Positions 1 to 47,326 of a DNA stretch of 47,326 nucleotides are shown here, piece after piece; position 1 is the stretch's first letter, and every line of letters starts with the position of its first letter. A program made the translations under genes and the position numbers. The notes beneath the pieces are model-generated. The model was not told the DNA's origin, ran no database searches, and saw only the letters and a list, made by a program, of their open reading frames with translations. Source of the DNA: Thermodesulfobacteriota bacterium (lineage in GTDB: Bacteria; Desulfobacterota; Desulfobacteria; Desulfobacterales; JAUWMJ01); assembly GCA_034189135.1 (NCBI GenBank), contig JAXHVO010000104.1:1-47326 (forward strand), in the 5' to 3' direction.

Positions 1-82
1 TTGATAGTCAATCTGGTAAATTTATGTATCAGAGTCGTGTTTGAAAGCTTGGGGAGGAGAACCAATTAGAACACCAGTGGAT

Positions 83-1324
83 ATGGAACAAAAACAATCG
101 ATCAGAAGATGGGTGATCTTCACCATTGCATCCTTGCTGTTTGTGCTGTCACAGTTTTATCGGGCCTCCATTGCCGTCATCGCCCCTCAGCTGATTGCAG
201 ACACCGGGTTGAACACCAGAGAGTTAAGTCTGATATCGGCGGCGTTTTTCTATGCCTTTGCCCTGGCTCAGATCCCCATCGGTATTTATCTGGATCGGTT
301 TGGGGCACGGTGTACCATGACTTTTCTGTCCTTGGTGGCTGCTGTGGGAGCCCTGGTGTTTGCCCGGGCGGATTCGTTTGACGGATTGATGGCCGGGCGC
401 CTGTTACTGGGTATCGGTATGGCCTGCAATTTGATGGGGACGTTAAAGCTGCTCACCATGTGGTTCAGCCCGGTTCGATTTGCCACCCTCGCCGCGCTGG
501 TGGTCTCCATTGGAACGGCCGGCAATATCATGGCGACCACCCCACTGGTACTGCTGGTGCAGACCTTTGGATGGCGAATCACCTTTACGCTGTTTTCCGG
601 GTCCAACCTGCTGCTGGTAATTATTTTCTATGTCGTGGTGACCGACGGCCCCCATTCGAGCATTCCATCCAAACAAGAGGATTTGCGGCCGTCTTTGGGT
701 GATACCCTGTCAGGGATTGGAAATTTATTTCATACCAGGGACTATTGGATCATCTCCCTGGGTACCTTTTGCCGTTACGGTATCTTTGCCGCCTTTCAGG
801 CACTGTGGGCCGGGCCGTTTCTGATGAATGTGATGGGATTGTCCGCCATCACCACCGGGAATATGATTTTTCTCATGAATATCGGCCTGATCTTCGGCGG
901 ACCCGTGTGCGGTATTCTATCCGACCGGATCCTGAAAACACGCAAAGGGGTGGTGATAGGCGGTCTGGCAGGGCTATCCGGCATACTGCTGGTGATGGCG
1001 TTTTTACCCGCATCCGTCAATCAGGGGGTACTGTATGCGCTTTTTTTCCTGTGCGGCATATTCAGCAGTTCCGGCATGGTGATGTACTCCCATATTAAAG
1101 AACGGGTACCGCTGAATAAAGCGGGTGCGGCCATGACGGGAATTAACTTTTTCACTATGGCGGGTGCCGCGGTATTCCTCCAGGGTCTCGGCGCCATGAT
1201 GCAACACTTTTTCCCGGTGGCCACCCTGGGCGCTGCGGCATTTCAAACCGTGTTCATCGTCTGTTCCGTATGCCTGGCCGCCACGGCCCTGATATATGTT
1301 CAATCCCGAGAAACCCTGAGATAA
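83..1324 (+). CDS. MFS transporter
   Basis: Major facilitator superfamily permease of about 413 residues, with roughly a dozen hydrophobic segments spread over the whole protein. The loop between the second and third segments carries the MFS motif-A signature (GIYLDRFGAR), and RLLLGIGMAC follows in the next segments. It should move a small solute across the inner membrane; the substrate cannot be read from sequence. The start is uncertain. The reading frame is open from a TTG at 41, and a purine-rich stretch (GGGGAGGAG, about 51-59) could serve GTG 77 or, less well, ATG 83. ATG 83 is chosen because it begins the soluble stub just before the first membrane helix. It stands alone; the next gene is 318 bases away. 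Family confident, substrate unknown. Confidence 0.85.
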   Translation: MEQKQSIRRWVIFTIASLLFVLSQFYRASIAVIAPQLIADTGLNTRELSLISAAFFYAFALAQIPIGIYLDRFGARCTMTFLSLVAAVGALVFARADSFDGLMAGRLLLGIGMACNLMGTLKLLTMWFSPVRFATLAALVVSIGTAGNIMATTPLVLLVQTFGWRITFTLFSGSNLLLVIIFYVVVTDGPHSSIPSKQEDLRPSLGDTLSGIGNLFHTRDYWIISLGTFCRYGIFAAFQALWAGPFLMNVMGLSAITTGNMIFLMNIGLIFGGPVCGILSDRILKTRKGVVIGGLAGLSGILLVMAFLPASVNQGVLYALFFLCGIFSSSGMVMYSHIKERVPLNKAGAAMTGINFFTMAGAAVFLQGLGAMMQHFFPVATLGAAAFQTVFIVCSVCLAATALIYVQSRETLR

Positions 1325-1642
1325 TATTTCAAACTGTACCCGGCAAAATATATCAGACGGCAGACCCAGGGGGCGGTCCGGGTAAAATTACAACCGATCG
1401 TCTATACTGTTTCTTAAAATATACTCTCCAATTCTCGTTAGACTGCAAATTCCATCCGTTGAACGACAACCTCTTCATCTCTATGTAAAACTTTTGTAAA
1501 ACATTATAATTATTATGGATATAAATATTCGCTGTGCTATAGTTTAACCCAAGCATTCAAGATTGCCTCCTGGTTCGAGCAATGGATGAATGCTTTCGGA
1601 CGCAAAATCGATAAAGAATTTTAAAATATCAAGGAGCCAGTT
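1325..1642. other. intergenic region with leader hairpin
   Basis: No gene is seen in these 318 bases. An isolated TATAAT (1505-1510) has no convincing -35 partner. The downstream part holds the hairpin listed separately and the ribosome binding site AAGGAG (1631-1636) of the next gene. Confidence 0.6.
1551..1595 (+). promoter_or_regulatory. stem-loop upstream of the radical SAM gene
   Basis: The arms AAGCATTCA (1551-1559) and TGAATGCTT (1587-1595) pair perfectly, and an inner ATTGC/GCAAT stem extends the structure across a small internal loop. The apical loop contains CCTCC, which could pair with the GGAG of the downstream ribosome binding site at 1631-1636. The structure is seen; a regulatory role is inference. 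Confidence 0.45.
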
Positions 1643-3412
1643 ATGATGATGAACACCCCCCCGATTCACCCCCTTGGAACCCAGGCCAGGATTCTACTGT
1701 CCAGTGTTTTCGGTCCCTATGCTCAGGATGACCAATATGGAAGCAGAAAGATTAATCCCATGGAACTTTATCACAACCAGGTCACCCGCGTGCAGGGGGT
1801 GTATTCACTGCGAATGTTTCACCGCAGCTTCTCGCTTTTAATGATTCAGGCCAATATTGATGCGCCGTGTACGGTACTCGATTTTCCATCCCTTGACCGC
1901 TTTATCCGGGAAGTGAAGACCCATTCATACGATATCATCGGTGTCAGCTCCATCGGTCCGAATATTGGAAAAGTGAAAGCCATGTGTCGGTTGATTCGCG
2001 AGTATCAGCCGAATGCAACCGTGCTGGTGGGCGGCCATATTGCCTCCATGGAGAATCTTGATAAAATGGTCGAGGTGGACCGGGTCGTCAGGGGCGACGG
2101 CATTCGCTGGCTGCGGAAATTCATCGGTCAGGACCCCGAAGCACCGGTGAAGCATCCCATGGCCTACTCGGCCTTCGGGGCGCGAATCTTGGGAGTGACG
2201 CTTAGAGACAGGCCCGGAGATGTGGCGGCCATCCTCATTCCTTCAGTGGGGTGCCCCATCGGCTGTAATTTCTGTTCCACTTCCGCCCTGTTCGGTGGCA
2301 AAGGCCGGTTTATTAATTTTTATAAAACCGGAGACGAACTGTTTGATATCATGTGCGACATGGAGCGCAAACTCAAAGTGCGTTCCTTTTTCATACTGGA
2401 TGAAAACTTTTTGCTTCACCGCAGGCGCGCGCTTCGCCTGCTTGAACTGATGCAGGACCATCAAAAGGGATGGGCCCTCAATGTGTTCAGCTCGGCCAGG
2501 GTGATCAAATCTTATACCATGGAGCAGCTGGTGGGACTGGGTATCATCTGGGTGTGGATGGGGCTGGAAGGAAAGGACAATCATTATCGAAAATTAAACG
2601 ACATCGACACACGTAAACTGGTCAGAAAGCTACAAAACCACGGAATCCGCGTGTTGGGATCCACCATTATCGGACTGGAAAACCACACCCCGGAAAACAT
2701 GCCGGCCATGATCGACCATGCCATCAGCCACAAAACCGATTTTCATCAGTTTATGCTGTATACACCCAATCCGGGAACGCCGTTATATGAAACCCATAAA
2801 CAGGCAGGCACGCTGTTTGACGAATCTGACTTTTCCCTGGCGGACGCACACGGGCAGTATCGTTTTAACTACAGACATTCCCACATTGCCAACGGGATGG
2901 AAGGACGGTTTTTAATCGACGCCTTTACCCGCGACTTTGAGTCCAACGGTCCCAGTCTGGGCCGGCTGATACGGACCATGCTCAAAGGCTGGCAGCGTTA
3001 CCAAAACCACCCGGATAAACGGATTCGGGAACGATATCGATGGGATAGCGCCCCCATTCGAACCACTTACGCGGGTGCGGTCTGGGCGATGAAAAAACGG
3101 CTGGGGAGAAACAGGGCGGTGCACCACCAGCTGAAAATACTTCTCAAAGATCTTTACCGGGAATTTGGCTGGAAAACGCGGGTCATGGCACCCCTCATCG
3201 GCATATTCTGCCTGGCAGCCATGATCAATGAAGAAAGACGGCTGACAAAGGGACGGGCTCATGAGCCTGACACCTTTTATGAGAAAAACGATGCCGCATT
3301 GGTTCTGGAACAGGCGGAAGTGGTAGAAAAGAAAAAAGCCGTCAGAATGAACTTTCCGTTGCCCAATCCCGCTCCCGGAAGCTATGCGTCTTCCAAATCG
3401 GCCTCTGGGTAG
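1643..3412 (+). CDS. B12-binding-domain radical SAM protein
   Basis: Radical SAM enzyme of 589 residues. Residues about 70-165 look like a cobalamin-binding Rossmann fold (alternating beta/alpha, YDIIGVSSIGPN, VLVGGH). The radical SAM cluster motif CPIGCNFC has cysteines at 204, 208 and 211, where an iron-sulfur cluster would cleave S-adenosylmethionine. GLEGKD and the later STIIGLENHTPEN fit the rest of the barrel. The C-terminal 150 residues are helical and basic, ending in a low-complexity tail. Members of this class do methylations and carbon-skeleton chemistry; the substrate here is unknown. The start is supported by AAGGAG six bases upstream; two further in-frame ATGs follow at once. 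Transcribed alone, convergent with the next gene. Confidence 0.85.
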   Translation: MMMNTPPIHPLGTQARILLSSVFGPYAQDDQYGSRKINPMELYHNQVTRVQGVYSLRMFHRSFSLLMIQANIDAPCTVLDFPSLDRFIREVKTHSYDIIGVSSIGPNIGKVKAMCRLIREYQPNATVLVGGHIASMENLDKMVEVDRVVRGDGIRWLRKFIGQDPEAPVKHPMAYSAFGARILGVTLRDRPGDVAAILIPSVGCPIGCNFCSTSALFGGKGRFINFYKTGDELFDIMCDMERKLKVRSFFILDENFLLHRRRALRLLELMQDHQKGWALNVFSSARVIKSYTMEQLVGLGIIWVWMGLEGKDNHYRKLNDIDTRKLVRKLQNHGIRVLGSTIIGLENHTPENMPAMIDHAISHKTDFHQFMLYTPNPGTPLYETHKQAGTLFDESDFSLADAHGQYRFNYRHSHIANGMEGRFLIDAFTRDFESNGPSLGRLIRTMLKGWQRYQNHPDKRIRERYRWDSAPIRTTYAGAVWAMKKRLGRNRAVHHQLKILLKDLYREFGWKTRVMAPLIGIFCLAAMINEERRLTKGRAHEPDTFYEKNDAALVLEQAEVVEKKKAVRMNFPLPNPAPGSYASSKSASG

Positions 3413-3447
3413 TAGAATGCTCTTTTTACCAAACCATTCATGTTTGA

Positions 3448-4038
3448 TTAATGCGGATGAGGAATCTGTGCATTTAAGTTTATAACGATACCATGGGTTT
3501 TGCCAAAGGCCATCACCTCTTCGGGTTTGTGCTCACCGGCCTGGTAGGTGGATAAAAATTTCGCTGCTGCCAGCATATGCATGATATAAGAGATATGACC
3601 GGAATAACCGGTGTCGTCCAATATCTGAAGCTCCCGGATGGCCTTTTCCGCCATGTTCATGACCTGGCGGCTTAACATGGGTGGATGGTCCGGGCTGCAT
3701 TCGCGAACAGAATAGATCCTGCGGCAGGAAAAGGGACGGATTTGATAGATCATGCAGGCCTGGTTTTTCATCAAAAAGGGGCAGGCCGAGCGCTGCCCCT
3801 TTTCCCTCCTGGTTAAGTCGGCCGCAAGGGCCTTATTTACTTTGAGTTGCCGGGCCCGGGGCAGGCTACGGATTTTTTTCAGGATCACCAGCCCTTCCAG
3901 GGTAGTGATATCGATGCGTCCTGCATCGGTGCAGCAATACGCACAGCCTTTGCGGCAGGCCGCCTTTTGTTTATAATCAGCCGCCTGTGTTTCGAAGGCC
4001 TGATAGATCGATTGGAGTTGATCGATTTTTTTATCCAT
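3448..4038 (-). CDS. YkgJ-family cysteine cluster protein
   Basis: A 196-residue soluble protein with the cysteine-cluster (YkgJ-type, zinc/iron-chelating) signature. CxxxCxxCC has cysteines at 28, 32, 35 and 36, followed by C86, C95, C105 and C114, the later ones in the typical context CPFL...C.IYQIRPFSCR. Eight cysteines in this spacing imply a bound metal or Fe-S cluster. The biochemical role of the family is poorly defined. ATG 4038 has no strong ribosome binding site upstream. It converges on the radical SAM gene, with 35 bases between the stop codons. Confidence 0.82.
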   Translation of the reverse strand: MDKKIDQLQSIYQAFETQAADYKQKAACRKGCAYCCTDAGRIDITTLEGLVILKKIRSLPRARQLKVNKALAADLTRREKGQRSACPFLMKNQACMIYQIRPFSCRRIYSVRECSPDHPPMLSRQVMNMAEKAIRELQILDDTGYSGHISYIMHMLAAAKFLSTYQAGEHKPEEVMAFGKTHGIVINLNAQIPHPH

Positions 4039-4123
4039 ACCGGTTCACTGTGTTCCTTGTTTTGCAGACGGCCGCTTTTGTGTTGTCCTGCTAATGCCGG
4101 GTGCGGAGGGTGAAATACCTTGG

Positions 4124-5164
4124 TTAAAAACGGCCTTCCCGCACCTGATCTTTCTTAAGGCCTCCACGAAGTTTCACAATATGTTCGGGTGTCACGCTTT
4201 CGTTTTCCGGAAGAGGAACATCCCCTTTTTTCTTGCCCATTTCCGCCACGCTGGTCAACCCGTTGAGCTTTTCAGCTCCGGGAATGGCGGTGGAGTTGTC
4301 GCTGTAATAATCAAACCAGGGTAGGCCAAATTTTGTATATTCTTTTGATGTAAATGGTACGGTTGGAGGTGTCTCACCGGTAATTGTTCGCCAGATTAAA
4401 GAATTGGCAATATGGACAAAACACCGGCTTTTGTGGTCCATATCCCAGTCATTAAGATCAAAAGGATCATCGTATATTTCCTGCCGCATGCGGCCGCCGG
4501 GAGCAAGGCCCATTTCACCTGATGCCATGGGTGCAACTGCCCTGCAGACCGCAGTGGTATCAAATAGCGTTTCTTCCATCTCATCGAATTTCCGTTGGGG
4601 AAAACGCCTTTCAAACACCTTCCGTTTCATGGGATAAATCACAAGCTGGATCCCTCCATGCTCTGCCTCGCCGGTGATTTGTTCCTCCGCACTGTAGCCT
4701 GAGCCCAGTGGCATGGCAATAAACTGGCGGATAAATCCTTTTTCCACACAGTACCCGTCCAACCAGGGTTGTTCAGAGGACACCATATAGTCCTGGGGTT
4801 TTTGCTGCAGCCATTCGGACCAGTTTTCACCGGTCACCGCATTGATCTTTCCGGTGGCCACTTTAATGGCAAAGGGGTAAGAGGTGTCATGTTCTGAAAG
4901 ATAATCGGAATTAAAGCTCAGCCACAACGCCTCCGACTGGTACATGGGCAGCATCACTCCCCCATGCTCGACCCATAAGGGGGGAACGGTGGGGCCGAAA
5001 TCATCCACATGTTTCAGGGGAAATCTACCCAAACCCGGGGGAAGGGGATAATCGTTGCCGTCATCCGGGATCCTAAGAGTCCGTTGAAAATCGATGGCAA
5101 ACTGCGCATTTGGATGGACCTCGGGAAAGGAAAAATTTAAGGTATCATTGATTAATTCAATCAT
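4124..5164 (-). CDS. conserved protein of unknown function, second gene of an XRE module
   Basis: A 346-residue protein with no membrane segment or signal peptide and no motif I can tie to a known enzyme. Conserved-looking blocks include YPLPPGLGRFPL, a QSEALWLSF segment, and IKVATGKINAVTGENW near residue 100. The start is set at ATG 5164, not further upstream in frame, because AGGAGG sits seven bases before it and the upstream gene ends at 5178. It follows the XRE regulator with only 13 bases between them, so the two are almost certainly co-transcribed and this protein is the likely regulated output. I believe similar uncharacterised proteins occur widely, but cannot assign a function. Confidence 0.75.
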   Translation of the reverse strand: MIELINDTLNFSFPEVHPNAQFAIDFQRTLRIPDDGNDYPLPPGLGRFPLKHVDDFGPTVPPLWVEHGGVMLPMYQSEALWLSFNSDYLSEHDTSYPFAIKVATGKINAVTGENWSEWLQQKPQDYMVSSEQPWLDGYCVEKGFIRQFIAMPLGSGYSAEEQITGEAEHGGIQLVIYPMKRKVFERRFPQRKFDEMEETLFDTTAVCRAVAPMASGEMGLAPGGRMRQEIYDDPFDLNDWDMDHKSRCFVHIANSLIWRTITGETPPTVPFTSKEYTKFGLPWFDYYSDNSTAIPGAEKLNGLTSVAEMGKKKGDVPLPENESVTPEHIVKLRGGLKKDQVREGRF

Positions 5165-5177
5165 AATAAACCTCCTG

Positions 5178-5534
5178 TTACCACTTACCGTCTCGCACTT
5201 CACGAACGATACGCACCACCGCCTGATCCGGCATGTCTTTTAGGTCGCGTATCAATTGTGCAAACAGTTTGGGGCGTTTTCTGATAATTTCCTGGATGTC
5301 CTGTGAAATCTTACCACTCAGAGCCAGCAGAATATCATGGTCTTCATTAAGGTCATTCGCCAGGGCGATAATTTTTTCTTCCGACAGGTATTTTTGTTCT
5401 CCACGCTCCAGCTTGCTTAGATAGGATGGCTCAATTCCCACCCGTATGGCCACCTGTCTGAGCGAGTAGCGGGAGTCCCTTACTTTAAGGGCCTCTCTTT
5501 TTTCTCTGATGTAGCTGCCGAATATATTTTTCAT
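5178..5534 (-). CDS. XRE-family helix-turn-helix regulator
   Basis: A 118-residue DNA-binding protein. Residues 24-50 form a Cro/C1-type helix-turn-helix (SLRQVAIRVGIEPSYLSKLE), and the C-terminal half is helical and probably dimerises. The only usable ATG is at 5534. No ribosome binding site precedes it, because a strong promoter and a palindromic operator abut the start codon. The mRNA is therefore predicted to be leaderless. The operator overlaps the -10 box, so self-repression is the simplest model. It leads a two-gene operon with the unknown protein downstream. Confidence 0.9.
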   Translation of the reverse strand: MKNIFGSYIREKREALKVRDSRYSLRQVAIRVGIEPSYLSKLERGEQKYLSEEKIIALANDLNEDHDILLALSGKISQDIQEIIRKRPKLFAQLIRDLKDMPDQAVVRIVREVRDGKW

Positions 5535-5535
5535 A

Positions 5536-5555
5536 TGTGTAGTATATAGTACACA
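5536..5555. promoter_or_regulatory. palindromic operator overlapping the XRE -10 box
   Basis: A 20-base near-perfect palindrome: outer arms TGTGTA and TACACA, with a self-complementary TATATA centre and one mismatched pair. It covers the -10 box and ends one base before the start codon. It is the obvious binding site for the XRE protein it precedes. Confidence 0.7.
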
Positions 5556-5570
5556 TTACACAGTTGTCAA
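5541..5570 (-). promoter_or_regulatory. sigma-70 promoter of the XRE operon, leaderless
   Basis: Read on the minus strand: a perfect -35 TTGACA (5570-5565), an 18-base spacer, and -10 TATACT (5546-5541). The A of the ATG at 5534 lies seven bases beyond the -10, exactly where transcription should begin. There is no room for a ribosome binding site. Confidence 0.75.
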
Positions 5571-5892
5571 GTTGTTTTTTGAGATTTTTCCCCAATGAAT
5601 TGAAAAAAGGGTTTAAAAAGTTGTTGGGTGTCATACATGGCGAATGCATGGGTTGATTTTACTGGTGAGGGTGGGTCGGAACGAACCAAGATAAATTTGC
5701 TGTAGTGGGCGTCGGCAAAAGATATGCTTTTGTCGGGTTTCATTTTATGGTAGGCTCTAATCTTTCAGCAGGTACCGTGGCGATTTTTTAAACTCATATT
5801 ATCGGTATAAGCATATCTGCCATGGCGTCGGTTTGGTAAACAAAAAATTATCGTAGGAAAAAATCTCAAAGAGTGAAGGAAATACACCGCAG
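5571..5892. other. divergent intergenic region
   Basis: About 320 bases between the divergent XRE operon and the methyltransferase gene. The only structure noted is a hairpin at 5713-5735 (CGGCAAAAG / CTTTTGTCG around a five-base loop, one G-U pair). No coding sequence was found on either strand. Confidence 0.5.
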
Positions 5893-7037
5893 GTGGCAGC
5901 ATATCAGTATCAGCGGGATTCGGTTTATTTTGTTAAAATAGCTCAAGGCCTGACAGAAGCAGGGGCGGAAGAGCTGACTGAACTGGCGCCAAAGACGTTG
6001 CCCCGGAGTTTGGCGGAATTTATTTTAGCGCGGACACATCAACCCTGTATCGAATTAATTATTTGACCCGGCTGGCTTCACGTTGCCTGGCGCCGCTGCT
6101 ATCATTTCATTGTCATGATACCGATACGCTATACCAGAGGGCAAAACAGATACAATGGGAAGATTTTTTTGTCGATCGCAGCACCTTTGCCGTCTGGGGA
6201 ACTGTTTCCGACAGTGCGATTTCTCATTCAAAGTATGCCTCACTTCGCCTTAAAGATGCGGTGGCCGATTATTTCAAGGAAAAATCGGGAAAACGCCCTG
6301 ATGTGTCTATCAGGAATCCTGATATCCTGGTTGATCTTCATATCAGGCATGACAGAGCTACCATAAGCCTCGACACGTCGGGAGGCGCACTTCACCGGAG
6401 AGGGTACCGCGAGGAAACCGTACCGGCCCCCATGCAGGAAACCGTGGCGGCCGCGATTATTAGATTTACCAAATGGACCGGATCCTGCCCTTTGTATGAT
6501 CCCGTGTGCGGTCCGGGAACACTTTTGTGCGAAGCGCTCATGCGGTACTGTCGTATTCCTTCGGGCATTTTCAGAAATAAATTCGGTTTTGAATGTCTGC
6601 CTGACTTTGACCGTTCTATCTGGAAGCAGGTTAAGCAAGAGGCCGATGCTGGCATCCGGGAATTGCCGCAGGGACTGATCTCAGGCAGTGATCTGTCCGA
6701 AGAAGCGGTGACTGCGGCGAGGATAAACATCATGGGGCTTCATTACGGAAAGAATGTAAGGATTGAAATCACGGACTTCAGAAAGTTGCCTGCTATAGAG
6801 GGGCAGGTGATGGTGGCAAACCCTCCTTATGGTATTCGTCTGGGGGAAGAAGAGAACCTTGATGCATTTTACCGGGATCTCGGTGATTTTCTGAAGCAGA
6901 AATGCAAAGGTTCAACCGCTTATATTTACTTCGGAGAGCGCGATTATATAAAAAAAATCGGTCTGAAAGCCTCCTGGAAAAAGCCGATCAAGGCAGGCGG
7001 GCTTGACGGGAGGCTGGTTAAGTACGACATGTACTGA
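5893..7037 (+). pseudogene. rlmL: frameshifted THUMP / class I rRNA methyltransferase (COG0116, RlmL-like)
   Basis: Related to the N-terminal half of E. coli RlmL, which methylates N2 of a 23S rRNA guanine. From GTG 5893 the frame reads a THUMP-type N-terminus (VYFVKIAQGLTEAGAEELTEL). It then loses frame near 5985 and stops at 6064-6066. In the -1 frame the homology continues at once (GAKDVAPEFGG, then LTRLASRCLAPL) and runs to 7037. One missing G in the CTGGCG at 5983-5988 explains everything; restoring it gives about 382 residues, normal for the family. Catalytic motifs are intact: DPVCGPGTLLCEA (SAM binding) and NPPYGIRLGE. Either a genuine recent frameshift or a sequencing/assembly error. 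A programmed shift is unlikely because no slippery heptamer is present. GAAGGA lies 12 bases before the GTG. Confidence 0.8.
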
Positions 7038-7218
7038 CAAACGCAGCAAGCGAAAACCAGGCCGACTGATTTTTCAGCAACAAACAGTTTACTTGGCTTG
7101 ACTGATAGGCTTAGGGTGAAATTGGCTGGGGGAACCGCGATCACTTTGTATATACAACCATTCCGACCCATTTAAAAATCTGTCTATTAAATTTGGCCGT
7201 CATTAAAAGGAGGAAAAA

Positions 7219-7545
7219 ATGCAGAAAAAATGGACCTATAAAAATTATGAGATTCAGGAGGGATTAAAACCGGGAAGCACCACGTTTCGCTATTTTTTTG
7301 TGGTTTCCCAACAGGGGATGAAAAAAGGCCGATTTTGTGTCTGGATCAAGGATGAGGCCTTATCCGGTTTTGATTCGTCGAAAAATTTTGCGACCATTAT
7401 CTCGTCCCAAAGAGAAATTTGGGGCAAATGGATTAAGGAAAAAATTGATGCGCAGGATTGGCAAAATCGTGCTTTAAAAATTGATCACACCGGAGAAACC
7501 GAGATTAACCTGTCGGAGATGAAGGAACATGTGACCATGGATTAG
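7219..7545 (+). CDS. small conserved hypothetical protein
   Basis: A 108-residue soluble protein, rich in lysine and aromatic residues, with no motif I recognise. There is no signal peptide or membrane segment. The start is well supported by AAAGGAGG a few bases before ATG 7219. It is followed directly by an intrinsic terminator, so it is probably a single-gene transcript. Confidence 0.65.
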   Translation: MQKKWTYKNYEIQEGLKPGSTTFRYFFVVSQQGMKKGRFCVWIKDEALSGFDSSKNFATIISSQREIWGKWIKEKIDAQDWQNRALKIDHTGETEINLSEMKEHVTMD

Positions 7546-7555
7546 CGGTGGTTTC

Positions 7556-7585
7556 AAAACCTTTTCTTTGTCCCAAGGTTTTTTT
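7556..7585 (+). terminator. intrinsic terminator
   Basis: AAAACCTT (7556-7563) pairs with AAGGTTTT (7575-7582) around an 11-base loop, and the run of T continues to 7585. It sits 11 bases after the stop of the 108-residue gene and 22 bases before the stop of the convergent membrane protein. Confidence 0.65.
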
Positions 7586-7606
7586 AGCGATCCTTTTAAA
7601 GACTTT

Positions 7607-7999
7607 CTACTTAGAATATCTAATGGTTAAGGAAGTGACCACGCCCCAAACCCAGTTAAATACAAAGACCAGGGCTGGGGTGAGAAAACCAAGTTCTATG
7701 CCTGCAACACCTTTTTTCGCTTGATAGGGGAAAACAATAAATAGTTGAACGATGGTGGGAAACAGACTCAATAGTGTGCCTTTGAGAAATGGTTTGGAAT
7801 TGACCAGGGGCAGGAAAAATATTAAGCCCCAAATACCACCCCAGACAATGCGTGGATATAACCAACTTGCGGTTAAGGCAGGTGTAATCGACACACCCAA
7901 AGATTTTGTTATGCCTAAATCACCGGACAACCAAACCACCACGCTATTCGCCAGGGCACCTAAGCACCCGGCCGCAAAAAAAATTAACACTTTCTTCAT
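7607..7999 (-). CDS. small membrane protein of unknown function
   Basis: A 130-residue, glycine-rich integral membrane protein with four predicted helices (about residues 3-20, 50-65, 73-92 and 103-123). The first contains a small-residue motif (AAGCLGALANS). AAGGA lies about nine bases before ATG 7999. No family that would give a function is recognised. Its neighbours offer no functional context: it converges on the small gene at 7219 and is divergent from dnaE. Confidence 0.65.
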   Translation of the reverse strand: MKKVLIFFAAGCLGALANSVVVWLSGDLGITKSLGVSITPALTASWLYPRIVWGGIWGLIFFLPLVNSKPFLKGTLLSLFPTIVQLFIVFPYQAKKGVAGIELGFLTPALVFVFNWVWGVVTSLTIRYSK

Positions 8000-8482
8000 C
8001 GTTTTTTCCTTTTACCAAACCATCTGTTTTGAATAAGGGTATTTTAATTGACTTACCACAAAGGTAATAAGAGCGCCAGTGACAAATTTAGCGGCGTCGC
8101 AAAAAGTGTCTTCCTTCAGCTCAGCGGGTCATTGTGGCGCATGTTGTGATCGTTTACAGTATCATAACTACCTCTTTTGATTATAAAAAATTTACGCCCT
8201 GATTGTATCGCTGTTTTTGAGCAGGGGGATTTGAACTTTTAACGAATCCATCAATTTTTGACTTTAAAATTATTAAATGGAAATGTATATAAAAATTGTG
8301 TATAAGGAAAAGTGCGAGGATTGAAATTTTTTACCTTCCTTACGTAAACCCGAACCTTGGTTAAATATTAACAAGATTTACCCCTGAACCATATGCCGGA
8401 GCTGCAAGGCATGTAAAAATTGTCATTTTTCTAAAATCTCTGTGATTTTCCGTGTATTTCCGTGGTGAGACCATAAAAACAA
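8000..8482. other. intergenic region upstream of dnaE
   Basis: 483 bases without a gene. It is AT-rich and holds one dispersed repeat (8438-8465, listed separately). A TTGACT at about 8260 has no -10 at acceptable spacing. I could not identify a convincing dnaE promoter. Confidence 0.5.
8438..8465 (-). repeat. dispersed CCACGGAAA-type repeat, copy 1
   Basis: On the minus strand it reads as three degenerate units of about ten bases (CCACGGAAAT, ACACGGAAAA, TCACAGAG). The same 28-base pattern with a few mismatches occurs at 13100-13127 on the plus strand. It lies just before the dnaE start. Confidence 0.5.
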
Positions 8483-11400
8483 ATGACAGCTGAAACACCC
8501 GATTTCGTGCATCTGCACGTTCACACCCAGTACAGTCTTCTGGACGGGGCCATCAGGATAGACGATCTGTTGGACCGTGCAAACCAGTTCGCCATGCACT
8601 CGGTGGCCATTACCGATCATGGTACCATGTTCGGGGCGGTCGATTTTTATGAAAAGGCAAATCAAGCGGGAATCAAACCGATTATCGGATGCGAATGCTA
8701 TCTGGCTCCCAGAAGTCTGAAGGATAAAACGCCCCAAGACAACAAAGGACTTTCCCATCTGATTCTTTTGGCTGAAAACCAGGAAGGGTATAAAAATCTG
8801 TGCAGGCTGGTGACTGTGGCCCAGCTTGAAGGATTCTACTATAAACCCCGCATCGATCGGGAGATTTTAGCAGAATTAAGCACAGGGCTGATCGGGCTTT
8901 CAGCCTGCCTTCACGGAGAAATACCCACGCTGATTAGAAGAGACAGGATCGATGACGCGGATGATGCAGTCCGCAGGTATCTGGATATCTTTGGCGAAGG
9001 CAATTTTTTTCTTGAAGTTCAAAACAACGGCATCGATGTTCAGGAAAAGGTGAACCTGGGCTTGTTGGAAATGAGCCAAAGGCTGTCTATCGGACTGGTG
9101 GCCAGCAACGACTGCCATTATCTAAATAAAGAGGACGTTCGTGCCCACGATGTGCTGTTGTGTATTCAGACCGGCAAGACCGTTCATGATTTCGACCGCT
9201 TAAAATTCAGAACCGATCAGCTTTATTTCAAATCCAAACCAGAGATGGTCCAATCTTTCGGGAAATATCCTGGTGCACTTGAGAACACCGTTGATATTGC
9301 CAACAGGTGCAATCTCCAATTCGATTTTTCCACCTATCATTTTCCCAAATTTGATTTAAAGGCAGATCAAACGGAAGATGAGGTGTTTGAAGAAAGAGTT
9401 CGCCAGGGATTCAGCAGGATCATTCGGCGCATAAGGGCAAAAAACATCAAAGCGGACGAAAAGGTTTATCAAGACCGTCTGGATTACGAAATTTCAGTGA
9501 TAAAAGACATGGGATTTTCCGGGTATTTTCTGATTGTGGCCGATTTCATCCAGTATGCCAAAGACCACCATGTTCCGGTGGGACCCGGCCGGGGATCCGC
9601 CGCCGGAAGTCTGGTGGCGTTCTCGCTGGGAATTACCGATTTGGACCCTTTGGAGTATGGTTTGATCTTCGAGCGGTTTTTAAATCCGGCACGAAAAAGC
9701 ATGCCTGATATTGATGTGGATTTTTGTATAAACGGCAGGGAAGAAATCTTTAAATACGTGGTGGGAAGATACGGCGGCGGTGATTATGTGGCACAGATTA
9801 TTACTTACGGTAAGCTCAAACCCCGGGCGGTGATTCGTGATGTGGGGCGTGCCCTTGATATCCCGCTTAGGGAAGTAGATTCCATTGCGAAAATGGTTCC
9901 GGATGTGCTGAACATCAGCCTGGATGACGCCTTGAAACAGGAGCCGAAACTTGCCAGAATGGCCAAGGAAAAACCCGAGGTGGGAGATCTTATCAGTATC
10001 TGCCGCGTTTTGGAAGGACTGCCGCGACATGCCTCCACCCATGCAGCAGGTGTGGTGATTGCAGACAAGCCCCTGGTTGAATACCTGCCGCTTTACAAAG
10101 GGAAAAAGGGTGAGGTGGTCACCCAGTTTGACATGAAAGTCGTTGAGAAAATCGGTTTGGTCAAGTTCGATTTCCTCGGCCTGCGCAACCTGACCGTGAT
10201 TGCCGATACCCTGTCGCTGATTAAACGGCAGGGGAAAAAACCACCGGACATGGAGAACCTCGATTTAGCAGATGCCGATACATATCGCCTGTTGTCATCC
10301 GGAGACACCACCGGTGTTTTCCAGCTGGAAAGTTCAGGGATGAAAGATCTTCTGGTCAGGTTGAAACCGGAGTGCTTTGATGATGTCATCGCGCTGGTGG
10401 CACTGTATCGCCCCGGGCCCATGGAAAGTGGAATGATCGACGACTACGTGGACCGGAAACACGGCAGGAAAAAAGTGGAGTACATTGTTGACGAGCTGGA
10501 GCCGATTTTAAAAGAGACATACGGGGTCATTGTATATCAGGAGCAGGTGATGAAGATTGCCGGGGTGCTGGCCAATTATAAAATGGCCGAAGCCGATGAT
10601 CTCAGGAAGGCCATGGGAAAGAAAATACAGTCCATTATGGCCAAACACAGGGTGCGCTTTATGGGCGGGGCACTGGAAAACAATATCCCATCGGCCAAGG
10701 CAAAAATGTTATTCGATCTGATCGAAAAGTTCGGCGGGTATGGATTTAACAAGTCCCACAGCGCGGCCTATGCATTGATCGCCTATCAGACCGCTTATCT
10801 GAAAGCTCACTTCCCGGTGGAGTTCATGGCGTCACTCCTTACCAGTGAAATGCATTCCACCGACGGGGTGGTCAAATATATTGCGGAATGCCGAGGTCAC
10901 GATATCGAGATTCTTCCCCCTGATATTAGTGAGAGTGATAAAAAATTTGTGGTGACCGGCTCCAAGATAAGGTTTGGGCTGGTTGCGGTAAAAAACGTAG
11001 GGGAGAGCGCCATCGAAGCGATTATTGAAGCCAGAAACCAGCATAAGTTTTCTTCCCTGTTTGAGTTTTGTGAACAGGTCGATTTGAAAAGGGTAAATAA
11101 ACGGGTGGTAGAAAGTCTGATAAAATGCGGCGCATTCGACTCTACCGGCGCAAAGCGCTCTCAAATGCTGGCTTCCCTGGAAGATGCCCTGGACTACGGG
11201 CAGAGGGTTCAAAAAGAAAGAAATGATCCCCAGATGAGTCTGTTTGATACGGGAGAAACCCAACAGTTAATCAATATGCCGGTTTTGCCGTCCATTGAAG
11301 AGTTTGATGAGCGGAAGCGGCTGGCTTTTGAAAAGGAATCACTGGGCTTTTATATCAGCGGTCACCCGTTAAACCGATACGAAGATCTTCTGGGAAAATT

Positions 11401-12016
11401 TACCAACATCAATGCAGTGTCAATAAATGAGATAAAAGATGGCGGGATGGCCAGAATAGGAGGGATCGTTGCCCATACCAAGGTGATCAAGACCAAAAAA
11501 GGGGACCTGATGGCTTTTGTGAGCCTGGAGGATATGCATGGCTCTGTTGAAGCCGTTGTTTTTTCTTCGGTCTATTCGCTCATCAGCGACCAGCTTTTCG
11601 AAGATAATCCGGTGATTATTGAGGGAAGAGTACAAAAGGATGAAAAGAGCGTAAAAATTATTGCTGAAACCATCATCCCGGTGGATCAGGCGGAGGAGAC
11701 CTGGACAGCCAGCGTTCATTTATATGTGGAAATGGCCCGGGCAAACCGGAAGCTGCTCACAGATCTTAAGACTGTTCTGCAGAAGCATCCCGGGACATGC
11801 AAGGCATTTGTTCATATGCGCAGCGATGAAAAGGCAGAAACCATCATTGAGGTTGATGATAGGCTGAAAGTGAAAGCTGGGTTACCCTTAACCCGTGACG
11901 TGACGAGATTGCTGGGATATCATGCCATTGAAACCACCTGCAGAAAAGCGTCTGCGGCAATTAAATCCAACCATTTCAATGGAAACCGGAAAAATGGGAG
12001 ATATAGACATGCATGA
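8483..12016 (+). CDS. dnaE: DNA polymerase III alpha subunit
   Basis: Replicative polymerase catalytic subunit, 1177 residues, the usual length for DnaE. It begins with the PHP domain (FVHLHVHTQYSLLDGA, residues 8-23). The C-family polymerase core follows, with PDIDVDF near residue 408 carrying two catalytic aspartates and KFDFLGL near residue 561 the third. YRPGPMESGMIDDYV and YGVIVYQEQVM belong to the fingers and helix-hairpin-helix region, and FGGYGFNKSHSAAYA is typical of DnaE1. An OB-fold lies at about 995-1070. No proofreading exonuclease domain is inserted, so it is DnaE and not PolC. ATG 8483 has no clear ribosome binding site. Its last eight bases overlap manC. Confidence 0.97.
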   Translation: MTAETPDFVHLHVHTQYSLLDGAIRIDDLLDRANQFAMHSVAITDHGTMFGAVDFYEKANQAGIKPIIGCECYLAPRSLKDKTPQDNKGLSHLILLAENQEGYKNLCRLVTVAQLEGFYYKPRIDREILAELSTGLIGLSACLHGEIPTLIRRDRIDDADDAVRRYLDIFGEGNFFLEVQNNGIDVQEKVNLGLLEMSQRLSIGLVASNDCHYLNKEDVRAHDVLLCIQTGKTVHDFDRLKFRTDQLYFKSKPEMVQSFGKYPGALENTVDIANRCNLQFDFSTYHFPKFDLKADQTEDEVFEERVRQGFSRIIRRIRAKNIKADEKVYQDRLDYEISVIKDMGFSGYFLIVADFIQYAKDHHVPVGPGRGSAAGSLVAFSLGITDLDPLEYGLIFERFLNPARKSMPDIDVDFCINGREEIFKYVVGRYGGGDYVAQIITYGKLKPRAVIRDVGRALDIPLREVDSIAKMVPDVLNISLDDALKQEPKLARMAKEKPEVGDLISICRVLEGLPRHASTHAAGVVIADKPLVEYLPLYKGKKGEVVTQFDMKVVEKIGLVKFDFLGLRNLTVIADTLSLIKRQGKKPPDMENLDLADADTYRLLSSGDTTGVFQLESSGMKDLLVRLKPECFDDVIALVALYRPGPMESGMIDDYVDRKHGRKKVEYIVDELEPILKETYGVIVYQEQVMKIAGVLANYKMAEADDLRKAMGKKIQSIMAKHRVRFMGGALENNIPSAKAKMLFDLIEKFGGYGFNKSHSAAYALIAYQTAYLKAHFPVEFMASLLTSEMHSTDGVVKYIAECRGHDIEILPPDISESDKKFVVTGSKIRFGLVAVKNVGESAIEAIIEARNQHKFSSLFEFCEQVDLKRVNKRVVESLIKCGAFDSTGAKRSQMLASLEDALDYGQRVQKERNDPQMSLFDTGETQQLINMPVLPSIEEFDERKRLAFEKESLGFYISGHPLNRYEDLLGKFTNINAVSINEIKDGGMARIGGIVAHTKVIKTKKGDLMAFVSLEDMHGSVEAVVFSSVYSLISDQLFEDNPVIIEGRVQKDEKSVKIIAETIIPVDQAEETWTASVHLYVEMARANRKLLTDLKTVLQKHPGTCKAFVHMRSDEKAETIIEVDDRLKVKAGLPLTRDVTRLLGYHAIETTCRKASAAIKSNHFNGNRKNGRYRHA

Positions 12017-13076
12017 GGTGAAAAATGCGGTTTATCCGGTTCTGCTTGCCGGGGGGGTGGGGGCACGCCTGTGGCCGTTGTCACGAGAGCTTTCGCCCAA
12101 ACAGCTGATTAAGCTTTTTGGGGATGAGTCTCTGTTGCAAAGCACCCTCAAACGGATCATTCCGGTTCTCAATGCGGAAAACGTAAGAATTGTGTGCGGG
12201 GACAAGCAGGTGGACGAGACGGCAAGGCAGATGGGAGAAACGGGCATTTCGTCTGCCGGTAAAATTATCTGTGAGCCTTGCGGCAGGAATACCGCTCCTG
12301 CCATATTGCTGGCGGTGTTAAACATACTCAAAGATGAAAGGGATGCGGTTTTATGTGTTTTTCCTGCAGATCATGTGGTTGGTGATCATGATGCTTTTCA
12401 ACATAAACTTGAATCAGCCATACAGCTTGCCAATGAGGGCTTTGTGGTGACTTTCGGCATCAGGCCCCATTACCCGGAAACAGGTTATGGATATATTGAA
12501 GGGGAGAAAGCGCTGGCTTACGGGGCACGGACCATTAAGAGATTTGTGGAAAAACCGGATATAACAACGGCAAAAGAGTACTTAAAAGCTGGCAACTTTT
12601 ACTGGAACAGCGGAATGTTTGCCTTCAGGGCATCTGTCATGCTGGATGAATTTAACGCCTTTGAGCCACAGCTTTTTACCAGAATGAGAAACTTGGTTGG
12701 GGGCAAACAGCCGGTGGCCAGGGTGGATTATGAAAAACTGCCCAATATATCCATTGACTATGCCATCATGGAAAGAACGGACAAAGGAGCTGTGTTGCCC
12801 TCGGATTTCGGGTGGAGTGATATCGGATCGTTCAAATCGCTGTATGATTTTTTACCAAAGGATGCTAAGGGTAATGTGAAGATGGGCGATGTGATTTCCC
12901 AAAAGGCCAAAAACTGTTTGATGATTGGCAGCAAGAGGCTGGTGGTGGCAAATCATGTTGAAGACATGGTGGTGGTGGAGACATCCGATGCGGTATTTGT
13001 TTCAGCAATGGAGAACACTCAGGATGTCAAAACCGTTGTGGCGGAGCTGAAGAAAAAAAAACGAAAAGAATATTGA
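12009..13076 (+). CDS. manC: mannose-1-phosphate guanylyltransferase
   Basis: A 355-residue nucleotidyltransferase making GDP-mannose from GTP and mannose-1-phosphate for surface polysaccharide. The signature VLLAGGVGARLWPLSRE (residues 11-27) and FVEKPD are present, as are NTAPAILLA and WNSGMFAF. It has only the transferase plus short C-terminal beta-helix region and lacks the cupin-type phosphomannose isomerase domain of the long bifunctional form. The start is ATG 12009, with GGGAG upstream, inside the end of dnaE. The frame is also open further upstream within dnaE, but the domain begins here. The 8-base overlap suggests translational coupling with dnaE. Confidence 0.93.
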   Translation: MHEVKNAVYPVLLAGGVGARLWPLSRELSPKQLIKLFGDESLLQSTLKRIIPVLNAENVRIVCGDKQVDETARQMGETGISSAGKIICEPCGRNTAPAILLAVLNILKDERDAVLCVFPADHVVGDHDAFQHKLESAIQLANEGFVVTFGIRPHYPETGYGYIEGEKALAYGARTIKRFVEKPDITTAKEYLKAGNFYWNSGMFAFRASVMLDEFNAFEPQLFTRMRNLVGGKQPVARVDYEKLPNISIDYAIMERTDKGAVLPSDFGWSDIGSFKSLYDFLPKDAKGNVKMGDVISQKAKNCLMIGSKRLVVANHVEDMVVVETSDAVFVSAMENTQDVKTVVAELKKKKRKEY

Positions 13077-13098
13077 TGGCAAATTGAATTTGCCTTTT

Positions 13099-13172
13099 GC
13101 CACGGATTTTCACGGAAATTACACCGATACCAACAAACCAAAGTTCAGTGAAGCTTTGTGCAACTCCGTGGT
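13099..13172. repeat. CCACGGAAA-type repeat, copy 2, with inverted end
   Basis: 13100-13127 matches the copy at 8438-8465 in opposite orientation. Its outer CCACGGA is mirrored by TCCGTGG at 13165-13171, giving a loose hairpin. It fills the gap between manC and the aminotransferase. Confidence 0.45.
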
Positions 13173-13255
13173 AAAACTTTTTAATCAACGATACGAACCT
13201 GTAACCATGCATTTTTCTTTTTAGGAGGAAATGCAAAGAGAACGGAGCCAGATTT

Positions 13256-14386
13256 ATGATGAAAGTACCTTTACTTGATTTAAAAGCACAGTATCAGTCG
13301 ATCAGAGAGGAAATTTTACAAGTCACCCAAGAGGTTTACGAAAGCCAGTATTTTATCCTTGGGCCCAAGGTGGAAGCACTTGAAAAAGAGATTGCCCAAT
13401 ATTGCTCATCCACCTACGCCACCGGGGTTTCATCTGGAACAGATGCGCTGTTAATCTCGCTGGTGGCTGCGGATATCGGACCTGACGACGTTGTGATAAC
13501 CACACCTTATACCTTTTTTGCCACCGCAGGCTCGATTTCCCGTACCGGCGCGGTGCCTGTTTTTGTGGATATAGACCCGGACACCTATAACATTTCAACC
13601 GGTGAAGTAGAAAACACCATTGATGCAATGACAAAGGATCAAAAATCAAGGCTCAGGGCCATCATGCCGGTTCAACTGTATGGCCAGTGTGCGGACATGG
13701 ACCCGATTTTACAGATAGCCAAACAGTACGATTTGCTTGTAATAGAAGATGCGGCGCAGGCCATCGGCGCAGAGTACAAAGGGAAACGGGCGGGTTCCAT
13801 GGGAGATTTCGGATGTTTTTCATTTTTTCCCTCCAAAAATCTGGGCGCTTTTGGCGACGGCGGAATGGTGACCACCAGTTCAGATCAATTATATGAAAAA
13901 CTGAAAATCCTGCGGGTTCACGGATCTCATCCCAAGTATTACCATAAAATTGTCGGGGGAAATTTTCGACTGGACGCCCTTCAGGCAGCGGTTATTTCAG
14001 TCAAGCTGAAATACCTTGACGGCTGGACAGCCTCGCGGCAAAAGAATGCAGCCACATACAGACAGTTGTTTTCCACTGCAGGCCTGGACAGTATAAAGCT
14101 TCCGTTTGAAAGCCAGGGACGTCATATTTATAACCAGTTTGTCATCAGTGTGCCGGACAAAAGGGATGATCTGCGCCTGTTTCTTCAGGAAAACGGGATA
14201 GGAACGGAGGTTTATTATCCCGTTCCCATGCATCTCCAGGAATGCTTTTCCTACCTGAGTTACAGACAGGGCGATTTCCCGGTTTCCGAATACGCAGGCT
14301 CGCACACGCTGGCCCTTCCAATATACCCTGAGCTGACGGATGATCAACAGGCATATGTGGTGGAAAAGATCAAAGAATTCTTTTAG
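13256..14386 (+). CDS. DegT/DnrJ/EryC1-family sugar aminotransferase
   Basis: A 376-residue PLP-dependent aminotransferase that acts on keto-sugars linked to nucleotides, for O-antigen or exopolysaccharide. The family opening VPLLDLKAQY is present. SSGTDALLISL (59-69) binds the cofactor phosphate and EDAAQAIGA (164-172) includes the pyridine-binding aspartate. The Schiff-base lysine is K194 in FFPSKNLGAFGDGG. The exact sugar substrate is not readable. It lies 180 bases after manC on the same strand, which fits a polysaccharide role. ATG 13256 and ATG 13259 are both possible starts. Confidence 0.92.
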   Translation: MMKVPLLDLKAQYQSIREEILQVTQEVYESQYFILGPKVEALEKEIAQYCSSTYATGVSSGTDALLISLVAADIGPDDVVITTPYTFFATAGSISRTGAVPVFVDIDPDTYNISTGEVENTIDAMTKDQKSRLRAIMPVQLYGQCADMDPILQIAKQYDLLVIEDAAQAIGAEYKGKRAGSMGDFGCFSFFPSKNLGAFGDGGMVTTSSDQLYEKLKILRVHGSHPKYYHKIVGGNFRLDALQAAVISVKLKYLDGWTASRQKNAATYRQLFSTAGLDSIKLPFESQGRHIYNQFVISVPDKRDDLRLFLQENGIGTEVYYPVPMHLQECFSYLSYRQGDFPVSEYAGSHTLALPIYPELTDDQQAYVVEKIKEFF

Positions 14387-14435
14387 CCGTTCACCGCTTG
14401 AAATCAGATGTGAATCGAAACGGTTATATTTTTTT
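14387..14435 (+). terminator. probable terminator after the aminotransferase
   Basis: CCGTTCAC directly after the stop codon pairs with GTGAA and a further CGG (bulged), and a run of seven T follows after 14427. The stem is imperfect, so confidence is moderate. Confidence 0.45.
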
Positions 14436-14477
14436 CTGTAAGGGGATATGTGGGTTATCTATTCCCCCTTTTCGCAA

Positions 14478-14553
14478 TGTCCGCATATTTGGGATAGACC
14501 GTCCCTGTTATATTGTTTAGCAACAGATAGACTGTATCCCAAATATTCGGACA
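14478..14553. repeat. palindromic element with 19-base arms
   Basis: Arm 14478-14496 (TGTCCGCATATTTGGGATA) is matched by its inverse at 14535-14553 with one mismatch; 38 bases separate them. It resembles the terminal repeats of a small non-autonomous mobile element, but could also be a binding site upstream of the pilin promoter. No second copy was seen. Confidence 0.65.
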
Positions 14554-14850
14554 CGCTGCAACTGATTCAATTCATATCTCCTGGAAGGAAATAATATAAC
14601 TGTCTCGATTCACACCCTTAACACCAATCGGCGCTTTAACAATTCCGGCTCCACCGTTGATAAGGGGTGCGAAATTTGAGTTATGAAGTTTATGGTGCCT
14701 TTTTCTCCCCGTCAATATTTTGGCGGAAAATATTTATTTTATTGACTATATTCACAGTTAAACTGCAGAAAAATCATTTCCCCCACCTCCATCGAGTTCT
14801 ATCTTATTGTTATTATATATATTTATAATAATTGGGCTGACTTGTTCAGA

Positions 14851-14867
14851 TTGGCATGGCTATTGCT
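14851..14867 (+). promoter_or_regulatory. sigma-54 (-24/-12) promoter of the pilus operon
   Basis: TTGGCATGGCTATTGCT matches the RpoN consensus TGGCAYG-N4-TTGCT, with GG at -24 and GC at -12 exactly ten bases apart. Transcription would begin near 14878, leaving a leader of about 205 bases before the pilin. RpoN control of pilins is established in other bacteria. The rest of 14436-15081 is AT-rich non-coding sequence. Confidence 0.6.
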
Positions 14868-15081
14868 ATACCTTAAAAGGTCAATGCTGCGTTTGTTATA
14901 GCGGAATGGATATACTGTCCGCCATAGAATGAAATGGGGCTGAAAAAATCAATATATTGTGTTTAAAAATATTTAGGATACATGATGTTGTATTTTTTTC
15001 TTTACAAAACAATCATTATCTGATAACTAGACAAAGTTAAAATAGTTAAAAATTATAATCATTTCAAAAGGAAATAAAATA

Positions 15082-15738
15082 ATGATGAACAGCGGAAATA
15101 ATTCAGATCAGTTTGTGTTAAAAAACGATAAGGGATTTACCCTGATAGAAATGGCTATTGTGCTGATTATTATAGGAATAATTATCGGAGCAATCGTTAA
15201 GGGAAAGGATATCATACGCAGCGGCGAACAGAAAAAAATCTATTCCGTGTTTTTAAATGCATGGAGAACGTCTTATCTAAATTTTTATGACCGTACCGGA
15301 AAAATACTCGGGGATACCAATAACGACCGCCAGCCCGATACAAACCCGGCCCATCGTGGCAACCCGCCGTCAGACAGGGGGCGCGATACGCTGGTATCAG
15401 GAGATACGGCGCATAATCCACCTCATTACTACGGACTTGCACAGATCGGCCTTGAAGCGCCCAAGACCAATACCGAAAAAGCATGGAAATACCGATATTC
15501 AGACAGCACGGGCAAGGGGCATGAACTGGCCATTGCCTTCGATTATGATCGAAAGGGCAAATACAACTATATGCTGATTTCCAATATACCGAATGAACTG
15601 TGTATTGCCATGGACACCATGATAGATGGTGAGATGGACGGGGCAAAGGGAGATTTTACCGGTGACGGAACCAGGGGCAAAGCCTGGGGCACCACACCGT
15701 CTGATGCGACTGCGGCCCGTTGGAAAATGGATTTTTAA
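15082..15738 (+). CDS. type IV pilin-like protein (MSHA-type major pilin candidate)
   Basis: A prepilin of 218 residues. A 17-residue basic leader ends in G18, with the cleavage motif G|FTLIE (F19 becomes N-methylated; the glutamate at mature +5 is E23). A continuous hydrophobic helix (MAIVLIIIGIIIGAIV) then anchors and packs the subunit. The globular part is rich in Asp, Asn and Gly. It is the first gene after the sigma-54-like promoter and precedes all assembly genes, so it is the best candidate for the major subunit. AAAGGA lies about nine bases before ATG 15082 (ATG 15085 is an alternative). A palindromic element begins right after its stop and may separate its expression from the rest. 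Confidence 0.88.
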   Translation: MMNSGNNSDQFVLKNDKGFTLIEMAIVLIIIGIIIGAIVKGKDIIRSGEQKKIYSVFLNAWRTSYLNFYDRTGKILGDTNNDRQPDTNPAHRGNPPSDRGRDTLVSGDTAHNPPHYYGLAQIGLEAPKTNTEKAWKYRYSDSTGKGHELAIAFDYDRKGKYNYMLISNIPNELCIAMDTMIDGEMDGAKGDFTGDGTRGKAWGTTPSDATAARWKMDF

Positions 15739-15861
15739 TGGCGTGGTAAAAAATCACCCATACTGCGTTGGTGCGGTCTTTCGGCTGCTCGACATCCCAA
15801 CTGGGTGGTCTCGTTCCCAAAAAACCATATCGCTTTGTATATGAGATTTTTTGCTTGGCCA
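15739..15861. repeat. imperfect palindromic element between pilin and assembly genes
   Basis: The outer arms 15739-15755 and 15845-15861 pair at 13 of 17 positions, including an uninterrupted GATTTTTT/AAAAAATC block; weaker pairing continues inward. It begins directly after the pilin stop. It could reduce read-through into the assembly genes, or be a dispersed repeat that landed there. Confidence 0.45.
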
Positions 15862-15919
15862 TTCTGAGCTTTTTTAAAAACTTTTTACCAGCGTATCAAT
15901 CTATATAGGAGTAAATGCC

Positions 15920-16411
15920 ATAAAATTCTTCAGATCAAACACAACCACCGGAATCTTAGCTGTTTTATTTTTTATTGCCGTCATTTTTTCTTTTTTTGCA
16001 TATAACCGATATACGGTCGGCCGGGAAAAAGTAGACACATTGACCGTCAGGCTAAGGTTAATGGAAGAAGAAAAAATTAAGCTTGAGCAAAAAAAGCGCA
16101 TCCTTCACCGGGTAAAAAGATTTATTGATCAGGCAGACACACTGGGGCTTGAGAAAAGCAGGTGGGCGACCTATGAAGTCAATATTGCCCAGGGTATTGA
16201 CTTTATTGATATGGAACAGATTGTGAACCAGTGTGTAAACACCCAATCATACTATTTCAGGCCTGTTTCACTCCACATTAAAACCAACCATGTATCGGAT
16301 AATGACGAAATTTCCCGGAAAGCTGAAGTGAAACCGGATGAATCTTGGGAAGATCAACCGGGAGATGCCATTTTAACACTTAACGGCGCATTTGTGGTCA
16401 GGCATAAGTGA
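15920..16411 (+). CDS. MshJ/PilO-like membrane protein with ATA start codon
   Basis: A 163-residue bitopic protein. A short cytoplasmic stub (KFFRSNTTTG) is followed by a membrane helix (residues 11-27), a coiled-coil stretch (EEEKIKLEQKKRI) and a small periplasmic domain, the layout of PilO/MshJ alignment proteins. The reading frame is open from 15878 but has no ATG, GTG or TTG before the membrane helix. The ribosome binding site AGGAG (15907-15911) is ideally spaced from an ATA at 15920, where ATG AAA TTC would be expected. So either the start codon has mutated from ATG to ATA, or AUA is used, or there is a base error. A TTG at 16040 would remove the membrane helix. Its TGA overlaps the next ATG by one base. 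Confidence 0.68.
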   Translation: MKFFRSNTTTGILAVLFFIAVIFSFFAYNRYTVGREKVDTLTVRLRLMEEEKIKLEQKKRILHRVKRFIDQADTLGLEKSRWATYEVNIAQGIDFIDMEQIVNQCVNTQSYYFRPVSLHIKTNHVSDNDEISRKAEVKPDESWEDQPGDAILTLNGAFVVRHK

Positions 16412-17703
16412 TGATCAAAGCAAAAAAACAATATGCAATTGAGCTGGATGGATTGACCTACACTTTTTCCGGTGATCAGCTGTCCCAGGTGGTGGACCTG
16501 AAAGATATCAAAGGAGACACATGGCTAATCACCGATATGCAGGAAGCGATCTCTCGAACAATGACCGTTGATGCGGCGATAAGGTATGTAGATGTTATTG
16601 TTCGTAAAAAGCTTCAGGAGTTAGGGGAGTTTGATGATTCTGTTTCGGTTCTTTCCCACTGGAAGAAAAAAAAGGGGGCCAATACGACCGAGATATTTTT
16701 TACCGCCCTGCCTTCACGCCTGTTAAACCGCTATGTTGAACACAGTCGGGAACATGATGATAATATCATTATCTTTCCACTATACTCCGTTCTTTTTCAC
16801 GTTTTAAAACAGATTAAATCACCGCAACCGGTAGTGGTGGTGTTTCAGCACAACCGCTTTGCGGACCTAATTATAGGTACAGGTACAAAAGTTTATTATG
16901 CCAACCGCTGTGTGGCCTTTGACACCTCACCAGAACAGATTTCCAATCTCTGGGAAACGGTTAAGACAGATATAGATACGGTTGAAAGAGATCACCGGAT
17001 CAAGGCAGACAAGACTTTCCTGCTTACCTGGATCGACAGCGGTTCTCTACCTGAATGGTCTTCTGATACCCAAAGAGAAATTTATTCTTTTGAAAATGAG
17101 GCAATCACTTTCAATTCCGCAGTAAAAAATATTTCCTTTTTAACGGCTTTGAAATCTTTGTCCGGCCGGGAGAGTATTTCACCTCCCTGGGAAAAGGTGC
17201 TCTATTACACGAGAAGATTGTGCGGATATATCAATTTGCTCATTTTTATCGCAGCACTGGTGCTTGCCGGAGGGTATTTTTATTATAATCACCAGGCAGA
17301 TGTTCAGGCGGATATGGCAAAGAGGGTGGCTGCAAAGATCGATGGGATTCATTTTGATATACCAACCGGGGTTGAAGAGGAAAAACTTAAAGCCACGCTT
17401 GAGTTTGTAAAACAGCTTGATTCCTATAAAAAATCCCCTTCCTATAAAAGAGTCATTAACGATATTTCCGCCTCTATTTCCAGGAACATGAAATTTAATG
17501 TGGTCAAGCTTGATTATTCGGGCAGCGAACTCCTGCTGGAGATTTTCGGACGGGTAGAAGCACCTTTCAATATGGCCCATAAGGGGTACCGTGACTTTCT
17601 AACGTCTTTAAAAAAGAGAGGATATTCGGTTACTGAAAGCAGGTTTGATACTCAGATCAACAGCTCCGAATTTATGATAAAATTAAAAAAGAGGATCCAA
17701 TGA
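16411..17703 (+). CDS. MshI/GspL-like pilus assembly platform protein
   Basis: A 430-residue protein with a PilM/GspL-type cytoplasmic half (residues 1-265, weakly conserved actin-like fold), one membrane helix (273-292) and a periplasmic PilN-like domain to the C-terminus. In one chain it does what PilM plus PilN do as two proteins, as in MshI and GspL. It connects the assembly ATPase on the cytoplasmic side to the periplasmic alignment complex. The start ATG 16411 forms a TGATG overlap with the preceding gene; a GTG at 16408 is the alternative. The next gene overlaps by four bases. Confidence 0.72.
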   Translation: MIKAKKQYAIELDGLTYTFSGDQLSQVVDLKDIKGDTWLITDMQEAISRTMTVDAAIRYVDVIVRKKLQELGEFDDSVSVLSHWKKKKGANTTEIFFTALPSRLLNRYVEHSREHDDNIIIFPLYSVLFHVLKQIKSPQPVVVVFQHNRFADLIIGTGTKVYYANRCVAFDTSPEQISNLWETVKTDIDTVERDHRIKADKTFLLTWIDSGSLPEWSSDTQREIYSFENEAITFNSAVKNISFLTALKSLSGRESISPPWEKVLYYTRRLCGYINLLIFIAALVLAGGYFYYNHQADVQADMAKRVAAKIDGIHFDIPTGVEEEKLKATLEFVKQLDSYKKSPSYKRVINDISASISRNMKFNVVKLDYSGSELLLEIFGRVEAPFNMAHKGYRDFLTSLKKRGYSVTESRFDTQINSSEFMIKLKKRIQ

Positions 17704-18257
17704 AAAGGAAATACCAGGGACTGGTTACCCTAGGCATTTTTTTGCTGGTAGTGGTGGCCACCGCTGTTTATGCTCTGAGCGACTTTTGGAAAAGAGCTGA
17801 CAAGGTTTCCCTTCACCACATGAAGCCGATGCCGAACATTAACATTCCGCAACGCGCCACCTTAAGAGAAATCGATCGCCTGGGGAAAAATTTAAGAAGC
17901 ATTGCTTATCCTGGCGGACCCCAGGCAGCACCTGTGGATCTCATCCTGTTCGGCTATCAATCCATTCAAGCAGCCGGACAAAGATCTGAGCCTGCATCAT
18001 ACGGAAGACAAATCACCCTGCCGGTGGAGATGAACTATTCTCTTACATTTGCCTTTTCTTCCAATACAGAACGATTTTGTTTGGTGAATAACATATTTTG
18101 CGGCGAAGGAGATCGCCTTAAAGATGGTGGGCGCATATTAAAAATAGAGCCCGGCCGGGTATTAATCGAAAAACGGGGATTTAAAAAATGGGTATTTCCT
18201 GATGAAGATAAAATAAGAACAAAAGCTGAGAAAAAGGTGTTAGTGGAGGACAAATGA
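17700..18257 (+). CDS. MshK/PilP-like inner-membrane protein
   Basis: A 185-residue bitopic protein with a membrane helix at residues 7-26 and a periplasmic domain. The C-terminal part (FSSNTERFCLVNNIFCGEGD, then the KIEPGRVLIEKRG stretch) resembles the small beta domain of GspC, PilP and MshK proteins, which contacts the secretin N-domain. It contains two cysteines there. It overlaps the gene before (ATGA at 17700-17703) and the secretin after it, so it is translationally coupled to both. Assignment rests on topology and gene order more than on sequence identity. Confidence 0.65.
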   Translation: MKRKYQGLVTLGIFLLVVVATAVYALSDFWKRADKVSLHHMKPMPNINIPQRATLREIDRLGKNLRSIAYPGGPQAAPVDLILFGYQSIQAAGQRSEPASYGRQITLPVEMNYSLTFAFSSNTERFCLVNNIFCGEGDRLKDGGRILKIEPGRVLIEKRGFKKWVFPDEDKIRTKAEKKVLVEDK

Positions 18258-19783
18258 AAAGCTGTAACAATATATTTTCTATAATGTCTATTTTTTTTCT
18301 TGCCGGTCTTTTTCTCGCCGGATGTTCCCTCGGGCCGTCCAGTGTCCTGGAACCCAAGGAGCCTCCCATCGTTCCGGTTCCGGAAAAAGTTCAGGAAGAA
18401 TCAGCCAAACTGGATGAAATCCAAAGAAAGCTACATGACTCGATTGAAAAAACTGCTCCGAAACAAGTTGACATAAAACCGGTGATGCCGGCCTACGACC
18501 CTCTTGAAGATCGTATGGTTTCCTTTTCCATGATTAATGAGGATCTTCGCTTGATTCTCTATTCTTTGTCCAGGGCAGTGGGTATGAACCTGATTATTAA
18601 TCCGGAAGTCACTGTGGAGGAGAAGCGACTGACGATCAATTTTGAAAAAGTTTCCGCTTCAACGGTCTTAAAAGAGATTTTAAATTCATTTGATCTTTAC
18701 TACGAAGTTGACGGAAATGTGATACGGGTAAATCCGTATCAGGAGAAAATGTTCAAGTTGAATTTTCTCGATACCTATATGGATACCGATTTTATTGTTG
18801 GGGGCGATGTTTTAGGGGCCGGGGAACAGGACGGTGTGGAAGGGCTTAGCGGAACATTTAAGCTCACCGGTAAAGGAGCTGAGAAAGGAAAGGGGAACCC
18901 TTATGACGTGATAGAGGATATGGTCAGGCGCACGATTTCACAGGGTGGAAAATACTCCATCAACCGGATTTCAGGAAGCCTTTATGTGAAGGATACACCG
19001 GCCACCATTCACATGATATCAAGGGTGATCAACCATGCCAAAGAGATGCTTTCCAGGCAGATACTTATTGAGGCAAGAATTATAGAGGTCATTCTTTCAG
19101 ACGAGTACAAATACGGCATTGACTGGAGTGTGGTCCGAGAGGAAGTAGATTCAAAGGAAAAACGGGTGACCGGCACCTCATGGGTTTCAGAAATTGGATT
19201 GGCGCTTCAGGGAATCTATCGGCATTTTAATATTGACGTGACCATAGATGCGCTAAACGGTTTCGGCGATATGAAGGTGGTTTCCAATCCGACCATCCGG
19301 GCCAAACATGGGCAACCTGCCATTATCAGCGTGGGGACATCCATAAGCTATACCAAAAGTACGGAAACCACCACCACCGGTACCGGTGACAACAGCGATA
19401 CCACTACGGAAGTTGAGGTTTCCAAGGTCTTTGACGGGCTTATACTGGGAGTGATTCCTTTTATTGACGAAGAGGGAAAAATATCCCTCATGATAAATCC
19501 CATAAAAAGTGATGTGGATCGGGAAAGTCTTGAACTGATCAGCATCGGGAATCAGAAGATCACTTTGCCTGAAGTCAGGGTAAAGGAGATCAATACAACC
19601 ATTTCACTCGACAGCGGCGACGTGGTGATTTTAGGGGGCCTGATTGATAAAAACCTTACCACGGACAATAAGGGCGTACCGATTCTTTCAGCCATTCCCG
19701 GCCTGGGATATCTTTTTAAAAATGAGTTCAAAAGCGAACAAAGCAGGGAATTGGTCATAATATTGAGCGTGTCACTCATATGA
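18254..19783 (+). CDS. mshL: outer-membrane secretin of the MSHA-type pilus
   Basis: A 509-residue lipoprotein secretin forming the outer-membrane pore for the pilus. The signal peptide ends in lipobox LAGC, with the lipidated cysteine at C24. Residues about 90-160 form the STN/N0-type domain (NEDLRLILYSLSRAVGMNLI). The C-terminal secretin domain runs from about 320 to the end, with the family's closing block SGDVVILGGLIDKN and IPGLGYLFKNE. A threonine-rich insert (TETTTTGTGDNSDTTTE) lies in the gate region. It overlaps both neighbours by four bases. The gene symbol follows the MSHA family. Confidence 0.9.
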   Translation: MKSCNNIFSIMSIFFLAGLFLAGCSLGPSSVLEPKEPPIVPVPEKVQEESAKLDEIQRKLHDSIEKTAPKQVDIKPVMPAYDPLEDRMVSFSMINEDLRLILYSLSRAVGMNLIINPEVTVEEKRLTINFEKVSASTVLKEILNSFDLYYEVDGNVIRVNPYQEKMFKLNFLDTYMDTDFIVGGDVLGAGEQDGVEGLSGTFKLTGKGAEKGKGNPYDVIEDMVRRTISQGGKYSINRISGSLYVKDTPATIHMISRVINHAKEMLSRQILIEARIIEVILSDEYKYGIDWSVVREEVDSKEKRVTGTSWVSEIGLALQGIYRHFNIDVTIDALNGFGDMKVVSNPTIRAKHGQPAIISVGTSISYTKSTETTTTGTGDNSDTTTEVEVSKVFDGLILGVIPFIDEEGKISLMINPIKSDVDRESLELISIGNQKITLPEVRVKEINTTISLDSGDVVILGGLIDKNLTTDNKGVPILSAIPGLGYLFKNEFKSEQSRELVIILSVSLI

Positions 19784-20736
19784 GCGTTATTTATAAAACA
19801 TTAAAAAAGCTGAAAACCGAATCAGCAGAAGAATCAGAAAATAATGGGATAGCAGAAAAAAGGAAGAGAAGTTATTCTTTTAAAGGGGTATCTTTCAATC
19901 CGGTGATTGCCATTTCCCTTGTACTTTTGATTTTAATTGCAGCGGGTGGCGTTTTCTTTGCTACGCGCGGCCCAAAGAAAACCGGTAAGCATCCGTCCCA
20001 GGCGAAAGTTTTTAAAATTCAACAAAGCTCAGAATACCAACAAGATGATGTAAGCGCTGAAGGAGAGGGAAAAGAATCGGTTAATATTGGCTATATACCT
20101 GCCCAGACAGAAAGTAAGGATTCGGAGAATACCGCCGGAAAAGATACCCTCGCTCAGGACACATCGCTGCAAGGAGATATGAAGCTTCCACAAATTGCAG
20201 CGCGCAGAACGGTGGAGAATCAGCCGGAAAAAGGAAATAATTTTGCTCAACCACAGCCAGCCGTTTTTTCTTCTCCTCAAAAGGGAACGTTTTCTCCCCA
20301 AAGGGATGAAGAAAAAAAACACCAAGAAAAAATTCGCCGGCAAAGAATTCATCGAACCAATCTTGAAAGAAGCCTAAAAATAAGCAGGCTGGTTGACCGG
20401 ATACATAAACACATCAAAGCCGGGAATATCTCTCTGACGGAAAAATATCTGACTGAGCTGGAAACACTGAAAGGCAAAGACAGCACTTATGTGCTAAAGA
20501 TGAGGGCATTCTGGGCTCTTAACCGGCAGGATTATACATCGGCAACGGGTTTTCTTAAAACGGCCCTGGATAAAAACGAAAAAGATGTCGAAGCCGGGAT
20601 TAATATGGCCATTGTAGAAATAAAGACCAAACAATTTCTGAAGGCGGAAAACCGGTTGAAAAAGCTCAGGAAAATCTATCCGGAAAACACGGCTATCTCC
20701 GAATTAGTTGAAACGCTAAAGCTAAGGTCTCGTTAA
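19780..20736 (+). CDS. mshN: MshN-like TPR protein
   Basis: A 318-residue inner-membrane protein. It opens with SVIYKTLKKLK, the short motif shared with GspB/MshN proteins. A membrane helix follows (41-61), then a long charged, glutamine- and proline-rich linker in the periplasm, and helical TPR-like repeats at about 215-315 (NGIS-type ALNRQDYTSATGFLKTAL). It probably scaffolds the secretin or the peptidoglycan link. ATG 19780 overlaps the secretin stop (ATGA). The gene symbol rests on order (after mshL) and layout. Confidence 0.7.
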   Translation: MSVIYKTLKKLKTESAEESENNGIAEKRKRSYSFKGVSFNPVIAISLVLLILIAAGGVFFATRGPKKTGKHPSQAKVFKIQQSSEYQQDDVSAEGEGKESVNIGYIPAQTESKDSENTAGKDTLAQDTSLQGDMKLPQIAARRTVENQPEKGNNFAQPQPAVFSSPQKGTFSPQRDEEKKHQEKIRRQRIHRTNLERSLKISRLVDRIHKHIKAGNISLTEKYLTELETLKGKDSTYVLKMRAFWALNRQDYTSATGFLKTALDKNEKDVEAGINMAIVEIKTKQFLKAENRLKKLRKIYPENTAISELVETLKLRSR

Positions 20737-20855
20737 GTGGTATGTTGGCTTCAAATTGCGTTTTCCCGGCGGCAGCTTGACCAGCCGTGGGGGCAAAAAG
20801 GCCCAATGCCGGCTTAACCACCCAGCTATCTCTTATATAAAAGAGGTTTTCGATT

Positions 20856-22406
20856 ATGAAAACATCAGCCGCATATGAAGAATTGAGTTATCTTGATTTT
20901 TTAGGACTGGACTATAATCCGTTTCCGGTGGCTCCTGATGACGAAAATTTTTATTTTTCAGAGCATATTTACGAGATTCTTTCGGAAATTGTTCACGGGA
21001 TTATTTCGCGTAAAGGATTTATGGTGATCACCGGTGATGTCGGACTGGGAAAAACCACCATCAGTCGCAGGATCTTAAGTATTCTGGAAGAAAAAGGGAT
21101 TGAAACCTCACTCTGTTTTCATACTTCATACCAGGATGTGGAACTGCTAAGGGAAATAAATCGGGATTTCGGCATTGAAAGTACAAGTCTTCTTTTCAGC
21201 GAGCAGATGATGCTGTTAAATGATTTCCTGCTGGCGCAAAACCGGGAAGGAAAAAATTGTGCCATCATTATTGACGATGCGCAGAATCTTAATCACCAGA
21301 GTCTTGAACTCGTTAGAATGATTTCAAACCTTGAGGCAAATCAGCAGAAACTGGTTCAGATTCTACTGGTCGGTCAAGCGGAATTGATGGACAAGCTAAA
21401 TTCAACAGAGCTGAGACAACTTAAAAGCAGGATCATTATCAAAAAAGAAGTCCGACCCCTGAAACTTGAAGAACTGGAAAAATATCTTTTATTTAAGCTG
21501 AACGTTTCCGGAGGTGGCGGGCTTACCAAAATAAGAAAAAATGCGCTTTTAAAAATACAAAAATATACCGGGGGAAACTTTAGGCAGATCAATATTTTAA
21601 TGGATAGATGCCTGTATGTTGCCTTCCTTAATAATACGGCTGAAATCAGCGGACAGATTATTAAAGATGCCTACCTCGATTTGAATCCTGATCGCAGATC
21701 CGGATTTGCCAAAAAGATAACCGTTTTACCGGTGGCCATATTATTACCACTGGTTCTGTTGGCAGGATTGATATTCTTCACCCAGGCCGAGACGCCATTG
21801 CTGCACAAAACAAGTATCATGGGGAAAACGGAGGTGTCGGCAAAAGAGCTTAAAAGTTTGCCCGGGGTTGCCAATGCCGGGGAAGTGCCGGTGCAACCTC
21901 ACCCAGGGGAAAAAGATAAAAAGAGCGCAAGTGTTCCGGTACCGGTGGATGATTTTTTAAAGGCCTATCAACTTTCGGTGCATAAGAATACGTTTTTTAA
22001 CGCCCTGGAAACGGGCAGATTTCAGCAAGTTGCTCAAACCATATTCAACCAGACAGGATATCAGCTCATCCGACTGGAACATATTTTTGACCGGGTAAAA
22101 AGAAAATACGGAGTATTGTCTTACCCGAACACTGTAAACGGAAAGCCAGGTTATTTTCTTTTCTGGAAACCGGCCTTTACGCTGAAAAAGTTTTACTATT
22201 CATATCGCGGGGAAGAAATTAAAAAGCTTCAAGCAGAAATGGCGAAGGTTAAACTGTATAACTATCATCTGGATGGCATTGTGGGGAAAAAACTGATGAA
22301 TGCGGTCATTCATTTTCAGCAACAGAATGCCCTTCCGGTGACGGGTTATCCTGACAAGAGGACCATATTCCTTTTATGCCACAGGGAGGGGACAAACCAG
22401 GCATGA
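20856..22406 (+). CDS. mshM: MshM/ExeA-like AAA ATPase with peptidoglycan-binding domain
   Basis: A 516-residue ATPase of the ExeA/GspA type. Walker A is GDVGLGKT (60-67) and Walker B is CAIIIDDAQ (135-143). A membrane helix spans about 289-308. The C-terminal periplasmic part ends in a peptidoglycan-binding repeat (about 456-507, LDGIVGKKLMNAVIHFQQQN). These proteins couple cytoplasmic ATP hydrolysis to inserting the secretin through the cell wall. It lies 120 bases after mshN and overlaps mshE by four bases. Confidence 0.87.
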   Translation: MKTSAAYEELSYLDFLGLDYNPFPVAPDDENFYFSEHIYEILSEIVHGIISRKGFMVITGDVGLGKTTISRRILSILEEKGIETSLCFHTSYQDVELLREINRDFGIESTSLLFSEQMMLLNDFLLAQNREGKNCAIIIDDAQNLNHQSLELVRMISNLEANQQKLVQILLVGQAELMDKLNSTELRQLKSRIIIKKEVRPLKLEELEKYLLFKLNVSGGGGLTKIRKNALLKIQKYTGGNFRQINILMDRCLYVAFLNNTAEISGQIIKDAYLDLNPDRRSGFAKKITVLPVAILLPLVLLAGLIFFTQAETPLLHKTSIMGKTEVSAKELKSLPGVANAGEVPVQPHPGEKDKKSASVPVPVDDFLKAYQLSVHKNTFFNALETGRFQQVAQTIFNQTGYQLIRLEHIFDRVKRKYGVLSYPNTVNGKPGYFLFWKPAFTLKKFYYSYRGEEIKKLQAEMAKVKLYNYHLDGIVGKKLMNAVIHFQQQNALPVTGYPDKRTIFLLCHREGTNQA

Positions 22407-24064
22407 CCACAGAAAAACCGAAAAAGCAGCTGGGTGAAATCTTAAAAGAAAAGGGGATTATTACCGAGGATCATATCAATTATGCCCTTCAGATTCAAAG
22501 GATCACCAAAGACCGGCTGGGGGAAATTTTTGAGAAACTTGGTTTTGTTACCGAAAACGACACAGTTAAAACCCTGGCTGAACAGATCAGCATTTCATAT
22601 GTTGATGTTGATGAGGTTTTACCCGACAACACGGTGTTGAAATTGTTTAACAAAAATCTCTGTCTTAACAACACCTTTCTACCGATGCGGCAGGTGGACG
22701 GTACCATTGAAGTTGCTGCATACAACGCACGGGATGTCAAGCTCGGACAGTTAATTTCAAGGCAGACCGGACTGAAACCGAAGTTTTATATTTCAGAACG
22801 ATCTAAGATTATCAATGCGGTGAACAAGCTTTATTATTTTCTGGAAAACCCCGTGGAGAAATTAATCGAAAACGAGATTAATGTCCTTGTCAGAGATAAA
22901 GAGATGGCAAGGGGTATGGACAACCTGATCAACCATATCTTTCATCTGGGGATTAAAATGCGGGCAACCGACATTCATATTCAGTCCATGAAACAGTCTC
23001 TGGACGTTTCATTCAGGATAGACGGAGTTAAAAATCCCGTAATATCCCTTCCGATTGCCCTAAACAGGGTGATTGCCAGCCTTAAAATGAAGGCGGATAT
23101 GGATATCGCCGAACAGCGACTTCCCCAGGATGGCCGTTTTTCCGCCACTATTTTAAACAACACCTATGATTTCAGGGTATCCACCATCGTTTCTCCACAG
23201 GGAGAAAACATGGTTTTAAGAATCCTGCCCATGGAAAGCGCCGTGATGGGGATGGAACAGCTGGGTTTTTTAAAAGAACATGTCAAAATTGTGGAAAATA
23301 TGTTCAAAGAGCCTTTTGGCATAGTGCTTCTCACCGGACCCACCGGCAGCGGAAAATCGACCACCCTTTATGCCGGGATAAGAAGACTGAACCTGCTGGA
23401 AAAAAATGTAATCACCGTTGAGGAACCCATCGAATATGATATCCCCTTGCTTCGACAAACACAGGTAAATGAAAAGGCCGGTTACACTTTTGCCAGCGCC
23501 ATCCGTTATTTTTTAAGACACGACCCGGATGTCATACTGGTCGGGGAAATAAGGGATGTGGAGACGGCTTCAACAGCGGTGACCGCATCTACCACCGGGC
23601 ACATGGTCCTTTCAACACTGCATACCAACAGCGCCATAGGCGCAATTTCCCGGCTGAAAGATCTGGGCGTTCGTCCTTTTTTGATTGCCGATTCCCTGGT
23701 AGGCGTGCTTAGTCAACGACTGGTGAGAAAGGTTTGCAATGCCTGCAAAGAGCCCTATCATCCGCAGGAATGGGAAAAGGAATATTTAAACGATCCGAAC
23801 ATTGAAACGCTTTACCGGGGAAAAGGATGCGAAGTCTGTAACAACTCCGGATATTTCGGGCGTACCCTGGTCTATGAAATCCTTACCGTCAATCGAGAGC
23901 TTTCCACGCTTATTGAAAAGGAGGCAGATCCGAGCATGATTTCACAAAGAGCGGCTTCAAGCGGACATATTAACATGCTGGATATCATGACTGAAAAAGT
24001 AAAGCAGGGAATTACCACTTATGAAGAGGCGGTGCGTATACTTGGGATTATCAGACAACAGTGA
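22403..24064 (+). CDS. mshE: type IV pilus assembly ATPase (GspE/PilB/MshE family)
   Basis: A 553-residue hexameric ATPase that powers pilus extension. The N-terminus carries two copies of the MshEN-type segment: residues 9-32 starting QLGEIL, and 38-61 starting RLGEIF, each with the conserved G. In MshE this repeat binds c-di-GMP. The first copy has Q where R is usual. Walker A is GPTGSGKST (312-320), Asp box VEEPIEY (339-345), Walker B ILVGEIRD (378-385) and His box GHMVLSTLHTN. A zinc tetracysteine follows at C445, C448, C476 and C479. The start ATG 22403 overlaps the mshM stop (ATGA); the frame also extends nine codons upstream inside mshM. Confidence 0.94.
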   Translation: MTTEKPKKQLGEILKEKGIITEDHINYALQIQRITKDRLGEIFEKLGFVTENDTVKTLAEQISISYVDVDEVLPDNTVLKLFNKNLCLNNTFLPMRQVDGTIEVAAYNARDVKLGQLISRQTGLKPKFYISERSKIINAVNKLYYFLENPVEKLIENEINVLVRDKEMARGMDNLINHIFHLGIKMRATDIHIQSMKQSLDVSFRIDGVKNPVISLPIALNRVIASLKMKADMDIAEQRLPQDGRFSATILNNTYDFRVSTIVSPQGENMVLRILPMESAVMGMEQLGFLKEHVKIVENMFKEPFGIVLLTGPTGSGKSTTLYAGIRRLNLLEKNVITVEEPIEYDIPLLRQTQVNEKAGYTFASAIRYFLRHDPDVILVGEIRDVETASTAVTASTTGHMVLSTLHTNSAIGAISRLKDLGVRPFLIADSLVGVLSQRLVRKVCNACKEPYHPQEWEKEYLNDPNIETLYRGKGCEVCNNSGYFGRTLVYEILTVNRELSTLIEKEADPSMISQRAASSGHINMLDIMTEKVKQGITTYEEAVRILGIIRQQ

Positions 24065-24090
24065 AAAAGGGAAAGGCAACGAAAAAATAA

Positions 24091-24129
24091 ACATCGAACA
24101 TCGAACGTCCAACATCGAATGTTGAATGG
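24091..24129. repeat. degenerate ACATCGAAC tandem repeat
   Basis: About four imperfect units of 9-10 bases (ACATCGAAC, ATCGAACGTCC, AACATCGAA, TGTTGAATG) in the only sizeable gap in the second half of the operon, between mshE and mshG. A small AACAT-cga-ATGTT hairpin is included. Confidence 0.55.
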
Positions 24130-24175
24130 AAAGGGGTTCGTTGTTTATTAACCTTGAACAATCACAAATTACAAA

Positions 24176-25408
24176 ATGAACTATTTTAGATATAAACTGA
24201 TTGCCCCTTCCGGAGAGCTTTTTTCAGGTACGACCAAGCTTCCATATGAAGATCTCCTATCGGCTATTTCCCACCTGGAAAGGGATGGCAGCCTGACCCT
24301 GTATGTGAAGAAATTGGGAATTTTGCGTTCCTTCATTACCAAGCTCGGCTCTTTTCAGTTTCGTAAAAAAATAAAAAGATCGGCGCAGGCGGAACTATTG
24401 AGCAACCTTTCACTCATGCTTCGATCCGGCATCACCCTGACCGCTGCACTGGAAGAGATAGCAGACAGTCTGCAACACTCTGAAATAAAAAATGATTTAA
24501 AGAATATTATTTTAAGTGTTCAGGCAGGCACCCCTTTTTCAGAGGCGGCAGAAAAGTACAGTTATATTTTCCCCACTGCTGTTATCCATCTCATAAAAAT
24601 TGGTGAGGAGACCGGCAAACTCGATGAAATGCTCGAAAGTGGGGCACAGCACCTAAAGAGGGTGCAAGGTATTGTCAGTGACACCAAACAGGCCCTCATG
24701 TATCCGGCGGTTGTGTTTGTGGTATTGGGAGCCGGTTTTATTTTCTGGGTATATTATGTGGCACCCAAGATTATTGACCTTTTCAGGGATATGGAAGTTG
24801 AGCTTCCTGCAATTACCGTTTTTGTAATGAAGGTTTCCTATTTCTTCAGGGATTACCTGGTTCATATACTGATTGTGGTACTGCTCATGATTTTCAGCGT
24901 TTTAGCTATCTATAAAGGGAGCAGATGGGTAAAAAGAGGTATCGACGCGATGATTTTAAAACTTCCGGTTGCCGGAACCATTATCTCCGCCTCTTCCCTG
25001 GCTTTTATAAGTGAATACTTTTCTTTATTAATGAATGCCGGTGTGGATTTACTTCACTCCATGACGATTTTAAAAAAATCGATTGCCAATGAAATCTATC
25101 GTGAAAAATTAGATGAGATAAGAAAAAGCCTGAAAAGGGGAGAGAGCATTACCGATTCATTTAGAGGCGGGGTTATTTTTCCCTCCTATGTGATTCGGAT
25201 GATAAACATTGGCGAGATGAGTGGAACCCTTTCAGAGCAGCTTGCTTCTGTGGCCGGGGAATACCGAAAAAAGCTTTCAACCCTGGTGGCAGTGATAGGG
25301 AAAATGCTTGAGCCGGTCATACTGGTGATCGCAGGTGTTTTGTTTGGGGTGATTATCGTGGGGCTTTTGCTCCCGATTTATGACCTGGTAAGCCAGGTGA
25401 GCGGATGA
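24176..25408 (+). CDS. mshG: pilus inner-membrane platform protein (GspF/PilC/MshG family)
   Basis: A 410-residue polytopic platform protein on which the pilus is built. It has two T2SSF domains. The first begins with AELLSNLSLMLRSGITLTAA (residues 76-95), the second at about residue 280 (FISEYFSLLMNAGVDLLHS). Three membrane helices are seen at about 178-200, 225-247 and 375-400, the last in ILVIAGVLFGVIIVGLLLPI. It is the last gene of the operon and converges on the LamG prepilin gene, 93 bases stop to stop. Confidence 0.92.
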   Translation: MNYFRYKLIAPSGELFSGTTKLPYEDLLSAISHLERDGSLTLYVKKLGILRSFITKLGSFQFRKKIKRSAQAELLSNLSLMLRSGITLTAALEEIADSLQHSEIKNDLKNIILSVQAGTPFSEAAEKYSYIFPTAVIHLIKIGEETGKLDEMLESGAQHLKRVQGIVSDTKQALMYPAVVFVVLGAGFIFWVYYVAPKIIDLFRDMEVELPAITVFVMKVSYFFRDYLVHILIVVLLMIFSVLAIYKGSRWVKRGIDAMILKLPVAGTIISASSLAFISEYFSLLMNAGVDLLHSMTILKKSIANEIYREKLDEIRKSLKRGESITDSFRGGVIFPSYVIRMINIGEMSGTLSEQLASVAGEYRKKLSTLVAVIGKMLEPVILVIAGVLFGVIIVGLLLPIYDLVSQVSG

Positions 25409-25501
25409 ATTAGTAAAACGACTAAAAGCTATTTATTCAGCATTCAAAACGCTAACGTGTTAACAACAATCAACCATCGCCAATAATCGATCTTCTATTG
25501 T

Positions 25502-28357
25502 CTACCGGGTAATATTATAATCCTGCACGATCTCACTACCTGAAAGTCCCCGGTCGTATATTCTTAATTCATCCATGAGCCCGTCGAAACTGTAACTGGT
25601 ATTATTCAGCCAGCTGCTGATTCTTAAATTGGAACCGACTGATCTATTGGTGTTCTGGGTTCCCTGGAGCAGGCTGATGGATTGCTGCACGCCGTCGATA
25701 TAGAGAACATTATGGGCCGGATCCCGGTTGGTAAAGACTGCCGCCACATGGTGCCAGTTGTTGGCCAGGGTGGCGGTTGCGTTGCTGATACCAAACACAT
25801 CCCCACCGCCGGTGTTAAAACCGAAACGGTTGCTGGTGAGCCACAGATCGTAAGTTTGCCAGCCCAACGGCATGTTAGAGTTGCTGCCGGTCCAGTTCAT
25901 CCAGAAAGTCACCGTGGTTCGGTCTCCGATTGCAGTGGATACCGGCAGACCAGAAATATCGATGCGCCCCCGGTTTGCCCTGACAAATTCGCCACAGTTG
26001 TAAAATCTACCGTTTGTATTGATATTTATCCCACCAGCAGCGCTCTCCTGAGGTGTCCCGTGGTGATTATTTCCCGATGCATCAAGCACATCGGGGTTCC
26101 CGATGGTCCAGGAGGATTCATCCATGTAATATATGGCCACCGGATTGGTATAACAGCTGCCGGAACAGGCATGAGTCATGGTGTAGAGATCCTGAATTTC
26201 GCTTTGGGTCAGTTCAGCTGAAAAGACCATGACTTCATCAATATAGCCATTAAAGTAGTTGTTTACATGTTGAGAACTGCCAATGGTAAACAGGCTACCT
26301 GCGGCGTTATCCAGGTCGCCGCCGCCACTCCAGGTGGTTGCATTTTGATAGCGGTTGCTGTTAATGGTGACAGTCACCAGACCGTTGTTGTAGGTCACCG
26401 CGATGAAGGTCCAAAGATTAAGGGGAATGCTTCCGATGGTGGCCAAATCCGTATACGTATCCCTTCCCTGTGTATCAATATAGAGATGTAAGGTCCCGTT
26501 TGTATTGACTCCGATTTCAAGATTGTCATTATGGGCATCCGAAGCTTTTGCCAAAAAGCAGTTTTGGGTATGATGGTTGGTTTGAGCAGCGGTTAAGGCC
26601 AAAGGAAAAATCCACGTGGTTACGGTAAATTCGTTGTTGCCCGGACCAAAAATATTATTAAGAATATCTCCCATATCCACGTAATTTGTACTGTCAAAAG
26701 ATCCGCTTCGGCAGATTTTGCCGATATCTATCGTATCAGCACCACCCTGTGCGGTGCCATCCAAAGCACTGGTGCCGGAATCGATGACCTCCCCGGCTGT
26801 ACCATTCCAGCTGCATTCATCCATATGCCATTCGGCTGAAAGCGAGATGGTGTATGGCGCGACTGCTCCTGCGGAAGTGACATCCACACTGAGGGTAATG
26901 TCTGCGGTGTTACCCGGACACAGTGCGTCGGTGGCAGTCAGGATAAAGGTATATAAGCCTGCGGTGGTTGCACCGTCTTTTCTTATTTCGCAGGTTTCAC
27001 TTCCGGTTGAAGCCACCGAAAAGCCGGTGGCTCCTCCGGTATTAAGATTCCAGGTAATGTTCCCCAGATGATCGCCGTTTGCCTGAAAAGACTCATGCTG
27101 GGTCGGGCTGTCCCAGGTAATGGATGTCCCGCTGCCGCTGGTGCGTGATACATTCAGATTTGTATTAACCTGAAGAGTGAACTGCTTGGTGTCGGTTTTA
27201 GGACCCCCATCGGAAGGAAGGGTTGAATCTTCAACCTGTACCTCGATGGTGTAGGTCCCTTCACACTGATCCAGGTCTCCTGAAAGCTGACCGGTGTAAG
27301 TATGAAGAAAAAGACCGGAAAAGCCTCCGTTGTTGGTCAACGTCCATTCATATGGTGTCATACCGCCGGTCGCCTGGAAGGTGGCGGAGTAACTGCTGTT
27401 GATGGTGCCGGCAGGAATCGAGCTGGTGGTAATGGTCACATTCTCACCGCCTGCGGCGCACCCGGCCACACCGTAACAATCCTGGTCATCACAGTCGATA
27501 TAACCGTCACCGTCATCATCCGTTCCGTTGGTGCATCCGTCCGGAAAGGTGTTTTCTCCTGCCGTGGTGCCGCCGGGACCTCCGGTATCTCCCACCGAGC
27601 AGCCGACGGCACCTGCGATATAGCTTAATGATGCCGCACGCACAAGGTCGTCATACCGTTTGCCGGTGGGATCGCCGTGAAATATGCCGCGGTCCGGCAA
27701 ATCAAACTTGAGATCACGTCCCTCATTATTACCGTCAAAAAGGCCGTCCGCTCCGTCTCCATCAAGATCTTTATTGCCGCCGCTTACCAGGATATAGGCC
27801 TTGTTATTCGGGTCCCGGCCGTTTTCGTCGGTGGTATAGAGTTTGGAGGTATCAGGAGGATGATTGTCATCCTGTGGATCATAGTAGTTAATAATATTTT
27901 CCACCCCGGTGCAAAATGAGTTGCCCCCTGTGGGTGTGGAAAAAGTGATCAGATCACTGTACACCCCGTATTTGATCGGGTTTCCCCAGATATCGTTCGG
28001 CGTAGAAAGACCCAGGGTCAGATATGGCAAATGACCGACATAGGCAGCGCAGGTGTCATCGGCCGGGTTGCCCTGGGTACCTCCGTCATTGCGGTTTTCC
28101 TCACCATCCGCGTTGGTATCGGGGCACGGGCATCTACCCGTTGCCGAGATATATCCCTGTATGGCAAGGTCGGCCCGTTTAAGATCGGCCTGTGCCTGCT
28201 TAATTTTTCCGGAATGAATGAGAGAGGGCAAAACGGTGGCCATAATCGAAATAATGATTCCGACAATCACCATGACCACTGCCATTTCAATTAGGGTGAA
28301 TCCTGCTCGATGGGTTAATTTTGAAAATGACAATTTAGGTAAAATGATATCCTTCAC
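25502..28357 (-). CDS. giant LamG-domain prepilin, probable pilus-tip adhesin
   Basis: A 951-residue prepilin, four to five times the size of an ordinary pilin. Leader with cleavage motif G19|FTLIE (+5 glutamate E24), then the hydrophobic helix MAVVMVIVGIIISIMATVL. The pilin-like part has a Cys pair (CPCPDTNADGE, about 76-86). Calcium-type loops follow (DLDGDGADG near 197, DDDGDGYIDCDD near 280-291). Two Ig-like/cadherin-like segments span about 305-400 and 405-495. Two LamG/concanavalin-like domains lie at about 508-725 and 742-948, each opening with a MDE.SW motif. It starts at GTG 28357 (AAAGG upstream), faces the pilus operon, and has its own promoter region. Binding a glycan or surface at the tip is inferred. 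Confidence 0.88.
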   Translation of the reverse strand: MKDIILPKLSFSKLTHRAGFTLIEMAVVMVIVGIIISIMATVLPSLIHSGKIKQAQADLKRADLAIQGYISATGRCPCPDTNADGEENRNDGGTQGNPADDTCAAYVGHLPYLTLGLSTPNDIWGNPIKYGVYSDLITFSTPTGGNSFCTGVENIINYYDPQDDNHPPDTSKLYTTDENGRDPNNKAYILVSGGNKDLDGDGADGLFDGNNEGRDLKFDLPDRGIFHGDPTGKRYDDLVRAASLSYIAGAVGCSVGDTGGPGGTTAGENTFPDGCTNGTDDDGDGYIDCDDQDCYGVAGCAAGGENVTITTSSIPAGTINSSYSATFQATGGMTPYEWTLTNNGGFSGLFLHTYTGQLSGDLDQCEGTYTIEVQVEDSTLPSDGGPKTDTKQFTLQVNTNLNVSRTSGSGTSITWDSPTQHESFQANGDHLGNITWNLNTGGATGFSVASTGSETCEIRKDGATTAGLYTFILTATDALCPGNTADITLSVDVTSAGAVAPYTISLSAEWHMDECSWNGTAGEVIDSGTSALDGTAQGGADTIDIGKICRSGSFDSTNYVDMGDILNNIFGPGNNEFTVTTWIFPLALTAAQTNHHTQNCFLAKASDAHNDNLEIGVNTNGTLHLYIDTQGRDTYTDLATIGSIPLNLWTFIAVTYNNGLVTVTINSNRYQNATTWSGGGDLDNAAGSLFTIGSSQHVNNYFNGYIDEVMVFSAELTQSEIQDLYTMTHACSGSCYTNPVAIYYMDESSWTIGNPDVLDASGNNHHGTPQESAAGGININTNGRFYNCGEFVRANRGRIDISGLPVSTAIGDRTTVTFWMNWTGSNSNMPLGWQTYDLWLTSNRFGFNTGGGDVFGISNATATLANNWHHVAAVFTNRDPAHNVLYIDGVQQSISLLQGTQNTNRSVGSNLRISSWLNNTSYSFDGLMDELRIYDRGLSGSEIVQDYNITR

Positions 28358-28503
28358 AGATTTACCTTTAATGGGTATGTTCCAACTGCAATTGGAATCA
28401 GTGAGATAAAATATCTAAAAACCTAGTGTATTTTATATAAAAATAACATAAATGTCAATGAAAACCAGAAAAATAGGGTTTTTATAAGAGGGAATTGAAA
28501 AGG

Positions 28504-28866
28504 TCAGGAGGGGGTTTTGTTTTTTCGGGAGTGGTAAGCTTTTACAAATTTCTTTATAATTTGAACGTTTTCATCTAGTGTGCCAAGAAAGCTGATGCCG
28601 GTTTCATATTTACCGGAGTTACCCTTTTTTGTATGGGCAACTTTTCCTTTTATTTCCATGATATTATTTTCCAGGTCAATAGACATGAGCAAAATAAATT
28701 CTGATTCAATGGGAGATACTGATTTTAGGAGGATTCCACCCTGGCTGATATTTAAAGTTTCGCCCATTCCTTCGCCGATTTCATTGCCCTTTTTATCCAC
28801 GCAAACATAAGAAACCACATTGCGTGTTTTTACCCTCGGGTATTTTCTTTTATCTGTTTTCGGCAT
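28504..28866 (-). CDS. PilZ-domain protein
   Basis: A single PilZ domain of about 120 residues, a c-di-GMP receptor fold. The N-terminal RxxxR motif is RKYPR, and NISQGG matches the second ligand-binding motif (D/N-x-S-x-x-G). ATG 28866 is chosen because the domain starts right after it; an upstream TTG would add seven residues. It lies 146 bases upstream of the LamG prepilin on the same strand, so the two may be co-transcribed. With the MshEN-like ATPase this suggests c-di-GMP input to the pilus. Confidence 0.87.
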   Translation of the reverse strand: MPKTDKRKYPRVKTRNVVSYVCVDKKGNEIGEGMGETLNISQGGILLKSVSPIESEFILLMSIDLENNIMEIKGKVAHTKKGNSGKYETGISFLGTLDENVQIIKKFVKAYHSRKNKTPS

Positions 28867-28933
28867 ATTCCTATTTTCTGCCTGCAATGGGCAGGCATCT
28901 TATCACAGTTATGAAATTCAGCTATGCGTGCAG

Positions 28934-29035
28934 TATACCGCTTTTCAAAAATATGCTTCGAAATATTAGATTGCGGTATATGGGGTTGCAGAAAAAAACG
29001 TTTAGATAATGAAGCATTTTTTAACAACCACTATA
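28934..29035. repeat. double-hairpin intergenic element, copy A
   Basis: Two adjacent stem-loops. The first is bounded by TATACCGC (28934-28941) and GCGGTATA (28973-28980). The second runs from GGGTTGCAGAAAAAAACG to its partner ending in ACAACCACTATA. About 82% identical to copy B at 30639-30741, same orientation. Confidence 0.75.
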
Positions 29036-29191
29036 AAATATAATCATGATATCCAAACATCAATGTGTTTTTAAAAATTGTCAAGATGGGTTTTTTAACC
29101 TGTTATTCAACCGGAAAAAGTCAAGGTTGTACGGCCCAAGGATTATTTGATGATTATTTTATACTGTTTATGGCAACTTCTAAAAAACCGA

Positions 29192-29311
29192 CGGTTTCGC
29201 ATAAAGTCGAACCGATGCATTGCGCCGCATTTCGCAATCATTCAACGACAATAAGCAGGCCGGATGATTACCAACAAACCACAGGTTGAATATGAACTCT
29301 ATGCGAAACCG
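29192..29311. repeat. 120-base inverted-repeat element
   Basis: The arms 29192-29207 (CGGTTTCGCATAAAGT) and 29296-29311 match in inverse at 15 of 16 positions. An inner ATTGCG/CGCAAT hairpin lies at about 29219-29238. Layout is that of a small non-autonomous mobile element. No second copy in the window. Confidence 0.55.
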
Positions 29312-29337
29312 CCTGGATCAGATATTTTACAAATTTT

Positions 29338-29952
29338 TCAAAAACTAAAGAGTACACCGAGTTGTATGGCAAATCCTGATATATCTATAGTGCTATCGTT
29401 TGCAGTCCATCCGTTGTATGTGGTGACATCAAAAGAGGCATCGGTATAATCGATACTGGCAGAAAAAGAAGCTCTCTTGCCGCCTACAGTAAAACACAAG
29501 CCGGGCATAATCGCCGTTTCGTCGGAAAGCTTGACATCGCTACTGTCAGATGTGCCACCATCCCATGTTGGATTAAATTTAATGACACTGACATGGGGGC
29601 CCAGGGTCGCATGTTTGGAAATTTTAAAACGAAGAGCCAGATCCCCTAAATACATGGATGAATGAAAAGCACCGTTTAAAAGAAAGCCGAATCCGCCTGT
29701 TAAATCAATATCGAGGGCGGAAGTGTCAACTCTCAAGCCCCCCTTCAATGTGGGCATCCATGAGCCGCTTCCGCTGATGGTATCTGAATAATAAGTAAAA
29801 CCTGAAGTTCGGCTGACCTTGAAACCATCAACATCCGGACTAAACAATAATGAAGCGGGCTTTAATTCCAAAATAAAATCCGCACCGGCAAAACAGGGTG
29901 TTGAAATTAGAGTGACACAAAATGCGATACAGATCATTAAAGTTTTTTTCAT
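29338..29952 (-). CDS. small outer-membrane beta-barrel-like protein
   Basis: A 204-residue exported protein. A signal peptide is cut after CFA (A22). The rest alternates polar and hydrophobic residues, with many glycines and aromatic residues, and ends in GVLFSF, a terminal phenylalanine typical of outer-membrane barrels. The size fits an eight-stranded barrel. No specific family is recognised. A weak GGGG lies upstream of ATG 29952. Confidence 0.68.
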   Translation of the reverse strand: MKKTLMICIAFCVTLISTPCFAGADFILELKPASLLFSPDVDGFKVSRTSGFTYYSDTISGSGSWMPTLKGGLRVDTSALDIDLTGGFGFLLNGAFHSSMYLGDLALRFKISKHATLGPHVSVIKFNPTWDGGTSDSSDVKLSDETAIMPGLCFTVGGKRASFSASIDYTDASFDVTTYNGWTANDSTIDISGFAIQLGVLFSF

Positions 29953-30005
29953 GTTTGTCGCCCCTAATAGAAGTTAATTTGAATCAGATGATACCAAAGG
30001 GATTA

Positions 30006-30572
30006 TTATCTGCCATCCGCAGGTTTCAGTTCATTATATTTTACTTCTCCTGCTTTGAATTTCTCAATGGCCGATTTCACATGAGAAACTCTCGGTCCGG
30101 CGTAAGAATCGGCCTTTTCAGGGATAACAGTGGTTGGTGTAAGTCCGTTCAGCCAGTTATCGATTTGAGCTTGAGTAATATTATCGTTCTTATTCACCGG
30201 ATCGAGGCCAACCCTGGCTTTCCAGACTCCCGGGTAAACTTTTCCTAAAATAAAATAATGCTTCCCAGGTTCAAGATCTGCTTTTACATAAGACCAGTTT
30301 TCCGCTCTGGCAATAAAAAGATGCTCTCCGGGATGGGTTTTATACTGAACATAGGCACGGGCGGTTAGGATTCCGATAAAATTTTCACTATCCCAGAGCC
30401 CGAATTTTATTGCGCCGCCAAAAACAGATGGCCGAATAAATGTGACGATGGTATCGTTGTTTTCGGGAATAGCCATAGGTTTGGCCTTTATCATCATCGA
30501 ACTGCCGCATGCCGATAGCAGCAGAATCAAAACCAGCAGAAATGCAAACATCAAACAATTATTTCTTTTCAC
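30006..30572 (-). CDS. lipoprotein, DUF2846-like
   Basis: A 188-residue lipoprotein: signal peptide with lipobox LSAC, lipidated at C22. The following domain (TIVTFIRPSVFGG, then GILTARAYVQYKTHPGEHLF) resembles DUF2846-type domains, which read as a small beta-sandwich with a conserved proline-glycine turn. Function unknown. It starts with GTG 30572, supported by AAAGGAG about eight bases upstream. It is 53 bases upstream of the barrel protein on the same strand, so the two may form an outer-membrane pair. Confidence 0.72.
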   Translation of the reverse strand: MKRNNCLMFAFLLVLILLLSACGSSMMIKAKPMAIPENNDTIVTFIRPSVFGGAIKFGLWDSENFIGILTARAYVQYKTHPGEHLFIARAENWSYVKADLEPGKHYFILGKVYPGVWKARVGLDPVNKNDNITQAQIDNWLNGLTPTTVIPEKADSYAGPRVSHVKSAIEKFKAGEVKYNELKPADGR

Positions 30573-30886
30573 TTTTACTCTCCTTTCTTTTTTGTCGTTA
30601 ATAAAGGACGATAGTTAAGAAACCGATTAAAAAATTGTTATACCGCTTGCCATAAATATGTTTCGAAATATTAAATTGCGGTATAAGTGGTTGTAGAAAA
30701 AAACGTTTCGATAACGGAACGTTTTTTTGACAACCACTATACAATTAATAAACCAGACAGCAGGATGTTTTTCATAAAAACCGAAAGGGAGATAGCATAA
30801 AAAAGCCCTTCAGTAAAGCCTATAATTTACATGGTGCCGGGTTTACAGCATTAAGCAAAACATTTCATACAAACTGACAAGCAGAA
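30573..30886. other. intergenic region
   Basis: 314 bases holding copy B of the double-hairpin element. No gene is seen in the rest. Confidence 0.5.
30639..30741. repeat. double-hairpin intergenic element, copy B
   Basis: Stem-loop 1: TATACCGC (30639-30646) with GCGGTATA (30678-30685). Stem-loop 2: GTGGTTGT (30687-30694) with ACAACCAC (30730-30737), continuing inward as AAAAAAACGTT/AACGTTTTTTT. The outer bases TATA frame both sides. Confidence 0.8.
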
Positions 30887-31900
30887 TCAGGCTGTCGAAC
30901 CTTTGTCATATGCCTGTTGGGCTTCTTTGCGAAGTTCTTCCTCTTGCCCGGCGTACCTTGGGGAGAAATGGAAGATAGTAAACTGTTTTACATTTGCCAT
31001 TGCTGCGATCGTGCCTGCCTGGCGGGCGGTGAGATGATTTTTGGTTTCGGCAATATTTTTATGTTTATCAAGAAAAGCCGCCTCTATGAAAAGATGATCC
31101 GAATCTTTAGCAAATTCGATCATTTTTTCTGTATTGGACTCGTTATACACCACGTCTGCGATATAAGTTATTTTCTGACCCGGCGTTATGATAGCGATTT
31201 GTTTAACAAGATCAGCTAAAATAAATTTCTTTTTTGCTGAAACTCCCTTGCTGATATTTACTTCAAATTCCGAATTCAAGGGCCGGTGGTTGAATAAAGC
31301 CTGCTTAAACTCATGAAGCCACGGGCCTGTTTCCAGACCAAGAAAATCCAAACCGTCTTTTTTTATATTGACATGAAAACGTTCCCTGATAGCAAATCCC
31401 AGACAGGGAATACTATGGTCAAGTACGACCGTGGATATTGACAAGGCCGGTTCTTCATACAGAATACTGCTGAAAGGCTTTTTCTCTGGAGGTCTGACAG
31501 GACGGAATTTATGGCGACACATATACAGGTTGGTAATCAGATGTTTTTCATGTACTTCCGTCAGATGAAAGGCGAACTGATTGGAAAAACTATCAACCAG
31601 ATTCCATGAATATGCACTGAGTTTACCTTCAATATTTTTCAGGAAACCCGCCGGTCCATACATATAAATTAATTTCTCTCGACCGAGAAAAAGACGAAGC
31701 AGTCTATCAAATCCGCAAAAATGATCAATATGAGTGTGGGTAATAAACACATGGCTGATTTTAAGGATATCTTTTGCCGAGAGCGAATGGATGTCACCCA
31801 GATCAAACAGGACAGCTCGTTTTTCCAAAAGAAATGGAATAAAAAGACCCGGATCGTCAAAAACCGAATTAACCAGCCTGGGATGAAATAAAGGGCGCAT
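30887..31900 (-). CDS. ribonuclease Z-like metallo-beta-lactamase fold hydrolase
   Basis: A 337-residue zinc hydrolase of the RNase Z (tRNA 3'-processing) type. The metal motif HTHIDH is at H55, H57, D59 and H60, followed by FCGFDRLLR in the usual RNase Z context. VVLDHSIPCLGFAI carries the next metal ligand histidine. FIEAAFLDKHKNIAETKNHL and IFHFSPRY supply later histidines. It may process tRNA ends or act on a related phosphodiester. Its ATG overlaps the stop of the upstream gene by one base (TAATG), so the two are coupled. Confidence 0.82.
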   Translation of the reverse strand: MRPLFHPRLVNSVFDDPGLFIPFLLEKRAVLFDLGDIHSLSAKDILKISHVFITHTHIDHFCGFDRLLRLFLGREKLIYMYGPAGFLKNIEGKLSAYSWNLVDSFSNQFAFHLTEVHEKHLITNLYMCRHKFRPVRPPEKKPFSSILYEEPALSISTVVLDHSIPCLGFAIRERFHVNIKKDGLDFLGLETGPWLHEFKQALFNHRPLNSEFEVNISKGVSAKKKFILADLVKQIAIITPGQKITYIADVVYNESNTEKMIEFAKDSDHLFIEAAFLDKHKNIAETKNHLTARQAGTIAAMANVKQFTIFHFSPRYAGQEEELRKEAQQAYDKGSTA

Positions 31901-32322
31901 TATTGTGGCAGGAATTTAGTAACTTGTCTGTTTATGACACTATAGATTTCTTCATCAGAGCCGAAAATGTCAATAGTATCCTTGTGGTTTATTAGCTGTT
32001 CCACCACAAAAGACGTGACATAAAGGCTTACCACATGGGGCTGTGGCACCAGGTTTCTGAGTGGCGAGATCTGGTAGTCCACATCAAAATCGTCTGCGCG
32101 GCTCAGTTTATCAAGGCATTGTTTTATCTGTTCTTCCAGGGAGTTTTTGTTGGTTGTTTCAATAAGACTGTTATCCAAAAGTTTCATTGCAACTGCATTG
32201 GACAAAGGATCGATACAGTCTTTAATTCCACTAATAGCCATTCTTCGGGCATGCTCCTTGGAGGATTCTATTTTTGATATGATACTTGCTTCCCGTGTGC
32301 TGGGCCTAAATACCTTTGCCAT
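31900..32322 (-). CDS. conserved hypothetical protein coupled to the RNase Z-like gene
   Basis: A 140-residue soluble, mostly helical protein with no recognisable domain. No signal peptide or cysteine motif. ATG 32322 has AGAAAGG about nine bases upstream. Its stop codon shares one base with the start of the hydrolase gene, so the two proteins probably act in the same process. Function unknown. Confidence 0.7.
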   Translation of the reverse strand: MAKVFRPSTREASIISKIESSKEHARRMAISGIKDCIDPLSNAVAMKLLDNSLIETTNKNSLEEQIKQCLDKLSRADDFDVDYQISPLRNLVPQPHVVSLYVTSFVVEQLINHKDTIDIFGSDEEIYSVINRQVTKFLPQ

Positions 32323-32535
32323 TTTATGAAACCTTTCTTTACTTGTTTTTTGTGTTAAAAGGGAAAGCTGTTTCCGCTACCAAGACAGTGTATGGAATCG
32401 ATTTTGGCATCTGGTGTCCTGGTGACAAAATAAATCCAGCCTAGTTAAAAAAAATTTTAATGATAAAAAAACAAAATTGCAATGAAATTTTTAACACCCG
32501 GACCCGTTTATAAGTCACATTATTTAAAGATGCAT

Positions 32536-34260
32536 TTATCCTGATATTTCTTGGACCAAAATTTGAACCTTCTTTTGTCCGTTCCAACGATTCCAGCGCA
32601 GTCTGAATGCCATGCGGTCAAAACTGTCCTTTAAAGGAGTTTGATTAATCGCATTAAAATGAATGGCGTTGAAAATTTTTGGCATTTTCCCGCCGGGCTG
32701 TTTTAACAGCATACTCCGATGATTTTTTCCTACAATTTTTGAAGAAAAAACCTCTACATTTTTAGCCATGAAAAGCGGTTCAGGGTTTCCCTGGCCAAAG
32801 GGGGCCAGCGATTCGATTTCATCAATGAGTCTGTCGCTAATATCATCAAAAGCAAGTTCTCCATCAATGGAAAGTTTGGGCGTAAAATGAGCAGGTTTGG
32901 TGCTTGCAGCCACGGCATTATCAAAGTTGGTTTTAAAACGTTCAATATTTTTTAATTTAATAGTCAAGCCGGAGGCCATTGAATGTCCCCCAAAATGAAC
33001 CAGGTCGTTGGAACAGGCGGAAAGTCCTTCATAAAGGTTGTATCCGGGAATACTTCTGGCCGAGCCTTTTCCAACACCATTTTTTGTAGTTATTAACACA
33101 ACCGGGCGAAAATAATGATCCACCAGTTTTGCCGCCACGATTCCAAGCACCCCTTCGTGCCAGTCAGCGGCCGATAAAACCAGGGAATTTTTATCCAGTT
33201 CACCGGGGTTTTCAGCCAGGTAAGCCTGAATATCATTTAAGATTTTGTCTTCAATCTTCTTCCTTAACGTATTTAAATCGTTAAGGGTGGTCGCCAGTTG
33301 CACCGCGTTGTTTAACCGATTTGCGATCAGGATTTCAACTGAAAGTTTCCCATGCTCTATTCGACCCGGGGCATTTAAACGGGGTGCAATTTTAAAGAGG
33401 ATATCTTCGGAGTTGATGTAGGCTTTTTTTATGTGACACAGTTTAAGAAGGGCCCGGATTCCAGGACGATTATTCTCTTGTTTTATCATCTGGACACCTA
33501 TGCTGGTAAATATGCGGTTTTCGTCCATAAGGGGTACCGAATCCGCTAGGGTACCCAGGGCAACCAGATCACAAAGGGATTTTAGGTTTGGTTCCGGTCG
33601 ATCCTGCCAGAAATTCATGTCACGCATGAACTTTCTAAGACAGACGATAACAAAAAATACCACACCAACACCGGCGAGATTTTCAAAACCGGCAGTACAA
33701 TCATGGCGTTTGGGATTTACTACGGCAAAAGCTTGGGGAACTTTAGTTGGTATAATATGATGGTCAGTGATGATTACATCTATGCCGCTTTCCTGTGCCA
33801 TTTTCACTGCATCATGGCTGGTGGAACCGCAATCAACCGTGATGATTAAATTTATGTGATTCGGTATGGCGTGGTCTGAAATATGATTCGTCTGTAGGCT
33901 GTACCCCTCTTTGGTTCTGTGGGGAATATAATAGTCCACCTCGGCAGCGGAATTTTGTAAAAAGTCTAACAGAATGGATGTGGAGGTGATCCCGTCCACG
34001 TCATAATCTCCAAAAATGAGAATTTTTTCCCCATTTGTGATGGCTTTGTAGATGCGACGGACGGCGGTATCCATATCCTTTATGGAAAAGGGTGAGCGTA
34101 TATTTTTCAGTGACGGGTTAAGAAATTTCCACGCCTTTGCAGCGGTTTCTATTTTTCGATTTATTAGAAGGGTGGCGGTGATTCGGTGGCAGTTGAGAAT
34201 ATTACCAAGGTTTTCAACGGATTGAATATCCGGTTGAATGATTTGCCAGTCTTTTTTCAT
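32536..34260 (-). CDS. recJ: single-stranded-DNA exonuclease RecJ
   Basis: A 574-residue DHH/DHHA1 exonuclease that degrades single-stranded DNA 5' to 3' in recombination and mismatch repair. The metal motifs are in order: GDYDVDG (84-90), ITVDCG, and TDHH (DHH motif). FGGHSMASG marks the DHHA1 domain, and an OB-fold C-terminus follows. The length matches E. coli RecJ closely. The frame is open upstream to 34485, but that part overlaps a repeat element and has no RecJ features, so ATG 34260 is chosen. No clear ribosome binding site is seen. Confidence 0.93.
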   Translation of the reverse strand: MKKDWQIIQPDIQSVENLGNILNCHRITATLLINRKIETAAKAWKFLNPSLKNIRSPFSIKDMDTAVRRIYKAITNGEKILIFGDYDVDGITSTSILLDFLQNSAAEVDYYIPHRTKEGYSLQTNHISDHAIPNHINLIITVDCGSTSHDAVKMAQESGIDVIITDHHIIPTKVPQAFAVVNPKRHDCTAGFENLAGVGVVFFVIVCLRKFMRDMNFWQDRPEPNLKSLCDLVALGTLADSVPLMDENRIFTSIGVQMIKQENNRPGIRALLKLCHIKKAYINSEDILFKIAPRLNAPGRIEHGKLSVEILIANRLNNAVQLATTLNDLNTLRKKIEDKILNDIQAYLAENPGELDKNSLVLSAADWHEGVLGIVAAKLVDHYFRPVVLITTKNGVGKGSARSIPGYNLYEGLSACSNDLVHFGGHSMASGLTIKLKNIERFKTNFDNAVAASTKPAHFTPKLSIDGELAFDDISDRLIDEIESLAPFGQGNPEPLFMAKNVEVFSSKIVGKNHRSMLLKQPGGKMPKIFNAIHFNAINQTPLKDSFDRMAFRLRWNRWNGQKKVQILVQEISG

Positions 34261-34817
34261 AATTGCGCTGTATATCTTATAATAAGGACTCATACAATAA
34301 TTAAATTGTATTGAAAAAGCATGGTATGTGGTTATAGTTTGAGGATAATCAAAAGATTTGCTGGTGTACTGTTTACCATATGGTACCCATACAGGCGGAC
34401 CAATACACTCAGACAGTTTACTCAATTTAAAGGGAACATATTCATCAGAAACAAACGGTTGTTTTTCAATCTTAGCTTGGTTCAACCGGGGAATCGCCTA
34501 TTGGGCCGTTACCAGACTTAACAATCTTATCTGGAAATGAGTGTACGGCAGCTATCTCGCTTCAATTAGATTTGAGCCAGCCCCAGAGGACAGAATTCCA
34601 CGGAGGCGTTGATCGTCTCTGCCGGTATGGGTTTAACTGAGCAGATAGGGGGCGTGTAACACACCGATTTCATATGTTAAGTCTGGTAACGGCCCAATAG
34701 GCGATTCCCCGGTCGAACCTTTGGTTTCATGCTTTATTGTAACCAGTCGGGTAGGAAAATTTATGACGACCACTATCACAATCAATTCTAAATAAAGTAA
34801 AACAGGTCCTTAGAAAA
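34261..34817. other. intergenic region with the 336-base repeat
   Basis: 557 bases between the divergent recJ and DUF4911-miaB operon. More than half is the long repeat, copy 1. No gene is seen. Promoters for either operon could not be identified. Confidence 0.55.
34426..34761. repeat. 336-base intergenic repeat with 45-base inverted arms, copy 1
   Basis: Arm 34479-34523 is matched in inverse by 34675-34719 with one mismatch in 45. The inverted core is 241 bases, exactly as in copy 2. Similarity to copy 2 continues about 50 bases left and 42 bases right of the arms. No open reading frame of note. Confidence 0.88.
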
Positions 34818-35045
34818 ATGGTTGAAACGACCAAACAGTATTACCGTGTTGACAGAAAACAAATTTCTTTTTTAAAGTTTATCCTTGAAGCTTATGAAGG
34901 CCTGGCAGTACTCACCACCATCAATGCGGAAAAGGGAATTGTGGTGATCCAAATGGCACCCGGATGCGAAGCTGATGCAGAAATGATTTTACATGATCTG
35001 AAGAAAAGTGTTATGATTGAAAAAATTGCTGCTAAAAATACGTGA
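34818..35045 (+). CDS. DUF4911-family protein
   Basis: A 75-residue protein matching my memory of DUF4911: YYRVDRKQISFLKFILEAYEG followed, in two parts, by LAVLTTI and IVVIQMAPGCE. Proteins of this family often sit directly before miaB in deltaproteobacteria. Function unknown. The stop is five bases before the miaB ATG, so they are co-transcribed. Confidence 0.78.
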   Translation: MVETTKQYYRVDRKQISFLKFILEAYEGLAVLTTINAEKGIVVIQMAPGCEADAEMILHDLKKSVMIEKIAAKNT

Positions 35046-35050
35046 TTTGA

Positions 35051-36502
35051 ATGAAGACCAAATATTTATACATAAATACAATCGGCTGTCAGATGAATGT
35101 GTATGACTCCGACCAGATTGCCAAGAGCCTGAGATTACTCAACTATGAAACGACTGAAAATTTAGGGAAGGCGGACCTGATCATAGCGAATACCTGTGCC
35201 ATACGGGAAAAGGCTGAGCAAAAGGTGTTCAGTTTTTTAGGACGCCTTGCCGGTCTCAAAAGAAAAAAGCCGGGTCTGATTATCGGGGTCGGAGGTTGTG
35301 TGGCGCAGCAGGAAGGCAGCAAAATTTTGCAGCGGGTGCCTTTTGTCGATATTGTTTTCGGGACACATGCCATTCCCCGGCTGGCTGAAATAATCGAGCG
35401 GGTGGAGTCAAAAAAAATCCGTATGGTTGATATCGGCATGACGGAAAAAATTGAAGAGATTGATCCTGTTGCCAATTTAACGGAAAAAAGACCGCAGCAT
35501 GGAAAAGTCTCCGCCTTTGTGACTATTATGCAGGGATGCGATAATTTTTGCACCTATTGCGTGGTTCCCTATGTTCGAGGCAGAGAAGCGAGCAGAAGTC
35601 CTGAAAAAATAGTGAGGGAAATTGAGGGCCTGGTGGATATCGGCGTTCGCGAGGTCACCCTGCTGGGACAGAATGTGAACAGTTACGGGAAAAAGGAAGG
35701 GCTTTGCTCATTTTCCGAGCTTCTTGCCCGAATCAACCAAATTTCCGGTATTTCCAGAATACGATTTACCACATCACATCCAAAAGATCTTTCTGATGAC
35801 CTTATTATGGCCTTTAAAGATAATGAAAAGCTTTGCCGACATATACATTTACCCGTTCAGTCCGGCTCAGACAGGGTGTTAAAAAGGATGAACCGGAAAT
35901 ATACCCGGACGATGTATCTTGAGAAAATAGATAAACTGCGAAATATTTGCCCGGATATTTCAATTACTTCGGATTTTATTGTCGGTTTTCCCGGAGAAAC
36001 CGGCGCAGATTTTAAAGAAACGCTTGATTTAATAACAACCGTGGAATATGAGGGACTGTTTGCCTTTAAGTATTCTGATCGTCCCAATGCGAAGGCCACC
36101 TCATTTACCCAAAAGATTTCGCGCCAGGAAAAAAAAGAAAGATTGAAAAGACTGCTTGATTTGCAGGAAATTATTTCAAGAAAAAAGAATCAGGCACTGG
36201 TGGGGTCAACTCAGGAGATTCTGGTTGAGGGGTTCAGTAAAAAAATGTCTTCTGTTTTTCCCGGGGTAGAGAAAGCCAAAAACAATGATTCTCTTTCCCA
36301 TGATATTCAGTGGACAGGGCGGACCTCAGGCAATAAAATTGTAAACTTTAACTTACAAAAAATTACCGCTTCATACGACGAGTCTTTTATCGGTCGTATG
36401 GTGAACGTTGAAATTGAGAAAGCATTTTCACACTCACTTTGGGGAAGGTACTTAAAGCTTGAACCGACCCCATTGAAAGGAGAAGAAAGTTATGCTGCAT
36501 AA
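35051..36502 (+). CDS. miaB: tRNA-2-methylthio-N6-dimethylallyladenosine synthase
   Basis: A 483-residue methylthiotransferase that adds a methylthio group to the modified adenosine next to the anticodon in tRNAs. The N-terminal cluster is held by C13 (TIGCQMNVYDS), C49 and C83. The radical SAM cluster GCDNFCTYC has C163, C167 and C170, followed by the MiaB hallmark VVPYVRGREASR. The C-terminal TRAM domain carries an insert of about 20 residues (KKMSSVFPGVEKAKNNDSLS), making it longer than the usual 440 or so. It overlaps the next gene by 11 bases. Confidence 0.96.
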   Translation: MKTKYLYINTIGCQMNVYDSDQIAKSLRLLNYETTENLGKADLIIANTCAIREKAEQKVFSFLGRLAGLKRKKPGLIIGVGGCVAQQEGSKILQRVPFVDIVFGTHAIPRLAEIIERVESKKIRMVDIGMTEKIEEIDPVANLTEKRPQHGKVSAFVTIMQGCDNFCTYCVVPYVRGREASRSPEKIVREIEGLVDIGVREVTLLGQNVNSYGKKEGLCSFSELLARINQISGISRIRFTTSHPKDLSDDLIMAFKDNEKLCRHIHLPVQSGSDRVLKRMNRKYTRTMYLEKIDKLRNICPDISITSDFIVGFPGETGADFKETLDLITTVEYEGLFAFKYSDRPNAKATSFTQKISRQEKKERLKRLLDLQEIISRKKNQALVGSTQEILVEGFSKKMSSVFPGVEKAKNNDSLSHDIQWTGRTSGNKIVNFNLQKITASYDESFIGRMVNVEIEKAFSHSLWGRYLKLEPTPLKGEESYAA

Positions 36503-36989
36503 GGTAAGCATAGCGGGCCTGACAGTAGATCCGGCTTCGAACACACCGATTATTATTTTAAAGTCTGAACATAACGATCATACGGTACCCATCTGGATTG
36601 GATTGCTGGAAGCCACGGCCATCGCTTCGGCACTGCAAGGCGTTGCATTTGATCGTCCCATGACGCACGATCTGTTTAAAAATTTTTCAGAAATGTTGAA
36701 TATTGCAGTTTCGAAAGTAGAGGTATGTGATATAAAAGACAGCACTTATTTTGCCAGAATCCATTTTGCTTCCAGGGAAAAGGTTTTCAGTATGGACGCC
36801 CGTCCAAGCGATGCAATTGCCATTGCATTGCGATTTAATGCACCGATCTTTATTGACGATAAAGTAATAGAAAAATCGAAGAGTGGAGATGGTGCTGCGG
36901 AAGTTGTTGACCAGAGCAGTGAAGGAAAAAAATGGGCCGAGTATCTCGAAAAATTATCACCAAAAGATTTTGGTAAATTTAAGGTGTAA
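36492..36989 (+). CDS. bifunctional nuclease domain protein (DUF151)
   Basis: A 165-residue BFN/DUF151-domain protein. The family blocks are all present: PIIILKSEHNDHTVPIWIG, EATAIASALQG, the PMTHDLF motif, and ARPSDAIAIALRFNAPIF. The family was named for nuclease activity in plants; its bacterial role is uncertain. AAAGGAG lies inside the miaB end, upstream of ATG 36492. The operon DUF4911 - miaB - BFN is tightly packed. Confidence 0.88.
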   Translation: MLHKVSIAGLTVDPASNTPIIILKSEHNDHTVPIWIGLLEATAIASALQGVAFDRPMTHDLFKNFSEMLNIAVSKVEVCDIKDSTYFARIHFASREKVFSMDARPSDAIAIALRFNAPIFIDDKVIEKSKSGDGAAEVVDQSSEGKKWAEYLEKLSPKDFGKFKV

Positions 36990-37219
36990 CGACTACGCAC
37001 CTTTTCAAAACCATGCCAACAAACCTTACTGTTTCAGAGCAGCGAATTACCTACCGGGTTTCAAAGTAAATATGGCATGCTATACCTTTCGTGTGACGGG
37101 TTGTCACCCCAGATTATATTAACATAGCCACACGTCGCAGACTATTTCGGCATAAAAACAAATTGTTGAGTAACATCGATCGCAAATTATCAGGATGATG
37201 TTGCCCACGCCAAATTTAT

Positions 37220-38071
37220 ATGATGGTTTTACTCGACCAACCTGCACTTGTTTCCGTTCATGGCGGGCACAGCGGAGAATTCTGTTGTCACGCAAAAGAT
37301 TCTCTGGAAGACATAATCAAAGCTTATATTAAAAGGGGTTTTTCCTGGGTGGGTATAACCGAGCATATGCCCTTTTTGGCTGACGAATTGATGTATCCTG
37401 AGGAAAAAGCGGCCGGCTTTGATGCAAAGGGAACCTATCTAAGATTTTCTAACTATATTTCCACCTGTCGCAAGCTGCAGAAAAAATATTCCTCATCGAT
37501 AAAAATTTATGTGGGCTTTGAAACAGAAACGTTCAGCGGATTCGAACCATTTATTAAAAAACTGATGAAAAATTTTCAACCCGATTACATGGTGGGGTCT
37601 TTGCACCATGTAAGAGATATGGGTTTTGATTATTCCAAACAGCAGTATAATGAGACGGCTCGAATTGTTGGCGGGTTGGAGGCCCTCTATTGCGCGTATT
37701 TTGATCAGCAGTATCAAATGATTAACGCGCTTAAACCGGCAGTGGTCGGTCATTTTGACCTCATCCGTATATTCGATCCGGATTATCAGGCCCGGCTGAA
37801 AAAACCGGAGGTACAAAAACGAATTCAAAGGAACCTTAAGCTGATAAAAAAGTTAGACCTGATCATGGATTATAATCTTCGGGCGTTATATGCAGGGGCC
37901 AGTGAACCCTACCCATCCAGACCAATTCTTCTTCAAGCATTGGATTTAGGGATCGCCGTGGTACCCGGTGATGATTCACACGGAGTCGAAACAGCGGGAA
38001 TGCATGTAAAAGAAGGGATAAAAAATTTACAGGACCTTGGGTTTGATATACAATGGCGGACACCCTGCTGA
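37220..38071 (+). CDS. PHP-domain histidinol-phosphatase-like protein
   Basis: A 283-residue PHP metallophosphoesterase of the HisK type. The N-terminal metal motif is SVHGGHSGEFCCHAKD (H14, H17 and H24), followed by WVGITEHMPF. Y-V-G-FETE and SLHHV add later ligands, and GDDSHG is the C-terminal PHP motif. It probably removes phosphate from histidinol phosphate, though other small phosphoesters are possible. ATG 37220 has no clear ribosome binding site; another ATG follows at once. Confidence 0.85.
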   Translation: MMVLLDQPALVSVHGGHSGEFCCHAKDSLEDIIKAYIKRGFSWVGITEHMPFLADELMYPEEKAAGFDAKGTYLRFSNYISTCRKLQKKYSSSIKIYVGFETETFSGFEPFIKKLMKNFQPDYMVGSLHHVRDMGFDYSKQQYNETARIVGGLEALYCAYFDQQYQMINALKPAVVGHFDLIRIFDPDYQARLKKPEVQKRIQRNLKLIKKLDLIMDYNLRALYAGASEPYPSRPILLQALDLGIAVVPGDDSHGVETAGMHVKEGIKNLQDLGFDIQWRTPC

Positions 38072-38535
38072 TTATTAAATATTATTTTTTTGCTAAATTT
38101 CAATTAGTCAGTATCCTACCGAAAATCCTCAATTAATTTAATTCGCTTCAAGATTTAGTACAATTAATTCGAAAACAAGAGAAAATAAGAGAAAACGCGA
38201 GAATTCAGCAGAAAAAAATATTGCTCATAAATGAGGCTGTAAAGGGAAATAGCTAAAATGGTTTTAAAAAAGGGCTGATTTCAAAAAGGGTTGATTTTTA
38301 AAAGTTTATAGGCCGGTGCAAAAAAAATAATAATAATATAGGCTAAGTATAAAATATTTTACTGACTTTTTGGCAATAATGGAAAACCGGTATAATCATG
38401 TTTGACACAAATAAATCGGTATCATAAATTTCAAAAAAAATTGAAGCGGATTTTTATAAATATTTTTTACCGGCATACGCCGGAGATGGTTCACACCCTA
38501 TCTCCGCTAACTGATGCTTCCAGAATATAACATGC

Positions 38536-38578
38536 ACAACATATTGTGTGATAAACGAATTCATATACAATATATTGT
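38536..38578. promoter_or_regulatory. paired 12-base palindromic operators
   Basis: ACAACATATTGT (38536-38547) and ACAATATATTGT (38567-38578, a perfect palindrome) have centres 31 bases apart, close to three helical turns, so they face the same side of the DNA. The second overlaps the first base of the -35 box. Confidence 0.6.
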
Positions 38579-38607
38579 TGACAAAACCATAAAAAGAGAT
38601 ATATTAT
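38578..38607 (+). promoter_or_regulatory. sigma-70 promoter of the receiver-domain gene
   Basis: Perfect -35 TTGACA (38578-38583), an 18-base spacer, and -10 TATTAT (38602-38607). Transcription would begin near 38614, leaving a leader of about 55 bases. Confidence 0.65.
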
Positions 38608-38669
38608 ACAAAAAGTAAAAAATTTTTAGTCAATACTCAATACCGACCCCACAATATCGAGGATGGCCC

Positions 38670-39041
38670 ATGTGTAAAATTCTTGTTATTGACGATGAAA
38701 AAGTAATCATAAATATAATACAGCAGCTGTTGGAAATGAACGGGTATGATGTGGACACAGCAGGTGATGGGGACGAAGGTATTCAAAAATTTGATAACGA
38801 CTGTTTTGACCTGGTTATTACCGATATATGCATGCCAGGTGTAGATGGTAACGGTGTTGCCAAGCACATACGCGATTCTGCAAAAAAATATGTACCGGTT
38901 ATAGGTATGTCAGGAACCCCCTGGGGATTTGAAGACAAGCGCTTTGATACCATTTTTGAAAAGCCCTTTCAATTAAAGGCCCTCATGAATACAGTGGAAG
39001 AACTTATCCCGCTCAATTCGAAAATAGCCGCGTTGGGTTAA
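38670..39041 (+). CDS. single-domain response regulator (CheY-like)
   Basis: A 123-residue receiver domain with no output domain. The acidic pair is D8 and D9, the phospho-acceptor D52 (VITDICMPG), then S81 (GMSGTP) and K98 (FEKPF). It is a phospho-relay or signalling switch; no histidine kinase is adjacent. GAGG lies about eight bases before ATG 38670. The promoter has paired palindromes, so its level appears to be controlled. Confidence 0.92.
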   Translation: MCKILVIDDEKVIINIIQQLLEMNGYDVDTAGDGDEGIQKFDNDCFDLVITDICMPGVDGNGVAKHIRDSAKKYVPVIGMSGTPWGFEDKRFDTIFEKPFQLKALMNTVEELIPLNSKIAALG

Positions 39042-39076
39042 AACTCAAGTTCCGCACTATTGATTTCCCCCACTTT

Positions 39077-39218
39077 GAGACCTTTGAAAAATGTTCATTT
39101 TTGTTTAAGGTCAAGGAAGGCGAAGATTTTAACCACAGGAATATATAGAATATTTCGAGGATTAAAATCTGAGCCTGACACAGAGATTGGACAAAAAGGG
39201 ACGTTTTGCAAAGGTCTC
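39077..39218. repeat. 142-base inverted-repeat element
   Basis: The arms 39077-39104 and 39191-39218 pair at 24 of 28 positions, starting with GAGACCTTTG and ending with CAAAGGTCTC. An inner AGATTTTAA/TTAAAATCT pair continues the symmetry, so almost the whole element can fold. It lies between two convergent genes and may terminate both. No second copy in the window. Confidence 0.7.
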
Positions 39219-39296
39219 ACTTTCATGGTTGAGAAACCTGAAATGAGATCTGGGGCAATTCCTTTTAAACAACTGCACTTCTGCCCAACTTTGTAA

Positions 39297-40496
39297 TCAA
39301 TATAAAAACCGGCCGTTTTCATAAATACGGATGATTTTGCCCGGTGCAAGGTGGGCGGTCACCGTTTTCTTTTCGGTGTTCACCAGATCCCAGTGGAGGG
39401 CAGAATCGTTGAATCCGAGTTTTTTCTTACGCTCCTTAGACAGGCGCTTTACATCCCCTGAGTATGAGTCTGCATAGGAAGCACCGACTGCGATATGACA
39501 GTTGCCGTACTTTCCGCCGTAGTTTTCATCAAAGAGCGTATTGGCCATGAATAGGCTAATCTTGGAAAACCTTTTGTCTGTAAGGGAAAACTCTCCCAGC
39601 TTGTTTGCCCCTTTATCCATGGACAGCTGATTTTTTACAAAATCTGCTCCTTTGGTCGCACTGATTTTAACCGCCGAGCCTTTTTTAAACTCAAGCCTGA
39701 CATTTTTAACGTAATTGCCGCTTCGGTATGAAGGCTGGTCGGCAAAATAAACCCCGGTGGTTCCTCGCCAGTCAGGAGACAGAAATATTTCAAAACTGGG
39801 TATATTGTGGCCGGACAAGCCTATCCACCTTCTTTTTTCCCCGGGGTAAATGTTGAGATCCACATTTTTCGATTCAATGTGATAAAATTTTACCTTTAAA
39901 CTGTTTAGCCATTTTTTAATGGAAACTGCATTGTTGAATATTTGCTCCCAGTGCGATATAGGAGATGTTTTGTTAAGAAAACAGGAAGTTATTATCTGGC
40001 GCGTATATTCTTTCATAGAGAGGCCGGCATGTTTTGCAAGCTTTTGTGTAGGAAAGATACACAATGTCCATCCGAAAAGTCCCTGCTGTTCACGTTTATC
40101 AAGAATATCACGAAAAACTTTTCTTGAAACGGCCACTTTTCCTATTTTTTTGGGATCAATGTTTTTCAGATGAGTGATCGATTCAGGGGCATGCAAAAAA
40201 ATTGACCCGTTCAGATTTTTATAAAGCTCTTGTTCGCCGGGTGGAATAAAAACAAGCTGTTGGTGATTTGAAAGTTCAAAAAGGTTCTTTTCCATCGTCG
40301 GGCTGGGCATGGTGCGAAGAACCGGATTCAACCCAATATCAAGGAGTTTTGCATGAACTATTTCCGCAAGTCTTATTGAAGGGGCGTTATAACGGATCGC
40401 CACAATGTCGTTTTTTTTAAATTTTGCGGTTCTGGCTTTTTTCATGGCCCATAGCAGGACATCCGCATATCTGTTGAGCTGTTTTTCGGTAAACAT
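39297..40496 (-). CDS. M29-family aminopeptidase
   Basis: A 399-residue metallo-aminopeptidase of the thermophilic M29 type (PepS/AmpS). Metal ligands are visible in family order: NIPSFEIF (Glu), LGEFSL (Glu), GNCHIAVGASY (His, then the catalytic Tyr) and LHWDLV (His and Asp). It removes N-terminal residues from peptides in the cytoplasm. AAGGAG lies just before ATG 40496. It converges on the receiver gene. Confidence 0.9.
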   Translation of the reverse strand: MFTEKQLNRYADVLLWAMKKARTAKFKKNDIVAIRYNAPSIRLAEIVHAKLLDIGLNPVLRTMPSPTMEKNLFELSNHQQLVFIPPGEQELYKNLNGSIFLHAPESITHLKNIDPKKIGKVAVSRKVFRDILDKREQQGLFGWTLCIFPTQKLAKHAGLSMKEYTRQIITSCFLNKTSPISHWEQIFNNAVSIKKWLNSLKVKFYHIESKNVDLNIYPGEKRRWIGLSGHNIPSFEIFLSPDWRGTTGVYFADQPSYRSGNYVKNVRLEFKKGSAVKISATKGADFVKNQLSMDKGANKLGEFSLTDKRFSKISLFMANTLFDENYGGKYGNCHIAVGASYADSYSGDVKRLSKERKKKLGFNDSALHWDLVNTEKKTVTAHLAPGKIIRIYENGRFLY

Positions 40497-40843
40497 GGTT
40501 TCTCCTTTTCATGGTTAATTTTTTTTCAACCACTCACTTGCCGTATTCACCTGTTCTGTAACATTATACCCTTTTAAAATAAAGAAAAATACCAATCATT
40601 ATCCCTAGGGCTGGTGGAAAAATAACTTCAAAAAATAGCGTCGATGTATCCTGTCCGGCTGAGTGGCAAAAACCGGGGATACCTTTGTTATTCATTTATT
40701 TTCGCGTTTTGCCGTCCGGGGGTCTCAACACTTATTATGGTGAATTTTCCCGGTTTTGCTTTTTTATCCAAATTGGGATATAAGGCAATTCAACGTATTG
40801 CCCGATGTGCGTTTTATAATATTCTGGTCGTTAGGGTTTTCAT
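40497..40843. other. intergenic region
   Basis: 347 bases between the divergent aminopeptidase and hydrolase genes. It holds a hairpin at 40646-40682 (GTATCC/GGATAC outer, CCGG/CCGG inner). No gene is seen. Confidence 0.5.
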
Positions 40844-41887
40844 ATGAACATAAAATATGAAAAATCATGGGCTGTCCGGACCATCATTTTGGTATTGGCC
40901 ATAATAATTCTGCTTCTGTCAAAAATCGCCTCCGGTGAATCGATAACCAATTGCCCCATCCAGTTTGAAAGCAATATTGATCAGGTAAAGGAAAAAATGA
41001 AGCCGTTAAATTTTCTGCAACATCCTTTGCATACACCTTTGGAAGTCAGCTATTTTCGTTATTATAATTTTGATTATAAACAAACCAAGCATTTTTGGGG
41101 GACATTTAGTAGTGGTGAAAAAAAAATAGCGGCCCATATTTTTAGACCGGTTGATTCAAAGGGGAGCGTTTTTTTATTGCATGGTTTTTTTGATCATACC
41201 GGGATTATGAAAAATCTTATCCGGCACTGTCTGGACCGACAATATACTGTTGCGGTTTACGATTTGCCCGGCCACGGTTTTTCTTCAGGCCAGAGCCTGA
41301 CCATCAATGATTTTTCCGAGTATGTCATCGTACTGGAGGATTTTATAAAAATGTGTCGGCATGATCTGCCCGGACCGTTTCACCTGATCGGGCACAGCAC
41401 AGGAGGTGCGATTGCCTTTGAATACCTGAACAGTGCCCAGGATTTAATATTTAAAAAGGTCATTCTATTGGCCCCTTTGATTCACTTTACATCATGGAAA
41501 ATGACCAAAGTCGGTTATTTTTTGGCCAGGCCTTTTGTAAAATCCCTGCCGAGAAAATTCAGAAAAAATTCTTCAGATACCGCCTTTCTTAAAAAATACC
41601 GAAATGATCCGCTAAGGACGGAAAGATTTCCCTTAAAATGGTTGGATGCGATTTATAAGTGGGACAGGCGTATAAAAGGGTATAAGTCTGTTTCAAAGCC
41701 GGTTCTGGTCATTCAGGGAACCGGAGACAAAGTGGTTGACTGGAAATATAACCTGGAGTTTTTAGACAAGAAATTATCTAAGTTGGAAGTCAAATGGATT
41801 CAAAACGCAAAACATCAGCTCTTAAATGAAAACGAATCGGTAAAATCGAAAGTTTTACAGATGATCGCAGAGTATCTTGAGGGGTAA
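40844..41887 (+). CDS. membrane-anchored or exported alpha/beta hydrolase
   Basis: A 347-residue serine hydrolase. A hydrophobic segment (residues 11-28) acts as signal anchor or signal peptide. The oxyanion region is LLHGFFDHTG (111-120), the nucleophile S185 is in GHSTG, the acid is in QGTGDKVVD and the histidine in AKHQLLNE. This is the layout of monoglyceride-lipase/lysophospholipase-type enzymes. The substrate is probably a lipid ester but is unproven. ATG 40844 directly follows an intergenic region with no clear ribosome binding site. Confidence 0.85.
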   Translation: MNIKYEKSWAVRTIILVLAIIILLLSKIASGESITNCPIQFESNIDQVKEKMKPLNFLQHPLHTPLEVSYFRYYNFDYKQTKHFWGTFSSGEKKIAAHIFRPVDSKGSVFLLHGFFDHTGIMKNLIRHCLDRQYTVAVYDLPGHGFSSGQSLTINDFSEYVIVLEDFIKMCRHDLPGPFHLIGHSTGGAIAFEYLNSAQDLIFKKVILLAPLIHFTSWKMTKVGYFLARPFVKSLPRKFRKNSSDTAFLKKYRNDPLRTERFPLKWLDAIYKWDRRIKGYKSVSKPVLVIQGTGDKVVDWKYNLEFLDKKLSKLEVKWIQNAKHQLLNENESVKSKVLQMIAEYLEG

Positions 41888-42408
41888 ACGCCAACAGGGA
41901 TCGGCGGCAGCTGTCCGGGGATTCGGTTTACCTGTTAGGGGTGACGATTTTTTCATCGTTTAAAACGGAATATATTCATGGGAAATAAACAGTCATTTTT
42001 CAATCTTAGCTCGGTTCGACCGGGGAATCGCCTATTGGCCCGGTACCAGACATAACAATCTTATCTATGAATGAACATGCGGCAGCTATCTCGCTTCAAT
42101 AAGATTTGAGCCAGCCCCAGGGGAAAGAATCCCACGGCGGCGCTGATCGTCTCTGCCTGTATCGGTTTAACCAAGAAGACAGGGGGCGTGTAGAATTCCG
42201 ATCTCAGTTGTTATGTCTGGTACCGGGCCAATAGGCGATTCCCCGGTCAAACCTTAGGTTTGCTTCATCGTTGTGCACAGTCGGGCAGGAAAATTAATAA
42301 GAAACAGCATATTCGGGAATAATTCTTTGGTGGGATCGCGGACCCAGGATCCAGTTGCCCGTCATTTGCGGTGGTTAGCCTGTTGGCATCTGGACGTGAA
42401 TATTTACT
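41888..42408. other. intergenic region with the second 336-base repeat
   Basis: 521 bases between convergent hydrolase genes. It is mostly repeat copy 2, preceded by a GGTAAAC/GTTTACC hairpin at 41883-41942. No gene is seen. Confidence 0.55.
41959..42295. repeat. 336-base intergenic repeat with 46-base inverted arms, copy 2
   Basis: The inverted arms 42013-42058 and 42208-42253 have one mismatch in 46, around a core of the same 241-base length as copy 1, in the same orientation. Three arm positions differ from copy 1, and each is changed on both arms so that pairing is kept. Confidence 0.88.
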
Positions 42409-43206
42409 TCAGCATAACCGGTCTGCAAGAGCCTTAACCGCGGTCATATATTCTGTCAGACCGTGTATGAAAATGTCATTGTGATTCGCCCCGGGAATTT
42501 TCAGCAAGGTTTTGTCGGATGCGCTGCATGCATTATACAGGGTTTCTCCATGAGAAAAAGGTATGATATGATCTTGCGTAGCGTGGATAATTAAGACCGG
42601 CTTGTCAAAGGTTTTGATTTTGTCCACGTTTTGAAAGCCTGTCTTTTTTTTAAAACCGATCATTTCCGCATCAATACCCAAAGTTTGCAACAAAGGCTCG
42701 GTCCAGGCAAATCCGCTTTCTAAAATAAGCCCGCTGATGTCCGCTTTATGGCGGTCAGCAATTTCCAGAGCCGGCGCACTTCCGAGAGATCTGCCCATAA
42801 CAATCATAGGGCCGGTGTAACCATGTTTAACTAGCCAGTTGTTGACGAAGTGAAATATGGTATGGGAGTCATGCATCATGGCTGCAACGGTGGGCCTGCC
42901 GGTGGACCTGCCGTAACCTCTGTAATCTACAGGCAAAAAATTAATTCCCATTTTATTATACAAGGGGCCGAGATCGTTATAATCTGCAACGATTTCACCG
43001 TTTCCATGAAAAAAGAGGATATTCGAACCCTGTTTTTCTGCCATATGAAAACGGGCACCTATTTTATCATCTTTTTCAACCGGAATCATGATATCTATAC
43101 CGTGGGTCCCGGTTTCGCTGGTTTTTACTTCCCCTCTCGGATGGAATAAGGCCATTAAGATCTCAGGCCGATCCAGGGATGTATAGCTAGTTGAGTGTAT
43201 GCTCAT
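42409..43206 (-). CDS. alpha/beta hydrolase
   Basis: A cytoplasmic serine hydrolase of 265 residues. HGNGE forms the oxyanion region, DYRGYGRS follows, and the nucleophile is in MGRSLGSAPALE. The catalytic acid is in THATQDHIIPFSHG-type sequence and the histidine in GANHNDIF. The family includes peptidases and esterases (BAAT/ABHD17-like layout). The frame is open upstream to a TTG at 43287, but ATG 43206 fits the domain better. It lies 99 bases downstream of the cyclase gene. Confidence 0.83.
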   Translation of the reverse strand: MSIHSTSYTSLDRPEILMALFHPRGEVKTSETGTHGIDIMIPVEKDDKIGARFHMAEKQGSNILFFHGNGEIVADYNDLGPLYNKMGINFLPVDYRGYGRSTGRPTVAAMMHDSHTIFHFVNNWLVKHGYTGPMIVMGRSLGSAPALEIADRHKADISGLILESGFAWTEPLLQTLGIDAEMIGFKKKTGFQNVDKIKTFDKPVLIIHATQDHIIPFSHGETLYNACSASDKTLLKIPGANHNDIFIHGLTEYMTAVKALADRLC

Positions 43207-43305
43207 CTCTATATTTATGTTGCTGCTTCGACTCGAGACCGTCGAAAAGTGTTTTTTCAAATGTCTGAGCCGGAAACCCGTATCCAAACCCTTTGTGCTG
43301 ATGAT

Positions 43306-44877
43306 TTAAGGTTTCAAATTAAGTACGTTGAATGTGTGAACAGGTTCATACTTGCCCTTGGCGGGAATCGGTTCGAGCTCGGTGATATCGAACGTATTCT
43401 CCAACTGCTCAAGGGTTTGCTGGGAAATAAGTATCTGGCCGGGTTTTGCTGCACTGCACAGCCTGTATGCCGTGTTGACCGTTTTACCCACCACCGAGTA
43501 ACTCATGGTACGGGAGGAGCCGATGTATCCTGCCACCAGGGTGCCGGTATTTATGCCAATTCCGGTTTGAATCTGGAACTGTCCTTCGGCCTCACGGGTT
43601 TTATTGAATTCAATCAGCGAGTGCTGTATGTCTATGGCCGCTTTGACGGCGCGGATCGGATCGTCACCGTGAGCAACCGGTGCACCCCATATTGCCATCA
43701 TTGAATCTCCAATAAACTTGTCTACCGTACCTTCATGATGAAAAACAATATCCACGATGATCTCGAAGTAGTCGTTGAGCATCCTCAGCACTTCAGTTGC
43801 ATGGGCGTTTTCACTTAAAAGGGTAAAATCACGAATGTCGACAAACAGGACGGTGGCAACGCGGCTTTCCCCACCCTTTTCCACCTTTAACTGGCCAGAC
43901 ACGACCATCTCGGCCAGATTGGGTGAAAGAAGCCTTTGGAATCGTTTCCGGGTGATCGCATCTTCTCTAATCTTTTTTGCCATCTCTGAAGTTTTGATAA
44001 ACTGGTAGGTTTGGTTGGCAATGTTTGTCAGGAGGAACAGGTCTTTTGCATTGTATGCACTCACCGCAGTGGAGGATTCGAGAATGATGGTACCAATCAT
44101 GGTGGCCTGATCAAGAATAGGAACTGCAATGGTGCTGCGGGTACCTTTTTCTATAATCGATTTCGCACCGTTGAAGCGATCATCCGTCATGGCGTCTGTA
44201 GATACTATTCCTTTTTTATTTTTTTGCAGGTAACGAATCAGCGTTTTGGAGATGACAAACCTGTTTTCCGGAGATTTAGTTTTGTAAGCATAAGGTTTTA
44301 ACATTCCATTTTTATGGGACATGAGTATGATTCCACGATCACATTCGAGAACCTCAAAGGCACAGTTGAGGACGTGTTTAAGGATATGGTCCATGCCCAT
44401 GTCAAAGCTGATCCTGCGCTGCAGTTCGTGTGTGATTCGCAGTTTTTCATAATCCGCACGCAATACCGCTTTGTCAGGTATGTCCCTTTCACTTAAAAAC
44501 GGCCTTTCTGTGGCGGATTCAGTTACGGGGCTAAAATGACTGTGTATGGTTCGGGAATTCTCATCAACAATTTGTACTGCTGTGCCGGGAGTTTTGGAGC
44601 TGAAGATGCAGCGTGTGTTTCCCAGCGTGATCTCATCACCGTCATTTAGCGAAAGTTTTCCGTCTATCTTTTTATTATTTACAAAAGTGCCGTTAAGGCT
44701 TCCAAGATCTCTGATGACGAAGCCCTGTTTGAATTCGAAGGTAATGAGGCAGTGAACGGAGGAAATGCCGGGGTCGAGTATGGTGATATGATTATTGGTG
44801 TGGCGGCCGATAATGCAGTGTTCGTTAATTTCAACCTCGTTTCTGCCGCTTCTGGAGAATATAATAAGCTTTGGCAT
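43306..44877 (-). CDS. FHA-GAF-class III nucleotide cyclase
   Basis: A 523-residue signalling enzyme. An FHA domain (about 5-95; GRHTNNHI, SSVHC, LGSLNGTFVNN) binds phosphothreonine. A GAF sensor spans about 150-295. A class III cyclase domain covers about 335-500: metal aspartates D347 (FVDIRDFT) and D391, base-recognising K387 (VDKFIGDSMM), and the transition-state pair N468 and R472 (KTVNTAYRL). All catalytic residues are present. The lysine favours ATP, so cyclic AMP is the expected product. The second base-recognition position holds Ser where Asp or Thr is usual. Confidence 0.92.
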   Translation of the reverse strand: MPKLIIFSRSGRNEVEINEHCIIGRHTNNHITILDPGISSVHCLITFEFKQGFVIRDLGSLNGTFVNNKKIDGKLSLNDGDEITLGNTRCIFSSKTPGTAVQIVDENSRTIHSHFSPVTESATERPFLSERDIPDKAVLRADYEKLRITHELQRRISFDMGMDHILKHVLNCAFEVLECDRGIILMSHKNGMLKPYAYKTKSPENRFVISKTLIRYLQKNKKGIVSTDAMTDDRFNGAKSIIEKGTRSTIAVPILDQATMIGTIILESSTAVSAYNAKDLFLLTNIANQTYQFIKTSEMAKKIREDAITRKRFQRLLSPNLAEMVVSGQLKVEKGGESRVATVLFVDIRDFTLLSENAHATEVLRMLNDYFEIIVDIVFHHEGTVDKFIGDSMMAIWGAPVAHGDDPIRAVKAAIDIQHSLIEFNKTREAEGQFQIQTGIGINTGTLVAGYIGSSRTMSYSVVGKTVNTAYRLCSAAKPGQILISQQTLEQLENTFDITELEPIPAKGKYEPVHTFNVLNLKP

Positions 44878-44905
44878 GATCCAATCTTTCGAAGGTTGAA
44901 AATGG

Positions 44906-45388
44906 TCATTCTAACGAACGAACAGGAAGCCCGCGGCAGCCATTGATATCATAGGCAGGTATGGCAAAAGAATTTCCATTGCTGAAGTTGAAAGCCACTC
45001 CGGGTCCTGTTGACTTTTCCGAAGTCCAGAGCAAAATACAGCTTAACTTTATTTCCGGAACGATTTTTACTAAAAATCCACATTCTGACATGTATCCTTT
45101 GTATTTCGGATCCGTTACATAAAGGCTTTTAAGCTCTTCAAGGGTCGGGAGGCGCCAGTTGTCATAATTGGGACTCACAGTATATGCAAAGTTGTATTTG
45201 GCCCAGGCATTAGCATCTTTCCAGTTGATATCTCCCTGATTGTCAGCTTTAGCCCACATCAATCCCATTTTATGGTCTGTGAGGGTTCCGTTGCCATTAT
45301 CGGTGAAACGTTCTCCGGCCATAACGGTATGGCATGAAAATACCAGACAGGTAATCATTAGGCTGTAAAAGAATATTTTTCGACACAT
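44906..45388 (-). CDS. secreted DUF1566-domain protein
   Basis: A 160-residue exported protein with a signal peptide cut near VMA|GE. DUF1566 (Lcl C-terminal-like) hallmarks follow: FTDNGNGTLTDHKMGLMW, WRLPTLEELKSL, LLWTSE and CRGLPVRS. These domains occur in surface and periplasmic proteins; function is unclear. It lies 28 bases upstream of the cyclase gene on the same strand and may be co-transcribed. Confidence 0.83.
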   Translation of the reverse strand: MCRKIFFYSLMITCLVFSCHTVMAGERFTDNGNGTLTDHKMGLMWAKADNQGDINWKDANAWAKYNFAYTVSPNYDNWRLPTLEELKSLYVTDPKYKGYMSECGFLVKIVPEIKLSCILLWTSEKSTGPGVAFNFSNGNSFAIPAYDINGCRGLPVRSLE

Positions 45389-45672
45389 AGTTGTTCTGTT
45401 GTTATAAAATTACTGAAATATTCGACAATGGTATTTTCCCAATCTGCCATTTCGCATTCGAGTTTAGGCCGAGCATCCCGGGATGCGAACAGGAGAAGAA
45501 AAAACATTAACCATATGAATTTATAAAATATTTCGCGGAATAAAAAAATGTTATCAGGCACAGAAATATGGCAAAAATCGCTGTTATGCAAAGTTCTCTT
45601 ACTGAATGCAAGCTAAATTTTATTATATTGTGACAAAAGAGTCAAGGAGTAACTTATTTATTTAATGGCACT

Positions 45673-46392
45673 TTATTTATATTGGGTTCCTATTTGCTTT
45701 TTTAAAAACGGTGTAAAAATATGGCGGATTTTATGTAAAGATTCCTCAACACCGGGTGCGATGTACTTGGCAAACATATCAAGATGCACCAGGGCATTTA
45801 TGGTTGAATCTTTCTTGCCTGCGGTGCGTAATCTTTTAACAATGGAGGCGTTGAGCTTTTCAATATTGTTGTATATTCTGGTAAGTCCATCCAACTCAAG
45901 CTCAATCCGATGTCCTTGGAGAATCAGGAAATATTGGGCCAGCAAGTAGGTGGAGGTGGCCCGCCATATTGTCTCCTCCTCGTTTGCAAAGGGAAGGTGA
46001 AAACGGGCCATTGGTTTTAAAAAATCGGTATGTGGACATTCGCTTACCGCGATCACCAGACCCATCAGTGAACTTATCCCTTCCTGGGCAGTTGTATGGT
46101 GTGATACCGTCCTCTCCTTGGTAGAAACTTCGACATGAATTTTATCGTAGGAAATAAGGAGACCAAGGCGTTCGACAATGTTAACCAGGTTTACAGATAA
46201 CGGGCAGTTTGGATAAAGATCAGCGGTAAGCGGACAGTGAGGGCACTGGTGGAAATCGAGTCGGGTCCAGGAGGGGAGATCGTCAAGCATGTTTCCCTGT
46301 AATTTTAACGACTCAGCATCGAGTTGAAGATTAAAAATTTCTTTTGTTTTGTCCGGCAAGGTGAAAATATAGCGGATGTTTATTATTTCCAT
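45673..46392 (-). CDS. conserved hypothetical protein with a cysteine cluster
   Basis: A 239-residue soluble protein. Residues near 50-65 carry four closely spaced cysteines or histidines (HQCPHCPLTADLYPNCPL), which suggests a bound metal or Fe-S cluster. The rest is helical. I do not recognise a family with known function. ATG 46392 is chosen over a TTG at 46410; neither has a good ribosome binding site. A stretch of 284 bases with no convincing gene separates it from the DUF1566 gene. Confidence 0.68.
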   Translation of the reverse strand: MEIINIRYIFTLPDKTKEIFNLQLDAESLKLQGNMLDDLPSWTRLDFHQCPHCPLTADLYPNCPLSVNLVNIVERLGLLISYDKIHVEVSTKERTVSHHTTAQEGISSLMGLVIAVSECPHTDFLKPMARFHLPFANEEETIWRATSTYLLAQYFLILQGHRIELELDGLTRIYNNIEKLNASIVKRLRTAGKKDSTINALVHLDMFAKYIAPGVEESLHKIRHIFTPFLKKQIGTQYK

Positions 46393-46572
46393 AACATAGG
46401 TTACCAGCAAATACCCGGGTACATAAGTTGAAGGTTGCGACGGTCAGGAAAAGCGCATTTTGAAGCCATGTTGGTTACAAAAATCAGACATTTCCGCCAG
46501 AATGCGGCAATTGTGTGATGCTTGTCCTTTCAACTTTCAGCCCAACCAGCTTCAGCCTGCCTGCATGAGTCG

Positions 46573-46917
46573 TTACCAGTCAATACGATCCGATTCAGGT
46601 GTTTTTTTTCTCAGCGAACTTAAATCCAAACCTTCAAAGTCAACAGTAATAACGCTATTGCACATATTTTTCACCTTTTCAAGTACAACCAAATGATCCG
46701 GGTGAACCTGATACCGACCGAGTGCTTCAGTATTGGCAAATAGCGCAACCAGGCCAAAATCATAGGACCTGTCGGAACGTACCACATCCCGGCCGAATTC
46801 ATATGAATGAATTTCAGTAATACTGTTGGGCAGATTGTCCATAAGTTTTTCAAGATTCTCGATGTCGGCTTCTTTGACTTCCGGTTTAAACTTCAACAAA
46901 ACAACGTGATTGATCAT
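46573..46917 (-). CDS. Dabb (stress-responsive alpha/beta-barrel) protein
   Basis: A 114-residue ferredoxin-like dimeric barrel protein. Family marks are INHVVLLKFKPEV at the start, the central YDFGLVALFANTEAL, and HPDHLVVLEKVKNM. The domain occurs in stress proteins and small enzymes; the role here is unknown. AAGGAG lies about seven bases before ATG 46917. Confidence 0.85.
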   Translation of the reverse strand: MINHVVLLKFKPEVKEADIENLEKLMDNLPNSITEIHSYEFGRDVVRSDRSYDFGLVALFANTEALGRYQVHPDHLVVLEKVKNMCNSVITVDFEGLDLSSLRKKTPESDRIDW

Positions 46918-47326
46918 TATGGATCTCCTTTTTCGAGTTTCGGGTTACACAGGATACAGGGTATAATCAGGGGTGGTTTTCAACTATCAACACGTGACTC
47001 GGACCTCGCACGCCTTAACCCGTAATAGACTATATTTTCCCTTAAATGGGATTGATTTTTTAATTCGAGTGTATTATCAGATGTTTTTAATATTTCAACA
47101 GTAAAAATCTATCACTGTTTAAATATCCCTGCAACCGCTATTATTGACGGTGAGGTAGAAGGTCCCATCTAATGCGTCTTATATATGATACTTTCTAGTT
47201 AACTATCACCCCAATTGAGCGAAAAAAAGTAGTAATAACCATCTAAAAAAGCTGGAAAAGCCTTTAGAATAAGGGTATACAGATGGTGACGAAACCAAAA
47301 ACCCAAATTCTGAAAGGCTTTCATAG
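46918..47326. other. terminal intergenic region
   Basis: 409 AT-rich bases with no convincing gene. An inverted repeat at 47257-47321 (AAAGCCTTT / AAAGGCTTT, arms of about 14 bases with one gap) lies at the window edge and overlaps a possible 41-codon minus-strand frame. Both are too weak to call. Confidence 0.4.

Follow-up and report, generated by a model that had tools for sequence, protein, structure and literature searches.

What kind of filament is encoded where a compact pilus operon with one small pilin gene is faced by a gene for a 951-residue prepilin? This question is raised by the window, that is, the whole stretch of DNA analysed (47,326 nucleotides), which is the entire contig C104 of a genome of 4.63 Mb (140 contigs, 95.5% complete). 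The locus probably encodes a two-pilin MSHA-like adhesive type IV filament, in which the large prepilin (hereafter the giant) is modular and carries an exchangeable head.

The operon occupies positions 15082-25408 of the plus strand in the order p218, mshJ-, mshI- and mshK-like, mshL, mshN, mshM, mshE, mshG. It should be mentioned that only MshL passes its family model; the other names are from domains, order and similarity to the loci of relatives. The first gene, p218 (15082..15738), encodes a prepilin of 218 residues (N_methyl, 32.4 bits) with same-place relatives in other loci, and this is the probable main pilin subunit. The product of the mshJ-like gene (15923..16411), an inner-membrane assembly protein, shows 29-42% identity to those of same-position genes in L031, L034, L036, and L037; its frame is open from 15878 and has no ATG, GTG or TTG before 16040, and the similarity to relatives starts at about 15923. 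The mshI-like gene (16408..17703) for an assembly protein served as the marker in the genome surveys through family alignment A2, and matched no Pfam family at E 0.01. The mshK-like gene (17700..18257) is conserved in position and has weak T2SSB/GspB-type similarity (PF16537, 20 bits, below the cut-off of 28.4). The secretin gene mshL (18254..19783) is recognised by Pfam Secretin and by the NCBIfam MshL model TIGR02519 (270.3 bits, cut-off 250.2). It is followed on the same strand by the genes for the mshN-like TPR protein (19780..20736; TPR_19, 28.3 bits, cut-off 25), the mshM-like (ExeA-type) ATPase with a peptidoglycan-binding domain (20856..22406; AAA_22, 74.8 bits; PG_binding_1, 42.8 bits), the mshE-like extension ATPase (22376..24064; T2SSE, 388.7 bits; MshEN, 46.1 bits; also placed in the MshE tree described below), and the mshG-like inner-membrane platform (24176..25408; T2SSF, 149.9 bits). 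The open reading frames, Pfam and the MshL model agree on what the initial annotation had described, a compact operon with one small pilin and an mshJ-I-K-L-N-M-E-G-like set. In many relatives a gene of 165 codons sits between mshN and mshM, which is absent from the window and from L031; its identification as MshF found no support in a profile comparison, which gave a probability of 0.2%.

The giant is encoded on the minus strand (25502..28357), convergent with the operon and lying 94 bases after mshG. Its architecture was read from the frame itself, Pfam, family alignments A1, A4 and A5, and an AF2 model. The class III signal, or N-terminal methylation motif (28241..28312, minus strand), scores 26.1 bits with N_methyl (cut-off 21.2) and 31.3 bits in the PF07963 genome search. 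The pilin module of about residues 17-250 (27608..28309, minus) is common to headless pilins of about 300 residues and gives a weak match to the GspG profile; in the model, a long helix covers residues 22-73, and the remainder of the module is of low confidence. An acidic, cysteine-bearing linker leads to two Ig-like stalk domains at about residues 303-499 (26861..27451, minus). He_PIG matches over 308-397 with 25 bits (cut-off 24), and a second Ig-like domain before the LamG pair is predicted from the alignment and the model, in which block means are 71-94 across residues 301-500. LamG domains 1 (26192..26692, minus) and 2 (25529..25927, minus) score 76.7 and 60.6 bits with PF13385, and the Pfam scan gives 111.6 bits for the two Laminin_G_3 stretches; PF13385 found no further match in the own genome at E <= 0.001. 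With the N_methyl match, these two stretches bear out the earlier description of a giant prepilin that faces the operon and ends in two LamG domains. Only p218 and the giant passed the prepilin pattern among the open reading frames of the window. The giants of relatives and of the window range from 719 to 1656 residues, contig ends having truncated some. The giant was also considered as TafC (NF052521), which was rejected at 45 bits against a cut-off of 410; no pilus paper on TafC was found in the literature searched.

The giant and the operon occur together in relatives, a group of mostly uncultured bacteria. A scan of named genomes gave 18 loci, seven of which (L031-L037) encode the giant type, with contig ends cutting three of them; the MAGs concerned carry the titles Deltaproteobacteria, Desulfobacterales or Desulfobacteraceae. 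The other loci match mainly LamG, and the match in L048 is 30 residues long. The giant adjoins mshG in all of the loci among L031-L037 that have a long enough flank (five of the seven). The survey of the order covered 291 genomes, with A4 (the giant's N-terminal 300 residues; E below 1e-60) as the probe for the giant and A2 (E below 1e-6) as that for MshI. With at most 6-9 candidates scored per genome, the giant was present in 21 genomes, MshI in 20, and both in 18. The Fisher p value is 1.2e-23, which is a guide only, since the genomes are related. In a survey of 395 genomes of the phylum, whose sample overlaps with that of the order (the two share G000 and some members of the order), the giant was found at the same threshold in three genomes and MshI in the same three. 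The exceptions are these: the giant is without an MshI match in G061, G101 and G275, the last having other msh genes beside a broken giant, and MshI is without the giant in G036, where the operon looks whole, and in G148, a broken fragment of 6.3 kb.

G001/G176, G002/G101 and G003/G264 agree in contig numbers and places and were each counted once, which left 27 distinct giant-bearing genomes. The giant lies beside mshG in 18 of them, within 0.65 kb in 16 and at 1.3 kb (G047) and 5.2 kb (G096) in the other two, where open reading frames stand in between. The two genes are convergent in 14 of these 18 and collinear in four. This means that adjacency was kept in both orientations, which argues for function. 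In the remaining nine, the giant is beside p218 at the other end of the operon (G020), elsewhere (G061, G223, G250, G268), or on a contig that ends too soon for its position to be read (G002, G005, G053, G142). In G672 the LamG end is beside mshG and the carrier (pilin module and Ig stalk) is on another contig, and the two are probably parts of one gene. The initial annotation had named LamG prepilins lying mostly apart from any MSHA-type operon as evidence against its proposal; the co-occurrence and the adjacency in 18/27 are the reverse of that pattern.

Which pilins, then, build the filament? In the own genome, PF07963 gives 16 matches at E <= 0.1 (15 over the cut-off), of which two are on C104, both in the window. 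C46 and C122 have loci with a single prepilin, and 3-5 prepilins stand together on C21, on C81 and on C115, the last being a second secretin/ExeA/GspE-type locus with a prepilin of 1109 residues. The own and seven related genomes have 9-16 matches each, and prepilins are encoded elsewhere in 8/8. This is, taken literally, the situation of other minor pilins always lying elsewhere that the initial annotation had set against its own idea of a single large minor pilin. These observations would suit an arrangement in which p218 is not the major pilin: the operon would borrow its major and tip-complex pilins from the other loci, and both local prepilins would be minor. In addition, HIJK sets of minor pilins are interchangeable between filaments, according to the excerpted text of PMC9934059. 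Such borrowing seems unlikely to us. The prepilins on C21 are near a PilY1 of 2171 residues, a gene separate from the giant, and C81 appears, by reading of its open reading frames, to be a T2SS-like locus; both sets therefore probably serve machines of their own. Furthermore, on the three contigs with a whole operon that the PF07963 search took in (G001, G004, G006), it finds exactly two prepilins, of the p218 and giant families. A looser pattern, which also misses a few of the known prepilins, flagged no third one in 16 stretches of relatives with msh genes or giants.

A headless version of the pair also speaks against borrowing. A second tier of A4 matches (E 1e-18 to 1e-30; frames of 291-412 residues) occurs in 13/291 genomes of the order, and in 12 of the 13 the contig also has a p218-like prepilin match no more than 1 kb away. 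In 7/8 of the second-tier loci read, the short pilin converges with an mshG-like gene, as the giant does in the window; in G187 the contig starts too near. Some of the related headless loci go beyond two pilins: there is a third in L170 and L171, and two or three p218-like ones in L172 and L174. In the MshE tree (36 rows, quick method, long branches), the window clade of 16 rows has a support of 100; it is joined first by two headless systems of the phylum sample (SH-aLRT 99), and then by eight rows of second-tier type (86). Together with the second-tier pairs, this tree suggests that p218 and the short pilin form the older pair, and that stalk and head look like a later graft onto it. Filament assembly commonly goes with a set of four conserved minor pilins, and diderm type IVa pili have a tip adhesin that is a protein of its own (PMC9934059, in excerpt). 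Should the genes be a fair guide to the two-pilin system, two pilins may suffice here, and the adhesin would be part of one of them.

The initial annotation had pointed out that no prepilin peptidase or retraction ATPase is present. Both are indeed absent locally, and matches were found elsewhere in the genome: PF01478 on C134 and C31 only, and tandem T2SSE-family ATPases of 365 and 397 residues on C98, which from their size and order are probably PilT/PilU-like. The functions missing from the locus are probably served from there. The absence itself is normal: a peptidase lying outside the locus is the rule for MSH loci (PMC6668835, in excerpt), and retraction of the V. cholerae MSHA pilus depends on PilT (PMC7096442 and PMC9815625, in excerpt).

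It is also conceivable that the machine is a secretion-type pseudopilus, with the giant staying in the periplasm or being pushed out as the head of a piston. MshE reaches 454.8 bits with GspE and MshG 246.1 bits with GspF, under the cut-off in either case, and the T2SSB match of the mshK-like protein is under its own as well; the giant's weak GspG match, given above, points in the same direction. Such a pseudopilus is quite improbable, however: the secretin that passes the MshL cut-off is far below that of GspD, the T2SS-like locus on C81 is a separate one, and heads of sugar-binding type fit display.

A further alternative, that the giant is the tip pilin of the type IVa pilus of C21 and is with the MSHA-like operon by neighbourhood only, is highly improbable. 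Pilins of the T4aP minor type and PilT-like ATPases do exist elsewhere, and the giant is off the operon in 4/27 genomes, but MshI still co-occurs without adjacency in G223, G250 and G268, though not in G061. In addition, type IVa pili occur in most bacterial phyla (PMC6668835, in excerpt), unlike the giant, and C21 already has its PilY1. PilY1 resembles the giant in being a large filament-tip adhesin with modular ends, its common part being a beta-propeller (PMC8179133, in excerpt), and it differs in not being a pilin; T4P_PilY1 gave no match in the scanned giants at the thresholds used. That the locus is decaying and non-functional in its own genome, as the mshJ frame without a usual start and the broken copies in G220, G275 and G148 might hint, is barely credible, since the remaining operon genes and the giant are long open frames that match relatives from end to end.

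The MSHA-like filament with two local pilins is hence the reading followed here. The name MSHA-type, used in the initial annotation, fits it only in part. The MSH model has mshL, mshA, mshE, mshG and mshM as mandatory genes (PMC6668835, in excerpt). The MshL cut-off is passed; the domains of MshE, MshG and MshM also fit, and tblastn gives matches of 25-35% to the genes of L038, L042 and L046. The profile of the p218 family matches several solved pilins weakly, the match to MshA (9lab) spanning only 21 residues in the region of the N-terminal helix (E 0.0018). On the other side, the MshE tree does not join the window clade to the gammaproteobacterial MshE. The likeness to gammaproteobacterial MSHA lies in the single locus of MshI/J/K/L/N/M/E/G type, the lack of a local peptidase and a LamG protein tied to the locus. 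The differences are that five prepilins are flagged in Paraglaciecola L038 and two at the window locus, and that the order is L-M-N-E-G in L038 (N there by position) and L-N-M-E-G in the window, where N comes before M as first described. Moreover, LamG is there on a DUF6701 protein and here fused to a pilin.

This last difference concerns MshQ, a putative MSHA adhesin (PMC7096442, in excerpt). The proteins in the mshQ position of Paraglaciecola L038 and of Glaciecola L042 and L046 are 1634-1810 residues long and combine LamG with DUF6701, with no N_methyl match; a protein of Colwellia (L043), outside a recognisable msh locus, also combines LamG and DUF6701. DUF6701 was found in 0/22 genomes of the window's order, the positive controls being found in 3/3. 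The same type of domain thus seems to sit on MshQ in the gammaproteobacterial lineage and on a pilin in the other. The giant had been proposed initially as a replacement for the usual minor pilins; that it belongs with the operon holds, but its LamG head is best matched by MshQ, which is not a pilin. Pelobacter carbinolicus is placed near the lineage of the window. It has, by description, an Msh-type IVa pilus outside the Gammaproteobacteria, with one major and five minor pilins, and the excerpt of PMC3543383 mentions no LamG or modular head.

Grafting of functional domains onto pilins is known from other systems. PilB and PilC of Streptococcus sanguinis have, like the giant, a class III signal and a pilin module with a grafted functional domain (PMC8179133, PMC9934059, both in excerpt), and PilC carries Ig-like and ConA-like lectin modules and binds glycans (excerpt of PMC9934059). 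A survey of 264 modular-pilin architectures counts PF13385 and PF05345 among the domains added in its 15 most frequent ones (excerpt of PMC8179133). The giant differs from the S. sanguinis pilins in being larger, in belonging to a diderm MSHA-like machine, and in the presence of different heads on a carrier at the same place. The solved fold nearest to LamG domain 1 is domain 4 of the arabinanase AbnA (Z 22, 25-26% identity), which is also matched by sequence (E 5e-6). The structure of this domain was solved with an arabino-oligosaccharide, and the likeness gives a lead for possible glycan binding by the LamG pair. The LamG of the window model also matches binding domains of clostridial neurotoxins; this reflects the general ConA-like fold, AbnA has a higher Z, and there is no toxin sign.

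On the shared carrier, the head is of LamG type in 18/27 genomes, a propeller in 8/27 and broken in 1/27. LamG heads have two to four domains where complete; the call in G005 is from a cut end (E 3e-12). The propeller heads consist of a repeat of about 50 residues that has no clear Pfam family. In the AF2 model of the L163 giant, one of the eight propeller giants, seven four-stranded blades were counted by us over residues 489-846, where pLDDT is mostly above 90; block pLDDT is 80 or more over 461-848. The top Foldseek matches are the Photorhabdus lectins PLL and PHL (E 3e-13), which share the seven blades, with Z 28.7-31.4 in VIA-align, and differ in sequence (9-15% identity). The non-lectins CylK, YncE and WD40 give equally good Z (28-32). 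This tie makes a lectin function weak and leaves the propeller fold firm: that the propeller head may be a lectin is a lead.

Were the heads exchanged? Four genomes of the family-level group f29 differ in the head found at the site between eno and mshG: in G222 it has four LamG domains, and in G232, G209 and G096 it is a propeller. This makes these genomes matched sets for the relation between head and adhesion specificity. In a core tree of concatenated MshI, L, M, E and G (quick method; 26 rows, of which 20 carry a head label), the label needs four changes (shuffled mean 6.0), at least two of them under well-supported branches, and the sister of the window is G142, a propeller genome (SH-aLRT 99). 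In the carrier tree (23 rows, cut at the common point before the head, careful method), five changes are needed (shuffled mean 6.8; 4-5 in bootstraps), the starred branches force one change only, and G142 is once more the partner of the window (87/82). Placing all propellers in one clade is rejected by the AU test (p 0.0076), the group tested having been chosen after the earlier trees. The two trees do not separate the head classes, so that heads were probably exchanged; more than one exchange is supported by the trees, not beyond doubt. With its swappable heads, the locus resembles a standard socket into which different adhesive tips fit. For the pairing of the window with G142 it is to be kept in mind that this genome has a completeness of 72%, with the giant on a contig of its own (4 kb).

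The proposed working of the filament is as follows. Both local prepilins would be cut by the prepilin peptidase encoded elsewhere. The p218 protein would be the main subunit, and the giant a low-copy modular pilin whose pilin module docks in the filament, with a probable place at the tip or close to it. On its stalk of two Ig-like domains, the giant would hold the LamG pair out from the cell, and the most likely target of this pair is a glycan, either on a surface or on a partner cell. Extension might be driven by the MshE-like ATPase of the locus, acting by way of MshG and the MshL secretin, and retraction, if any, by PilT-type motors from another locus. The head would be an exchangeable cassette: relatives keep carrier and locus, with a predicted seven-bladed propeller in place of LamG, and loci further off with the same pair of pilins are headless.

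What is new here, as judged from the genes, is a modular pilin in a putative MSHA-like filament, with two local pilins and different heads on one carrier. In the open-licence literature, as searched by title or abstract, no description of the locus or of a pilin with exchangeable heads was found, and the excerpt of PMC10553843, on sulfate reducers, names type IV pili and PilY1 and no Msh, laminin or lectin. A wider claim, whose chance of being right we put just short of even, is that relatives of sulfate-reducing Desulfobacterota have an undescribed class of type IV filament with two local prepilins, one of them a socket pilin (pilin module and Ig stalk), on which glycan-binding heads were swapped several times between LamG arrays and propellers at one and the same locus. 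If this is true, attachment or partner specificity could change and the pilus machine would be left untouched.

Two features of the locus concern regulation by c-di-GMP. The gene for a PilZ protein (28504..28887, minus strand; PF07238, 35 bits), which lies upstream of the giant on the same strand, is present as initially described, but it is not conserved with the giant: phmmer found its relatives in the window's own contig only and none in the other loci compared, whose flanks are often short. On this ground it was rejected as a part of the system, though it may provide a lineage-specific link to c-di-GMP. MshE contains an MshEN-type c-di-GMP motif (22427..22585, plus strand; NF053729, 55.9 bits, cut-off 38). 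The Arg of the first half-motif, which we take to matter for this motif, is retained in L038 and replaced by Gln, Pro or Phe in 10/10 of the clade sequences compared.

Two LamG giants, modular prepilins ending in LamG heads, are arranged in tandem at 4263-9333 of a relative's locus, L032, and both have a prepilin signal; the operon marker MshI was not found in that genome in the MshI survey. The prepilin at 9992-14704 of another relative's locus, L036, consists of 1570 residues and carries four LamG domains as well as Ig stretches that recur. In this protein, stalk plus head were apparently duplicated and fused. In genome G096, two similar-looking ORFs of about 555 residues each (L157:4715-9310) separate mshG from the giant, the predicted head of which is a beta-propeller.

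A conserved protein of about 165 residues and of unknown family is flanked by mshN and mshM in several loci (L034:9182-9679, L036:4848-5345, and others); the window and locus L031 are without it. In the window (15878-16060), no in-frame ATG, GTG, or TTG is present for mshJ at the place where the relatives' starts are positioned. The start codon or the quality of the sequence is doubtful here. The msh operon of L152 (genome G220, contig C4) is fragmented: its frames are numerous and short, and mshL is interrupted by a gap of approximately 3.3 kb; nevertheless, the frames of the giant, mshI, and p218, the 218-residue prepilin, are still open.

The window's own genome encodes a second giant prepilin of 1109 residues on contig C115 (L049:13928-17257), which is possibly another modular pilin. 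Its MAM-type match was below threshold (24.3 bits versus the cut-off of 26.9), and the surrounding locus is of the secretin/ExeA/GspE type, separate from the window operon. On contig C21 of the same genome, a PilY1 of 2171 residues (L051:6210-12725) contains four Calx-beta stretches and three MopE-type metal-binding stretches, and T4aP-type prepilins lie nearby.
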